The notes below the pieces were generated by a model, which saw nothing but the letters and a program-made list of their open reading frames with translations, was not told where the DNA came from and did no database searches. 64,000 bases of DNA from Hericium rajendrae (taxonomy: Eukaryota > Basidiomycota > Agaricomycetes > Russulales > Hericiaceae), in the NCBI GenBank assembly GCA_033439255.1, contig CM065878.1:434001-498000 (forward strand), written 5' to 3'. Shown piece by piece: positions 1-64,000 of this stretch. The translations under genes and the position numbers were made by a program. How positions within the stretch are numbered: position 1 is the stretch's first letter; every line of letters starts with the position of its first letter.

Positions 1-1229
1 TGATTTTGGCTTTATATCTCTTGTACCTGATTGATCTGAGACAGTACTAATAGCAGAGATCATAGTAGGGACCATATAGATCAGAGCAAGCCTTTGAATT
101 TATATGATTTGTACAACAACTATAGCTATCCTTCAGAAACATGTAGCACTATATAGTGTCCAACTACTGTTATGATAGCTATGATAGGCCTCATAGTCTT
201 ACATAGTTGAGAACTGTGGTGGCATAAATAGTGATAGACCTTATAGTGCTATGATAAAACATATAGATCAATACTGGGCTATATGAAATTTCAATTTTTC
301 AGATGATACACACTACACCAACTCATATATGCACTCTTGGCTCACATTTTTTGACCTATGCATACTTTTGTTGATTAGCTTACACATGTATCAACCTATG
401 AGCATCACAACAAACTTATGTATGCTTCTACTACCTCATACATTTTCTGTTAGCCTGTGTACCTTCTATTGATTTGTATGCATTGCTGCTAGCACCAAAG
501 GCAGAATTTAATTTCTATATTTGGATTTTTTTTTCTGACTTTTACAAAAAATAACATAAATCATATCAGTTTTTTTTTTAATAGAGCTTATATCTCTTCA
601 ATGTATAATCTAGTCAGTATTTTTCTATTTTACATGCATAAAATACTATAAAAATTGAATTCTTACCTTCAAATCATATTTTGTATACTGGCAGAAATTA
701 GTGACCAAATATGGCAACTACTTTCTGGTAAAATTGCCTGTCGATTAGCATGAAGGTTTAGAGTAACAAAAAACTTATACAAATGCCTGAGAGCATCAAT
801 TGTGCAAACATCACTTTAAGTATATTAGGGTTCAACACAAGTGCACTCGTGGGTGACTTAGATCTGAACTTGCAGGTATTCAATCTGTCCAAGGTGCTGA
901 CCTGGATCCATGCAGATTTGCACCACTGGGTGATCTGGAGCTGCAGGTCAGGTATCTGTGACATCACAGATCACTTGCAAGTCAGTTGGTCTTAAAGTTG
1001 TATCTCACTTTTACGATGCCCTCCTCTTTGTTTTTTCATCTTAATCCTTCCCTTTTCACCATATCTCCTCAATTCAATGGCAGGATGGGTGTTATGGAGA
1101 TTCGAGAGGCTTCTAGGTGAGTCCAAAAGCCTTTTATTTCATTGTACTGTGCTGATCTCAGGAGTCTCACTCGATAACAGGCAAGGCTCTCATTTTTCAC
1201 TGTTCTTCAACAGGTTTCATGATGTTTGA

Positions 1230-2060
1230 TGAGTTTCATGACATTCCACCATTTTTTGACATCATCCACCATATTTCGTGTACCATCTGTGCTTCTCCCA
1301 TCGTCCTCATCAACAGGTCAACCAGCCAACCGGCCCTCACCCATCTTCGACAACCAGCACTCATGTGCACCAGAAATTTAATTCCCACTCACAACAGTAA
1401 GAGCATGCACAGTGCCAGTCTAGCGCTGCAACTGCAAGGCCCACAATGCCTGTCAGGTCTTGTTGCTACAGCATTGTTGCTACAACAGCAAGGCTTGACA
1501 TCTTTTTGCTGATCATCTGAGCAGTGTCTAGCATGCCTCAACAATACGCAGTTGTCTACAAACAGCTTTGCATATCCTTGCATGTCTGAGACAGTGTGCA
1601 TCTACCAATACATGCCCTGCCAGCATACACATTTTTGACTGCATGCCCCCACCATCCCATAGTCCATTGCTCAAACTACATGTGTGCATTCATGCCCATG
1701 GACATCACACATGCCACTATGCATGCTGTCATATCATTCGTCTGACAGAAGCCCAATGTGAGGCAAGTTTTATATGCCATTAGTGCTATTCAACAATCAA
1801 AATGCACCCTCCCGGTCTCATTCCCAATTTTCATCCAAGCTGGTGATTATCATTTGTGTGTGCATGCCCACAGCTATGCCAGTACACCAGCACCCACATA
1901 TGCTCCCCTTGCACATGTGCCAGCTCATGTGCACACACATACTCAAAGCTGCCCCACCGGCATGCACATGCCCATGTCGATGCCACAAGTATGTCGCATG
2001 CAGCCTTTTGAATCCATGCCTTGCTTGTAGACTTTATACACTTCATGGGTATGACAAGAT
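1230..2060. repeat. TG/CA-rich degenerate island
   Basis: The sequence is dominated by CATGTGC, TGCATGCC and similar words with few CpG. It looks like a deaminated version of the CpG-rich islands at 10,700, 12,953 and 16,860. A degenerate palindrome (GAGTCTCACTCG..) at about 1,160-1,190 and a hairpin, ATCTGTGA/TCACAGAT-like, at about 952-969 lie at the spacing seen in modules A-C. Short open frames here are not credible genes. The inverted twin is 21,230-22,060. Confidence 0.5.
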
Positions 2061-2685
2061 ATAGTGATAATGGGCATATGTGATTGAAGCTGTAAGTTAG
2101 TGTTGGCAGATGACATATAGTATGTAGTTAGTTAGGGATCATGACATATAGATTTGAACTTTGCAATATAATATGTTAACCAAAATAAAGTTTGGATAGC
2201 AGGTTACCCACAGGTCACTCACAGGTCAATGAGTTTGAGCACAACCTTGATCTGGATTTGTATAGGTCTCAGCCACCAGGTGATCTGGATCTACAAGTTA
2301 GATACCTGCAGGTCAATTTTGTGGGTATACCCATGTTGATCTACAGGTGACTCTGACTCGTGTCGAACCCTAAAGCATATAAAAAAACACTATTTAATCT
2401 AATCTAATCATGAGTAGTTCAGCTCCTACCTCTGATAACTCTACATTTTCTGCTATGTTATATATCTTAGTACCTGATTATATATATAATCTGGTATGTA
2501 ATACAGTACACACTTGTCATATCTTATTATAATCAGCTCGATATATGATATACACTATTATATATGCTTATATTATAAATACTTGTAATATCTACAAATC
2601 AAACAAGATTCAAGATTGAATATATGATCAATGTCAAACATTGTATTGTTGAACAAAGCTAATGACCAATCACGTGATCAATAGC

Positions 2686-2711
2686 AGACCTTGTTCGGCC
2701 GCACAAGGTCT
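2686..2711. repeat. 26-bp palindrome, GGCCG core
   Basis: AGACCTTGT and ACAAGGTCT flank a TCGGCCGC core, giving a near-perfect palindrome. A second copy in the same orientation lies at 3,446-3,471, and both recur in the other Z copy. Confidence 0.7.
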
Positions 2712-3445
2712 GGTGGCTGTGCTTAGCTTATGTCAGCAGTAGTTGATGTTGCGCTCTCTGCTTTCTCTTCTTTTCTTCAGATAGCTTTGAAGTCAGTGTG
2801 ATACTACCAGTAGTGCACACTAACTACAAGGCTTGGACACGCCCAGTTCCCATCTACAGTGAGTTGCGGCTGAGGTGTCCAATGATGGTGTAGGGCCATC
2901 ACCAACTTTTTGGATCTCTTCTGATGATGTGGCATAGAGATTGCACCATGGCCCTCTCAATACCACATGAATCAGAATGAGTGAAAGCTTGTTGGAATCA
3001 GATTTAGAATAGCTTTAGAATAGTGCCATAAACAGCAAGATAGCATGGCAAAATGCTGATCTATTGAACTATATGTCCGTGATGATGTGGCAGACTAATT
3101 GCTTTATAGCTCTGCTGATACTGCATCAATCATAATGTATGAGGGCTTATTGAAATTGGATTTACAGTAGCTTTCTAACAGTATAGTTTACAACATTATA
3201 GCACCACTTGTTGTTGAGATAGGTGACAATACTCTTTTGCTGATGTGGCACATAAATCGAGAAATATCTCTGCTTGGAGTGATCCGATTTTCATATTCTA
3301 AATTGGGTTGGAAAGATGTGATCAAACGTATTTGAACACAATTTACCGTTTGTCGATTGATTGCTTCGTTGCAGAGCTATAAAGCAATCACTGTATACAG
3401 TGTATTGGCTCTGTAGGCAACTTATGCTTATGTAAGCGGGCGCTA

Positions 3446-3471
3446 AGACCTTGTTCGGCCGCACAAGGTCT
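3446..3471. repeat. 26-bp palindrome, GGCCG core
   Basis: Second copy of the palindrome at 2,686. The ~735 bp between the two could be a mini-element bounded by them, but nothing else supports that. Confidence 0.7.
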
Positions 3472-3599
3472 TGTAGGATCACATGACCGACTCTCAGGAC
3501 CCACTGCTACCGATAAATTGCATTTTTTGCTCATTTTATCAATAAGCAGTATGTACATTTGTTTCCTGTGTATCATTTTAGTGGCTGTATCTTTCTATA

Positions 3600-4165
3600 A
3601 GCAGTAAATTGTGTTAGAGACCAGCTTTCTGGTATATTTGGATGCATTTGAGAACAAGTGAATCAGTTGAGTACTGATTAAGTTAGCTGGAGTTCAAGCA
3701 TTCTAGGGGGAAAATGTAGAAACAATTTGCATTCTGCGAGTTTTGCACCGATCCTAACGCCTAAGGTACCGTCAGAAAGCTATCAATAAGTAGATTCTGA
3801 TGCATTTTAGAACGAGTAAATTGGTTGAGAATTGGCCTAGTTAGCTAGGGTTCAAGCATTTTAGAAGAGGAAAAAAAGAAACACTTTGCATTCTGTGAGT
3901 TCTTAACCGATTTGGATGCATGAAGTATGGTAGCAAAGCTATAAGTGAGTAGATTTAGACGCATTTGAGAACGAGTAAATCGGTGAAGAATGGACTGAGT
4001 TAGCTCAAGTTCAAGTGTCATAGAGGGAAAATGTAGAAATTCATTGCATTCTATGAGTTCTGCACAGATCAGGGTGCAAAAAATACTATCAGAAAGCAAT
4101 AAATGAGCAGATCCAGATGCATTTGAGAACAGGTGAATTGGTTGAGAACTGATCAAGTTACATTA
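3600..4165 (-). repeat. ~160-bp tandem units (Z, copy 1)
   Basis: There are about three and a half degenerate units of 155-165 bp. On the minus strand each contains CAGTTCTCAACCAATTCAC-like, AAATGCATC-like, AACTCACAGAATGCAAAG-like and TTTTCCCCCTA-like segments. The same unit follows every Z-type head in this window. Confidence 0.7.
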
Positions 4166-4330
4166 AATCAAGAAAGTTTGGCCAGAGCTGGAGTTGAACC
4201 TGCAAACTCGTTAGATTGAAGATATGTGATTATATAAGCCAACTGCCTAATGGGCATAGTCATCGTTTTGGTGTCGTTTTCACTATGAAAAGGCGGTATA
4301 GAGTAAACGATTCTAAGGAATCGTAATAAA
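4165..4330 (-). repeat. tRNA-like head of Z, copy 1
   Basis: Read on the minus strand, it starts with the hairpin ACGATTC-CTTA-GAATCGT. Then come an A-box-like TAGGCAGTTGG and, about 50 nt later, a B-box-like GGTTCAACTCC. This is the internal Pol III promoter layout of tRNA-derived SINEs. The folded tRNA is not intact. The same head recurs at 18,957, 29,130, 31,312 and 31,766. Confidence 0.55.
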
Positions 4331-4830
4331 AGGGGATTGCTATGGAACTATAACTTCTATATAAATTATATAGGGCAATATAGCATTGGTACATTTTTCA
4401 GATGCCCTCTGTGCATGTGGAGACATGTATGCTGGCGACGGTGTGCAGAGCTGTGTATGCCAGCGATGGCATGTGCCTGACAATGGGTGCCATGCTATCT
4501 GTGCATGTTCTGTGCATGCATGCAAGGTCTTTGATTAGGAACTTAGATACTTTGATATTATAGTAGACTACTTGTACTGTGCCATCCTTTGAATTTAAGA
4601 AATTTCTTTGGTGTCTATCTCATCAAACATAGCCAGTATAGTAATCATAGGAGCCATAGCTCCCCTTACTAAGTAGTATAGCTCTATGTATTTAATACTA
4701 CTAGCTATAGAGGCTATGGTAGCTATCATAGCTCTATATAGCTTGACAGGTCAAAGCCATAGACTCCATAACTCACTTATAGAACCCATACTTTGACCCT
4801 TTGCTATATAAAAATCAGATTTTTCAGATG
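4331..4830 (+). repeat. ATAG-rich element ends with GC patch
   Basis: 4,331-4,403 is a truncated ATAG-rich end closing with ATTTTTCAGATG. 4,404-4,530 is a short TG/GC-rich patch. 4,560-4,828 is an ATAG-rich segment (repeated CATAGCTCTATATAG words) closing with GATTTTTCAGATGA, about 85-90% similar by eye to 57,560-57,822. These are probably right-hand ends of truncated composite elements like C. Confidence 0.5.
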
Positions 4831-5279
4831 AAAGTCTGTACATAGCAGAGGTGCACTTATCTTGTTCACCCAATCTGAGTTCTCCTCTCCCAAGTGGATA
4901 GCTCACCTGAATGCAACAAAAGAACAAAAGAGTTCCATCTCCAAAAGAGAGGCCTGATGCTGGCCAGTCTGATAGTTCACATATTGCCAATCACCGCCAA
5001 AGCGCAACATGAAAGACCACTCACCGGTACTGTCATCAATGAAATAAACACGAGATCGAAGCGTAGTGACAGAGCAACTCAATGATGGACTCGAATGATG
5101 ATGGACAGTGAGCCAGGCAACAGTGGAGGAGATGGTGGTCAAGAGGAGAGTTAGGGTAAAAGGTTCCGAGCTCGAGAGGACTAGAACTTAACCCTAGCAC
5201 ATCGACTTGGAGAAAAGTGACGTGCATCAGCTTAGTGTTCTCTTAGAATATTCAGTGGTTACTCAGCCTGACTGGACAT
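4831..5279. other. No recognised gene
   Basis: This is unique-looking sequence. A minus-strand frame at 4,903-5,070 has protein-like composition (YFIDDSTGEWSF..), vaguely like a small exon, but no family could be named. It lies downstream of the Helitron helicase relic. Confidence 0.3.
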
Positions 5280-6458
5280 TCAGCTGTTACTCCAGGATAT
5301 CCTGGTAACCTGGAAATTTCCTGCCAGGGCATTTAGGGTCAACGCATGGTGCAGGTGTGCTCTGTGTAATGCAATCTGACCATTGGGACTTTGTTCTTGG
5401 TTCTTTGATATTTTTGATACAAGGTCATGCAAAAACAGAGGCTTTGCTTGGACTGGATGCAATTGTCCAAAATCACCTGTAATTATGACATTGACACCTC
5501 CAAACAGAAGATCACACGTGCCAGGATGCCAACTCTTAGCCTCTGCTATTCGTGCAGAAATCTGACTCAAAAAAAGGGCAGACACCATGGATACCTCATC
5601 GATGACCAGGTATTGAATGTCTTTCCATATCCTTGTTAGATCATCAATCTTAGTTTTGTTTTTTGATTTAGGCAGAAAGGTCAGAGCATGAATAGTATAT
5701 CCTTGAATTAAAACAGCTGCAATACTGGTAGGTGCACCCAGAAGTAATTTTCTTGAGGCATCCATACACTGAAATAACTCTACAATAGTCTTGATGACAT
5801 GACTTTTGTCCGTATCACTGATGCCTGCAACATGCATCATCAACTGTTTCAGGCTACCTGATGTGACATGCTCTGCTACTATCCTGACGGCCATCTCTTG
5901 CTCTGCATTTCTGTTGATATTCATTTCAGTTAGCAAATCATTGACTATAACCTGTTCGGCAGTTATATCATCACCAATCCTTTCATCACAGTGGTCGTCT
6001 GTCATTGTAAGTTCATGATTACTTGCTAGTCTATCAATTTCTACAGATGGGGGAATATTTTGCACAGGACCATTTCTATTACCTTCCAAGTTATTTTCCA
6101 TTCCACAATGCTCTTGAGGTCTCCGGTTTGTCTTATGTGCTTTCATAATATGCTGTTGATCTTGCACTTGGACATTTGAAACAGAAAATTTGTCACCTCT
6201 CGGAGAGCCACTGTTGCCAGCATTAGACGTACTGTGACAAGACAGAAGTCTTGCTCTTTTTAAAACATCTAGCGACTGCAAAACCTTAGCATCAATCAGT
6301 ATGTTTATTGGATCTGTTTTGCAGTTGTCTTCTTCATGTTCTATTCCATTTAATTTAGAGAGAATCAGAATGGTATTTGCATCTGCATTCATAATTGCAC
6401 TATCTTCCAACTCGTCATATAAGCCTGTCAATGCGGCCGTATTTGCATTATCAAACAT
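5280..6458 (-). pseudogene. Helitron Pif1-like helicase domain, degenerate
   Basis: In Helitrons this SF1B helicase works with the HUH Rep nuclease during rolling-circle transposition. The helicase match starts about residue 185: AEQEMAVRIVAEHVTSG, then a Walker A region reading GISDTDKS instead of GxxGTGKS, LLLGAPTSIAAVLI, a good Walker B (YLVIDEVSMVSA) and GDFGQLHPVQAKPLF (GDFxQLPPV-like). About 180 N-terminal residues are a low-conservation linker. The C-terminal third of a normal helicase is missing: homology fades after about 5,350. The altered Walker A argues against ATPase activity. Further N-terminal parts of the same Helitron lie upstream at 6,618-7,560, 15,302-15,544 and 18,174-18,765. 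Confidence 0.8.
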
Positions 6459-6617
6459 GCCATCTGCTTCACTGCAGCGATGAGCTTCATTGTAAGCAAC
6501 TTTTGCATCCTTGCATTCATTTTTTCCATTGAAGGCTGCTGTTCACAACTGCATGGGAATCTTCAAATTGCTAACATCTCTCCAAGGTTTGAACAAAAGG
6601 AGCATCATTCGACACCA

Positions 6618-7560
6618 TCATTCTTGTTCTTTGCTATCTCTATCTTCTCTTGGCATCGATGAACCAAGATAAAGAGGAGTAAGTGGTATGCATCTTAGAT
6701 AGATGACAAATGTGAGTCTTGAATTGAGGGTAGCATTCATCACAATTTGAAACTCAATCTGCTCAAGAATAACCATGCCTGTGTTGCAAGCCAATTGACT
6801 ATTTTTGCTTTTCACTGTAGTCTTCTCAACCAATGACACATATTGCCATACACATAATGCTTGAAATCTCGGTTGAGTGCTTTGAAATCTGTAATCTGGA
6901 AGTAAGCTTGATCCTGTCATATTTTCCTTTGTGATTTTCACTGTTATATTGTGTTCCAAATCATTAGCAACATCACCTCCATTTGCCACTCGCTCCTCCT
7001 GCATTCCATCCAAAACAACATCGCCAGATTCCTCAGCATCAACAATCTGTTCATGATCAATCAATGTTTCATTGTGAGCATGTCATTCAATTTCTTCTAT
7101 GTTAATTATGCCAGCATCCTCATTGTTTATCTCAATATTGTCCACACCATACAACACAACCTCTGCCTGCTGCATGAACTGATCCAACTCTCCAAAATAT
7201 AAAGTTCTGAAGGTGTTGCTAGTATAATGATCTCCTCCTCCTAGTAAGTATGCCATGACTTGTTGATGGGATAATTTCAAGCAACCCATCATTGTGTTTA
7301 CCACCTTAATGATCAAACTTTAATGCACAGTACTTTGTGCCATGTCATGATCATTAGCAAACTTGAAAACATTTGCCTGGACAGCATAGCAAAGGGCATC
7401 AAGACCCAGGTGAGTAGGCAGTGACACTTTAGTAATGTAGTCAGTAACATAATATATCAGCACCTTTGATGCTTCCCCTGAACCTATACATTTTATATCC
7501 ATATTACACTTCAGTAAAAAATATAATCAAATCATTGAAGTTGTTTATCCACTAGCCAAT
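6618..7560 (-). pseudogene. Helitron protein, middle region, broken
   Basis: Read from 7,560 down, the frames give INNFNDLII, NMDIKCIGSGEASKVLIYY, VTDYITKVSLPTH, then LSHQQVMAYLLGGGDHYTS and, lower, DYRFQSTQPRFQALC. These match the conserved block between the Rep and helicase domains of Agaricomycete Helitrons (NMDIKFIGSG..YVTDYITK..SHQQVMSYLxGGGDHYTS). Several frame changes and a stop near 7,317 break it into at least three frames. It continues directly into the helicase relic at 6,458. Upstream of 7,560 homology fades and a composite element end begins at 7,749. Confidence 0.75.
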
Positions 7561-7748
7561 GTAATAGAATACTAGGGAAGCACTGACTGCATCGGCATGA
7601 ACCTTGCTTGTCTTGACAAAAATAATTGTTACAAAGTGACTTTCCTCATGCTAGGTGGTTCTTATGGGTGCTGGATAATATTGTAAACTTCGAACATGGT
7701 ATACCTATGGCATTGAAGCTATTTACTGGACAACAGAATGCTGGACAG

Positions 7749-8014
7749 CATCAGAAAAATGTAAAATCTACATAGCTCTCAGCCAATGCTATGCTTTCTT
7801 CTATAGTGCTATGGTTGCTATATAGTTGGGCCACACATCTATATTGAACTATGAGAGCCACCATAGCTACCATAGCCATGGATGATAGCTATGTAGCACT
7901 ACATAGTAATAGCACAGTACTATGCCTGCTATGTAACTTATATATTTCTAGTTTCTCTCTATGCATGCTATGGATACTATGTTTAATATACAGCTTTATA
8001 ATGCAGTCAATGGT
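7749..8014 (+). repeat. ATAG-rich left end of composite element B
   Basis: It starts CATCAGAAAAATGTA, the same kind of end as A (10,375) and C (15,545). It runs through CATAGCTCT/ATAGCTATG-type words until the foldback at 8,015, and the ATAG-rich character resumes at 10,121-10,374. I infer that B was split here by the foldback and again at 10,375 by element A. A right-hand end of B was not found. Confidence 0.45.
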
Positions 8015-8384
8015 GTGACTTTCACCACAACCTATGGGCCAGACAAAAGTGGCCTAAAGCCGTAAGTTACGGGCTGGTCAAACCCAGCTGAAATGAGGAT
8101 TTTTGGTCCGTAAGCTACGGGCCAGCTGGATCTAGGAATAGACTATAAGTTACGGGTCAGCTTATATAGATGTGTACCATAGGTTACGGTGAAGCTGGCA
8201 GGGGGTATCTCTTGGGTGCCGGACTAATGAAATTAAATCAGAACCAGATCACTTTTTCTAGCTTCGGACTGCTTTTTTAGGGCTCGGACTAGTGGTTGAA
8301 AATTGAACTGGATTACATAAGATAACACAGGACTATGGACTATAGAAGATTATAGAATAGGACTATCAGACAGGACTTTGGACT

Positions 8385-8600
8385 TGTATTGAATAAGACT
8401 TTGGACTACTTCACAGGACTTCGGACTACTCTATAGGACTTTGGACTACTCCATAGGACTTCAGACTACTCCATAGGACTTCGGACTACTTAATAAAACT
8501 TCGGACTACTTAATAAAACTTTGGACTACAAAATAGGACTTCGGACTACTGAATAAAACTTCGGACTCTGAACTAGACTAAGGACTCTAGACTCTGGACT
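8385..8600 (+). repeat. 20-bp tandem array, left arm
   Basis: About ten units of AGGACTTCGGACTACTnnAT with TTT/TTC and AAAA variants. Confidence 0.8.
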
Positions 8601-9539
8601 TCAGATTGAGAACTTCGGATCAAGGATTATAAAATAGGACTATAGACAACAGACTTTGGACTAGGACTTAAAACTCTGGAACATGACTTCAGACTCTAGA
8701 CTACTACAGATCAAAGACTTTGGACTCTGGACTCTGGACTCTGAACTCCAGACCTCGGACCTCGGACTATAGTCTTCAAACTTCAGACTAAACCATTAAT
8801 TAGGTATCAGGACTAATCTAATGATAAAATCAAATTAAGGACTACAAAATAAAACAAAGGACTATAAAATAGAAGTAAGAACTACAAAGACAGATTTAAA
8901 ATCAGAAAATTAGCCTAAGGACTTTAAGATTTATGATCAGACTATGGACTATAAGATAGAACTACGAACTATAAATATATATTCTAAAATTATTGAACAG
9001 ACTAATTTGTATATAAAAAAAGGCTACTTGAGTTTTGAATTAAATTATTATAGGATGAAGAAAAAGAGCAGGACAAAACAATAGTAGCTAATGACAATCA
9101 AACTTTCAAGTTGACGTGTCTTTAGTTGTACAGCTACAAGACCCATATCTAGATTCTCGGTATTTGAGTCATAACAAATCAAATCAAATACTATAAAATT
9201 AGCAAAAATAACAGCATATACTTTCAACTCATATAATATTATAAAATGCAACAGATTTATATTTAAGATACTATAGTATATGAGATGGCAGATATAAGTT
9301 AGTAAAGTCTAAAAATTAGCCTCTGATGTTGTGCTCGGCAATCACCGACATATAGTCTGAGGTTCGAGGTCCAAAGTCCGGAGTTCGGAGTCTGAAGTCT
9401 TTGATCTGTAGTAGTCTAGAGTCTGGAATCATGTTCCAGAGTTTTAAGTCCTAGTCCAAAGTCTGTTGTCTATAGTCCCACTTTATAATCCTTAATCCGA
9501 AGTTCTCAATCTGAAGTCCAGAGTTCAGAGTCCTTAGTC

Positions 9540-9760
9540 TAGTTCAGAGTCCGAAGTTTTATTAAGTAGTCCGAAGTCCTATTTTGTAGTCCAAAGTTTT
9601 ATTAAGTAGTCTGAAGTTTTATTAAGTAGTCTGAAGTCCTATGGAGTAGTCTGAAGTCCTATGGAGTAGTCTGAAGTCCTATGGAGTAGTCTGAAGTCCT
9701 ATAGAGTAGTCCAAAGTCCTGTGGAGTAGTCCGAAGTCTTATTCAATACAAGTCCAAAGT
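9540..9760 (-). repeat. 20-bp tandem array, right arm
   Basis: This is the inverted counterpart (AGTAGTCCGAAGTCCTAT units) of the array at 8,385-8,600. Many CCGAAG units here read CTGAAG, i.e. CpG to TpG. Confidence 0.8.
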
Positions 9761-10699
9761 CCTGTCTGATAGTCCTATTCTATAATCTTCTATAGTCCGT
9801 AGTCCTGTGTTATCTTATGTAATCCAGTTCAATTTTCAACCACTAGTCCGAGCCCTAAAAAAGCAGTCTGAAACTAGAAAAAGTAGTCTGGTTCTGATTT
9901 AATTTCATTAGTCCGGCACCCAAGAGATACCCCCTGCCAGCTCCATCGTAACCTATGGTACACATCTATATAAGCTGACCTGTAACTTATGGTCTATTCC
10001 CAGATCCAGCTGGCCCATAGCTTATGGACCAAAAACCCTCATTCCAGCTGGGTTTGACCAGCCTGTAACTTACAGCCTTAGGCCACTTTTGTCTGGCCCA
10101 TAGGTTGTGGCCAAAGTCACTGTATTGTGTGTATAATGCTGCTATGGAACCTCAGGCTGCTATACAAGATATAGTGGTTGTAGAGTCTATATTTCGAGCA
10201 CTATAATGTATTACAACAATAAGGTATATATTAGACTCGACTACTACATACATAGCATATAAAGTGGTGCAACACGGGGGGTACGTGTTGAGCACGTGAG
10301 ATCCTCATCATCCCAGACTCGCCCACACTGTTGCTGACACATGCACAAGCCAAAACGGTGATGGTCACTGGCTTCATCAGGGAAATGGGAATTCTACATA
10401 GCCCAGTCTTAGATTATATGTTCTATCATAGCTCTCATAGAGCTATGTAATTACTCTTAGCAACTATATAGGGCTATGAGGACTATCATAGCCTAGCATA
10501 TCTTCCATAGTAGTAGGTCAAAGCTACATAGTGCTATATATTTATGGTGGGCAGCTATGGTTGCTTTATAGCCCCATAGGCTGGCTATAGTTGCTATGGC
10601 CACTACAATAAGTCAGCTAGAATCAAGCTATCTAGTGAGGTAGCTAATATTGGACAAATGATTCCGAAAAAAGTTTATTATTGATTATACTACTACAAT

Positions 10700-11680
10700 G
10701 CAATATAGCTACACCACAGCACACGATACGCACATGCAATCGGCTGTCATGCACAAGGCACGGGTGCCATACACGATGGTAAACAGTGTGCGGGGGCTAT
10801 GCGGCAGCTGCGGAGGCCGTAGCGAGCCGCGGGGATCACACAACACCAGCAGGGCCCCGCGCGGCACAAGCGGGGTCGTGCGGGACTGTACGCGCATTGG
10901 AGCGGCTGTGCGTGGCATACTGCGCGCAGATGAGGTCATGGCGGCCGTATGCTGCAAGTAAAGCCGCAGCGTGGGCGACGGTGTGCTGCTGGTCGTGCGC
11001 GCGGCAGGGCGGGGTGCACGGGTCGTGTGTGGCCGCGCGCAAGGCGAAGCGGTCGCGTAGGGTTCGTGCTTTGGGCCGTGCGCATGCTGGCGCGGTCGCA
11101 CTTGGCCATGCGCGAATGCATGGGACGAGACGATCGTAAGCGTGCGGCGGGCGGGGTAGAGCGGGGTGCGCAGGTCATGCATGGCCGTGCGTGAGCTGGC
11201 GTGGCCGTGCGCGCGTGAGCTGGCCACGCCTTGCGTGCACGAGTTGGCGCGACGTGCCCGCGGCATCTGGGTGTGCGAAGGTGTGTGCACAGTCAGAAAG
11301 CCTCGGTCCTCCCGTGCACTCGTGGGGCCGGGCTTGATTGCGCACTCGCATGCGGGAGTGCATGCACATGCTGGAGAGCCGTGCGCGCACAGCCACGTGT
11401 CATGGCTGCGAGCATGTCGTCGACGGCGCGGAGGTGTTGGTGCGCAGGGGTGGTGAGATGGACTCGCACGGACCTGTTGAGGGTGTACGAGGGTTGTTGA
11501 GGGCGTGCGGGGGGTGCAGAGAGCGCGTGAGGCGGACGTGTCATGCCCAGTTGCCACGGCAACGAGCCACCGACGCGAACGCAGACGGCGTCGTTCGGTG
11601 ATGGAGCCGCGGCGGGCTTGTAGACGTGGGCGTGGGGTGTCGAAGTCGATGGGGGTGTGGTGCGCGCGGTTGCGAGAAGT
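10700..11680. repeat. CpG-rich island of element A
   Basis: A sudden jump to high GC with many GCGCGC, CGTGCGC and GGCCGTGCG words in loose tandem order. All six frames stay open for long stretches only because stops are rare in such DNA; the 344-codon minus frame has no domain and a biased Arg/His/Pro/Thr composition. A GTTGCC-AC-GGCAAC hairpin lies at 11,550-11,563, matched in B at 13,482-13,515. Confidence 0.7.
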
Positions 11681-11686
11681 AAGCAT

Positions 11687-11715
11687 GAGTATCGCTCGTT
11701 GAACGAGTGATACTC
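11687..11715. promoter_or_regulatory. 29-bp palindrome, module A
   Basis: GAGTATCGCTCGTT and AACGAGTGATACTC flank a single G; 13 of 14 stem positions pair. Equivalent sites lie at 13,925, 16,815, 62,563 and 63,102, always at the island border. Confidence 0.7.
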
Positions 11716-11901
11716 GCGTTGTTAGTAGGAGAAAACAATGCAAGAGGTTTTTTTTACTTACCTATAAGCCGTCGTGGCACCCGCTAATCCCTCCCGACTT
11801 GCCCCCCGGCTGTTGAAGATGGCCGGCGTCGTGTATATGTCGAGAGAGACGAACTAGGGGAGACGAAGGGTGAAGCACAAGTCGAAACGTTGAAGTCGCG
11901 C

Positions 11902-11929
11902 GTTGAGTGCTTCAGCCACAGCACTCGAC
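11902..11929. promoter_or_regulatory. Hairpin 2, module A
   Basis: Stem GTTGAGTGC / GCACTCGAC with loop TTCAGCCACA. It is centred 215 bp from the palindrome and 251 bp before the TATA box. Confidence 0.65.
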
Positions 11930-12164
11930 TTGCGCACCTGGCAGTTTCGACTCTAACAAATCAAATCAAATCGTATCAATTCTGTAAAAAAGCGAGAATA
12001 TATAACGAATCGGTAGGAATACAATGAATGAGCTATCTATATACCTACTATACAATACGCTCAGGAGTGGTGCAATCCACCGAGTGGAATCTAACGGCCA
12101 GCCTCTGGCGCGATACCCGGCAACGTCCGGTCCGGCCTCGGCAACATTTGGCGCTTGCCATGTC

Positions 12165-12240
12165 TATAAAAGACCAGCGCAACGCGCATCGTCTCTCTCT
12201 CTTACCACCACCATCTCCTCCGTCTTCGAGCTCTTTCCTC
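12165..12240 (+). promoter_or_regulatory. TATA box and CT-rich leader, module A
   Basis: TATAAAAG is followed by CAACGCGCATCG and then a CT-rich run (TCTCTCTCTTACC..). The same order occurs in B (14,404) and, reversed, in C (16,389). It looks like a core promoter reading away from the CpG island. Confidence 0.6.
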
Positions 12241-12249
12241 TTCACTTTA

Positions 12250-12450
12250 TCTTTTGCTCTTGACTCTACTACTTATGGTAAGCTTTCTTTTGTTGTTGGT
12301 CTTATGTTCTTACACTGACTTGTATTCTCTTATTAGGTTATTAGATTTTTGCTTTTTGATCATATTGGTGAGTATCTATTGTAGGCTTCTTATATTTATT
12401 ATCTTTGTTAACAGTCTAGTGTATAGATTTTCGCTTTTTTCTAATGTTGG
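12250..12450 (+). repeat. Three exon-like T-rich units with splice borders
   Basis: The first ends ATG|GTAAGC at 12,277. The second (12,345-12,367, 23 nt) is preceded by TTATTAG and followed by GTGAGT. The third (12,427-12,449, 23 nt) is preceded by GTATAG and followed by GTAAGT. The two 23-mers share ATTTTyGCTTTTT and end in TTG, spaced 82 bp apart. Either tandem repeats or genuine micro-exons would explain this. Confidence 0.5.
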
Positions 12451-12952
12451 TAAGTTTTCTTATTTATATATAGCCTTGTGATAATATAACTGATTGTTAC
12501 TTTGTTAGATGTGTATAAGGATGTATAGTGTAGTTGTATAGTAGATTACAAATATCTGTTAAATTTTGAATATAATCTTTTTGATACAATCTTAAATTGT
12601 TTGATGTTTGATTTTTTTATGTAGTCAAAGTGAATATGAATTTGTAGACTTTTATGAAGTCTACTACAGTTATATAATACAGTCTAGAGATATAGCTGTG
12701 ATAGAGTTCATAAATATGTCTACTAAGTATAACTTATATCAGTTAGATATGTTCTATAGATTTCATAGCTAGATCTCCTAAAATAGATATTATAGCTATC
12801 ATAGGGCTACATAGCAACCCACTCAAGCTACATAGCACTACATAGCATCTCACTACAGCTATGTGAGCTATGTAGAACTTGACGTTGCTATGGCTCTAGG
12901 AAATCTATGTAGGACTTATAGAGCTATATAGGACCTACCCATTTCCCTGATG

Positions 12953-13880
12953 TTGTGCGTGCCTGCAGCTGAACGACCCATGCACGCACTGCTTGTGGTA
13001 TGGGCGCACAGTCCGGTGCACACGAAGGTGTGGCGTAGGCAGACGTATGCTGACGAGGACAGGCACAGAAGTGCATGTGCTGTCCGTGGCGTGCACATGT
13101 AGTCGAGGGGGTGAGCAGTGTGCAGCAGCCACGTGCTGGCAGGCATGCTTGCGCTGCCAGGGTCACACATGGGTTGCTTGGCTCATGCACGGGCTGCAGC
13201 TGTGCATGCATCATTGAGTCCGTGCGGGGCAGAGTGGGGCTCTGCACAACGTGCGTGCCATATGCACGCAGAACGGCGGGGCAGTACGCCAGCTATGCGA
13301 GTTGCGGCCGTATGTGAGCAGGTGCATGTGACCTTACACTGGCATTGTCATGTATACATTGGTCTGCGTGGGTTGATGCGAGCATGTGGCACCATGCACT
13401 GGCACTGTCGTTCGGGGCCGTGAGCGCATGCGTACAAGCATGCAGTGGCAGGTGGCACAGTACGAGGCCGCACGATGCATTGTTGAGTCTCGTTGCCACA
13501 GCAACGAGACTCGACACTGGCCTTGCTGGCCATCCGCGGGCCTTGAGGCATTGCGCGTGGGTGTTGGGAGTGTCTGCATGTGGGTGTTAGGATTGCCTGC
13601 ACATGGTGTTGGCCGAGCGTGAGCCGGTGGAAGCCCCCGCCATTGTTGCAGACATGTGTGCAGGATGGGGCCCGTTGATACCATGCGTGGGTGACATGCC
13701 GGGATGTCCAAGCACCCATGGGCTGCAGCAAACAGGCAGGGGGTCATGGGGACGTCGTGGAGTGATGTGTCAGTGGCACGGGAGTGGGCTGTCGAGTGCG
13801 AGGCGTGCGCTATCGAAGGCACGGGCGCGGGGAGGGAGACAGGTGTGAACAGTGTGTGAGAGGTGAGGAGGGGTGTCAAA
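12953..13880. repeat. CpG-rich island of element B
   Basis: GC-rich repeat DNA like that of element A but with more TG/CA words (TGCATG, GCACATG). It appears to continue leftwards to about 10,290 on the other side of element A. A strong hairpin lies at 13,482-13,515 (GTTGAGTCTCGTTGC / GCAACGAGACTCGAC). No gene is credible despite open frames on both strands. Confidence 0.55.
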
Positions 13881-13924
13881 GGGTGCGCAGGTGATCATGG
13901 GATATCGAAGAGCAAGTAAGAACA

Positions 13925-13954
13925 AGAGTCTCGCTCGATAATGAGCGAGACTCT
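13925..13954. promoter_or_regulatory. Palindrome, module B
   Basis: Perfect 12-bp stem AGAGTCTCGCTC / GAGCGAGACTCT with loop GATAAT. Confidence 0.7.
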
Positions 13955-14132
13955 CAAGATTAGTACGATATAGAGAGAATACAGGTGGTTTTTTTACTCA
14001 TCTAAGGCCCTTGACCTTTGCCTGATCCATCCGGCCTTCATCTTGATGTGGGTGATGAGGAACAATGACAGGAATGAGCTGAGAGGAAGGGGAATGATGA
14101 CTTGGAGTTCGAGACGAAGTCAAACGACACGC

Positions 14133-14157
14133 CGTTCGGTGCTTCAGCCACCGAACG
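14133..14157. promoter_or_regulatory. Hairpin 2, module B
   Basis: Perfect 9-bp stem CGTTCGGTG / CACCGAACG with loop CTTCAGC. It matches the stem of module C exactly. Confidence 0.7.
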
Positions 14158-14403
14158 TGCGTGAGTTCGAATGTCTTCGAACTTAGTAAAGCAGATAAAA
14201 TCGCAACAATTCCGAGAAAAAGATGGTAGATAGTGTTTGGTAATATTATTTGATTGAATGAGGTACATCTCTAAGTAAACTACTGAAAGCTACTGGGCAG
14301 TGAATCACACTTACTGAAATCTGGCATTTAGCCTCTGACATGGCACCCGGGCTGAGCTTCTGCAGCCACATTTGGGGCTCCGTCGGACAAACCTGCACTC
14401 ACC

Positions 14404-14560
14404 TATATAATCCTCGCATGATGCATGTCCTCTTTCTCTCTCCAACCCCCATCATCTCTCGTCTGTCATCTGTCGTCTCTCGCTCATCGTTTCTTGTGTC
14501 TCGCTCGTCATTTTTTGTCTCGCTCATCGTTTTTTTTTGTCTCTCACTCGTTGTTTTTTG
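14404..14560 (+). promoter_or_regulatory. TATA box, CT-rich leader and 27-bp repeats, module B
   Basis: TATATAATCC is followed by a CT-rich leader, then repeated TCTCGCTCATCGTTTTTTGT-like units (14,456-14,557) ending in a splice-acceptor-like TTTTTTGTATAG. Confidence 0.55.
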
Positions 14561-14719
14561 TATAGGGCACATGCGCTGAAGGAGCCATTAGTCTACTCTC
14601 ACCAGCTGGTTTGTGGGGTACTGAATATATGTGCTACAGCACTTTTACTATGCTGTGTGTGCTCAGTAGCATGCCCAAGTTCTTGCACATTGATACGAGT
14701 GATAAGCTTAGGATCAGCT

Positions 14720-15060
14720 GTGGGTACGATCGTATGTCCATTCGCAAGCAATGGCATGACAGATGTCGCCAGCGAGTCGAGCTGCAAATTGCATGATGAC
14801 AACATCGAAATCAGAGCCGACAATGGTGCGGATGTAAACATACAATCTCGCTATCGAGAGGCCGTTGACGGTGCGGTAGGTCATGCTGCACTCTGGGATG
14901 GGTCGTACTTATTGGTGGGGGCACAGGGGATACTTCGTGCACAGATGGGACAGATGCAAGCTGAGCCTGAAGGTCGAGAACAGCAAGCTCCTGCTTGGTC
15001 TTCTCCTCCTGAATCGCATCCTTCTTGTTCTTGATGCCAACTGTCGAGTAATGGGCAGGT
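14720..15060 (-). pseudogene. Possible captured coding fragment, unidentified
   Basis: The minus frame from about 15,060 reads HYSTVGIKNKKDAIQEEK, TKQELAVLDLQAQLASVPS, then a proline-rich tail. After a frame change a second stretch runs MTYRTVNGLSIARLYVYI, then SDFDVVIMQFAARLAGDI, ending with a stop near 14,720. Composition is protein-like (a short coiled coil, then a hydrophobic stretch) and unlike the surrounding repeats. I do not recognise the family. It lies where A and C have AT-rich sequence, so it may be cargo of B. Confidence 0.35.
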
Positions 15061-15301
15061 GTGATTCAAGTCACAGGTGTTGTGACTAGTCACAATGTCA
15101 GCTCTTCAAGTTGTAACTTCTTCCCCATCTAATTCTAACACAAAGGAGAGAAATAGACCATATCAGAAGTATAAGAGGTGATTGTCAATAATGAGAAAAA
15201 GGGTTCCGGTGCATGTTGGAGTGCTAGACAAAGAGTAAATAGGTGTGCTGCTCGAGGTGCCAAGCCTTTGTTTGTCACTGTTGATGATGTGAGTTATGGC
15301 G
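15061..15301. other. No recognised gene
   Basis: Mixed sequence between the possible cargo of B and the Helitron fragment. The right border of B should be here but no CTGATG-type end was found. Confidence 0.3.
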
Positions 15302-15544
15302 CTAATAATTACAGGGGTGCGAGAGATCTTGACAAGCAAGGTAACTGTAAGTTTCATTATCAAGCTCCATTATGGATTGTGTTGAATCATCAACTCTCAT
15401 TCGACAGTGATTGTCATCCCTTGGCTGTCCTGGCTTAAGATTTTTATAACAGGTGTCTCTATGTTTGTGCCAATTACACTTCTTGGCCAATGCCTTCATG
15501 AACTCTTGGAAATTATGCTGAAAAGTAACTTTTTCTTCTGCAGA
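15302..15544 (-). pseudogene. Helitron protein, Cys/His region fragment
   Basis: The minus frame reads SAEEKVTFQHNFQEFMKAL, then CNWHKHRDTCYKNLKPGQP and DDNHCRMRVDD. This is the W-H-x-H-x(3)-T-C-Y-K-x-L-K-P-G-x-P-R..C-R-x-R signature found between Rep and the NMDIKFIGSG block of Helitrons. It is cut on its upstream side exactly at the end of composite element C (15,545) and fades downstream near 15,310. Order and strand fit a single Helitron with 18,174-18,765 before it and 7,560-5,280 after it. Confidence 0.75.
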
Positions 15545-16019
15545 CATCATCAGATAAATGTGTAAGTGGTACATAGCTCTATAAAGTCTATATAGATTTC
15601 ATAGTTCCATAGCACTGCCCTTTTCTCTATAGCCAGCATAGCTAAAGGGGAATGCTATGTAGTGCTATGAAGCTAAAGGGTGATGCTATGAAGTGCTATG
15701 ATAGCTATAATAGCTAACTATGTAGCTATGATAGTCTAGCTAGCTATGAAAGCTATAAGTGTCTATTAAAGCTATAAGGCTTATGTGTCTTATATATTCT
15801 ACATTCAGTATGTGTCTCATATATCTTACATTTAATATGTGTCTTACATATTCTATATTCAATATCATATTAAAGCAATAAAATCTGTTGAAACTATGAA
15901 TATTTTTTACAGTCATATCAGAATTAGTAACATATGATCACACAAGTATAAACTATTTCAATGCATTAAGAGTATATTGATATCATGAAAACTACTACTA
16001 ATTAAAAAGCAAAAACATA

Positions 16020-16115
16020 AGTAAGAAAGTAAGAAAGTAAGAAATAAGATAAGATAAGATAAGTAGTACAAGATAAGATAAGTAGTACAAGATAAGATAA
16101 GATAAGATAAGTAAT
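16020..16115. repeat. AAGATAAGAT microsatellite
   Basis: Runs of AAGTAAG and GATAAGATAAG with AGTAGTACAA interruptions, inside element C. Confidence 0.8.
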
Positions 16116-16173
16116 CAAAGGTAAAAAAAAAAACATTAGTCTTGAAAGATAAAGATAACACATGAAAACTTAC

Positions 16174-16194
16174 CAAAGTAACAAAAAGCGAAAT
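16174..16194 (-). other. 21-nt exon-like unit with splice borders
   Basis: On the minus strand CTTTCAG precedes ATTTCGCTTTTTGTTACTTTG, and GTAAGTTTTC follows. It corresponds to the 23-nt units of element A. Confidence 0.45.
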
Positions 16195-16382
16195 CTGAAA
16201 GACAACTTAAAAGATATTAGTATTAGTATGAGCAATAAGAAAAAACAATGAAAGGTTACCTTAAAGACAACGAGCAAAGTAAAGAATGATGACGAGCAAG
16301 CAAAGCACGTCGACGAAGGCGTCGACGTGGCAAGAGACAGTGGGAGTTAAAGAGCAAGAGGCAACGCGCATCGCGCGAGCCT

Positions 16383-16389
16383 TATATAC
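16383..16389 (-). promoter_or_regulatory. TATA box, module C
   Basis: On the minus strand TATATAAGG is followed by GCGCGATGCGCGTTGCC and a CT-rich leader, paralleling modules A and B. Confidence 0.6.
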
Positions 16390-16622
16390 AAATCCTGGGC
16401 GGAGCCGGGATTTGTGGTTGCCAGGCGCTTGCCGAGCGTCGCGTCAGAGACTGGGCGCTAGACTTTATTATGTTGATGCTGCTGCTCAGCAATTCACGAT
16501 GCAGTAGATACATAGAATCCTCATTAATTCTGGTTTACTGTATGATCTATCATAGTATTCTTTTTCTCTGAATTGTTACAATTTTACTTGGTTTGTTAAA
16601 GCTCGAACAACGTAGCTTCGCT

Positions 16623-16648
16623 CGTTCGGTGGCTGTAAGCACCGAACG
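16623..16648. promoter_or_regulatory. Hairpin 2, module C
   Basis: Stem CGTTCGGTG / CACCGAACG with loop GCTGTAAG. The stem is identical to module B. Confidence 0.7.
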
Positions 16649-16814
16649 CGCGTCGAAGTCAGTCTTGTCCCTACCACCCTCACTCCCCTGTCTCGCCCGT
16701 TCGCCATCCCTCTTCTCGCTCCCATCGGATCGAACACCGGAGGAGGATAGTCAGATGCCGAGGGCCTCAAAAGTAAGTAAAAAAAGTCTCAATTCATCTA
16801 TTCGTACTAATCTA

Positions 16815-16847
16815 GAGAGTATCGCTCATTGGATGAGTGATACTCTC
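16815..16847. promoter_or_regulatory. 33-bp palindrome, module C
   Basis: GAGAGTATCGCTCATT and its partner ATGAGTGATACTCTC flank GG; one stem mismatch. Confidence 0.7.
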
Positions 16848-16859
16848 GACTTCTTTCGT

Positions 16860-17810
16860 CCTCCCACGCCCTCATCCCCTCTCGCCTCCAACTGCCGCCT
16901 ATCCCGCAACACCCTGCCCTCCGCCGACCTTGCCGCCATGCCGCCTCGCCGCCATATCACATTGCCACCACGTCGCTAGCGCCCAGCGCGTCGCCTCCAA
17001 TGACCACGATCAGCGGAGTGCGCACGGTCGTCCGCGACCCGGGATGGGCACGCCAGTGCACGCACATCGCACGGGGCCCTGTCCGTCCTTGCGACGTCTA
17101 TGCCATTGCGCCTTGCGTGCACGCCTGCCGCGTTGCGCACGGGCTCGCAGTAGCCCGACGTTTCGTGCCCGGCCCTGCGCCTCGTGCACGGCCCTGCCGC
17201 CCTCGACCCTCGCCCATGCCCCTCCACGCACCTTGCACTTTCTGCGTGCAGGTTACCGCATCACGCACGAACCCGCGGCAGTCTAGTGCCTCGCGCATGG
17301 GCCCGTGGCCGCCCGACGCTTCGCGCACGGACCTGCCACCCTCGACGCCTCACGCATGCCCTCGATGCCTCACGCACGCCCTCGGCGTCTTGCGCACAGA
17401 CCCTGCGCCTCGCGTGCAGGCTGCCGCCTCACGCACGAGCCCATGGCAACCCAGTGCTTCGCGCACGGGCCCGCCGCCCTCGACACTTCGCCCACAAGCC
17501 CGCGGTGGCCCAAGATCTCGCGCACGGGCCCCGTGCCTCGCGTACAGGCCCGCTGCCTGGCGTATGGGCCCCGCACCTCCTGCGCGCACGTCTGCTGCAT
17601 CGCGCACGGGCCCGCTGCCATCCAGCGCCTCGTGCATGCCCTGTTGTGCCTCGCGCACGGCCCTCCCGTCTCGCGCACGCAGGCCTGCTGCGCCTCGTGC
17701 GTGTGCGCCTCGTGTCACGCGCATCGGCCAGTGCGCGCACTCTCGTGTACGGGCCCCGGGCCCATGATGGCCTCCCGCGCCGTGGATGCATGCCCGCATT
17801 GGCCCTAATT
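16860..17810. repeat. CpG-rich tandem island of element C
   Basis: Loose tandem units of about 27-36 bp built on CTCGCGCACGGGCCCG. They translate as Ala/Arg/Pro/Ser-rich repeats in several frames on both strands. No domain is present, so I do not call a gene. Confidence 0.7.
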
Positions 17811-18173
17811 ACTTATTTACTTTTAATATAGTAGAATTAGCTGTTGTTTATTACTCCTGAGCCCATAATTTAAATATATTTTCAACCTAGACAATTGGCT
17901 TAAGGTGCTCTTGCCTTAGTATATTTTGGGGTTCTAGGTATGGTATGATAGGAATCATAGCATTGATAGCAACCCTATAATGTTATATAGCTAGCATAGC
18001 TGTCACTCAAAACTACATAGCTCTATATACCCACCACCAACAGCTATAGAACCTATGATAGGTCTTATAGAGCTATAAAGCTGTGCTGCCAAAATACATA
18101 GAGTGCATAGAACTATCATAGGAGCCATATCATTGGCTGGAAGCTATGTAGAAAACTGATTTTTCTGATGATG

Positions 18174-18765
18174 TTCTCATGATAATAAGGTGCATCTGTC
18201 ATCTGCACATCCACGTGATCACTTTTTGCTGGTTTCTTTGGTTGACTACATTGCGATGAAGGTATAGCTTCTGTCATATTAGGTAATTCATACTTCACAA
18301 TTGACTGTATCCAACTAAACATAGTCTCTTTAAAAGTTAAATCACGTATCATTCGATCTTGCAATTTTTGAGGTGATAAATTGCCTTAAATCCATATCAA
18401 CATATGGCAATGTAAAGTTCCACATCCTTGCGCTTTAACAGTACCATAATAAGCTTTAGAATGACTTACTATCTCCATGCTTCAAAATTATCTTAATAAA
18501 GGCTCGCATCATATGGTCAAAGAACAAAGCCACAGCCTTAGGGTGCTGAAACACCTCCTTCGCTCGAGAGAATGCATTCAAGTACTAAAAACTCTCTGAA
18601 GATCCTCCTGCCATCAAATGCATCAGCTTATGGTGGACATCAGCCAGATTGAGAGTGACAAAAAAAGCAGGACAACTGTGAGTTTTCAACATGGATTGAA
18701 TCTCATTTCATAACTGCAATTTACAACTGTTAGAACCTTTCAGGTCCTTCGAAATAAGACTCCAA
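18174..18765 (-). pseudogene. Helitron Rep (HUH) domain fragment
   Basis: Read from high to low coordinates, the frames give SCPAFFVTLNLADVHHKLMH, then VKAQGCGTLHCHMLIWI (the Rep HUH motif region, here H-C-H), GNLSPQKLQDRMIRD and FSWIQSIVKYELPNMTE. These match Rep blocks of Agaricomycete Helitrons (FVTxNPADVHHPL; GRGTLHCHMLVWLEG). There is a stop after MLIWI and others upstream. Its C-terminal side is interrupted at 18,173 by composite element C, and the next Helitron block resumes on the far side at 15,544. Confidence 0.75.
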
Positions 18766-18956
18766 CTATTTTGTTTATTTACTGTGTATAAATGGTTTTT
18801 ACTGTTTCTTTTTACTATTTATTTACAGAGTGCCTTGGAAACATAAAATATATAGTAAAGTAAAGAGTAAAGGGTATTGGTTATTAGTGCTAATAAGGTG
18901 CTAGAATGTTCAGGAACCAAAATATAAGTCATCTATACTCTGTGATTTTAGTGTTT
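18766..18956. other. No recognised gene
   Basis: AT-rich stretch between the Helitron Rep fragment and the left end of Z copy 2. Upstream Helitron sequence has decayed beyond recognition here. Confidence 0.4.
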
Positions 18957-19115
18957 ATTACGATTCCTTAGAATCGTTTACTCTATACCGCCTTTTCATA
19001 GTGAAAACGACACCAAAACGATGACTATGCCCATTAGGCAGTTGGCTTATATAATCACATATCTTCAATCTAACGAGTTTGCAGGTTCAACTCCAGCTCT
19101 GGCCAAACTTTCTTG
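18957..19115 (+). repeat. tRNA-like head of Z, copy 2
   Basis: It is the mirror of the head at 4,165-4,330 and identical as far as I can read. A-box-like (TAGGCAGTTGG) and B-box-like (GGTTCAACTCC) motifs follow the terminal hairpin, and the ~160-bp tandem units start right after it. Confidence 0.55.
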
Positions 19116-19690
19116 ATTTAATGTAACTTGATCAGTTCTCAACCAATTCACCTGTTCTCAAATGCATCTGGATCTGCTCATTTATTGCTTTCTGATAGTA
19201 TTTTTTGCACCCTGATCTGTGCAGAACTCATAGAATGCAATGAATTTCTACATTTTCCCTCTATGACACTTGAACTTGAGCTAACTCAGTCCATTCTTCA
19301 CCGATTTACTCGTTCTCAAATGCGTCTAAATCTACTCACTTATAGCTTTGCTACCATACTTCATGCATCCAAATCGGTTAAGAACTCACAGAATGCAAAG
19401 TGTTTCTTTTTTCCTCTTCTAAAATGCTTGAACCCTAGCTAACTAGGCCAATTCTCAACCAATTTACTCGTTCTAAAATGCATCAGAATCTACTTATTGA
19501 TAGCTTTCTGACGGTACCTTAGGCGTTAGGATCGGTGCAAAACTCGCAGAATGCAAATTGTTTCTACATTTTCCCCTAGAATGCTTGAACTCCAGCTAAC
19601 TTAATCAGTACTCAACTGATTCACTTGTTCTCAAATGCATCCAAATATACCAGAAAGCTGGTCTCTAACACAATTTACTGCTTATAGAAA
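19115..19690 (+). repeat. ~160-bp tandem units (Z, copy 2)
   Basis: This is the inverted twin of the units at 3,600-4,165, with the same unit length and order. Confidence 0.7.
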
Positions 19691-19810
19691 GATACAGCCA
19701 CTAAAATGATACACAGGAAACAAATGTACATACTGCTTATTGATAAAATGAGCAAAAAATGCAATTTATCGGTAGCAGTGGGTCCTGAGAGTCGGTCATG
19801 TGATCCTACA

Positions 19811-19836
19811 AGACCTTGTGCGGCCGAACAAGGTCT
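19811..19836. repeat. 26-bp palindrome, GGCCG core
   Basis: Inverted twin of 3,446-3,471 in the other Z copy. Confidence 0.7.
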
Positions 19837-20570
19837 TAGCGCCCGCTTACATAAGCATAAGTTGCCTACAGAGCCAATACACTGTATACAGTGATTGCTT
19901 TATAGCTCTGCAACGAAGCAATCAATCGACAAACGGTAAATTGTGTTCAAATACGTTTGATCACATCTTTCCAACCCAATTTAGAATATGAAAATCGGAT
20001 CACTCCAAGCAGAGATATTTCTCGATTTATGTGCCACATCAGCAAAAGAGTATTGTCACCTATCTCAACAACAAGTGGTGCTATAATGTTGTAAACTATA
20101 CTGTTAGAAAGCTACTGTAAATCCAATTTCAATAAGCCCTCATACATTATGATTGATGCAGTATCAGCAGAGCTATAAAGCAATTAGTCTGCCACATCAT
20201 CACGGACATATAGTTCAATAGATCAGCATTTTGCCATGCTATCTTGCTGTTTATGGCACTATTCTAAAGCTATTCTAAATCTGATTCCAACAAGCTTTCA
20301 CTCATTCTGATTCATGTGGTATTGAGAGGGCCATGGTGCAATCTCTATGCCACATCATCAGAAGAGATCCAAAAAGTTGGTGATGGCCCTACACCATCAT
20401 TGGACACCTTAGCCGCAACTCACTGTAGATGGGAACTGGGCGTGTCCAAGCCTTGTAGTTAGTGTGCACTACTGGTAGTATCACACTGACTTCAAAGCTA
20501 TCTGAAGAAAAGAAGAGAAAGCAGAGAGCGCAACATCAACTACTGCTGACATAAGCTAAGCACAGCCACC

Positions 20571-20596
20571 AGACCTTGTGCGGCCGAACAAGGTCT
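20571..20596. repeat. 26-bp palindrome, GGCCG core
   Basis: Inverted twin of 2,686-2,711 in the other Z copy. Confidence 0.7.
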
Positions 20597-23319
20597 GCTA
20601 TTGATCACGTGATTGGTCATTAGCTTTGTTCAACAATACAATGTTTGACATTGATCATATATTCAATCTTGAATCTTGTTTGATTTGTAGATATTACAAG
20701 TATTTATAATATAAGCATATATAATAGTGTATATCATATATCGAGCTGATTATAATAAGATATGACAAGTGTGTACTGTATTACATACCAGATTATATAT
20801 ATAATCAGGTACTAAGATATATAACATAGCAGAAAATGTAGAGTTATCAGAGGTAGGAGCTGAACTACTCATGATTAGATTAGATTAAATAGTGTTTTTT
20901 TATATGCTTTAGGGTTCGACACGAGTCAGAGTCACCTGTAGATCAACATGGGTATACCCACAAAATTGACCTGCAGGTATCTAACTTGTAGATCCAGATC
21001 ACCTGGTGGCTGAGACCTATACAAATCCAGATCAAGGTTGTGCTCAAACTCATTGACCTGTGAGTGACCTGTGGGTAACCTGCTATCCAAACTTTATTTT
21101 GGTTAACATATTATATTGCAAAGTTCAAATCTATATGTCATGATCCCTAACTAACTACATACTATATGTCATCTGCCAACACTAACTTACAGCTTCAATC
21201 ACATATGCCCATTATCACTATATCTTGTCATACCCATGAAGTGTATAAAGTCTACAAGCAAGGCATGGATTCAAAAGGCTGCATGCGACATACTTGTGGC
21301 ATCGACATGGGCATGTGCATGCCGGTGGGGCAGCTTTGAGTATGTGTGTGCACATGAGCTGGCACATGTGCAAGGGGAGCATATGTGGGTGCTGGTGTAC
21401 TGGCATAGCTGTGGGCATGCACACACAAATGATAATCACCAGCTTGGATGAAAATTGGGAATGAGACCGGGGAGGGTGCATTTTGATTGTTGAATAGCAC
21501 TAATGGCATATAAAACTTGCCTCACATTGGGCTTCTGTCAGACGAATGATATGACAGCATGCATAGTGGCATGTGTGATGTCCATGGGCATGAATGCACA
21601 CATGTAGTTTGAGCAATGGACTATGGGATGGTGGGGGCATGCAGTCAAAAATGTGTATGCTGGCAGGGCATGTATTGGTAGATGCACACTGTCTCAGACA
21701 TGCAAGGATATGCAAAGCTGTTTGTAGACAACTGCGTATTGTTGAGGCATGCTAGACACTGCTCAGATGATCAGCAAAAAGATGTCAAGCCTTGCTGTTG
21801 TAGCAACAATGCTGTAGCAACAAGACCTGACAGGCATTGTGGGCCTTGCAGTTGCAGCGCTAGACTGGCACTGTGCATGCTCTTACTGTTGTGAGTGGGA
21901 ATTAAATTTCTGGTGCACATGAGTGCTGGTTGTCGAAGATGGGTGAGGGCCGGTTGGCTGGTTGACCTGTTGATGAGGACGATGGGAGAAGCACAGATGG
22001 TACACGAAATATGGTGGATGATGTCAAAAAATGGTGGAATGTCATGAAACTCATCAAACATCATGAAACCTGTTGAAGAACAGTGAAAAATGAGAGCCTT
22101 GCCTGTTATCGAGTGAGACTCCTGAGATCAGCACAGTACAATGAAATAAAAGGCTTTTGGACTCACCTAGAAGCCTCTCGAATCTCCATAACACCCATCC
22201 TGCCATTGAATTGAGGAGATATGGTGAAAAGGGAAGGATTAAGATGAAAAAACAAAGAGGAGGGCATCGTAAAAGTGAGATACAACTTTAAGACCAACTG
22301 ACTTGCAAGTGATCTGTGATGTCACAGATACCTGACCTGCAGCTCCAGATCACCCAGTGGTGCAAATCTGCATGGATCCAGGTCAGCACCTTGGACAGAT
22401 TGAATACCTGCAAGTTCAGATCTAAGTCACCCACGAGTGCACTTGTGTTGAACCCTAATATACTTAAAGTGATGTTTGCACAATTGATGCTCTCAGGCAT
22501 TTGTATAAGTTTTTTGTTACTCTAAACCTTCATGCTAATCGACAGGCAATTTTACCAGAAAGTAGTTGCCATATTTGGTCACTAATTTCTGCCAGTATAC
22601 AAAATATGATTTGAAGGTAAGAATTCAATTTTTATAGTATTTTATGCATGTAAAATAGAAAAATACTGACTAGATTATACATTGAAGAGATATAAGCTCT
22701 ATTAAAAAAAAAACTGATATGATTTATGTTATTTTTTGTAAAAGTCAGAAAAAAAAATCCAAATATAGAAATTAAATTCTGCCTTTGGTGCTAGCAGCAA
22801 TGCATACAAATCAATAGAAGGTACACAGGCTAACAGAAAATGTATGAGGTAGTAGAAGCATACATAAGTTTGTTGTGATGCTCATAGGTTGATACATGTG
22901 TAAGCTAATCAACAAAAGTATGCATAGGTCAAAAAATGTGAGCCAAGAGTGCATATATGAGTTGGTGTAGTGTGTATCATCTGAAAAATTGAAATTTCAT
23001 ATAGCCCAGTATTGATCTATATGTTTTATCATAGCACTATAAGGTCTATCACTATTTATGCCACCACAGTTCTCAACTATGTAAGACTATGAGGCCTATC
23101 ATAGCTATCTAACAGTAGTTGGACACTATATAGTGCTACATGTTTCTGAAGGATAGCTATAGTTGTTGTACAAATCATATAAATTCAAAGGCTTGCTCTG
23201 ATCTATATGGTCCCTACTATGATCTCTGCTATTAGTACTGTCTCAGATCAATCAGGTACAAGAGATATAAAGCCAAAATCAATTATATTTCATATAGCTA
23301 CTAGTACAATCAAGTATAT

Positions 23320-24170
23320 TACAAGTTCAAACAGTGCACACATGCACAATGGTACACATCATGTACAGGTAGAGCTATGTGCAGGCATGTGTGCACTGGT
23401 AAGGCACAACAAAAGTACATATGTGCATAAGGCACTAGGTTCATGCACAAGGCATGATAAGTGTCATAGCTGTGCAGGAGGTCCAGTGGCCATGCTCACC
23501 AATGTTAAGCTGTAGTGGGCCTATATATAAGATGCAATGTGCAGTGAGGATGTGTGAGATATTGAGAGCCATGCATGAGGCATAGAGGGTGAGCATAAGG
23601 CATACAGGCCATATGTAAGGCTGCTACTAGCTTGTACAGGAGATCAACAGGGTGTGGTGGCCATGCACAGGATGCTGCAAGCATGTGCAGAGTGTCAAGA
23701 TGCTGTGGGCCTGTACATGAAGTACAGTAAGCATCTATAGGATGGTGGCTTGTATGCAAGATGTAGTGTAGCATGATGAGCATGCATAAGGCACTAAGCC
23801 TATGCATGGCTTGGTATGTCTGTGTATGAGGCATGAGGCACAAGGTACAGGCAGGTGACACACCTGCACATAGCAACACACAATGCATGTATATAGTTAT
23901 GCTGGCTGACATGCTCACATTCAGCTGTAGTCATCTCTAAGCTGTCACTGGCCCATCCACAAGGTACATCGAGATGTGGTAGATCAGCATAGGGTGTGAC
24001 CAGTGAACATGAGGCATAGTGAGCTGGCATGAGGTGTAGCAGGCATGCATGAGGCACTGGCCCCAGCACAATGCTACATGCCAAGTATAAGACATGAGGT
24101 ACAGGCCTGCATGCAAGATGTCAGTATACCTGTACATGGCCATACATGATGGTAATTTATATAGCTTCAT
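23320..24170. repeat. TG/CA-rich degenerate tandem island
   Basis: Repeated words such as CATGCATAAGGCAC and TGCACAAGGCATG in loose 20-30-bp register, with almost no CpG. It looks like an aged CpG island near the right end of Z copy 2. Open frames are short and unconvincing. Confidence 0.5.
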
Positions 24171-24236
24171 TGATGATAAAAAAAAAGGAATCGTTTTGCC
24201 ATGCACAGCATTGGCCCTCTTCCACCAAGTATAGTG

Positions 24237-24399
24237 GTAAGGACCAACGTCCTGTAGTGACCGAGTAGGGGCTCAGGCTACACACAAACAACAAGGGCTG
24301 ACCTGCTCAAGAGGCGATCAATGATGAAGAGAGTCAAGAGCGATTGAGAGAGGAAGCACAAGGTGGAGGGACTTAAAGGGCACTGACGACTGACAGGAG
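24237..24399. other. No recognised gene
   Basis: Short stretch between element Z and the 4.3-kb foldback. A TATAGTGGTAAGG word resembles a tRNA A-box, but no B-box follows. Confidence 0.3.
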
Positions 24400-25259
24400 G
24401 TAAATCCACATGAAACAGTCACTTAGTGCATTGAGGTAATGCCAGGTGAACCTGACAAAGTGCCATTGTTGATTGGCCATCCTGTGCTGGCCCATCCATC
24501 ACAATGTAGCAGTCATCCAATGACAGGCCTGCCCTTCCTATGTACCAATGGGTCATTGTCTGGCCTCTAGTCATTTAATCTGTAGTGTCCATTCATCATT
24601 GACTGGCCTGTCCTCTAACGTCCATTGGATCATTGGCTGGCCCACTTGATCCCACAGGATATCAGTTGCTCAGCCCGTCCTCTACCATCCATTGGGTCAT
24701 TGGCTGGCCCATCCCCTTATAATGTCTACTGGTCATTCATCATTGACGGGCCCATCCTCTGATGTCCAATGGGTCATTGGCTGGCCCTCTCGATCCTGCG
24801 GAATGTCAATTTCTTGGCCGGTTCTCTACCATCCATTGAGTCATTGACGGGCCTGTCCCCTTATAATGTCTACTGGTCATTCATCATTGATGAGCCCATC
24901 CTCTGATGTCCCATGGGTCATTGGCTGGCCTGCTCGATCTCGCAAGTTGTCAATTGCTCAGCTGATCCTCTACCATTCATTGGATCATTGACAGGCCCGT
25001 CCTCTTACAATTTCTACTGGTCATTGGATCATTGGCTGGCCCATCCTCTTACAATACCACTGCATATTCATCATTGACTGGCCCGTCCTCTGACATCCAA
25101 TGGGTCATTGGCTGGCCTGTCCTTTAACAATGTCTACTGTACATTCATCATTGACGGGCCCATTTTTCACTGTCTAATGGGTCATTGGCTGGTCCACTTG
25201 ATCCTACAGGTTGTCAATTGCTCGGCCCATCCTCTACTGTCCAATGGGATGTTATTGGA

Positions 25260-25760
25260 TCTCATGGAATCCTGCCAGACTCTGTCTTAGACATTTTCAG
25301 ATCCCATGTGATCCCACGGGATTCTGTTTTAGACATTTTTAGATCCTATGAGATCCTGTGGGATTCTATCTTAGACATTTTTGAATCCCATGAAATTCTA
25401 CAGGATTCTGTTTTAGACATTTTTGGATCTCATGGAATCCTGCAGGATTCTGTTTTAGACATTTTTGGGAATCCCACAGGATTCTCTTTTGAACATTTTT
25501 GGATCCCATGGGATCCCATGGGATTTTGTTTTAGACATTTTTAGGGATCCTGCTGGATTTTGTCTTAGACATTTTCTGACTGTATGAAACCCCCCAGGAT
25601 TCAGTTTTAGACATTTTTGGAGATCCCGCGGGATTCTGTCTTAGTAGACATTTTCTAACCACATGAAATCCCACAGGATTCTGTTTTAGACATTTTCAGA
25701 CTACATAAAATCTTGCAAGATTATGTTTTAGATGTTTTCAGATTCATAGGATCTTTAGTA
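25260..25760 (+). repeat. ~48-bp tandem array, left arm
   Basis: About ten units with CATGGGAT and TTTTAGACATTTTTGG; several carry an embedded CCCATGGG palindrome. Confidence 0.8.
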
Positions 25761-26749
25761 GGACTCTATGTTCGATATTTTTTGTATTTTATAAAATCTT
25801 GTCTTAGATGCTTTTGGATTTCATGAGATCAAGTCTTGTAGGATTTTGTCTTAGATACTTTTGAAATTTATAAGGTTTCACTTGAGTTACCATGATATTT
25901 TACAAAATGCTGATTTAGTGTCATCTCATGAGATCCAATGGTAATTTATCAATTTGGCAATTATCCAAGAATCTTAAGCTATGTTCAGATCTGACATTCA
26001 AATTGTTCTATAAGCAATTATGCCAAGTTTAGTACTTAACTATACAATATATCTATATACATTTGCTTCATTTTGTGAGCTGAATTCAAATGTAACACTT
26101 TTTTACTTATATTAACTGCCAAATATGAAAATGTGTGCTTAAACAACTATATGCACTCTTTGATAGATGATTTCTTAAAATCAATTTGAATATAACATGC
26201 ATTAAGTTATATAAGGACTGGTTGAGGTCATGATACAAATATTATACTTAAAATTTGTACAAATCAGTATATTGCAGTTTTTTATGGTTCAATTGGAGAA
26301 TATGTTTAGCAATATATTGGATTAGATGCAGGTTTTTCAGGACCTTTCATATAGTAACATTTTTATATCAATTGGATCAGAACTAACTGAGATATTTACA
26401 AATTTTTGTTTTATACAAAGCATTTTATTCAGTATTAGTATTTTGCAGTTTGCAAGTGAGCCAGGACAGCTATGACAGTCAGACTACTTGTTTACCACTC
26501 AGATGACATTGTACTACACTTCAAGATACATATCACTATTTTTACATATCACTTGTTACTTTGCTATTCTGGTATCTCAGATTGAATTTCTAGATAAATA
26601 TATCTGAGATAGGCAAAGATGACCATTTTTCTGACTCACTGACAATGGTCTGATTTGCATAAGTCAGACTACTTTCAGATGAGTCAGACCACTGTCAATG
26701 AGTCAGAAAAATGATCATGTTTGCTAATGTGAGAAGCAAAAGTCTATAG

Positions 26750-27890
26750 AACAGAATTCTACAGAATTCCATAAGATCCAAAAGTGTCTAAAATGAGATT
26801 TCACAAGATTATCCAAAACAGAATCCTGTAATATCCCATGATAAGATCTGAAAGTGTCTAAAACAACATCTCATATAATTTGATCTTATGAAATTTAAAA
26901 GCATCTAAGACAAGATTTTATGGGATCCAAAAATGTCTAAGACAGAGTCTGTGAGATTTCATGTGATCTGAAAATATCTAAGACAGAATTTCATGAGATC
27001 TAAAAATGTCTAAAACAGAATCTCGCAAGATCCTATGAGATCTGAAAACATCTAAAATAGAATTCTGCAGAATTTCATGTAGTCAAAAAATGTCTAAGAT
27101 AGAATCCTACGGAATACCTGAAAATGTCTAAGACAGAATTCTGTGGGATTTCATGTGGTTAGAAAATGTCTACTAAGACAGAATCCCGTGGGATCTCCAA
27201 AAATGTCTAAAACTGAATCCCATGGGATTTCATACAGTCAGAAAATATCTAAGACAGAATCCCGCAGAATTCCTAAAAATGTCTAAAACAAAATCCCATG
27301 AGATTTCATGTGGTTAAAAAATGTCTACTAAGACAGAATCTCACGAAATCTTCGAAAATGTCTAAAACTGAATCCTGCGGGATTTCATGCAGTCAGAAAA
27401 TGTCTAAGACAGAATCCCATGGGATCTCCGAAAATGTCTAAAACTGAATCCCATGGGATTTCATATAGTTAGAAAATGTCTAAGACAGAATCCCGCAGGA
27501 TTCCTAAAAATGTCTAAATCAAAATCCCATGGGATCCCATGGGATCCAAAAATGTCCAAAAGAGAATCCCGCGGAATCTCCAAAAATGTCTAAAACTGAA
27601 TCTTGCAGGATTTCATGCAGTCAGAAAATGTCTCAGACAGAATTCCATAGGATCCCTAAAAATGTCTAAACAAAATCTCATGGGATCCAAAAATGTCCAA
27701 AAGAGAATCCCGCGGGATTTCCAAAAATGTCTAAAACAGAATCCTGTAGAATTTTATGGGATTCAAAAATGTCTAAGATAGAATCCCACAGGATCTCATA
27801 GAATCTAAAAATGTCTAAAACAGAATCCCGTGGGATCATATGAGATCTGAAAATGTCTAAGACAGAGTCTGGCAGGATTCCATGAGATCC
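26750..27890 (-). repeat. ~48-bp tandem array, right arm
   Basis: More than twenty inverted units (CCAAAAATGTCTAAAACAGA), more than twice the left-arm number, so the array has expanded or contracted since the foldback formed. Confidence 0.8.
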
Positions 27891-28756
27891 AATAATATCC
27901 CATTGGACAGTAGAGGATGGGCCGAGCAATTGACAACCTGTAGGATCAAGTGGACCAGCCAATGACCCATTAGACAGTGGAGAATGGGCCCGTCAATGAT
28001 GAATGTACAGTAGACATTGTTAAAGGACAGGCCAGCCAATGATCCATTGGATGTCAGAGGACGGGCCAGTCAATGATGAATATGCAGTGGTATTGTAAGA
28101 GGATGAGCCAGCCAATGACCCAATGACCAGTAAAAATTGTAAGAAGACAGGCCTGTCAATGATCCAATGAATGGTAGAGGATTGGCCGAGCAATTGACAA
28201 CCTGCGAGATTGAGCAGACCAGCCAATGATTCATGAGACATCAGAGGATGGGCCCGTCAATGATGAATGACCAGTAGACATTATAAGGGGATGGGCCAGC
28301 CAATGACCCAATGGACGGTAGAGGATGGGCCGAGCAACTGATATCCTGCGGGATCAAATGGGCCAGCCAATGATCCAATGGATGTCAGAGGACAGGCCCA
28401 TCAATGATGAATGTACAGTGATATTGTAAGAGGACAGGCCCATCAATGGAAAATGGATAGTAGACACTTCATGAGTACGGGCCAGCCAATGACATCCCAC
28501 GGCATCCAGTGGGCCAGACAATGACTCATTGGTACATAGTGAAGCAGGCCGGTCAATGATAAATGGACACTACAGATTAAATGATTAGAGGCCAGACAAT
28601 GACCCATTGGTACATAGGAAGGGCAGGCCTGTCATTGGATGACTGCTACATTGTGACAGACAGGCCAGCACAGGATGGCCAATCAACAATGGCACTTTGT
28701 CAAGCTCGCCTGGCATTTCCTCAATGCACTAAGTGACTGAACATACTCGTAAATCC

Positions 28757-29129
28757 TATAGAGTTGCAAAGTGGTTAAGCTGAGGTCTAAGGGACTCAGC
28801 TCAACCGGTTAAATACAGGAGGATGCACAGCTACGAGTCGTATCTAAGGTGACAGTAGTAACTGTGCACTGCGCAGCATCGTACTGCACATGATGGGGAT
28901 GAAACATGATGGAGGAGTGGATAGGGTAGCACTGCAATGATCATGATGAAAATGGATAGTGGATCGAGGCAGTGCGATAGTGTCCATGCATGCATGTAGA
29001 TATGGTTAAATAAAGAGAAGAGAGCAACGGGACATTGACCATGGTGGGGATGTCGAAGGGAGTGATGTCAAGTTAAGAAATGAAACATACAGTTCTTAAC
29101 ATATAGACTGATTTTAGTGTTTTTTGAGC
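28757..29129. other. No recognised gene
   Basis: Unique-looking sequence between the foldback and a Z-type head. No long frame was seen. Confidence 0.4.
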
Positions 29130-29820
29130 ATTACGATTCCTTAGAATCATTTACTCTATACCAGGTTTTCCTATCGAAAATGACACCAAAATGACCACTA
29201 CCCCCATTTGGCAGTTGGCTTATAAGATCATCAATCTGACGAGTTTGCAGGTTCAATTCCAGCCCTGGCCTAACTTGTTCTTTGACTGTAACTTGATCAG
29301 TTCTTGACTGATTCACTCATTCTAAAATGCATCAGAATCTACTCATTCATAATGTTCTAGCCATATTTTTTGCATCTTGATATGTGCAAAACTTGGAGAA
29401 TGCAAAGCACTCCTGTATTTTCCCCCTTGTATGCTTCATCTCTGGCCAGCCTAGTCAGTTCTTGACCGATTTGCTCATTCTCAAGTGCATCTGAATCTAC
29501 TTATTCATCACTTTCTAGCCATATTTTATGTGTTATGATCCATTCAGAACTCAAAGAATGCGAACCATTTCTGTATTTTTCCCCTAGTATACTTTATTCT
29601 CAGTTACCTAAGTCAGTCCTTGACCGATTCACTCATTCTCAAGTGCATCAGAATCTACTCATTTATCGCTTTCTAATCGTATTTTATTCATTTTGGTTTG
29701 TACAGAACTTGTAGAACACAAAGCACTTCTGTATTTTCCCCCCTAGTTTGCTTGATCTGCAGCTATCTCAATCAGTTCTTAGCCGATTCACTTGTTCTCA
29801 AGTGAATCAAAATCTACTTA
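29130..29820 (+). repeat. Z-type tRNA-like head with ~160-bp units
   Basis: ATTACGATTCCTTAG at 29,130 is followed by an A-box-like TTGGCAGTTGG, a B-box-like GGTTCAATTCC and four degenerate ~160-bp units, until Y1 begins. Confidence 0.6.
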
Positions 29821-30043
29821 ACTTGAGGGAAGAGGGCCGATGCTCTGCACAGCAATACGATTCCTTTTGAATTGTTCTAACTTTGTAGTGTTATTCTCAC
29901 AGAATTAATAAGATAATAGAGAATTGAATATACTGGTATTGTAATGCTGCAAAGATCTCCATCTTCAAAGTATATTGTTTTACACTTATCTCTTATTTTT
30001 AAACTTTGTTACCAGCAAGAGTTGAACTAATGACAAAATGATG

Positions 30044-30089
30044 GTCACGTGCAACAGCGAGCCCGGTCAGGCTTGCTGTTGCATGTGAC
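30044..30089. repeat. 20-bp-stem hairpin in Y1
   Basis: GTCACGTGCAACAGCGAGCC pairs with 30,070-30,089 across a 6-nt loop, with two transitions. Confidence 0.85.
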
Positions 30090-30391
30090 TTCTCAAAAAT
30101 TGTGTTTACATTTATGAAGTACATAAGTGTGGCCTTTGAAGGTCTGTCAACTGTTGTATGTTGTCTAGATTGATTTTATTTTTGCCTTTTAGGGGTCTGA
30201 ATCAGTAATTTGGCTATATCTCTGTCAATTCTCTAGCTATAAACATAAACTCAAGTGTTTCTGAGTAGTACTATCAATGGCCATATTAACACGATTTCTA
30301 CTGATTTTTTACACCACTCAGTATGTGCCTATTCTCAGATGATTTGATGATTTGCCCCTAGACTTGAATGATTTTTTCGATTTTTTCCTGC

Positions 30392-30634
30392 TTATAAATT
30401 GCTTATGTAATCCGCAGCACGGGCAAAATGACGTACTCCCGTCCCCCTCATGATGTCATGGGATGGGAGTATGTCATTTTGCCCGTGCTGCGGATTATGT
30501 AAAATTTCAAAAATAGTCAAATAGGAGGTTTTGTGATAATTTGAGTGTACCTCCTTAAGTACTGGAGATATCATCGGTCCCTTGATTGCGTCGAAAAGCT
30601 CTTTATTATACCTTTCCAACGATACTAGGTACAT
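30392..30634 (-). CDS. Conserved ~80-codon frame of Y1, function unknown
   Basis: Starts MYLVSLERYNKELFDAIKGP, ends ARAADYISNL. The same frame is open in Y2 (39,535-39,795) and Y3 (32,594-32,854), there with a six-residue longer N-terminus (MTHPIV). The last third lies across the long hairpin, so its conservation may reflect the hairpin. The middle (NYHKTSYLTIF) is the best-conserved non-hairpin part. No domain, signal or membrane segment was recognised. It could be a chance frame in a young repeat. Confidence 0.3.
   Translation of the reverse strand: MYLVSLERYNKELFDAIKGPMISPVLKEVHSNYHKTSYLTIFEILHNPQHGQNDILPSHDIMRGTGVRHFARAADYISNL
30408..30497. repeat. 38-bp-stem hairpin in Y1
   Basis: Arms 30,408-30,445 and 30,460-30,497 with a 14-nt loop. 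There are two mismatches, both C/T-type, which would be G:U in RNA from one strand. Confidence 0.85.
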
Positions 30635-31311
30635 TACAATTGGATGAGTCGATAAAAAGATATGGCCTCAACAAATTTGCATCTACCTCTAACACCAACC
30701 CTTCAGTAATCGCTATCGCGTTTTCTCAATACTTACCCGCTCGTCTTGCATAATATACCGTTGGAAAGGTACGAATCAGACCTTTCCAACGGTATCTTTA
30801 GCGTGTAAATATCACCACTCATTGCGCCGTTACGATGCAATCACTATGATCTTCTCCTCAAAGGTATCTTTTAAAGTAATTGACTCATATCTCAGTCATT
30901 TTTGAACCTATTCTCATGAAAAAAAATGTTCTGACTAGGTAAAATCTGCTTTGATCATATTATCATAAATCACACTGACTTACATCAATGACAAGGTGCA
31001 GAATATCCTATTAAATATGTTTATCTGTTATCTTAACAAGTTTGCACTTTCTTATACTAAAACCTTTCAGTTCTAATAAGACTAGCATTAATTTACATAT
31101 GCATATAGTTTCACACTAATTGAATTTGATTTAGTAGACTGATATCTCTAAGAAACATTTAAAATCATAAGAATGACAATTGTCAGAATCGAACCTACAA
31201 CCTTACTTTAAGATGTGAGAAATTATTACTATAAAAGGCATTACATTGGCTGGGTGTCATCTTTTTTGAGTTGAAAAGTGGGTTAGAGTAAACGATTCTA
31301 AGGAATCGTAA

Positions 31312-31765
31312 CCAGGTTTTCCTATCGAAAATGACATGCTCAACGGTAACTACCCCCATTTGGCAGTCAGCTTATCTAATTGCAAGATCACTGATGTGAT
31401 GAGTTTGCAGGTTCAACTCCAGGTCTGGCCAGACTTTTATTTACACTAGATTTAAAGTAACTTGATCAGTTCTCAACCAATTCACATGTTCTCAAATGCA
31501 TCTGGATCTACTCATTTATTGCTTTCTGGCAGTATTTTTTCTATTCTGATCTGTGCAGAACTCACAGAGTGCAATAAATTCGTATATTTTCCCCCTGTAA
31601 TACTTGGACTTGAGCTAACTTAGTCAATTCTCCTCCGATTTACTCGTTCTCAAGTGCGTCTGAGTTCTCTTGTTTATAGCTTTTCAGCCATACCTTATGT
31701 GTCTAGATCAGTTAAGAACTCGCAGAATGCAAAGTGTTTCTTTGTTTCCCTCCTAAAATGTTTGA
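31312..31765 (+). repeat. Z-type head (tip lost) with ~160-bp units
   Basis: CCAGGTTTTCC, an A-box-like TTGGCAGTCAGC and a B-box-like GGTTCAACTCC, followed by two ~160-bp units. The terminal motif is shared with the end of Y1. Confidence 0.55.
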
Positions 31766-31992
31766 ATTATGATTCCTTAGAATCGTTTACTCTATACCAG
31801 CTTTTGCTATTGAAAATAACACCAAAACGATGACCATCCCCATTTGGCAGTTGGCTGATATAATCACAAGTCAACAATCTGATGAGTTTGCAGGTTCAAT
31901 TCCAGTTCAACCTTAAATTCTTTTATTTCATTTTACAATCAACATATCTCACTGTCACTGTTTACAATCATTATACATAACATTTATATCTC
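31766..31992 (+). repeat. Z-type head, truncated
   Basis: ATTATGATTCCTTAG, TTGGCAGTTGG and GGTTCAATTCC, then AT-rich sequence until Y3. No ~160-bp unit remains. Confidence 0.55.
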
Positions 31993-33425
31993 ATTATGAT
32001 TTCTTGGAATCATTTACTCTAACTAATTTCTCATATAAAGTGAGATTATAAGTTTGATTCTGCCAATTGCCATTCTTATAATTTTGGATATTTCTTAGAG
32101 ATGTTCAGTCTTTGAAATCTAACTAAATCATTGTTAGACTATATGCATATGAAAGTCAATGCTAGTCATATTAGGACCAGAAGTTCTTAGTATGAAAAAG
32201 TGCAAACTTGTTACAAGATAGTGGATAAATGTACCTCATAGTAAAGTCTGTATCTTTTTATTGATGTAAGTGAGTATGATGTATAATAATATAATGAGAG
32301 CAAATTTTACCTCCTCAGAACATTTGTTTTCATAACAATAGGTCCAGAAATGACTGAGATATGAGCAAATCACTTCAAAGATATCCTTGAGGAGAAGATT
32401 ATAGTGATTGCATTGTAGTGGAGCAATGAGTGGTGCTATTTACATGCTAAAAATATCGTTGGAAATCTGATTCATACCTTTCCAATGGCATATTATAAAA
32501 GACGATCGGATACGTATTGAGAAAACGCGGTAGCAATTACTAAAGGGTTGGTATTAGAGGTAGGGGCAAACTTGTTGAGGCCATATCTTTTTATTGACTC
32601 ATCCAATTGTAGTGTACCTAGCATTGTTGAAAAGGTATAATGGAGAGCTTTCTGACGCAATCAAGGGACCGATGATATCTCCAGTATTTAAGGAGATACA
32701 CTCGAATTATTACAAAACCTCCTATTTGACTATTTTCAAGATTTTACATAATCTGCAGCATGGGCAAAATGACATACTCCCATCCCATGACATCATGAAG
32801 GGGACGGGAGTACGTCATTTTGCCCGTGCTGCGGATTACATAAGCAATTTATAAGCAGAAAAAAATCGAAAAAATCATTCAAGTCTAGGGGCAAATCATC
32901 AAATCATCAGAGAATAGGCACATACTGAGTAGCGTAAAAAATCAGTAGAAATCGTGTTAATATTGCCATTGATAGTACTATTCAGAAACACTTGAGTTTA
33001 TGTTTATAGCTAGAGAATTGACAGAGATATAGCCAAATTACTGATTCAGACCCCTAGAAGGTAAAAATAAAATCAATCTAGACAACATACAACAGTTGAC
33101 AGACCTTCAAAGGCCACACTTATGTACTTCATAAATGTAAACACAATTTTTGAGAAGTCACGTGCAACAGCGAGCCTGACCAGGCTCACTGTTGCACATG
33201 ACCATTATTTTGTCATTAGTTCAACTCTTGCTGATAACAAAGTTTAAAAATAAGAGATAAGTGTAAAACAATATACTTTGAAGATGGAGATCTTTGCAGC
33301 ATTATAATACCAGTATATTCAATTCTCTATTATCTTATTAATTCTGTGAGAATAACACTACAAAGTGAGAACAATTCAAAAGGAATCGTATTGCCGTGCA
33401 GAGCATCGGCCCTCTTCCTCCAAGT
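31993..33425 (+). mobile_element. Element Y3 (1.43 kb)
   Basis: Runs from ATTATGATTTCTTGG to CTCTTCCTCCAAGT. It is the most diverged Y copy in its head, yet it keeps both hairpins (32,749-32,838 and 33,157-33,202) and an 86-codon frame (32,594-32,854). Many differences from Y2 are CG to TG or CA. Confidence 0.7.
32594..32854 (+). CDS. Conserved 86-codon frame of Y3, function unknown
   Basis: Starts MTHPIVVYLALLKRYNGELS, ends FARAADYISNL. Compared with Y2 it shows several amino-acid changes but no stop. See Y1 for the caution that the 3' third overlaps a hairpin. Confidence 0.3.
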   Translation: MTHPIVVYLALLKRYNGELSDAIKGPMISPVFKEIHSNYYKTSYLTIFKILHNLQHGQNDILPSHDIMKGTGVRHFARAADYISNL

Positions 33426-34170
33426 TCTAGCTAGCTTGGTCAATTCTCCACCAATTTACTCATTCTTACATGTTTCAGAATCTACTTATTCGTAGCTGTC
33501 CAGTCATATATCATACATCTAGATTGGTTCAAAACTCGCAGAATGCAAAGCACTGCTTTGTTTTCCCCCCTAAAATGTTTGAATCCTAGCTAAACTGGTC
33601 AGTTCTCTGCCAATTCACTTGTTCTTAAATTCATCTAGGTCTATTAGAAAGCTGGTATCCAACACAATTTACTGCTTACAAAAAGACAGAGCCAGCAAAA
33701 AGATATACAGCAAACAAAGTTAGATACTGTTTATTAAGATGTACATTATGTGACCTACCTCTTAACACTCATCAGAGTTTGCAGGTTCAACTCCAGGTCT
33801 GGCCAGACTTTTGTTTACACTAGATTTAATGTAATTTGATCAGTTCTTGACAGATTCACTCGTTCTCAAGTGAAATCTACTCATTATTTTTTTCCAGCCA
33901 TATTTTATGTATTATGATCTATGCAAAACTCACAGAACACAAACCATTCCTGTATTTCCCCCTGTAGTATACTTGATCTATAGCTAGCTCTGTCAGTTCT
34001 TGATTGATTCATTTGTTTTCAAATGTGTCAGAATCTACTCATTAATTGCTTTTCAGCCATATTTTATGTATTATGATTCATGCAGAACTTACACAACATG
34101 AACCATTTCTGTATTTTCTCCTCTAGTATGTTATATTCCTAGCTAGTTCAGTCAGTTCTTGACTCATTTA
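33426..34170 (+). repeat. ~160-bp units and B-box remnant
   Basis: A mosaic of four or five degenerate ~160-bp units. A head remnant (GAGTTTGCAGGTTCAACTCC) sits at about 33,775-33,805. Sequence at 33,645-33,760 matches the part of Z just beyond its units (19,655-19,760). Confidence 0.6.
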
Positions 34171-34339
34171 CTTGTTCTCAACTTTAATCAAGTGTATCAG
34201 AATGGTTCATGTGGCTGATGATTACATAAACAAAACTCGGTTTTCAGATGTACAGATCCTTATCAATCCTTATCATCTCTTTGCTCTTGCTCTCTTGCTC
34301 TTCACTCTGTCAGCTTCTACACCTCCAAACAATCTCACT

Positions 34340-35366
34340 ATGACTATTACTATTAATATTGACATCCCTATGCCATCTCTTCCACCAGAAGTCTGGACAA
34401 GAATCTGTGCAGATCCTGGTCTTCATGCACCTACTATGCGTCTTGTCTATAGCCAGGTCTGGAGGACCATCTGTCTGATGCCAAGTCATCTTCACATTGA
34501 AGAGCTTCAAGATTTGGTTCAATTTCTTGATCAGGTCAGTTCATTATGCTCTCTTAGAACTTGCAAATTTATTTTTTCTATCTAGGTCCAAACTCATTAC
34601 ACTATTCTCTCACCCTGCATCACTTTTATCCAAGGCCAACCCAGATATACATATGGCAACATACAGACCATTGTTTTTCATGGTGGTTTTTTTTCTGATG
34701 AGTACCAGGAGATCAAGATGCAGCTATTGCCATTAGCTCAAGCCACATTTGCCTTGCTATCCACTCTATCCTATTTTTCCATTCGTCAGGATGAGCTGGG
34801 CTGTGGGAACATTCAGATAGTTGAAGAGATGTGTAGAGAATTGAATAGAAGGCCTATCACTGTCTGTATCATTAATGTGTAGGATGAGGATCCTGATTTA
34901 AGTCTTATTCATTCTGATGTTGATATTTTGGAATCCTAATTGTATATTAGGACAGATTTCATCAAGACAACCCATGGAATGATGAGGATTGGACATCTGT
35001 CATGTTGCTATTTGGCAACATCAAAACACTAGTCCTTTCCACTTATTGGCTTTTCTCTCATTGGCCTGAAGGCATGGCTCTGCCTTTGCAAGATCAAGAA
35101 TGGGATGATGAAGAACTAGAAGTGTATACAAAAGCTATGGAGGCAAACATGGTATCTTCTATGGCACTCAGTCTTTCAACAGTAGAATATTTTCAGCTTA
35201 GACAAGGAGGTGGATCTGGATATGAGTATAGTATGGTCATCCACGTAAGCAGTCTACAGGATCTCATACCACATGGAAGCCAAAAGAGAATGGCGAGTGG
35301 GACCAAACTGACTGCTGGTCTTATGCAGAGTTTGATAAATTTTATGATCACCTTGATTACTACTAA
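34340..35366 (+). pseudogene. F-box-like gene 1, probably decayed
   Basis: The start ATG gives MTITINIDIPMPSLPPEVWT; LPPEVWTRICADPG and a following YSQVWRTICL fit an F-box-like N-terminus, the usual Skp1-binding module of SCF ubiquitin ligases. Exon 1 is 34,340-34,534 and intron 1 (51 nt) is GTCAGT..TCTAG. Exon 2 (VQTHYTILSPCITFIQG..) runs in frame to about 34,875. A second intron with GTGTAG..TATTAG is needed to reach exon 3 (DRFHQDNPWNDEDWTS..). Near 35,245 a frame change is required to reach a plausible C-terminus (EFDKFYDHLDYY, stop at 35,366). The paralogue at 35,977 has the same exon plan. No target can be inferred. Confidence 0.55.
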
Positions 35367-35976
35367 TGATTATAACTTCTATCACTATAACAATTTTGTT
35401 TTACTCTTTGTTATGAAAATTGCCTTTTAGACTAGATCAAGGTGTTGCTCAAATGCTGAGTCGGTAGAGGTAGGATGACACTGTTCACTCATTCTGTACC
35501 TCTGTATACTGTGCATCAGTGACCATGATGAGTCCTTGAGCTGGCAACACAGGTCAGATGCATTTTGCTTGTGCATTTGTGATGTTGCAGTGATGGATGT
35601 CATTGCGTGTGTTTTGGTGATTGCTGGCTCAAGAACAAGTGAGGTGTCGATGGTGAGCACCGTGTGAGGGATGCTGCATGAGACACATGAGTCGCATCTG
35701 CCTTGTGGCTAATGCGCAATAGCTGTGGAGCTTGTGCAAGTTCTCTTGCATCACATGCAGATGTCATGTTGACTGAGGCTGCAGGTGTGTTGAGTGGACA
35801 TACTGGGTCTGTAGTAGCAGATGAAGCTGCTGCTGCTGCTGCTGCTCAGTGTATAACTAAGTGCTTCTTGCCTGTATTGTTGGCTTTGTTGTCTATATTA
35901 TATAAGCAACACTCATTTTAGAAGGCACAATTCCTTATCAACTTTGATCACCTCCACTTACTCTGAGACTTCTACA
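35367..35976. other. TG-rich spacer with CTG repeat and TATA
   Basis: 35,430-35,870 is TG-rich with no credible gene. A GCTGCTGCTGCTGCTGCT run lies at about 35,826-35,850. TATATAAG at about 35,898 lies ~80 bp before the ATG of F-box gene 2 and may be its promoter. Confidence 0.4.
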
Positions 35977-37078
35977 ATGTCAAACTTATCTTCAACTTGT
36001 GAGTAGACCATATTACTCCATTATTACCATCTATCACATCTATTCTTATGGCTCTTAATAAAGACTTGCACCATATATATGTGTCTGCAAAAGTTACCAG
36101 TGGAGTTGTGGGCAATGATCTTCACTGATGAAGATCTCAACCCTTCTGATATGCTACATTAGTGCAATTGGTGAGCTCAGAGAATTGTCAATAATGGTCA
36201 TTTGATATCTCTAATATATATATCATAGGCAGAGGAAGTACAGACACATTGCAATATTCTGTCTGGACTCTTTACAAGAACTGGAGCACCCATGACCTTT
36301 GCCAACATTACCACTCTACAATTCCTCAACTATGTTGAGGATGATGACTTTACAATGGCACCAACCCTCTTTTCTCAGCTCTCCTCTTTTATCTGTATTG
36401 AATTTATCGGCAATTCATGATTGACTGATGATATTCGTCGGATCGGAAGTTGGTGCAAAGATATAAAGGATAGACCTATGACTGTAAGAATTTTTTGTTT
36501 AGGAGATTATGTAAGTATTGCAAGTTTATACTAAATATTGATTCTATTGCTCAAATAAATAACAGACATGGATGGTGGACCAAAATTATCCATGGGATGA
36601 TGAGGAATGGGCATCTTCTATAAAACTCATCAGCAATATTCAAAGACTAGTCCTCCATATAGAGTGGATGATTTTCAGTTGGAAAACAGAAAGAGAGATG
36701 TGGACATCCAATGCTGAAGAGGAAGAGGGTCAAGATATTGATCAAGAACTAGAACCCTTTGATCCTGACAAATATGTTCTTTCATCTCCTGCTCTGGTTT
36801 TCAATTCTGATATCACTTCAAAAGGTCTTGCTGATGAAGGTATTGACCTCTACAAGATGGAGTCAGATATTGTCCATAAAACAGTTGCAGTTCTTCCCAA
36901 CATACACATTATTTACCTTGCACATGGACGTAGTTTTTGTTACACAGAGCACTGGTACTGGGGTGATAGAACAACTCTCACATCTTGGGGATCATATGGT
37001 ACATGAACATTTGATAGCATAGAACAAAAGTGGACAAGGAGACCAATGACAGAAGAGAAGGCAAAGTGGTTGGAGTAG
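35977..37078 (+). pseudogene. F-box-like gene 2, decayed paralogue
   Basis: The F-box-like KLPVELWAMIFTDEDLNPSD is followed by an in-frame stop, an intron ending ATCATAG, AEEVQTHCNILSGLFTRTG, another stop, then RPMTVRIFCLGDY, an intron and MVDQNYPWDDEEWASSIKLI. The PWxDEEW block matches exon 3 of gene 1. The last part (CYTEHWYWGDRTT..) meets a stop before a likely C-terminus at 37,078. At least three stops in frame make this a relic of a tandem duplicate. Confidence 0.6.
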
Positions 37079-37463
37079 AATAAATGTATTGTAAAAAATT
37101 CAGGCATCATTTTTTGATATGACAAAGTACAAAAACCATTCATCCTGCTCTTTCTCTGCTCTCTTCTTTTGAGCTGCTTCAGAAGGGTAGACAAGACTTA
37201 TGAACAAGGCAATCAAGCATGATATTGTCTTGTGCATGCAATAGGCTATGGTGACATATCCATCATATCTGATATTAGAGATCTTGTACAAATAGTTTAT
37301 TATGCTTATATCTTACCAAGATTACTCATTATTCATTTTGTCCTAGAGCTTTTGCAAGATAAGGGGAGAGACCGTAGCTATGCTTTTTAACATGTTCATC
37401 ATCAATTACTTCTGTTTACAGTGATCCAGTCAGTTTGAATAATGATCAACTTCATGCAAAATA
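37079..37463. other. Intergenic, no gene seen
   Basis: Lies between convergent F-box-like genes 2 and 3. Likely holds both 3' ends. Confidence 0.4.
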
Positions 37464-38342
37464 TCACTCACTTCTGCAATAGTAGCCTCCAGAAAATTTC
37501 CAAGTAAGAGTCTTTGCATCTTTGTAAATTTTGTTCTCTGTCTTGTTGGCTTTGTCAAAACAAAAGCTCAGACAAGCAGAGTCTGCAAAGCTTCGTCGGC
37601 TATATCCACAATACCAGGGCTTGTCTTGAAGTTCTTCTGAATGAGGATGCATAACCTGCAATTCATCTGCCTCGAAAGAACAAGTCTTGAACCCTCTGTT
37701 GTTGTACTTCTCTCTACACTTCTTGACTGTATCTGCATGCCATGTATTTCTCAAAAATTCTGTCCTCATGCATCCAAACCCACTAAGTGTCCAGTTGGGA
37801 TATGAGATTGAAAACTTATCTGCACTGAAGTAGTTCATGACAATGATGCTCCAGAAATTGTGAATGGGAAGGAAAGGGTGTAGGACAGATTCACAGACCA
37901 CCAAATCAATGAAGGTCTTACGTTGAGGATGGTAGAGTTTGTAAACTCTAATGATGTAGTGGATGTAGCCATGTGGATTTATATAATGCAGGATTTCATA
38001 TCCTTCTTGGGTCTGCAGATACTCCAGCATATTTTTAACTGCTGAAAATGAGCAGTAGAGATCCATATTACCAGGGGTCCAGTATGGAAGGTTGGTGGCA
38101 TGAAGGATGAGAAATAGAATGATGGATCCAGAAACTACACTGTTACTGTTTCTCAGCATAGCTCTAAAGGCATCTGGATTGCATAGATAAGTTGAAAGGG
38201 TGGATCACCATAGGTGAAGGATGAACACATTGATTATAGCCTTCCAGTACCAAGATGTGGCTCTCAGCATGGATAAAGTTTGAAAACAAGAGCAGTAGAG
38301 AATGTGATATTGAAGGTCTTTTGACAGAGTTTGAAGTGACAT
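37464..38342 (-). pseudogene. F-box-like gene 3 with one in-frame stop
   Basis: From ATG 38,342 it reads MSLQTLSKDLQYHILYCSCF, an F-box-like start (LSKDLQYHIL). A TGA at about 38,204 follows INVFILHLW. The same frame then continues for more than 230 codons to 37,464: FLILHATNLPYWTPGNMDLY, FGCMRTEFLRNTWHADTV, YNNRGFKTCSFEADELQ, PWYCGYSRRSFADSACLSF and a Cys-containing tail (GGYYCRSE). I believe this long C-terminal region occurs in an Agaricomycete-specific F-box-like family of unknown role, but cannot name it. Apart from the stop the gene looks whole and intronless, so the stop may be recent or an error. Confidence 0.55.
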
Positions 38343-38396
38343 GACAGTCAAAAGATTAGGATCAAATGAGTGAATGTGTATAGAGATATAGCACAA

Positions 38397-38663
38397 ACAA
38401 GTGATGATCTGATTGCAGATGTTGAAGTATTGTGGTATAGGAGTCTATCTTAACTGGTGCCAACTTTGAAAGTAAGCATAACAGAGCTGGTGCTCTATCA
38501 TATTTTAGTGATGATTGGAACCAATGTTATGCTTCATTTATTGTGATAAAAGTTCTTGGTCAATAATGTAGAAAAATACTAGTAGAGTGACAAGCAAAGA
38601 CAAGGTTACATAACTAAACATCTACAACTGTGCAGTTATCTAGGTAATAGTACATAACAATTG
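38397..38663. other. Intergenic, no gene seen
   Basis: Between F-box-like gene 3 and the 3' end of the JmjC-like gene. No feature recognised. Confidence 0.4.
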
Positions 38664-38874
38664 TCAATTCAGCATCCTTTGACATTTATTTTTTAGCCTT
38701 TTGCTAGATCTGGTCTCACAACCCTCCTTCTCTTCCTCCTCTACCTCTTCTTTCTCATACTCATCAGTGTCCTCATTAGCATCCTCATCAGTATTGTTAT
38801 GGAACCCCTGAGGGTTTCTCATTACTACATCCTTCCCAACTCTCTTTCTTTTTTTTGTAAACACTATATTCCTC
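38664..38874 (-). pseudogene. JmjC-like gene, 3'-terminal part
   Basis: The frame reads RNIVFTKKRKRVGKDVV, then an acidic run (NEDTDEYEKEEVEEEEKEG) and a basic end (SSKRLKNKCQRMLN). Basic and acidic clusters fit a nuclear protein tail. It abuts the end of Y2 and joins, without change of strand, to the coding sequence ending at 40,369 on the other side. I infer it is the last exon of that gene, cut off by Y2. Confidence 0.55.
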
Positions 38875-39534
38875 ATTACGATTCCTTAGAATCATTTACT
38901 CTAACCCGCTTTTCAACTCAAAAAAGATGACACCCAGCCAATGTAATGCCTTTTATAGTAATAATTTCTCACATCTTAAAGTAAGGTTGTAGGTTCGATT
39001 CTGACAATTGTCATTTTTGTGATTTTAAATGTTTCTTAGAAATATCAGTCTACTAAATCAAATTCAATTAGTGTGAAACTATATGCATATGTAAATTAAT
39101 GCTAGTCTTATTAGAACTGAAAGGTTTTAGTATAAGAAAGTGCAAACTTGTTAAGATAACAGATAAACATATTTAATAGGATATTCTGCACCTTGTCATT
39201 GATGTAAGTCAGTGTGATTTATGATAATATGATCAAAGCAGATTTTACCTAGTCAGAACATTTTTTTTCATGAGAATAGGTTCAAAAATGACTGAGATAT
39301 GAGTCAATTACTTTAAAAGATACCTTTGAGGAGAAGATCATAGTGATTGCATCGTAACGGCGCAACAAGTGGTGATATTTACACGCTAAAGATACCGTTG
39401 GACAGATCTGATTCATACCTTTCCAACGGTATATCGTACAAGACGATCGGGTAAGTATTGAGAAACCGCGGTAGCGATTACTGAAGGGTTGGTATTAGAG
39501 GTAGAGGCAAACTTGTTGAGGCCATATCTTTTTA

Positions 39535-39795
39535 TTGACTCATCCAATTGTAGTGTACCTGGTGTCATTGAAAAGGCATAATAGAGATCTTTCTGACGCA
39601 ATCAAGGGACCGGTAATATCTCCAGTCTTTAAGGAGGTACACTCAAATTATCACAAAACCTCCTATTTGACTATTTTCAAGGTTTTACATAATCCGCAGC
39701 ACGGGCAAAATGACATACTCCCATCCCATGACATCATGAGGGGGACGGGAGTACGTCATTTTGCCCGTGCTGCGGATTACATAAGCAATTTATAA
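39535..39795 (+). CDS. Conserved 86-codon frame of Y2, function unknown
   Basis: Starts MTHPIVVYLVSLKRHNRDLS, contains YHKTSYLTIFKVLHNPQ, ends FARAADYISNL. It is the reference copy for the frames in Y1 and Y3. No family recognised; it may not be translated. Confidence 0.3.
   Translation: MTHPIVVYLVSLKRHNRDLSDAIKGPVISPVFKEVHSNYHKTSYLTIFKVLHNPQHGQNDILPSHDIMRGTGVRHFARAADYISNL
39690..39779. repeat. 38-bp-stem hairpin in Y2
   Basis: Arms 39,690-39,727 and 39,742-39,779 with the same two C/T asymmetries as in Y1. Confidence 0.85.
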
Positions 39796-40099
39796 GCAGG
39801 AAAAAATCGAAAAAATCATTCAAGTCTAGGGGCAAATCATCAAATCATCTGAGAATAGGCACATACTGAGTGGTGTAAAAAATCAGTAGAAATCGTGTTA
39901 ATATGGCCATTGATAGTACTACTCAGAAACACTTGAGTTTATGTTTATAGCTAGAGAATTGACAGAGATATAGCCAAATTACTAATTTAGACCCCCCTAG
40001 AAGGCAAAAATAAAATCAATCTAGGCAACATACAACAGTTGACAGACTTTCAAAGGCCACACTTATGTACTTCTTAAATGTAAACACAATTTTTGAGAA

Positions 40100-40145
40100 G
40101 TCACATGCAACAGCAAGCCTGACCGGGCTCGCTGTTGCACGTGAC
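40100..40145. repeat. 20-bp-stem hairpin in Y2
   Basis: GTCACATGCAACAGCAAGCC pairs with 40,126-40,145; two C/T differences. Confidence 0.85.
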
Positions 40146-40368
40146 CATCATTTTGTCATTAGTTCAACTCTTGCTGGTAACAAAGTTTAAAAATAAGAGA
40201 TAAGTGTAAAACAATATACTTTGAAGATGGAGATCTTTGCAGCATTACAATACCAGTATATTCAATTCTCTATTATCTTATTAATTCTGTGAGAATAACA
40301 CTACAAAGTGAGAACAATTCAAAAGGAATCGTATTGCCGTGCAGAGCATCGGCCCTCTTCCCCCAAGT

Positions 40369-42748
40369 CAGAGATATAGCAGTTTCGATCTTGACAGGAA
40401 CCCAATCTTGAGGGATAACCCAGGTCTTGTCCTCATCTAAAGGAAGAACCATGCTCAGAACAGGTTCTGGGTCATCATCTATCCACCATATATCCAATAA
40501 ATTCAAAAGATGTTCTCCTCTCCAGAAATGCTTGAGATCTGTTTTGAGATTGATGAATAAGTGATCTGTGGACATTCTGCTGGGAGCATCTTCAGAATCT
40601 GCAGAAGCAGCCATGTCGTCCAAGCTTTGGCTATAAGTAATGTACAATTTGGCAAAGTGCAGAGTGGCCATTTTGAAGAATAGAACTGGGTTCTCTTTAT
40701 AAGAAGGAGGATGACCTGTGGCAAGATAGTGATCAAAAAGCTGGGTAAGAGATACCCTGTTGTGAATCCTGAGTATTTCTGCCTTGAATTCATCATTCTC
40801 TTTTCCATTCCCAAATGAAAGAGTTCTGAAAAAAACCACTGCATTTGCTATAGCCAAAAATAGCTCCATGCCAGCTTTGGTGTTCAGATCAGGTATTTTA
40901 GCTATCAAAAAAAAATAAGATACAAAATTAGGTTTTCTGAGTTATAGACCATCAACCATGTACTGACCTGCCATAATAGGGACATCTCTATCTTCATGGC
41001 ATATGATTGAAGCCCACCAAGAGGCAAAGTTTGCAAGGATAGGACAAACAGCAGGGTGAGATGTGTTGGTCAAGAAATGACCAGCGATCTGAGAATGGAC
41101 CTGCCCATAGAAACTGCGAGCTAGGGTCTGTTGGGCATAAAAATGTTTGCCAAAAACCATTGTGTTAGACATTCCATACACCCAATAGAATGTGCCTGGC
41201 TGTTGTATTCTAATACAATCTCAGTTATTACAATATATGACATTGACAAACCACTTACAAAACCACAGTAGGATCGAGTACTACTGCCTCAGCCCAATAG
41301 TTGTCTAAATCAATGTTCCTGACATCGATGTCATGATAAATGTCAATACGACTCAAATCATGGTCTGCAGAATCCTTGGGTGTTAGTAAGACCCAGAGCT
41401 TTGATCCAACTAAAGGTCTAGAAATGGTTCCAAGACTGTCGGTGTCCTGATGAACATCAGAGATAGAGTGCACTGTAGCCATTGTTGCCCAAAAGAGATC
41501 AGACACAGGACATGATTGATAATCAAGTCCAAACACTGCCTCCATGTGAAGCATGACTTGTTCATGTGTTCCAATACCCCTATACAAATGACAACACAAT
41601 TAGTATCTATATGCCAATAAAATAGATGCTACTTTGCCTGAAATTAGGGATCTCTGTCAAATCATTTCTACAAGGATTTGTCAAGCCATTGATGATTTTG
41701 TTCTTGTACCACAGCTCATCTTCATCCAACCAGTCTGTCTTAACATGTGCAAGACCTGCTTTTAAAATGTCTAGACGAGTTCCAGGTATGAGTTGAGCAT
41801 CCACATTGTCAGAACTTCGGTATGCCATGTCTGATATCAAATTTATAAATCAAACCATATATTTAAAAAAATAAAGTGCAGTACCTTGGAGATCAGTTAT
41901 TTCATGCAAGTCGCCAAGCTTGCTCATAGACTCCAAGTTCCAATTCCAAGGCTCATTGCTCTCCTGCTCAGTAATTAAAATGTGTCGCTTAAAAAAGATG
42001 TCTTGAATAGTTTCAGCATCCAAGACAACAAAATCTTGTCACCTGCAGATATAGATTGAGGACCTCATATGAGACTCTTGAGGGTCAACTCTTTGGTCAT
42101 GAGAGCAAGACAAGCTCATGCAAGGAAGACCATCGATCAAAGATGCTTCCAAAGCTCTTTGCAACTTCTGACCGAATTCAAGTTGAAAGTGGTCCTGTAA
42201 AAAGTTATCAACATGCTTTGCATGATCAACATGCTCGATGAATGCTCACTTCTCCAGTCATGATTAAGGGTCGATATAGCACCATAATCTTTTCATTGCT
42301 AACAGGGTTATATGCTGGCATTAAAATTTCTGTTTCCTCCAACTAACACATACTTATGAACCATCACCATTTAACAACAATACCAAAAGTAACTTACCTT
42401 GGCAGATTTATGATCCAGCATGGAGGAGCATTGCTATTGGTCATAGAATTATGAGTAAATCATGAATAATCAAACAAATCCACTCACATAGTCTTTTAGT
42501 TAATGGAGATTCCGATAGGTGGTCATAGCACTTAGATATTTAGGGTCTTTGCCCACCTTCACTATCATTCGGTTGGGATACCTTCTCCATTCTTCATCCA
42601 CAGCATGAGACTCTGGCTCAGTAGTCTTCTTTTCTTCTGCAGTGCTAGTTGATGCCTTGGTGCCAGTAGTACTAGTAGTTTCATTTTTACTTGTAGATGC
42701 TGTTGTACCTGTACTCTTGCTGCCAGATTTTTTAGTGGTAGTAGACTT
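40369..42748 (-). pseudogene. JmjC-like gene, central part with JmjC domain
   Basis: Exons read from 42,748 down: a Ser/Thr/Lys-rich stretch; VDEEWRRYPNRMIVKVGKDP; NPVSNEKIMVLYRPLIMTGE; DHFQLEFGQKLQRALEASL; DAETIQDIFFKRHILITEQE; WNWNLESMSKLGDLHEITDL; MAYRSSDNVDAQLIPGTRLD; WLDEDELWYKNKIINGLTNP; the cupin core with DVHQDTDSLGTISRPLVGSK; PGTFYWVYGMSNTMVFGKHF; and ANFASWW. Introns of ~50-75 nt show GT..AG, one apparently GC..AG near 41,630. The HxD iron-binding pair is present (HQD), but the expected distal His near PGTFYWV is not obvious. A stop near 42,496 (YRNLH*) suggests decay. JmjC proteins are Fe/2-oxoglutarate oxygenases, often histone demethylases; activity here is doubtful. Confidence 0.65.
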
Positions 42749-43004
42749 TGTTGAGAGTAGTACGATAGTCAGACTGCCACTCGTATAGCACGTTTTCCCT
42801 TTTTGGACTTTCCCGAATCGTACTGTACTTGCCCATACTGTGTGTTTGTAGCACCTCAGTGTTTTCTCTTCCTGCGCTGAGGTGAGTATCTTTTGTATCT
42901 CGTTCCCATTCTATTTAGCTCATTCACTACCTTAGTTCATTCCGTAACAGGTAGATATACTAATATAGTGTTTTCTCTTCCTGCGCTGAGTTCATTCTGT
43001 AACA
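42749..43004 (+). repeat. 5' LTR of the Copia element
   Basis: 256 bp, TGTTGAGAGTAG to CTGTAACA. It contains internal repeats: TTTTCTCTTCCTGCGCTGAG and a GTTCATTCyGTAACA word each occur twice. Confidence 0.93.
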
Positions 43005-43016
43005 GGTTATGGGCCC
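43005..43016 (+). other. Primer-binding site, initiator-tRNA-Met anticodon type
   Basis: GGTTATGGGCCC directly follows the 5' LTR. It is complementary to GGGCCCAUAACC in the anticodon stem-loop of eukaryotic initiator tRNA-Met, not to a tRNA 3' end. Drosophila copia is known to prime from a half-molecule of initiator tRNA-Met, and this fits that mode. Confidence 0.7.
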
Positions 43017-46000
43017 TGCGGGATACTGAGACCCGAAGAAAGAATGCTCGCTGGCTCAGATTACTACATCTGATCTAGCTCATCCTGTAACGGATGGTTT
43101 ATAAGTTACTACTATAGTCTTCTACTTTCTTACTCTTTTCTACCTGGCTTACTTTTCGAGTTTTGCAGAGTTTCCTTATTAGGATAGCTGAGTTTGAATC
43201 ATGTACTTAGAGCGGATTTCCTTATTGGGAATAAGGATCTATCTTGCCAACTCACCACCATCTGTCTGCTTTTGTCTCAGTCTCTGCTTGTTCTCCTCAT
43301 ATCTGAAAGGTTCTCTTGGGATCCAACCCTCAAAGGAAGGTGTGTGGCCCCCAATACCCTCATCAGGAGGTCTATATCTGCTGCTGGCCCTCAGAGGAGG
43401 TGCCAGCTCATCACTCATCTGCTTGGCTGCAGGACTGAGGCATCCTCGGTTCTGTTAGCTCTAGCTCGTGGACTCTCTCTAGGAGGTCTACGACACCTTT
43501 ATACTCTCCTCACTCGCTCGCCTACCTTGGACTTCCCGGACAGTAGTGGCTCGACCTCTATCGTCCGTTACACATCCCCATCCATCCCATTATGGCCGAC
43601 GTCACCAAATCCATCATCATGCTCGACTGGAAGCTCAGCAGCAACAACTTCGGGATCTGAAAGAAGAAGATCCAGATGATCTTGCGCACTCAGGGCGTCT
43701 GGGACGTCGCTAAGAGCACCGAGACGAAGCCATCGGATCCAGTAGCGGCTGCGTCGTGGGAGCAGAAGGACGCGAAGGCCTTCTCCCAGATCATCCTCAA
43801 TATCACCGATGACGAGATGAATCTCACTCTCAATGCCGACACGTCTGCTGAGGTCTGGACTGCTGTTTGCAACCAGTTTGAGTCGAAGACCGCGACAGGC
43901 AAGTCCCTCATCACCACCAAGTTCTACAGCCTCATGATGGCCCCCACTGACGACCTCGCCACCCATTTATCCACCCTCCGCACATACTACTTTAATGCTG
44001 TCAACGTCGGCATTACGCTGACTGATGCCATGTTCATCGACCATATCCTTTCCTCCCTAAATGGCAACTATGAGACCGTTGTCGACTCGATCGAGGACAC
44101 ATCAAAGATCAGCTCCGCCAAGCTCACTCAACGCTTACTGGATGCGTACAACCGGCGCAAGGCTCGTGAAGAACGCAAAGCGAGTCCGAGCGGTGATGTC
44201 GCACTCCAAGCCGGTGGCACACGGGGCAAGGGCCATTGGCACGATAAACGAGGCAGCGGTCGAGGCATCGGGAGAGAGAGGCGAGAGGACAGCGCATCAC
44301 GTGGCAGTGAGAATGGCGATGGAGGCAACCGTCGCAGACCCATGCGACCGAGCTCGGAGGTGGAATGCTTCGAGTGCCACAAGCTGGGCCATTACAAGTT
44401 CGATTGCCCGCAGGTACTAGGTGATTGTCGTAAAAGCGATAGTCGTGGTCGTTCTAGGGACAAGAACTCTGCCAATATAGCGGGCGGTGATCGCGAGACG
44501 TCGCTCCTTACTTTTTCGGTGGCCCAATCTCCTGAGCAATCTCTCCTAGCTGGTGACCCATGGATCATCGACACGGGTACGTCATTGCACATCAATTCTG
44601 AACATGCCTTGTTCGAAGAGTACAAGCCTGAAGAGCGCTCGATCGGGACTGCATCGAAAGGCGAAGACCTCATCAGCCCGGGTATAGGCTCTATTCATGT
44701 TGACACGGTCACTGGAAGTGGAGGCATGGGCACCGTGTTGTTGTCCAATGTACTGCACGCTCCAGAGGCCATGCACAACCTGCTTAGCATTAGCAAGCTC
44801 GATCGTGCAGGTGGGGGTGCACAATTCGGAGACGGGCAGGTCAAGCTGTTCGATTCTCATCGCAACATCATAGCGACGGGCACGCTACGGGAAAACCTCT
44901 ACTACCTAGACTCCCCGTCAGTCCCCAGACCCAAAGCCCGACCCCGCGAAGCTGCTTTCGCTGCGATCCCACTCACACGCGAACTCTGGCACCGTCACTA
45001 TGGCCATGCTGGAGTTATGAATATCGATCAGTTAATATCGAAGAACATGGTCGATGGGCTTACCTTGGTGTCGAAGGCACCAGCGCCACCATGCGAGGAC
45101 TGCATCTTTGGGAAGCAGCACAGGAAGCCGTTCCCAAAACGGGCTGATCACCGTGCAGACGAGGTCCTCGAGCATGTCCACACGGATGTCTGTGGCCCGA
45201 TGAAGACCCTAGCGCACGATGGATCGTGCTATTTCGTCACCTTCACGGACGACGCATCGCGATATTTGCACGAGTACCGAATGCGGCACAAGAGTGATGT
45301 CTTTAGCCGATTCAAGACGTACCGCACGCTGGTGGAGAAGCAAACTGGCCATTCAATTAGACGGCTGCGTGCTGACAACGGGGGAGAGTATGTCAGTAAA
45401 GAGATGGAGGAGTACCTCGCCGAAGCAGGTATCATCCTCGAGCTGACAGCGCCGTACTCACCCATGCAGAACGGCGTCGCGGAGTGCCTAAATCGCACTA
45501 TTGTTGAGCGTGGTATCGTGGTCGTACACCAGACCGGACTCCTGCATTTCCTGTGGCCAGAAGTTGTCAGCATGCAGGTCTATTTGAAGAACTTGGGACC
45601 TACCACGGTGCTCGACGGCAAGACCCCTTTTGAGGTCTGGCACGGCTATAAGCCGAGCATACGCCACCTCCGCGCTTTCGGTTGCAAAGCCTTCGGGCTA
45701 ATTCCTAAGCAAAAGCGCACAAAATGGGACGCGAAGTCAGTCCAGTGCATACTTATCGGCTACAATGAGGACTCAGCGTACCGCCTATGGCATGGTCCAA
45801 CGTGCTGTATTATTAAATCGCGCGACATCGAGTTCTTCGAGAACGACTTCCCGCTCACCCCTAAGCGCACCGAGAACGTCGCAATCGAGATCGATGATGT
45901 GCTGCCCGCATCAACACTGCCCGTCGCCACAGCACCCCAGAAGCCCGCAGCCCCACCCGCTCCGCAGCCAACGACAAATACCAGCATGCCCACAGGAGCA

Positions 46001-48181
46001 GCGCCAGGGATGATCAGCCAGGGCACGAAGGGGAGCGGGGGAGCGGCACCGGCAGGTGGGGGAGCAGTGCGAGTGAGCGCAGGAGACACGCCGGGCGCTG
46101 GGAGTGCCACACAAGCGAGCGGCAGCGGACAAGCCGGCGGGGGTGCGAAAACCGAAGGTGGGGGGAGTGGTAATGCAAAAAACATGCCTGGGGGAGCAAA
46201 AGAGTCAGCAGAGTAGCAAAAGGACAAGCACTTACCTGCTGCTAAGGCCCAAGCACCGCACCCACCTCCACCTCCACCCACTCGCTGCAGTTCGCGCGAT
46301 GCCGCTCCAAGCGACCTCAAGCTACGAGCGGAGGCGGCAAATGAAGTCGAAGCCGCGAAGCGCGCCGGCAATCGTGTGGTTAAACTCACACGCGAAGCGA
46401 AGTGAGCCGAGTGTGAATGGGTCGCAGCAGCACGCGAAGGGGGAGAGGAGTCGACGGCAAGGATAGAAGAGGTCGAGGAAAGTGAGGGTGAGGTCGAGGG
46501 AATAGTGGAAGGAGAGAGTGGTGAGAGCGAGCGCGAGGAAGACGAAGATGGCGACCCACCAACGAGCGTGATCGCGTACGAGATCGCGGTGCTCGCTATA
46601 GGTGCCGAGCCGAGGACGTATCGCGAAGCGGTGTGGGGCCCCGATCGAGAGAAGTGGGAGTCGGCAATGCAAGAGGAGTACGACATGCTGCTGAAAACCG
46701 GTACCTGGGAGAAGGTGAGACTCCCCGCAGGACGCAAAGCCATCGGGTCTTGCTGGACCTACAAGGTCAAGCATGACGCCGACGGCAATCCTGTGCGTTA
46801 TCGGGCGCGTCTCGTTGCTCAAGGCTTCTCACAGTGACCGGGCGTCGATTTCAATGAGACTCATTCCCCCGTCGCCCGTTTTGAATCTTTCCGACTTGTT
46901 TTCGCTCTCATTGCCCATTTCGGATGGCTCTTCGAACAGGCTGACGTCAAATCCACTTATCTCAACGGCACTCTCAATGAGGAGATCTTCATGCGCCAAC
47001 CCGAAGGCTTCATTTCCCCTGATGAAATCGACCTCGTTCTCTGCCTTCTGAAATCTATCTATGGACTCAAGCAGTCAGGCCGTGTCTGGAACAAAGTCCT
47101 CGATGGTGAGCTCCTCAATATCGGCTTCAAACAGTCTAACTCTGACCCGTGCGTGTATTATCGTGCACTCAAGGACGGCCGCTCGATAGTGGTGATCCAC
47201 ATCGATGACATGTTACTGGCTGCGAGCACCAAGGCAGAGATGGAGAGACTGAAGGAGCAGTTGCGCCACATGCCCTTCCAGGTTGTTGAGTTGGGGGAGC
47301 CACGGATGATGCTCGGGATGGCCGTCTCATGTGATCGGGAGAAAGGGACAGTGACCCTTTCACAGGCTCACTACTTGCGGACAGTCCTGGACCGATTCCA
47401 GATGGCGGACTGCAAGCCAGTGGCTACCCCATTTGACCCGAACACCCAGCTGTCGAAGTTGCAGTGCCCACAGACCCCAGAGGAGGTCAAGGAGATGCAC
47501 GACAAGGACTATGCATCAATCGTAGGTGCACTGATGTACACCGCGATGGCTACTCACCCCGATCTGTCGTATGCTGTCTAGCGCTTATCCCAGTTCATGT
47601 CAAACCCGGGTATCGCCCATTACGCTGCAGCAAAGCGAGTACTGCGGTACATGAAGGGCACATTGGATCTGGCTCTGGTGTATGGGGGAGATGATGGCCC
47701 GTGGGTTCCTATTGGATATGCTGATGCCGATCATGCAAATGATCTCGACAGCCATCGCTCGATCTCGAGATATGCCTTCTTCCTCTCCGGCACCCCGATC
47801 TCTTGGAGCTCGAAGAAGCAACCCACCGTGGCAGACTCGACAGCAGTCGTCGAGTACCTTGCCATTGCGCATGCCACAAAGGAGGCACTCTGGCTGCACA
47901 GCTTACTCGGTGAGCTCGATTTTCCCCAGAATTCTCCCACCCTCATCCATTGTGATAATCAGGCGAGCATCGCCATGTCGAAGGAACAGGTTTTCCATGC
48001 GAGGACAAAGCACGTCGATATTAAGTACCATTTTATTCGTGAACATGTTGACCGTGGACAGATCCAGCTCGAGTACATTCCTACAGCTGAGAATACGGCA
48101 GATATTTTTACAAAAGGGCTTTCTAAAGCTAAGCATAATCTTTTCTCTGATCATTTAGGCTTAGTGGAGGTCTGAGGGGAG

Positions 48182-48437
48182 TGTTGAGAGTAGTACGATA
48201 GTCAGACCACCACTTGTATAGCACGTTTTCCCTTTTCGGACTTTCCCGAATCGTACTGTACTTGCCCGTACCGTGTGTTTGTAGCACCTCAGCATTTTCT
48301 CTTCCTGCGCTGAGGTGAGTATCTTTTGTATCTCGTTCCTGTTCTATTTAGCTCATTCACTACCTTAGTTCATTTCGTAACAGGTAGATATACTAATATA
48401 GCGTTTTTTCTTCCTGCGCTGAGTTCATTCCGTAACA
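48182..48437 (+). repeat. 3' LTR of the Copia element
   Basis: 256 bp and fully alignable to the 5' LTR. A purine-rich tract GAGGGGAG lies directly before it (48,174-48,181) and fits the plus-strand primer site. Confidence 0.93.
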
Positions 48438-49760
48438 GACTTTGTGCCTGTAGTGGTCATCTTGCTGGTACTTGCTTTCTTCGTCGCTTTGGTTGTTGAG
48501 GTCTTAGTGGTGGAACTCGATGAGCCACCCACTTCTCCAGAGGTTGTACTCTTCTTTTCTCGTGCAGACTTGCGTACAGCAACCCTCACTAAGTTTTTTG
48601 TTATTATATATCTTTATAAAAGAATTTCAAAACTTACTATGCATGCCTGCTTCGACCCATGCTTGAACTTGTTTCACACATGTTTCGAGTTTTTTGACAC
48701 TATGAAAAGTGTCAGACTGGATGTTCAAGATGCAATCCATCTCAGACTGTGTGTTCGTCTCCAAGGAATCTCGAATCCCATTCAGCTGATCCCGAAGTGT
48801 CTCAATCTTCTCATCTTCTCCAATATCAGCATCTACACTTTCTCCATCTTCAATGCCTGATGGACCTGACCCAAATAAAAGAATTCAATATATGTACAAC
48901 TTAGACAACCATTTGAAACCTTACCAGTAAGGTCTGGACATTGAAACTAATGAGCAACATCTGGATCTTTCATTTCATTCAACCCACTGAATTGAGAGGT
49001 CCAATTCACAATCAGCTCATTCATCTTGGTCTGTGCAGATGCACCCCTTGCTATCAAGAACAAGGCTATTCAAATTTGCCATTCAAAGTCCATCAGCACC
49101 GGTGGTTTGCCTGCATTACTGAGGGCATACAACATCTATGAAAATCAGTCTATTTTATGTAACTTTAAAATGCATAAAGATTGTCACACCTGCACATATG
49201 TACCTCTGCTAATGCAGTTACTAGACAAAGAAAGTTTTGTGAATAGAACCACCAGAGATAGAGTGAGAGCTGCGAGGATAGGACCTTGCCATCTTTGACG
49301 TGATGGAAATTTTTTTGCTGACTCCAACGATATTCCTCCATTCCTATTAACAGAGAAATTAAAAATCAGAAACTAGTGCAAAAGATTACAAAGAAACACA
49401 TACGCTGCGAGTCCTTTCACAAATTCTTCCTCAGACTTCAGCAAATAACCCTATGTAATTATGAGAAATGTTTAAACAAGATATCAACAAAATAACTACC
49501 TCCATAATCGCATGAAGGCCAGCTGATGCCATCTCCAAATTTTGCAAGATGAACTGCTCTCTCAGTGTGACTCAATGAACATTGGTGCTCTGGATTAAAG
49601 CACACATCACAGTAGCAGATGACTGGGCTGTCCAGACATTGACATTCCAATGATTGCTCAACTGAGACTGACTCTCCAACACAGGCAGCTCGTTGTTCAC
49701 AGGCAGCTCATTGTCCACAGGCAGCTTGTCGTCCTCTACTGGTTGCTCATTCAAGCACTC
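48438..49760 (-). pseudogene. JmjC-like gene, 5' part
   Basis: From about 49,754 down: a repeat-like LPVDNELPVNNELPVLES leader, then ECQCLDSPVICYCDVCFNPE and FGDGISWPSCDYGG (Cys/His-rich, possibly zinc-binding), GYLLKSEEEFVKGLAA, NGGISLESAKKFPSRQRWQG, IGEDEKIETLRDQLNGIRDS (coiled coil) and a Ser/Thr/Lys-rich stretch that runs straight into the 3' LTR border and resumes at 42,748. Introns of ~45-60 nt have GT..AG ends, e.g. 49,499-49,451 and 49,403-49,344. The leader and the Cys-rich exon are in different frames near 49,690, so an intron or a frameshift lies there. The exact start codon is uncertain. Confidence 0.55.
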
Positions 49761-51106
49761 AGAAAAGAGATGTTGAATTGACGATGTTGTAAAGATGTCC
49801 TGGTTGAACCAGGGGAAAGCTCATAGAGTCACAGCCAAGAGTTGAAAGTCTGTTTTTTTTGGATTGATAGGCCAGAATTGTGTCAGAGATGCCGGGATTT
49901 TTTTTTTAATGGTTGAGAAGGCAAAGGAAGATGGCTTTCGACTAAAACAACTATGAGAAAAAGAATTAAAATGTTTTTGAAGACAGAGTTCCACACTGAC
50001 TAGGTCCTGGCATATCTTCAGGGTTGGCCATATTTGAGTTGTCCTAGAATCGTCAGTTGAAGACGGTTTGTACACTATTGGAACAACTTTATAACATTAG
50101 ATGCTGAATTCAAGGCTGTCAGAACAGTACCTTTGATATGAGATATACTGAACAGACTTGTGATATCAGGAGAAAACAACAAGACAACACGATAATAGAT
50201 AGCGTTGACTCGAAGTCTCAGTTCAATCATGTGACCTTACCTCTCAACGGTCATGGAGAGGTAACATCAGATCACTGAGGACTGAGTGCTGAGCCCTTCA
50301 AGACACACTTGGCCAGATAATTTAAAACATATCTAGTGACTATCATTTTGATACTGTTATTCTACATGGCTGTAGTGAAAAACGTTGGATGCTTAATATT
50401 TATGGTATGGACATAGTATTTGATATAAACAACAAGACAACACTAAGTTCCATAACTCAGGGGGTTGGTGAATACTTCAGCAAGGATGGCAGCATCTGGG
50501 TGGACGAAGTTGGTGAGTATTGAGGAGACATGGGACTGAATGACAGGTTGGTAGCTGAATACCATGGCATAGTGTCATCGAGCTGCACAATGGGGACTGC
50601 CGGTGTAGCAAGGTGATGTTGGTAGGAATGACAAGGATGTTGGTAACTAGCATGGACTGGTCAGTGAGTATCTAGGCAAGGAAAGCATCATTTCATGGTA
50701 GTAGAATGGATACATGACATATGGTGATGTACCTAATGATGTGTATTACTGCTGTACGGCAGCCACTACTCACATTAAGTTGACCCTGGAATTGCTGGAA
50801 TATAAAAATATAAGTGAAAACATCATAAGATAACAGATTTCTGTACATACAATGAGTGCAAGTAGTTCAAAGTTTGAAAAGGATGTGATCATGCAGCACT
50901 GCTGGTACTCATGTTACGTTGATCCTTGCATCATGACTCACCAAAATTAGATAGCCTAAGTTAGAATATCACACAGTAGAAAGAAATCATACTTACAATG
51001 TTATGATGAGATGTACAGTAGGTATTGTTTTGGATTGGATGAGCAACAGGACATGCATGTCTGTCTTGCACGGCAGACTACAGCAGAGTGACAACAAGAC
51101 AGAATG
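49761..51106. other. 1.3 kb without recognised gene
   Basis: Mixed unique sequence, presumably promoter region of the JmjC-like gene at its left. The word AACAACAAGACAACAC occurs near 50,172 and again near 50,428; a shorter ACAACAAGACA is at 51,091. No long frame. Confidence 0.4.
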
Positions 51107-51151
51107 AGGATGAAGGATTATGCCCAAAATTTGGGCATAATCCTTCATCCT
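51107..51151. repeat. Perfect 22-bp palindrome with 1-nt centre
   Basis: AGGATGAAGGATTATGCCCAAA is followed by one A and the exact complement. It lies directly in front of the first Ulp1-like exon and could be a cruciform, a rho-independent-like hairpin artefact or an element edge. Confidence 0.85.
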
Positions 51152-51152
51152 G

Positions 51153-53538
51153 GCATTGATGCATTCCACATGGTCCAGCGGTCCGTGGCATTCCGTGAGG
51201 TCTTCCCATCTGCAGGCAGCTGTGCAGCACTCAGGCTGACTTGGTAAGTGATTCCTTATCGTTCTTTCTCATTGCCTTCACCATTTCGAATGTTTGACGT
51301 TTGACATCTTCGTAGACAGCACTGCTTGATGGTCAACACTGGTGAGTTCAAGCTATTTTTTCTGTGCTGTGCAGACTTAAAATTGACCTCGATAGGAAGA
51401 AAACCCAAGGTGACAAAGGCAAAGTCACCGTCTGCAGCACAGATGTCACAAGAGGAGGCAGAGGCCAAGAAGGTCATGGATGCGAAGGAGAAGGCAGAAA
51501 AGAATGTGAGGTGATGACAGTACATCACATATACCAACACATTCTTCATTTTTTCTAACTAGCTTTACAGACTCTACCAACAAAAAAAGAAGATGCAGGC
51601 CCAACAGCTGAAGACATTCAATTTCATCATGGTCTCTGAGCAGCAAATGGACCTCCGGGTCCAGCAGTATGAGCAACGTGTGGCTCATGCTGCTTCTGAT
51701 CATGTCTAGGCTCTCCACATCTCCTCACAGGTGCCTGCCGCCGATGCTGCCGACAGTGTCTCCCATTCCTGCCCCTCTTCTAGCACTTGCATTCCTGCTG
51801 CTGACATCGACAGCCACTACTATGATCCAGCCATGTACATCTCGTACGATCCAGATGTGCATGGCATTCCCCTTTTTATCTCAACCACAAGCTCATTGAG
51901 GACCATTTCTTGGTATTGGTGTGACCTTACACACTTTCTCCTTCCCAAACGTGCCATTTTCTGCATGGACCCAGGCCTGGAAGACCTTATTATGGTGTGG
52001 CTTTCTCAAGTACAAGTGTGGCTTGTGCAATTTGATGTGATCGATCTGTGGGATTGTCCTAATGTGGACAACACTGTCCTTGTCTTGCAGCAACGTGCAA
52101 TCCAATCTGTCAAGCACTTGTTGTCATTGCCATCTGGTGGCTACGCATTGGCAATGAAGGAGGTCAACAGGTATGAGCAGATGGGGGCAGGGGGCGATAC
52201 CTTGTCAGTCATTCGACCTTTTTCTTCAACCCTCACTCCTTTTCCCTGAAGGGCGAGGAGGTCCTCGTTGATGTGCTTGACCATGTTTGACGGTTCATCT
52301 TCAGCACAGATATGATCACATTCAGCATCAAGGCTGAGGTGAATTGCTGGCAAGACAAGGGACCGGAGAGCGTGGAACGTGTGCTGATACAGGTGAGTCT
52401 CTGTCATTCCTAACACTGTATTTCAGCTCAATTGTATGCAGATGCTAGACGCCAGACTATCAGAGTCAGACACCACATTTGGTGTGTTTATCCAAGTGGG
52501 CCGCTGCCATCGTCAAGATATCGAATGGCTTCGCCCTGGTGTCTTGCTGTTGGGAGACCTCATCTCCTATTTCACGCAAAAATGGAACTTTATCTACAGC
52601 GACAGCCTTATCCTGAACACAGACTTCATGGAAACATGTTTACCATATGTGCTGCCTCCCAGCTATTGTCAAAAGGTGATTCGATATGACGGCTTACAGG
52701 TGGTCACCAAGATGGGCGTGATTCCCTGGCACTGCATCGTCATTCCCATCCACCTTCGTAGTGAGCTGTACTAGGTCCTTGCGGTAATTGACTTCGAAAA
52801 GCTCACAATCTCTGTCTACGATAGCCTTAAAGCCACCTATGTCCAAAACAATGAGAAGGTGAAGCCAGATGTAAAGAAGACCAAGCACTGGGGTATTGTT
52901 AATGTGGGCTCATTTTGTATCCTGTCTGTTGGATGTTTGACCTTTTTTTTTTGGCAGCGCTTGGTATGGTTCGTTGATTATCTTTTTGGCATTGCCCAGG
53001 CTACAGGCTACTGGTATATGAAGAATTATTGGAGAAGTTGGATGTTCCATCCACATGCTTTGGTATGCCAGTGTGATTTTAGTGTCTTGTGTACTTACTG
53101 ATCTCCCTCTAGTGTCCCTGGCAGTCCAACTCCTCTGACTGTGGTGTGTTTGCCCTTGTTTTCACGATGCACGTACTCCACGGCAGCATTCCCTCTGATA
53201 CTGTGCCAGCCAGCTTTCTGCTGACCTTCAACGATAAACCTCGTAAACTGCCAGGTGTGCATCTTCATCTCTTGCAAGAACTTATGCATGACTATGACAC
53301 AAAATGCAATGGCTTACCCCTATGGCACGGAGCTAAAACCAAACATGGTAAAGCACAGGCACCAGTCGTGCCCTTGTCCAAGAATGAGTCATCTCCTTCT
53401 CGTCTCTCAGGTGTAGATGTTATTGTCCTGAGTGACAGCGAGGACAAAAAGGAGGAGGGCAAGGACCATGTCATCGAGATCAGTGATTCAGAAGAGAAAA
53501 AGGAACAGGCACACCCGGACACGATGGAGATTGACTAA
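51153..53538 (+). pseudogene. Ulp1-like (C48) cysteine protease gene, degenerate
   Basis: Ulp1 family proteins cleave SUMO-type modifiers. Exons show ~50-75-nt introns: an N-terminal Lys/Glu/Ala-rich coiled coil (SQEEAEAKKVMDAKEKAEK; LYRLYQQKKKMQAQQLKTF), a middle part (DPGLEDLIMVWLSQ..), then the protease domain with IEWLRPGVLLLGDLI, HCIVIPIHLRSELY, VLAVIDFEKLTISVYDSL and QSNSSDCGVFALVFTMHVLH (catalytic Cys with its Gln). Where the catalytic His-Trp is expected, before VLAVIDF, there is a TAG. Other stops occur near 51,706, 52,249 and 52,290. The C-terminal tail has two SDSE(D/E)KK acidic motifs. It may be host-derived or cargo of a transposon, since fungal KDZ and MULE elements can carry Ulp1 genes. 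Confidence 0.7.
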
Positions 53539-53639
53539 TTTTTTGCCTGTTGTAGGCTTGAGATGTTGTGCAGTCATGGTTCATTTTTTTTAGTTGTAGC
53601 TACAGTACTAGAGTAGCTATGAAATCATATTTTTCTATG

Positions 53640-54505
53640 CAACTTACTTGAGATACCAGCATAATGGAAGGTGTTCAGCATCATATGTGTGGCTGGTTCA
53701 CCAATGGACTGAGCGACGAGTGTCCTGCACATGTTGTCATGGTTGGCGATAGACAGGTTGAACTTTGCCTGAATCTCACCGAGGACCCAATCAAAGGCTT
53801 CCCACGTCAGATGATGCCGCTCGAGTACCTGACAAGACATGAAGGTTGCGTGCAGATGCATGCAGAAGATGAGGCTCGCATTGTCCTCAGCTTTCCTGCT
53901 TAGAGGGTCATTGTCACACACAATCACCAGGCATTCCACAAGAGCCTTGACAGCATCGACAACGTAAGTAGGCTCCAGGTCACTAGGCTTTCGCCAATCA
54001 ATGTGGAAGATTTGAACAGCGTTTTGCATGATGCACTGCAGGTTAACAGGAAGATAGTGAGGTATGCTTGGGTCCTATCTTGGGAAGATGAACCCAGGCA
54101 CCATGTGCCTATCTTCCATCAGCTGATAATACTCCTTGTCGAGCTTGGCCTGAAGCTCCAGCGAGCTGTCATCAATACTGACTTGGAGGACACCCGGGAC
54201 AAAACCACCAGTGGGATTTGTAACATCTTGAACTCTTGAATATCCAAGCTGAACATATCGATGTGCTGGCACTGGATGAAAGCGTTGTGCATGCTGTTTT
54301 CACCAAATAAGAATTATCAGATCATCAAATGAATTCCAAACGGTTCCATCATAATTGACCATAACGTCCTTGAGCACCTTGACCAAACACTGCTGAATGT
54401 AACCCATCTCGGTGGTCTTCATGGGTGTGTCGATCAAACCCTCATGACTGACGATGGCATGGAAGAAGAAATCCTGTGGCATCAAGCCACACAGAATGAG
54501 TTTTC
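53640..54505 (-). pseudogene. RNA polymerase II RPB1 fragment
   Basis: In one frame from about 54,500: [132 protein letters not shown] and [20 protein letters not shown]. These match, in order, the conserved core of RPB1 around residues 800-1,100 ([30 protein letters not shown]). Two or three stops interrupt it (near 54,300 and 54,075), and it ends after HYAGISSK. With under a fifth of RPB1 it cannot function. No intron is visible in this part. It is joined at its upstream end to a clathrin fragment in the same orientation. Confidence 0.88.
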
Positions 54506-54995
54506 AACAAGACTGGGTGCCTCTAGACTGTTGTCGTCCTTGGTGAAATGCAGGAGAGTATGATGGCAAATTCAGTATCAATTTTTGGTTGATGAAGACT
54601 GTTGCATGCCATCTGCAGATAACGACCAAGCTCGTTGTGCTTGCCCACGTCATTGGCGGTCTCCATGACCTCTGTGACATTCGAAGGATCTGCTGCTTTG
54701 ATGTACAAATCTGATTATGACAGGGATGAGTGTCGAGTTTGAATGGATAATCGAGCAACAAACCGATCGAATCTTTCACATGGAGACCGTTCAGCTGGGC
54801 CTTCGCATGGCGACTCCACACTTCTGGCCGATTGACCTTGTTTGCATAGTCGACACCATGGTTGATAGAGACAATGTATTCAACAAGGAAGTTGATAGCA
54901 TTTGCATGCCACTTGTACTTCTTGTAGATGGTGAGAGCTGCCTTGTACAATCCATGGTCAGCAGCAATCTTTGTGATCTCGGTGGAGTAGGGAGA
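54506..54995 (-). pseudogene. Clathrin heavy chain fragment
   Basis: From 54,995: TEITKIAADHGLYKAALTIY, KYKWHANAINFLVEYIVSIN, VDYANKVNRPEVWSRHAKAQ, LNGLHVKDSI, a ~54-nt intron (GTTTGT..AATCAG, about 54,756-54,703), then YIKAADPSNVTEVMETANDV, GKHNELGRYLQMACNSLHQP and KIDTEFA. This matches clathrin heavy-chain leg repeats (PEVWSRLAKAQLxGLRIKDSI; YIKADDPSNF; KHDDLVRYLQMARKTLREPKIDTELA). A retained intron shows it was copied from genomic DNA. It runs into the RPB1 fragment at about 54,505 and stops at the foldback beginning at 55,014. Confidence 0.85.
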
Positions 54996-55013
54996 GCAGG
55001 GGGTCTTAGAGGG

Positions 55014-56915
55014 CACCAGACCTTGTAGGCAGTTTAAAAACCCTGCTGGACCTTGTCGGAGTTGGGGTTACAAACCACCCGACAACTTTTCCAGCTAGGT
55101 TAAAAACCTTTCATGGGTTAAAAACCCATTAATCTCAGATAAGATTGTGGCTGACAGGATGATCCAATGGGAATGTACTATATATGGCTGTGATCGTATT
55201 TGAAAGAAGAATCCAAATATAGTACCCGTAAGCTTATGTAATCAGGGGTAATTTCTCAATTTGGCAATTATATGATATATATATCATTTTGCTCTGTTTT
55301 TTGTGCTGATTTCAAATCTGATGGCCGATAGGTTATGTAAGCATGTATAATTTCCAAATTTGGTAACTATATGATATATATATGTTTGAGCTCCATTTTT
55401 GAAGCTGAATCTAAATATAATGTTTATATGTTTATATAATCTACTATATATGGAAATTTTTGGTTTGACAATTGAATATATTCATTTTAGCACTATTTTT
55501 CAAGCCAAATGTGAATATAATGTCTGTTTACAGATTGAATGACTGTTTGAGCTTGCAACACTCATACTATGTTATGTAGTAATACAAATCAGTATATTGG
55601 TCATTTTATTTTCTTGCTTTTCTACTGAGCTTGATGAAGTATCAGGCTAAATGCAGCTTTTCAAGACCTTTTCAACAGTGCTACATTCATATCAATCGGA
55701 TAAGTATTGGCTGAGATATTCACAAATCTTTGTTTTGCACAAAGCATTTGGTCGACTATTTTGCAATTTGCAAGTGCATCTGTATAGCTATGCTGGTCAA
55801 ACCACTTGTCTGTCACTCACATGCCACATGGCTACAATTTAGGCATATGTCACTTTTTTATACTGATTAAATATATATTATTTTCCATTTCTATTATGTT
55901 TGATTTATTTATCTATAAGTACTTATTATAAGATATGAGTTAGATAGATTGACTCAATCAGTATATATACTAACCCAAGTCAATCTATCAACTCATATCA
56001 GTTTAATATCTCTTATAGATAAATAAATCAAACATCTTTGAAATGTGAAAATAATATTTAATCATATATAAAAAGGTGACATATGCCTAAATTGTAGCCA
56101 TGTGGCATGTGAGTGACAGACAAGTGGTTTGACCAGCATAGCTATACAGATGCACTTGCAAATTGCAAAATAGTCGACCAAATGCTTTGTGCAAAACAAA
56201 GATTTGTGAATATCTCAGCCAATACTTATCCGATTGATATGAATGTAGCACTGTTGAAAAGGTCTTGAAAAGCTGCATTTAGCCTGATACTTCATCAAGC
56301 TCAGTAGAAAAGCAAGAAAATAAAATGACCAATATACTGATTTGTATTACTACATAACATAGTATGAGTGTTGCAAGCTCAAACAGTCATTCAATCTGTA
56401 AACAGACATTATATTCACATTTGGCTTGAAAAATAGTGCTAAAATGAATATATTCAATTGTCAAACCAAAAATTTCCATATATAGTAGATTATATAAACA
56501 TATAAACATTATATTTAGATTCAGCTTCAAAAATGGAGCTCAAACATATATATATCATATAGTTACCAAATTTGGAAATTATACATGCTTACATAACCTA
56601 TCGGCCATCAGATTTGAAATCAGCACAAAAAACAGAGCAAAATGATATATATATCATATAATTGCCAAATTGAGAAATTACCCCTGATTACATAAGCTTA
56701 CGGGTACTATATTTGGATTCTTCTTTCAAATACGATCACAGCCATATATAGTACATTCCCATTGGATCATCCTGTCAGCCACAATCTTATCTGAGATTAA
56801 TGGGTTTTTAACCCATGAAAGGTTTTTAACCTAGCTGGAAAAGTTGCCGGGTGGTTTGTAACCCCAACTCCGACAAGGTCCGGCAGGGTTTTCAAACTGC
56901 CTACAAGGTCTGGTG
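55014..56915. mobile_element. 1.9-kb foldback element
   Basis: Nearly perfect palindrome: arms 55,014-~55,950 and ~55,980-56,915 with a short loop (TATATATACTAACC region). Tips read CACCAGACCTTGTAG; TTAAAAACC words and TATATGATATATATAT stretches follow. Differences between arms are few and mostly G/A or C/T. No coding capacity. One tip abuts the clathrin fragment, the other a CpG island. Confidence 0.85.
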
Positions 56916-57450
56916 GTACGCCGTCGCCGGTGCACATGGCCTCGGGCACGCAAACGCGACTTGCAATGCGAGCGCACAGGCTGACGCGGTCGTCCGCCGG
57001 CACATCGTCCGCGCGAGCAGACGGCCGTGTGACTGCTGCATGCAGCGGCTGAGCACGAACTGGTGCTGGTGGTCGTCGCGGCCGTGCATGCGCATTCACC
57101 GGCATGCGAGGCCTCGCACAAACAGATGGGCTGCGTGTGGAAGTCCGCGGGCTGATGAGACCCTGCGCGTGTGTGCTGGTGCGGTCGTCAGCCGCCGCTG
57201 GCTTGCGTGGTCTCGCACAGCAGACGCCGTGCCACGCTGGCAGGCCCATGCACAGCTGCCTCGCTAGCTACATGGACGCCTCGGCGTACATGCGACAACT
57301 GCGCCAGTGCAGCCAATGAGAGTGCGTGCACGAGCAGCTGCATCTATGTGTTCAAGGCCATGCACACCGGCGGTGGATGACACCACCTGCACCCGCACAT
57401 GTGCACATGCAGTATGAATAGCTGCGATGACAGGTACCACGTCACCAGTG
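56916..57450. repeat. CpG-rich island
   Basis: Composition like islands A and C (GCGCACAGGCTGACGCGG, CGGCCGTG). With the ATAG-rich block at 57,510 it looks like the right half of a composite element cut by the foldback. The open frames are not credible genes. Confidence 0.5.
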
Positions 57451-57509
57451 CATGCCGTTATGCATGTGCGAGATCTATTCAGAGTAGCCAGCTGTTTCTA
57501 TGATGTAGT

Positions 57510-57822
57510 AGGCCATTTTGTAGTACTATGGACACTTCAAATTTAATATTTTTGACTTCAAACCTTTGATACCTACCTGGCTTAGCATAGTAATGATAGG
57601 AGCCATAGCTCCTCTTAGTAAGTATAATAGCTCTATATATTTGACAGTACTAGCTATGTAGGCTATGTATTTTACACTGTCTGCTATGAATTCTATGATA
57701 ACTCTCATAGCTCTACATAGCTTAACTGATTAAAGTCATAGACTCTATAGTTTCCTTATAGGACCCATAGCTTGACCCTTTGCTATATAAAAATTAGATT
57801 TTTCAGATGATGCACGGCTTAC
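57510..57822 (+). repeat. ATAG-rich composite end
   Basis: Similar to 4,560-4,828 over its length; closes with TAGATTTTTCAGATGATG, the right-end motif of the composite family. Confidence 0.6.
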
Positions 57823-58176
57823 TTCTGCCTTTGAAATACTTGCTAACCCTGTTTCTGGCCTGAATAAAATCATATAAATCGGGTAAAATTGTATATTGTT
57901 TTATCTGAAGTTTAGATATTTGTTTTGATGTATATAAGCAAAGTAAGAAAGGTAAAATACTGCAAAAATCAATAATAAGATATGATATAATGACTGAATG
58001 ACCAGCACTGCTACATTGAAAACTTTGCTTCCTATCACATCATCACTCTGCTTATCTTCAGTGTCTTCTGGCCAGTTCTATCTAGTTTTCTGAGTGTTTC
58101 TGTCTTTTGGACAATTCTGCTCCCTTTGTTGTCTTTTGGATAACTTTTTGTTTTTATATTCAAGAAACTTTATATC

Positions 58177-60665
58177 ATGATGTCTACTGCTTCTTCTGAC
58201 ATAAGCCAGGCTTCTGTTGATAGTGGAAACACTCAGAAATGCCAGAAATGTCATAAAATCTTACCTCTTTCTGCTTTTAGTATTGCTATCAAGAGCAAGA
58301 CCAAAGGACAAGTCAAAACTGCATGCTCACAGTGTAGTGAATGACAGTCTTCAATTCAAAAGGAGCATGTTGCTAGACAGAAGAGGTCACACAATGATAC
58401 TAAAGATGATGAAGATAAGGATGAGGATGAGGATAATGAAGTATGTATATTTTTTTAATACTACACATTACTAAAAAGTATCATAGGATCTCAAAAATCT
58501 ATCTGTTCTTTCACTTGATCAGTTTATGACAACACTTTCTGCTCAGGATGATCAGTTCAATTTTCAATGTATTGTGAATGTTTCAAACCTCATGCAAGCA
58601 TTCTTTGATGGTGAAGCTCTAGATGAGAAAGGTCAACAAGATCAAGTTGCCAAGCAACTGGCTCAGTCAATCTGGGAGCTAACAAATTATTGTTGGCTGT
58701 ATGTTTCTCACATTTATTCATTTTTAGTATTGACTAATACATTATATTTAGCTATCATCGTACTTTTCCACTCAAGTGCAATCCTGTCATATGCTTTTGC
58801 TTTCACTGTGCTCAGTTGACTTAATGTCTCAAAAAATCTAAGAAGACAGCTGTTGATCCTGCAAAGCAACATGACAAAACTGGAATGCTAGGGTTTTTCT
58901 ACTCTGGATGGCTTGATATTGTTTTTCATTCAGGCTCATCAAATGTAGAAGTTCGACTACAGCATCATATAAGCCATGTTCCATATTGCTTGATTACGAT
59001 TTCTGATTCTGTTAAAGACTTCATCAAAGACAATCTGAATTTGACTCCTGCTCAGGTATTTACCTTATTTTTTTTAAAAACTATGATTTTACTAACAAGA
59101 GTGATCATTTCAGTTATGGGAGGCTATCCTAAAGGATCATCCTCATCCAGCTTTTACTCGAAAATCTGTTTATCATATCTAGTCTACTCATAATAGTACT
59201 CAATGGAAGCAGCATGAAGATGAGTTTCAATCTGCTCAAATTCTTCTTCAAGAAGGTCAAAGGAAAGGCCAACTTGGAACATATTCAGTTCTACCAATTT
59301 TAATTGAAGAAGAAGATGGCTGTAAAGCTTTGGCCTTTTGTCTTCCTGATATTCTTCTTCAATGGGGTAGACAGATTAAAGAAATCTCAATTGATTCAGC
59401 CTGTAAGCCTTATTAAATGTTTTCTATCTTTAAAAGTACTTAACATCTTTAGGGAATACCAATGGTTCATGCTTTGAGCTTTATACACTTCTTGGAGAGG
59501 CATATGGATCTGGTCTTCCACTTGGTTATATTATGATTCAATCATCAACCTCTGCAGATACAGGTGCCAAGGAGCGACTTCTAAAGCAATTTCTTGTCTA
59601 CTTTTGTGAAGAGTGCAAAGTCAAAGCCATTGAAACACTTTCAGACAAAGATCAATCAGAGATCAATGCCATGTGTTCAGTCTTTCCTGATGCTAAGCAT
59701 CAGTTATGCTTTTGGCATGCTCTTTGTGCAGTCAAGACTAGGCTTTCCATTCTACATCATACTTCAGCATTCTACAATGCTACAGATGCTCATTTAGAGT
59801 TCTCCTTCATTGATAAAAAGTTTGTACCTATCAATCAGCAAGATGGAATTGGGGTAAGTCTCTCAATTTTTGATATATTGAGCTCAGTGATTAATATTAT
59901 TATTAGGCTTCTGATTCCTTATATATTGCAACACAAGCAATTCCTCATCTCACTATTTGCTTAAATGGCATTCTTCAAAATGCTCCTTCTCTCTCTGCCT
60001 CTTGACTTGTTATTCATATTTCAGCTCGACCTGCTTCTACTTTCTCACAGGCTATTGAAGAATCATCCAATCCTAGTAATACTGAAGTGCAGTTGGAAGA
60101 AACTTCTTTTGGCCCTACTGTTGAAGATATAGAGGATACCTCAATTCCTGCTGATTCCTCTGACAAACAAGATGAGATTGGTGATCTCTTAACAGAGTTG
60201 GATCGCCTTTGTGATACAGACAAATCTTCTGATGAGGAAGATGCTCCTGACTGGATGTTTGACCCAGGCAAGGTAGTCTCTAAAGATTGTGACTACACAT
60301 TTTGTCCAGCACCCCATCGTCGGCAGCTTCTTCATCTTTTCACCAAACATTTCTGTCAGCATCCTATCTTTCCTAAACACCTTGAAACTACTAGGCCAGA
60401 TCATCTAGCAGATTACAAGAATCTTGTTTTGTAAATTTATTGAAATGCTGTTTATAAGATGTATCACTTCTGCAAGACTCATGGTCTTCAGAAAGTTTGG
60501 GACTATATGTGGACTCAGTGGTACTCATCCAAGCAGTGACCACTTTGAGCTCGCTCAACCTCTCGTCTTCTTTCTTGACTTTGTACTACGATGAATGTAG
60601 AGAATTTCTGGAAGCAGCTCAAACATGATCAACTTCATCTGGAGAAAGTGTCCACACGACTTTAG
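58177..60665 (+). pseudogene. MULE-type transposase gene, degenerate
   Basis: Mutator-like elements move by cut-and-paste with a DDE transposase. N-terminus from ATG 58,177 carries CQKCHKILPLS..CSQC (zinc-binding-like) and meets a stop. Later exons, separated by ~45-60-nt introns: LVLSLDQF-type linker, GMLGFFYSGWLDIVFHSG, QWGRQIKEISIDSA, NTNGSCFELYTLLGEAYGSG, LPLGYIMIQSSTSADTGAKE, SDKDQSEINA and AKHQLCFWHALCAVKTRL (the MULE D..C/H block), then acidic linker and KVWDYMWTQWYSSKQ and NVENFWKQLKHDQLHLEKV at the C-terminus. Stops near 58,343, 58,816, 59,180 and 60,540 show decay. Terminal inverted repeats were not found. Confidence 0.75.
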
Positions 60666-61027
60666 CTTACAGTAGAAAATATGATCTACAGTAGCTATAA
60701 TAGATTATATATTTTCTGTAGCATCTGTTGATAGGTGGGTCTCTATTACAACTACAGGTAGCCATCTGTAGTGATCTGTAGTGATCTGTAGCAGTCTGTA
60801 GATGGTATATCTACTATAGCTTATGTTAGCCACTGTAGCTTATGCTAGCTACTGGAGTGCTATATTGCAGTATGTGAGATTTAGTATAATATATAAATCA
60901 CAACATCTCCAATAATATATTATGCAAAACATTTTAATTTGGCTGGTTACAACTGTACACTAATAGTACTAATACATAAAATCTCCCCCTCCATATCCTT
61001 CTGCACCCACAGCACCCAAGCCCTCGT
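60666..61027. repeat. AT-rich flank with TAGTGATCTG repeats
   Basis: Short tandem words (TAGTGATCTG three times at 60,771-60,800) and TAGCTATAATAG-type sequence. No gene. Confidence 0.5.
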
Positions 61028-61059
61028 GGGAACTGTTTTGCTGCAGCAAAACAGTTTCC
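61028..61059. repeat. 32-bp CTGCAG-centred hairpin, left
   Basis: GGGAACTGTTTTGCTG pairs with the following 16 nt, 15 of 16 positions. Related hairpins are at 62,907-62,942 and 63,891-63,932. Confidence 0.8.
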
Positions 61060-61079
61060 ACGCACTATAGAACACAACA

Positions 61080-62560
61080 TGGGCATGTGGGGGTCAGTGT
61101 TGGGTATGGAGAAGTTGGTGGGGGTGTGCGGGAGGTGGCAGGGGCACACAGGGGTCAGCACAAGCATGCAGGCATCGGTGCAGGGTGCATGCAAGTTGGT
61201 GGGGATGCAGAGCATCAGCACATGTGTGTTCGAGTCAGTGCGTGCACATAAGAGGCAGCATGCAGGAGTTGGCACAGGTGGGTGGGAGGTAGTGGGAGCA
61301 TGTGGAAGGCAGCGCAGATGCAGGGGAGTCGACACAGGTGCACAGGCATCAGCGCGGGTGCGCGGGCATCAGCATGGGTGCACGGGCATCAGCAGACAGG
61401 TGCGCGAGGGCGGCAGACGGGTGCATGGGGGTGGCAGATGGGTGCACGGGGGTGACAGATGGGTGCAGGAGGCAGCAGAGGTGTGCGGGAGGTGGCAGAG
61501 GTGTGCGGGAGGCAGCACCAGTGTTCAGAAGTCGGCGTGGATGGGGAGAGGCAGTGGGAGCATGCGAGAGGCAGTGGGAGCATGCGAGAGGCAGTGGGAG
61601 CATGCGAGAGGCAGTGGGAATGCATGGGAGGTGATTGGAGCACGCGAAAGGCGATGGGAAGCACACAGAAGGCAGTTGGAGTGCGCAGGAGGCAGTGGGA
61701 GCACACAGGAGGCAGCACGGGCAGGTGAGAGTCAGCACAGGGGGTGGAAGGCAGCAGAGGCGTGCAGGAGGCAGCAGAGGCATGCAGGAGGCAGCAGAGG
61801 TGCTCGGGAGGTGGCAGAGGTGCGCGGAACGTGGTGGGAGCACGCGGGAGGCAGTGGGAGTGCGCAGGAGGCAGCACAGGTGGGTGGGAGTCGGCAGAGG
61901 CATGCAGGAGGCAGCAGAGGTGCACGGGAGGTGGCAGGGGCACGCAGGAGGCGGTAGGGGTGCGCGGGAGTCGGCTGCCACCTCTCACCCACCCCGACCC
62001 CATGCGCTGACTTCTCCTCTTGTGTGCCTACACCGACTCCCTCTGCCTCCCGCGCACCCCTCCTCCAGCTCCCGCATGCCTCCGTTGACTCCCTCATGCC
62101 CATGCCAACTCGCTCGTGCCCTCATCGACTTGCTTGCTCGTGCCCCCATTGACTCGCTCGCACCCCTGCCACCTCCCGGCACACCCATGCTGCCTCCCAC
62201 ACACTCTTGCCAACTTACTTACCCCTGCGGGCATGCAGGAGTCAATAGGGGCACGCAGGACGTGGGCCAGTGGTGATGCATGCAGGTTGATGGGGACGTG
62301 TGAAGGTCAGCACATGTGTGCACAAGTTGACGTGGGTGCGAATGAGTCGACGGGGGAGCGTTGGGCTTGGTATGGGTGCATGAGAGGCGGCACGGGCGTG
62401 CGGGAGTCAGTGGTGGTGCGAGTGAGTCAGTGGGGGTGCGAGTGAGTCGGTGGGGTGCACGGAAGTTGGAGTGGATGTGCAGAAGTCGGTGTGGGCGTGC
62501 GGGAGTCGGTGAGGGTATGCGGAAGTCGGCGAGGATGTGCAGGAGGTGGGAGTGTACAAA
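61080..62560 (+). repeat. GC-rich tandem island, ~21-bp units
   Basis: G-rich strand to 61,975: units such as GGCAGTGGGAGCATGCGAGA, three or four nearly identical at 61,550-61,620. C-rich from 61,980 to 62,220 (CTCCCGCGCACCCC-type), then G-rich again. Frames translate as Gly/Ser/Arg/Gln repeats over hundreds of codons on both strands, with no domain. I treat it as satellite-like DNA, not a gene. Confidence 0.7.
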
Positions 62561-62562
62561 AC

Positions 62563-62596
62563 GAGAGTATCACTCGACACCACAAGCGATACTCTC
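62563..62596. promoter_or_regulatory. Palindrome, module E
   Basis: GAGAGTATCACTC.. pairs with ..GCGATACTCTC; same family as 11,687, 13,925 and 16,815. Followed by TTGATTAGTAC as in module B. Confidence 0.65.
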
Positions 62597-63101
62597 TTGA
62601 TTAGTACAAGAAAGCTACAGCAAAAAATATAGCTACTCACCTTTATTCCCAGCCTGACAAGAATCAAAAAAAGATTAAGAGACACTTACAGTAAAAATTC
62701 CACCATGAGGAAGGGGTGGGTGGATGGAAGGAAGATAATGTGGCAGGCAAAGTGAAGTCGCGCTTGAGTCGCACGCAAGTCGAGCTGCATGGGGCCGCAC
62801 GGCCCGATTTGTTTTATTGACCATATATGAGCAACAAAACAGCACGGTGCACGGCGGGCCGTGCGTGCATGCATTTCGACTTTGAACAAAAAAAAGGTAG
62901 AGGGCGCATGGGAAACATTTGGCTACAGCCAAACACGTCCCACGACTGTTTTTTCTTACTTGCAAGGTACGTTTTCCTCTGTCAATGGACAACTAACATG
63001 CATTTCTCAGGTATTTTAAGCTGGACTCAATACAGGGAGGAGTTGCAAACAGCCACATAGTGAGTAAAGTTGTTCTTTTGACCTTGTTTTCCACTGATAC
63101 A
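62597..63101. other. Spacer between head-to-head modules E and F
   Basis: Contains GGGCCG-CA-CGGCCC (~62,793-62,807), GCACGGC-GG-GCCGTGC (~62,842-62,860), a CTGCAG-like hairpin (62,907-62,942), and splice-like signals (CTTGCAAG|GTACGT; TTCTCAG). No clear gene. The spacing of the first hairpin from palindrome E (~220 bp) parallels modules A-C. Confidence 0.45.
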
Positions 63102-63137
63102 GAGAGTATTGCCTGTTTAAATTTGGGCGATACTCTC
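63102..63137. promoter_or_regulatory. Palindrome, module F
   Basis: GAGAGTATTGCC pairs with GGGCGATACTCTC over an AT-rich loop. Opens the C-rich island to its right. Confidence 0.6.
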
Positions 63138-63139
63138 GA

Positions 63140-63860
63140 CTGAACCGCTCGACATGCCACTGATCCGCATGCCCCACTATCAAACCCCATGCATGGTCAC
63201 CAACCTCTGTATGCCCACACTGACTTCACAATGCCTCCGCCGACTCATGTGCGCCCCTGCTGACTCATGCACCCCCACCGACTCGTGCATCCCCACTGAC
63301 TCATGCAAACCCACCAACCTCTGCACACCCCCGTCAACCTGTGTGCATCACCGCTGACCCAGCAAGCCCCTGCTAACCCGCGTGCACTGCTGCCAACCCC
63401 ATGCACTGCTGCCGACTCGCCGCACTGCTGCCAACTTGTGGGCACTGCTGCCGACCCACACAAGCCCCCGCCAACTTCCACACGCCCCCTCCGACCTTCG
63501 CGTGCCCCCTCCGACCTTTGCGTGCCCTCGCCGACTCCTATGCACTCTCGCCAACTCCTGCACGCCCCCACTGACTCCCATATGCCCTGCATGCCCCACC
63601 GCCCCATGCGCCCCGCCGCTGCCAACTCCCGCATGCCCCACAGCTCACTTAGGCACACATGCCACTGCCGACTTGTGCACAGCCCCTCCGACCCACTGCG
63701 CAGTGCCGCTAACTCATGTGCGCCGATCCCTGCAGGCCACTGCTGACTCGTGCATGCCCCACCAACTTGCACACACCTCTGCCGACTCCCACGCATCCTT
63801 GCTGACCCATGCGCATTGCGCTGAACCACACATCCCCCCCCCTCCGACCTGTGCATGCCC
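63140..63860 (-). repeat. C-rich tandem island
   Basis: ~15-18-bp units built on CCCCCACCGACTCGTGCA with frequent TG/CA variants. No gene. Confidence 0.7.
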
Positions 63861-63890
63861 AACACATCACCACAAACCCCTGCAAATTGA

Positions 63891-63932
63891 CATGTGGGAA
63901 ATGTTTTGCTGCAGCCAAACACTTCCCATGGG
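63891..63932. repeat. CTGCAG-centred hairpin, right
   Basis: CATGTGGGAAATGTTTTGCTG pairs, with a few mismatches, with CAGCCAAACACTTCCCATG. It closes the GC-rich composite opened at 61,028; the last 68 bp of the window are AT-rich with nothing recognised. Confidence 0.7.
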
Positions 63933-64000
63933 GAGAGATGTAATTACATGTTGGCCTTATAAATTAGATATGCAATATATGAGAACCTGGCTATATTGTG

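Follow-up and report, generated by a model that had tools for sequence, protein, structure and literature searches.

The two similar stretches designated A and C in the 64,000-nucleotide window analyzed here raise the question of what moves them and why they would carry a promoter-like unit between their ends. A (10375–12952, + strand, 2578 bp) is complete, as judged from its ends, its length and a 97.4% identical copy on C17. Its termini, CATCAGGGAAATGGG and CCCATTTCCCTGATG, form a perfect 15-bp inverted repeat (10375–10389, + strand; 12938–12952, − strand) flanked by a TT target duplication (10373–10374 and 12953–12954). C is also complete (15548–18170, − strand, 2623 bp), reads CATCAG at 15548 and CTGATG at 18170, and is flanked by an AT duplication (15546–15547 and 18171–18172), both sides of which are also supported by an empty site. 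A preliminary description had given the limits and the perfect CATCAG-type ends of A correctly, as well as the opposite orientation of the two elements. It had also recognized C as complete, but its coordinates for C (15545–18173) ran 3 bp too far on each side, and the lengths differ by 45 bp rather than by 51 bp. The order that it listed for both, ATAG-rich end, CpG island, palindrome, hairpin, TATA, exon-like units, AT-rich stretch and ATAG-rich end, was found again.

A and C each represent a full copy of a family of 2.6–3.1 kb elements that is spread over the genome and has recently been mobile. Copies of the same subfamily at unrelated sites were 97–99.8% identical, and full-length ones ended at or a few bases from CATC/GATG. 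The exception was the pair of A and its C17 copy, in which the alignment extended 1 base beyond the left end and 11 beyond the right (common TGCGTGCC), the flanks being unlike further out. A 2-bp target duplication was present in 15 of the 17 copies with both ends found (chance would give 1 in 16) and absent from L014 and L027; C is an additional case outside the 17. The scored copies came from 23 core loci, fetched from among the best-scoring core matches; L012, L013, L019a, L019b, L020 and L026 were left out because one end was not found by motif, and a split A-like core in L010 lay outside the 23. The 15-mer end of A had 20 exact occurrences in the genome and, with up to 3 mismatches, 829+807 matches; the reversed control gave 253+286. 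A pattern of 28 bp from the right end of a sister subfamily was found at 80 places (control, 0) and the palindrome pattern at 122 (control, 1). The possibility that the ends are chance matches inside a longer repeat was ruled out by the breaks at the ends, the duplications and the control patterns.

The empty-site search covered C. A colinear empty site was found at C14:237230–237520, in a diverged relative of the flank of C, and together with the AT/AT duplication it supports the ends of C. It also bears out the earlier statement that C split its target cleanly, but the target had been called Helitron coding sequence and two short flank pieces had no Pfam match; we take the flank to be a Helitron. 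The proposal of a mobile multi-copy family is supported by the target duplications, this one empty site and the near-identical copies.

The ends and the duplication also indicate the class of the family. In the excerpted text of Kojima 2025 (PMC12730594), PlavakaB has short inverted repeats, termini 5'-CATCA..TGATG-3' and a target duplication of 2 or 3 bp. The present family shares the short inverted repeats, the CATC..GATG termini and, in the 15 copies and C, a duplication of 2 bp. It departs from PlavakaB as those excerpts describe it in having no recognized transposase, in its CpG-rich divergent non-coding cassette with a palindrome and introns, and in its start, which in 15 of the 17 scored copies is CATCTG (CATCTG..CAGATG) instead of CATCA. 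The PlavakaB termini are matched exactly by A, its C17 copy and C, and CATCTG..CAGATG also bounds the Plavaka coding pair L029/L030. The right ends of all three same-genome Plavaka element pairs compared read CATCTG or CATCAG, the same kind as in the family. CACTA-like elements have a short terminal inverted repeat and arrays of short subterminal repeats, and such repeats were found in the ATAG-rich ends (in A, 10375–10640, + strand, which is CpG-poor and of whose 121 candidate genome matches 40 were scored, and 12760–12952, − strand). By ends and duplication, the family of A and C appears to fit PlavakaB, a CACTA-like group, although most scored copies read CATCT. A repeat of this genome that was previously unclassified, and that the preliminary description could not place, is thereby assigned to PlavakaB.

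Other affiliations were rejected. According to the same excerpts (PMC12730594), canonical CACTA/EnSpm elements have 5'-CAC termini and a 3-bp duplication, PlavakaA has TGT..ACA termini, and the KDZ (Kyakuja-Dileera-Zisupton) duplications are long, 8 bp for Zisupton and 7 bp for Kyakuja. The CATC start and 2-bp duplication rule out the first and the CATC..GATG ends the second. The 2-bp duplication also rules out KDZ as the mover, despite 172 KDZ match pieces in the genome.

No Plavaka-type DDE transposase was recognized by Pfam in the island reading frames of A, B (a third, broken copy) and C, and A has no reading frame of at least 150 aa beyond the island. Since no protein was recognized, the family is considered non-autonomous. 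Plavaka match pieces numbered 132 in this genome and 0 in 14 control genomes, and among the ends and matches listed there was no autonomous element sharing the ends of the family. When listed ends were compared by eye with the Plavaka matches, none of the matches was clearly enclosed and one loose candidate was noted on C12 at about 1.98 Mb. Among 50 of the 122 palindrome places, one was no more than 10 kb away from a Plavaka match (80 merged start positions, the isolated C7:431353 left out), and the ends there belonged to a separate neighbor. The left ends of the Plavaka elements L029 and L031 were not found within the stretches fetched, L033 was flanked by CC on the left and TA on the right, and two 14–15 kb CATCAGG pairs had flanks TCT/TCT in one and GA/CG in the other. 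A Plavaka-type end pattern had 4 exact occurrences, all of them some 1.5 kb away from Plavaka matches, and 24 more with 1–3 mismatches.

Along its length the element is polarized in CpG content. The island of A (approximately 10740–11680, − strand) doubles as a predicted long reverse-sense second exon, and that of C lies at approximately 16860–17790 (+ strand). The CpG observed/expected ratio over element positions 400–1250 was 1.20 in A and 1.17 in C, and in A it was 0.08 in the first 350 bp and 0.16 in the last 600 bp. Across 18 elements the ratio was 0.00–0.15 in the left 350 bp, 0.00–0.16 in the right 600 bp, 1.16–1.29 in the island and 1.03–1.47 in the core. TpG/CpA was 0.94–1.12 in both ends and 1.38–1.58 in the islands. 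Because this excess is seen in complete copies, the island signal is not purely that of undecayed CpG; the retention of CpG may reflect only the youth of copies in an active lineage. The island frame of A is unusually open.

In an alignment of eight subfamilies, mean identity was 0.72–0.79 in the left 300 bp, 0.67–0.84 in the right part and 0.72–0.89 in most of the core, with one variable core stretch at 0.51–0.63. The island, at 0.43–0.58, was hardly alignable. The earlier suggestion that structure rather than sequence is kept is thus apt for the island but not for the core of about 560 bp, whose sequence itself is conserved: of 40 scored regions, 37 are 70–76% identical to A. Moreover, subfamilies that differ by 24–30% in the core still keep the TATA box, splice donors, branch sites and palindrome. 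A 30-base core pattern was found at 33 places, and each of the 20 inspected had at least one element end nearby.

These features are predicted to make up a conserved divergent transcription-like unit between the ends. In A, a forward TATA box (12165–12172, + strand) lies where the element is most conserved. It is followed on the same strand by a predicted intron 1 (12278–12336, ATG|GTAAGC..TTATTAG), a predicted microexon 1 containing TTTTTGCTTTTT (12337–12367) and a predicted microexon 2 containing TTTTCGCTTTTTT (12420–12449), then GTAAGT. Of the 11 elements shown, 10 (all except C) have an ATG in the forward leader at or just before the splice donor, and forward exon 2 is 29, 30 or 32 nt long. 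In the opposite sense, A has a predicted 49-nt intron (11713–11761, − strand, GTAAGT..TACTAAC..GAG) and a palindrome (11687–11715, − strand) that would start exon 2. The counterparts in C are a TATA box (16381–16388, − strand), a predicted reverse-sense intron (16773–16819, + strand) and a palindrome (16817–16845, + strand). A site at 11550–11563 (− strand), GTTGCCACGGCAAC, is presumably of the RFX/X-box type; the motif was present in 13 of 18 elements, many being nearly identical to one another, vs. 0.00–0.03 expected per shuffled island. A second hairpin, GTTGAGTGCTTCAGCCACAGCACTCGAC (11902–11929), folds stably in A, but it folded well in 5 of 11 elements (A, its C17 copy, C, L017 and L023b) and was ruled out as a universal structure.

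The reverse-sense intron of about 45 nt adjoins the palindrome, and among 31 units, many of them closely related and all chosen for holding the palindrome, a choice that favors pairing, the donor was canonical in 29 (by aligned column, 23 GTAAGT, 5 GTGAGT, 1 GTATGT and 2 none). In the 29 distinct units, 98.0% of the palindrome cells were paired vs. 94.1% after shuffling, and slid controls were 22–43% paired. Changes on both sides were seen in 5 of the 12 pairs, which 13 of 500 shuffles matched, and none of 500 shuffles reached either the covariation score or the paired-cell count. Covariation alone does not prove RNA function, because DNA repair can keep palindromes symmetric. Wobble pairs and A-C mismatches turn up whichever strand is read. 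L013 has three tandem palindromes, each with a donor and mini-intron before it and GC-rich sequence after it.

A and C are probably non-autonomous PlavakaB-type elements, and their conserved non-coding cassette may be kept for transcription or chromatin access in cis. A transposase, presumably of the Plavaka class, would act in trans to cut and paste them, recognizing the CATC..GATG ends and the ATAG-rich, CpG-poor subterminal repeats and leaving 2-bp target duplications. The predicted CpG-rich divergent promoter would direct a TATA-driven microexon transcript one way and, in the opposite sense, a transcript with one intron of about 45 nt, whose splice acceptor lies at the palindrome, and with a CpG-rich exon. 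Transcription, CpG-rich open chromatin or both could keep a copy unsilenced and within reach of the transposase, and would presumably be selected in cis. From the sequence we infer that the cassette is expressed. Taken separately, its proposed role in transcription of or chromatin access to the element itself is possible but tentative. It is rather doubtful that a protein-free family with CpG-free transposase-binding ends and a central RFX-responsive divergent promoter is selected on its own transcription, the spliced hairpin-start RNA or its making serving as a cis anti-silencing device.

The main rival is that the cassette is a functionless passenger, all that remains of a lost two-gene autonomous PlavakaB element being its divergent promoter and first exons. 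CACTA-type elements often have two genes, the leader ATG sits at or just before the donor as described above, and no recognizable coding body is left. However, the TATA box, donors, branch sites and palindrome have outlasted the divergence of the core beside an island that can no longer be aligned, and a core match was absent from all nine Plavaka pieces fetched (L029–L037), so that such an origin is judged unlikely. The possibility was also considered that the elements act in trans through a functional non-coding RNA, either the hairpin-exon or the microexon transcript, for example in silencing evasion or transposase recruitment. The compensatory palindrome changes, the kept splice signals and the tandem units of L013 agree with this, but the symmetry is equally expected of DNA, the mismatches favor neither strand, and Rfam returned nothing above threshold in the window at 10000–18500; a trans-acting RNA is improbable. 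Two sub-threshold Rfam matches (U6-like and ssnA-like) were judged to be chance.

Capture of a host promoter or gene fragment (transduplication) would account for an RFX-type site and TATA box that resemble host promoter parts, and the host genome has one RFX-domain match. The element ends found at all 20 inspected places of the core pattern argue against it, and it is very improbable. That the island or microexons encode an unrecognized protein is harder still to credit. A stop-free reverse-sense frame was found in 3 of 10 islands, namely A (frame 0, 0 of 100 shuffles), L014 (frame 0, P 0.07) and L010b (frame 1, P 0.11), and long frames also occurred in L003, L005, L007 and L038. However, the other seven islands had no such frame, that of L010b is a different one, and L003 and L038 each had two long frames at once on the same strand, as expected from composition alone. 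The varying length of forward exon 2 also speaks against a protein. The absence of an encoded protein in the preliminary description agrees with the lack of any Pfam match in A, B and C and of a shared frame open over the 10 islands. A protein-coding island is not supported as a family trait.

The retained cassette differs from the usual picture of non-autonomous transposons as two ends with passive filler. Since promoter-like signals, splice sites and a palindrome that pairs are retained across several subfamilies in which no protein is recognizable, selection beyond the ends may be read from the sequence. Maize En/Spm (CACTA) likewise has subterminal repeats and a GC-rich region adjoining a promoter whose activity is tied to methylation, but it is autonomous and one-sided, whereas this family has its GC-rich part in the middle, between CpG-poor ends. 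The non-autonomous DNA elements of Marasmius oreades are also non-coding derivatives classed by ends and duplication; in the excerpts of PMC8290104 and PMC9674265 they are mostly shorter than 1 kb, the most active ones being low in CpG methylation, unlike a 2.6–3.1 kb family with a conserved promoter-like cassette. VANDAL elements share a fast-diverging non-coding region, which governs silencing, but it acts via the encoded VANC protein, and the excerpts of PMC10398659 describe no palindrome-intron unit. A search of open-licence PubMed Central, with Repbase outside its scope, found no description of the cassette, and the end and palindrome words gave no transposon title among the matches listed. 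The family makes it testable whether the non-coding promoter of a mobile element can let it escape silencing by CpG methylation.

A third copy, B, appears to be an older relative that has been broken up. Its island, palindrome (13926–13953), intron and core lie at 12955–14560 (+ strand), and the donor of the reverse-sense intron is lost. We infer that its left end begins at 7749 (7749–7990, + strand, 69.5% identical to the ATAG end of C) and that an inverted-repeat element and A have interrupted B. The island of B had a CpG ratio of 0.74 and a TpG/CpA of 1.91, above the island range of the 18 elements, indicating CpG decay.

Element A occupies positions 10375-12952; its inverted ends match perfectly over 15 bp, and it is flanked on either side by TT. 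Element C lies at 15548-18170 with AT on either side. Both were recognized in the preliminary description, and the perfect ends of A and the opposite orientation of the two elements are indeed seen in the sequence, although its bounds for C reached 3 bp too far on both sides. A copy of A on contig C17 is 97.4% identical; the alignment of the two overshoots the element by 1 base at the left end and 11 at the right, and the 2-bp duplication differs, TT at A vs. GT at the C17 copy. The joined flanks of element C gave an uninterrupted colinear match (73%) at C14:237230-237520, a sequence that crosses the site without an insert and thus supplies an empty site. The entire region, including B, apparently a broken older relative, is bracketed by a 4.33-kb inverted duplication (1-4330 and 18954-23281, 99.9%), each copy of which has a further CATCTGAA-type end (305, minus strand; 22978, plus strand). 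Inverted arms of about 750-770 bp (8015-8760 and 9355-10120, 91.8%) belong to a fold-back element that seemingly splits relic B.

The genome searched comprises 46.8 Mb in 19 contigs, the window being C1:434001-498000. The left end of A gave at least 40 scored matches (best 40 of 121 candidates), and that of a sister subfamily also gave at least 40 (best 40 of 230). The core of A gave at least 40 scored regions (best 40 of 169 candidates), 37 of these 40 being 70-76% identical to A. A right-end pattern occurred at 80 genome places vs. 0 for the control. At the 20 of 33 core-pattern places covered, at least one element end lay close by. Twenty core-match stretches, chosen among the best-scoring, were fetched; of 23 core loci, A and its C17 copy counted, 17 had both ends located by motif. 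These copies measure 2577-3125 bp, and 15 have a 2-bp target duplication, L014 and L027 being without one. The near identity of same-subfamily copies at unrelated sites (L022, L024 and L025, 99.4-99.7%; L017 and L018, 99.3%; L011 and L012, 97.7%) indicates that the family moved recently.

The preliminary description could not place the family. However, PlavakaB, an ally of CACTA/EnSpm, is described in the available part of Kojima (PMC12730594) as having CATCA..TGATG termini and 2 or 3 bp duplications, which the ends and 2-bp duplication fit. The start is CATCA in A and element C and CATCT in 15 of 17 scored copies. Since no transposase was recognized despite the PlavakaB-like ends and duplication, the family is, as judged from sequence, non-autonomous. 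An autonomous element sharing these ends was not found among the ends listed, one candidate on contig C12 aside. Transposase match pieces in the genome number 132 for Plavaka and 172 for KDZ, and both groups are reported from mushroom-forming fungi in the accessible parts of PMC12730594 and PMC8290104; the host is hence probably an agaricomycete. The right ends of three recent Plavaka element pairs read, inward, CATCTGGAAAAAGTG, CATCAGTAATTTAGG and CATCAGGAACCCTTGG; all four exact places of one Plavaka-type end pattern have a Plavaka match some 1.5 kb away, and 24 more places have mismatches. The ends and duplication make it well supported, at class level only, that a Plavaka-class enzyme would mobilize family copies in trans.

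In an eight-subfamily alignment, identity was 0.72-0.79 in the left 300 bp, mostly 0.72-0.89 in the core, with one variable stretch of 0.51-0.63, and 0.67-0.84 in the right part, while the island was barely alignable (0.43-0.58). The earlier suggestion that structure rather than sequence is kept therefore holds for the island but not for the ends and most of the core, where the sequence aligns. Across 18 elements, CpG was scarce at both ends (observed/expected 0.00-0.15 for the left 350 bp and 0.00-0.16 for the right 600 bp), against 1.16-1.29 for the island and 1.03-1.47 for the core. The island keeps its composition while its sequence turns over. The TpG/CpA ratio of the ends was 0.94-1.12, so that their CpG scarcity is no evident mark of decay; that of the islands, 1.38-1.58, counts against their being wholly undecayed. 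The island of relic B (CpG 0.74, TpG/CpA 1.91) is more decayed than those of complete copies, as is a GC-rich stretch at 61.0-62.5 kb (0.55 and 1.87).

On the reverse side, a predicted intron of about 45-50 nt has the form AG|GTAAGTAAAAAA...TACTAAY...GAG. Donors in 31 units, tallied by aligned column, were GTAAGT in 23, GTGAGT in five and GTATGT in one; GT was lost in two, B and L011_6666. The palindrome GAGTNNN..NNNACTC adjoins the acceptor. Pairing was 98.0% of 348 cells (shuffles, 94.1%; slid controls, 22-43%), two-sided changes occurred in 5 of 12 pairs, a number attained by 13 of 500 shuffles, and the covariation score was attained by none of 500. GAGTATCGCTCGN5CGAGCGATACTC occurred at 122 genome places vs. 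1 for the control. Furthermore, GTTGCCNNRGCAAC, an RFX-type site, was present in 13 of 18 elements, several of which are close copies (expected, 0.00-0.03 each); the strict site was absent from L011, L015, L021, L023b and element C. The host genome has one RFX-domain match. An extra palindrome-intron unit near the end of the window (62479-62650) adjoins the CpG-decayed GC-rich sequence.

The forward side has a TATA, TATATAAG (TATAAAAG in A), followed by a CT-rich leader that ends in ATGTTCG|GTAAGT in the CATCTG subfamilies shown and ATG|GTAAGC in A; element C is without such an ATG. Predicted microexons of about 28-32 nt, two in A and one in element C, lie between good introns and contain TTTTCGCTTTT or a close variant. 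With exons of 29, 30 and 32 nt, no frame is preserved.

The family is unusual in its conserved cassette. We argue that in the mobile lineage this cassette is under constraint and is not mere filler, because the donors vary among working forms only (29 of 31 units), the palindrome covaries, and B combines donor loss with CpG decay. The main alternative, which appears less probable, is that the cassette is a promoter relic of a lost autonomous parent. No protein was recognized: the ORFs in the islands of A, B and C had no match in a Pfam search. A reverse-sense frame of A is stop-free for 324 codons, reached by 0 of 100 shuffles; L014 is stop-free in the same frame (P 0.07) and L010b in another (P 0.11). 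The other seven of 10 islands tested had no stop-free frame. The function that we favor, tentatively, is that the cassette may hold its own copy transcribed, free of methylation and accessible. In another mushroom, source copies of active transposons are low in CpG methylation, according to the portion available of PMC9674265.

Several other repeats were seen. In a related element (L013, 6260-8120), a unit made up of donor, mini-intron, palindrome and GC-rich sequence occurs three times in tandem; the element adjoins TCTGA-rich repeats that resemble those of the L033 Plavaka element. L033 and L034 (C12:972k and 990k) are near-identical Plavaka copies, inverted to each other, whose flanks look swapped, the left CC of one fitting the right CC of the other, as would be expected from inversion between them. 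Stretches of 14-15 kb at C2:1810067-1824229 and C9:1470233-1485258 have CATCAGGAAAAAGTG inverted ends, with a 3-bp duplication, TCT, in one and none evident in the other. In the window, 55014-56915 is a 1.9-kb near-perfect palindrome (97.3% to its own reverse complement), and a 1.4-1.5 kb repeat occurs three times in two orientations (29820-31311, 32024-33426 and 38876-40368; 90-97%). Positions 42749-48438 are presumably a Copia-like retrotransposon, the class being taken from translations; direct repeats of 257 bp (94.6%) form its ends, and its long frames are gag-pol-like. Fifteen KDZ matches probably represent a young, uniform family: all cover positions 76-217 (160 aa, with one TGA), and their scores are almost equal.
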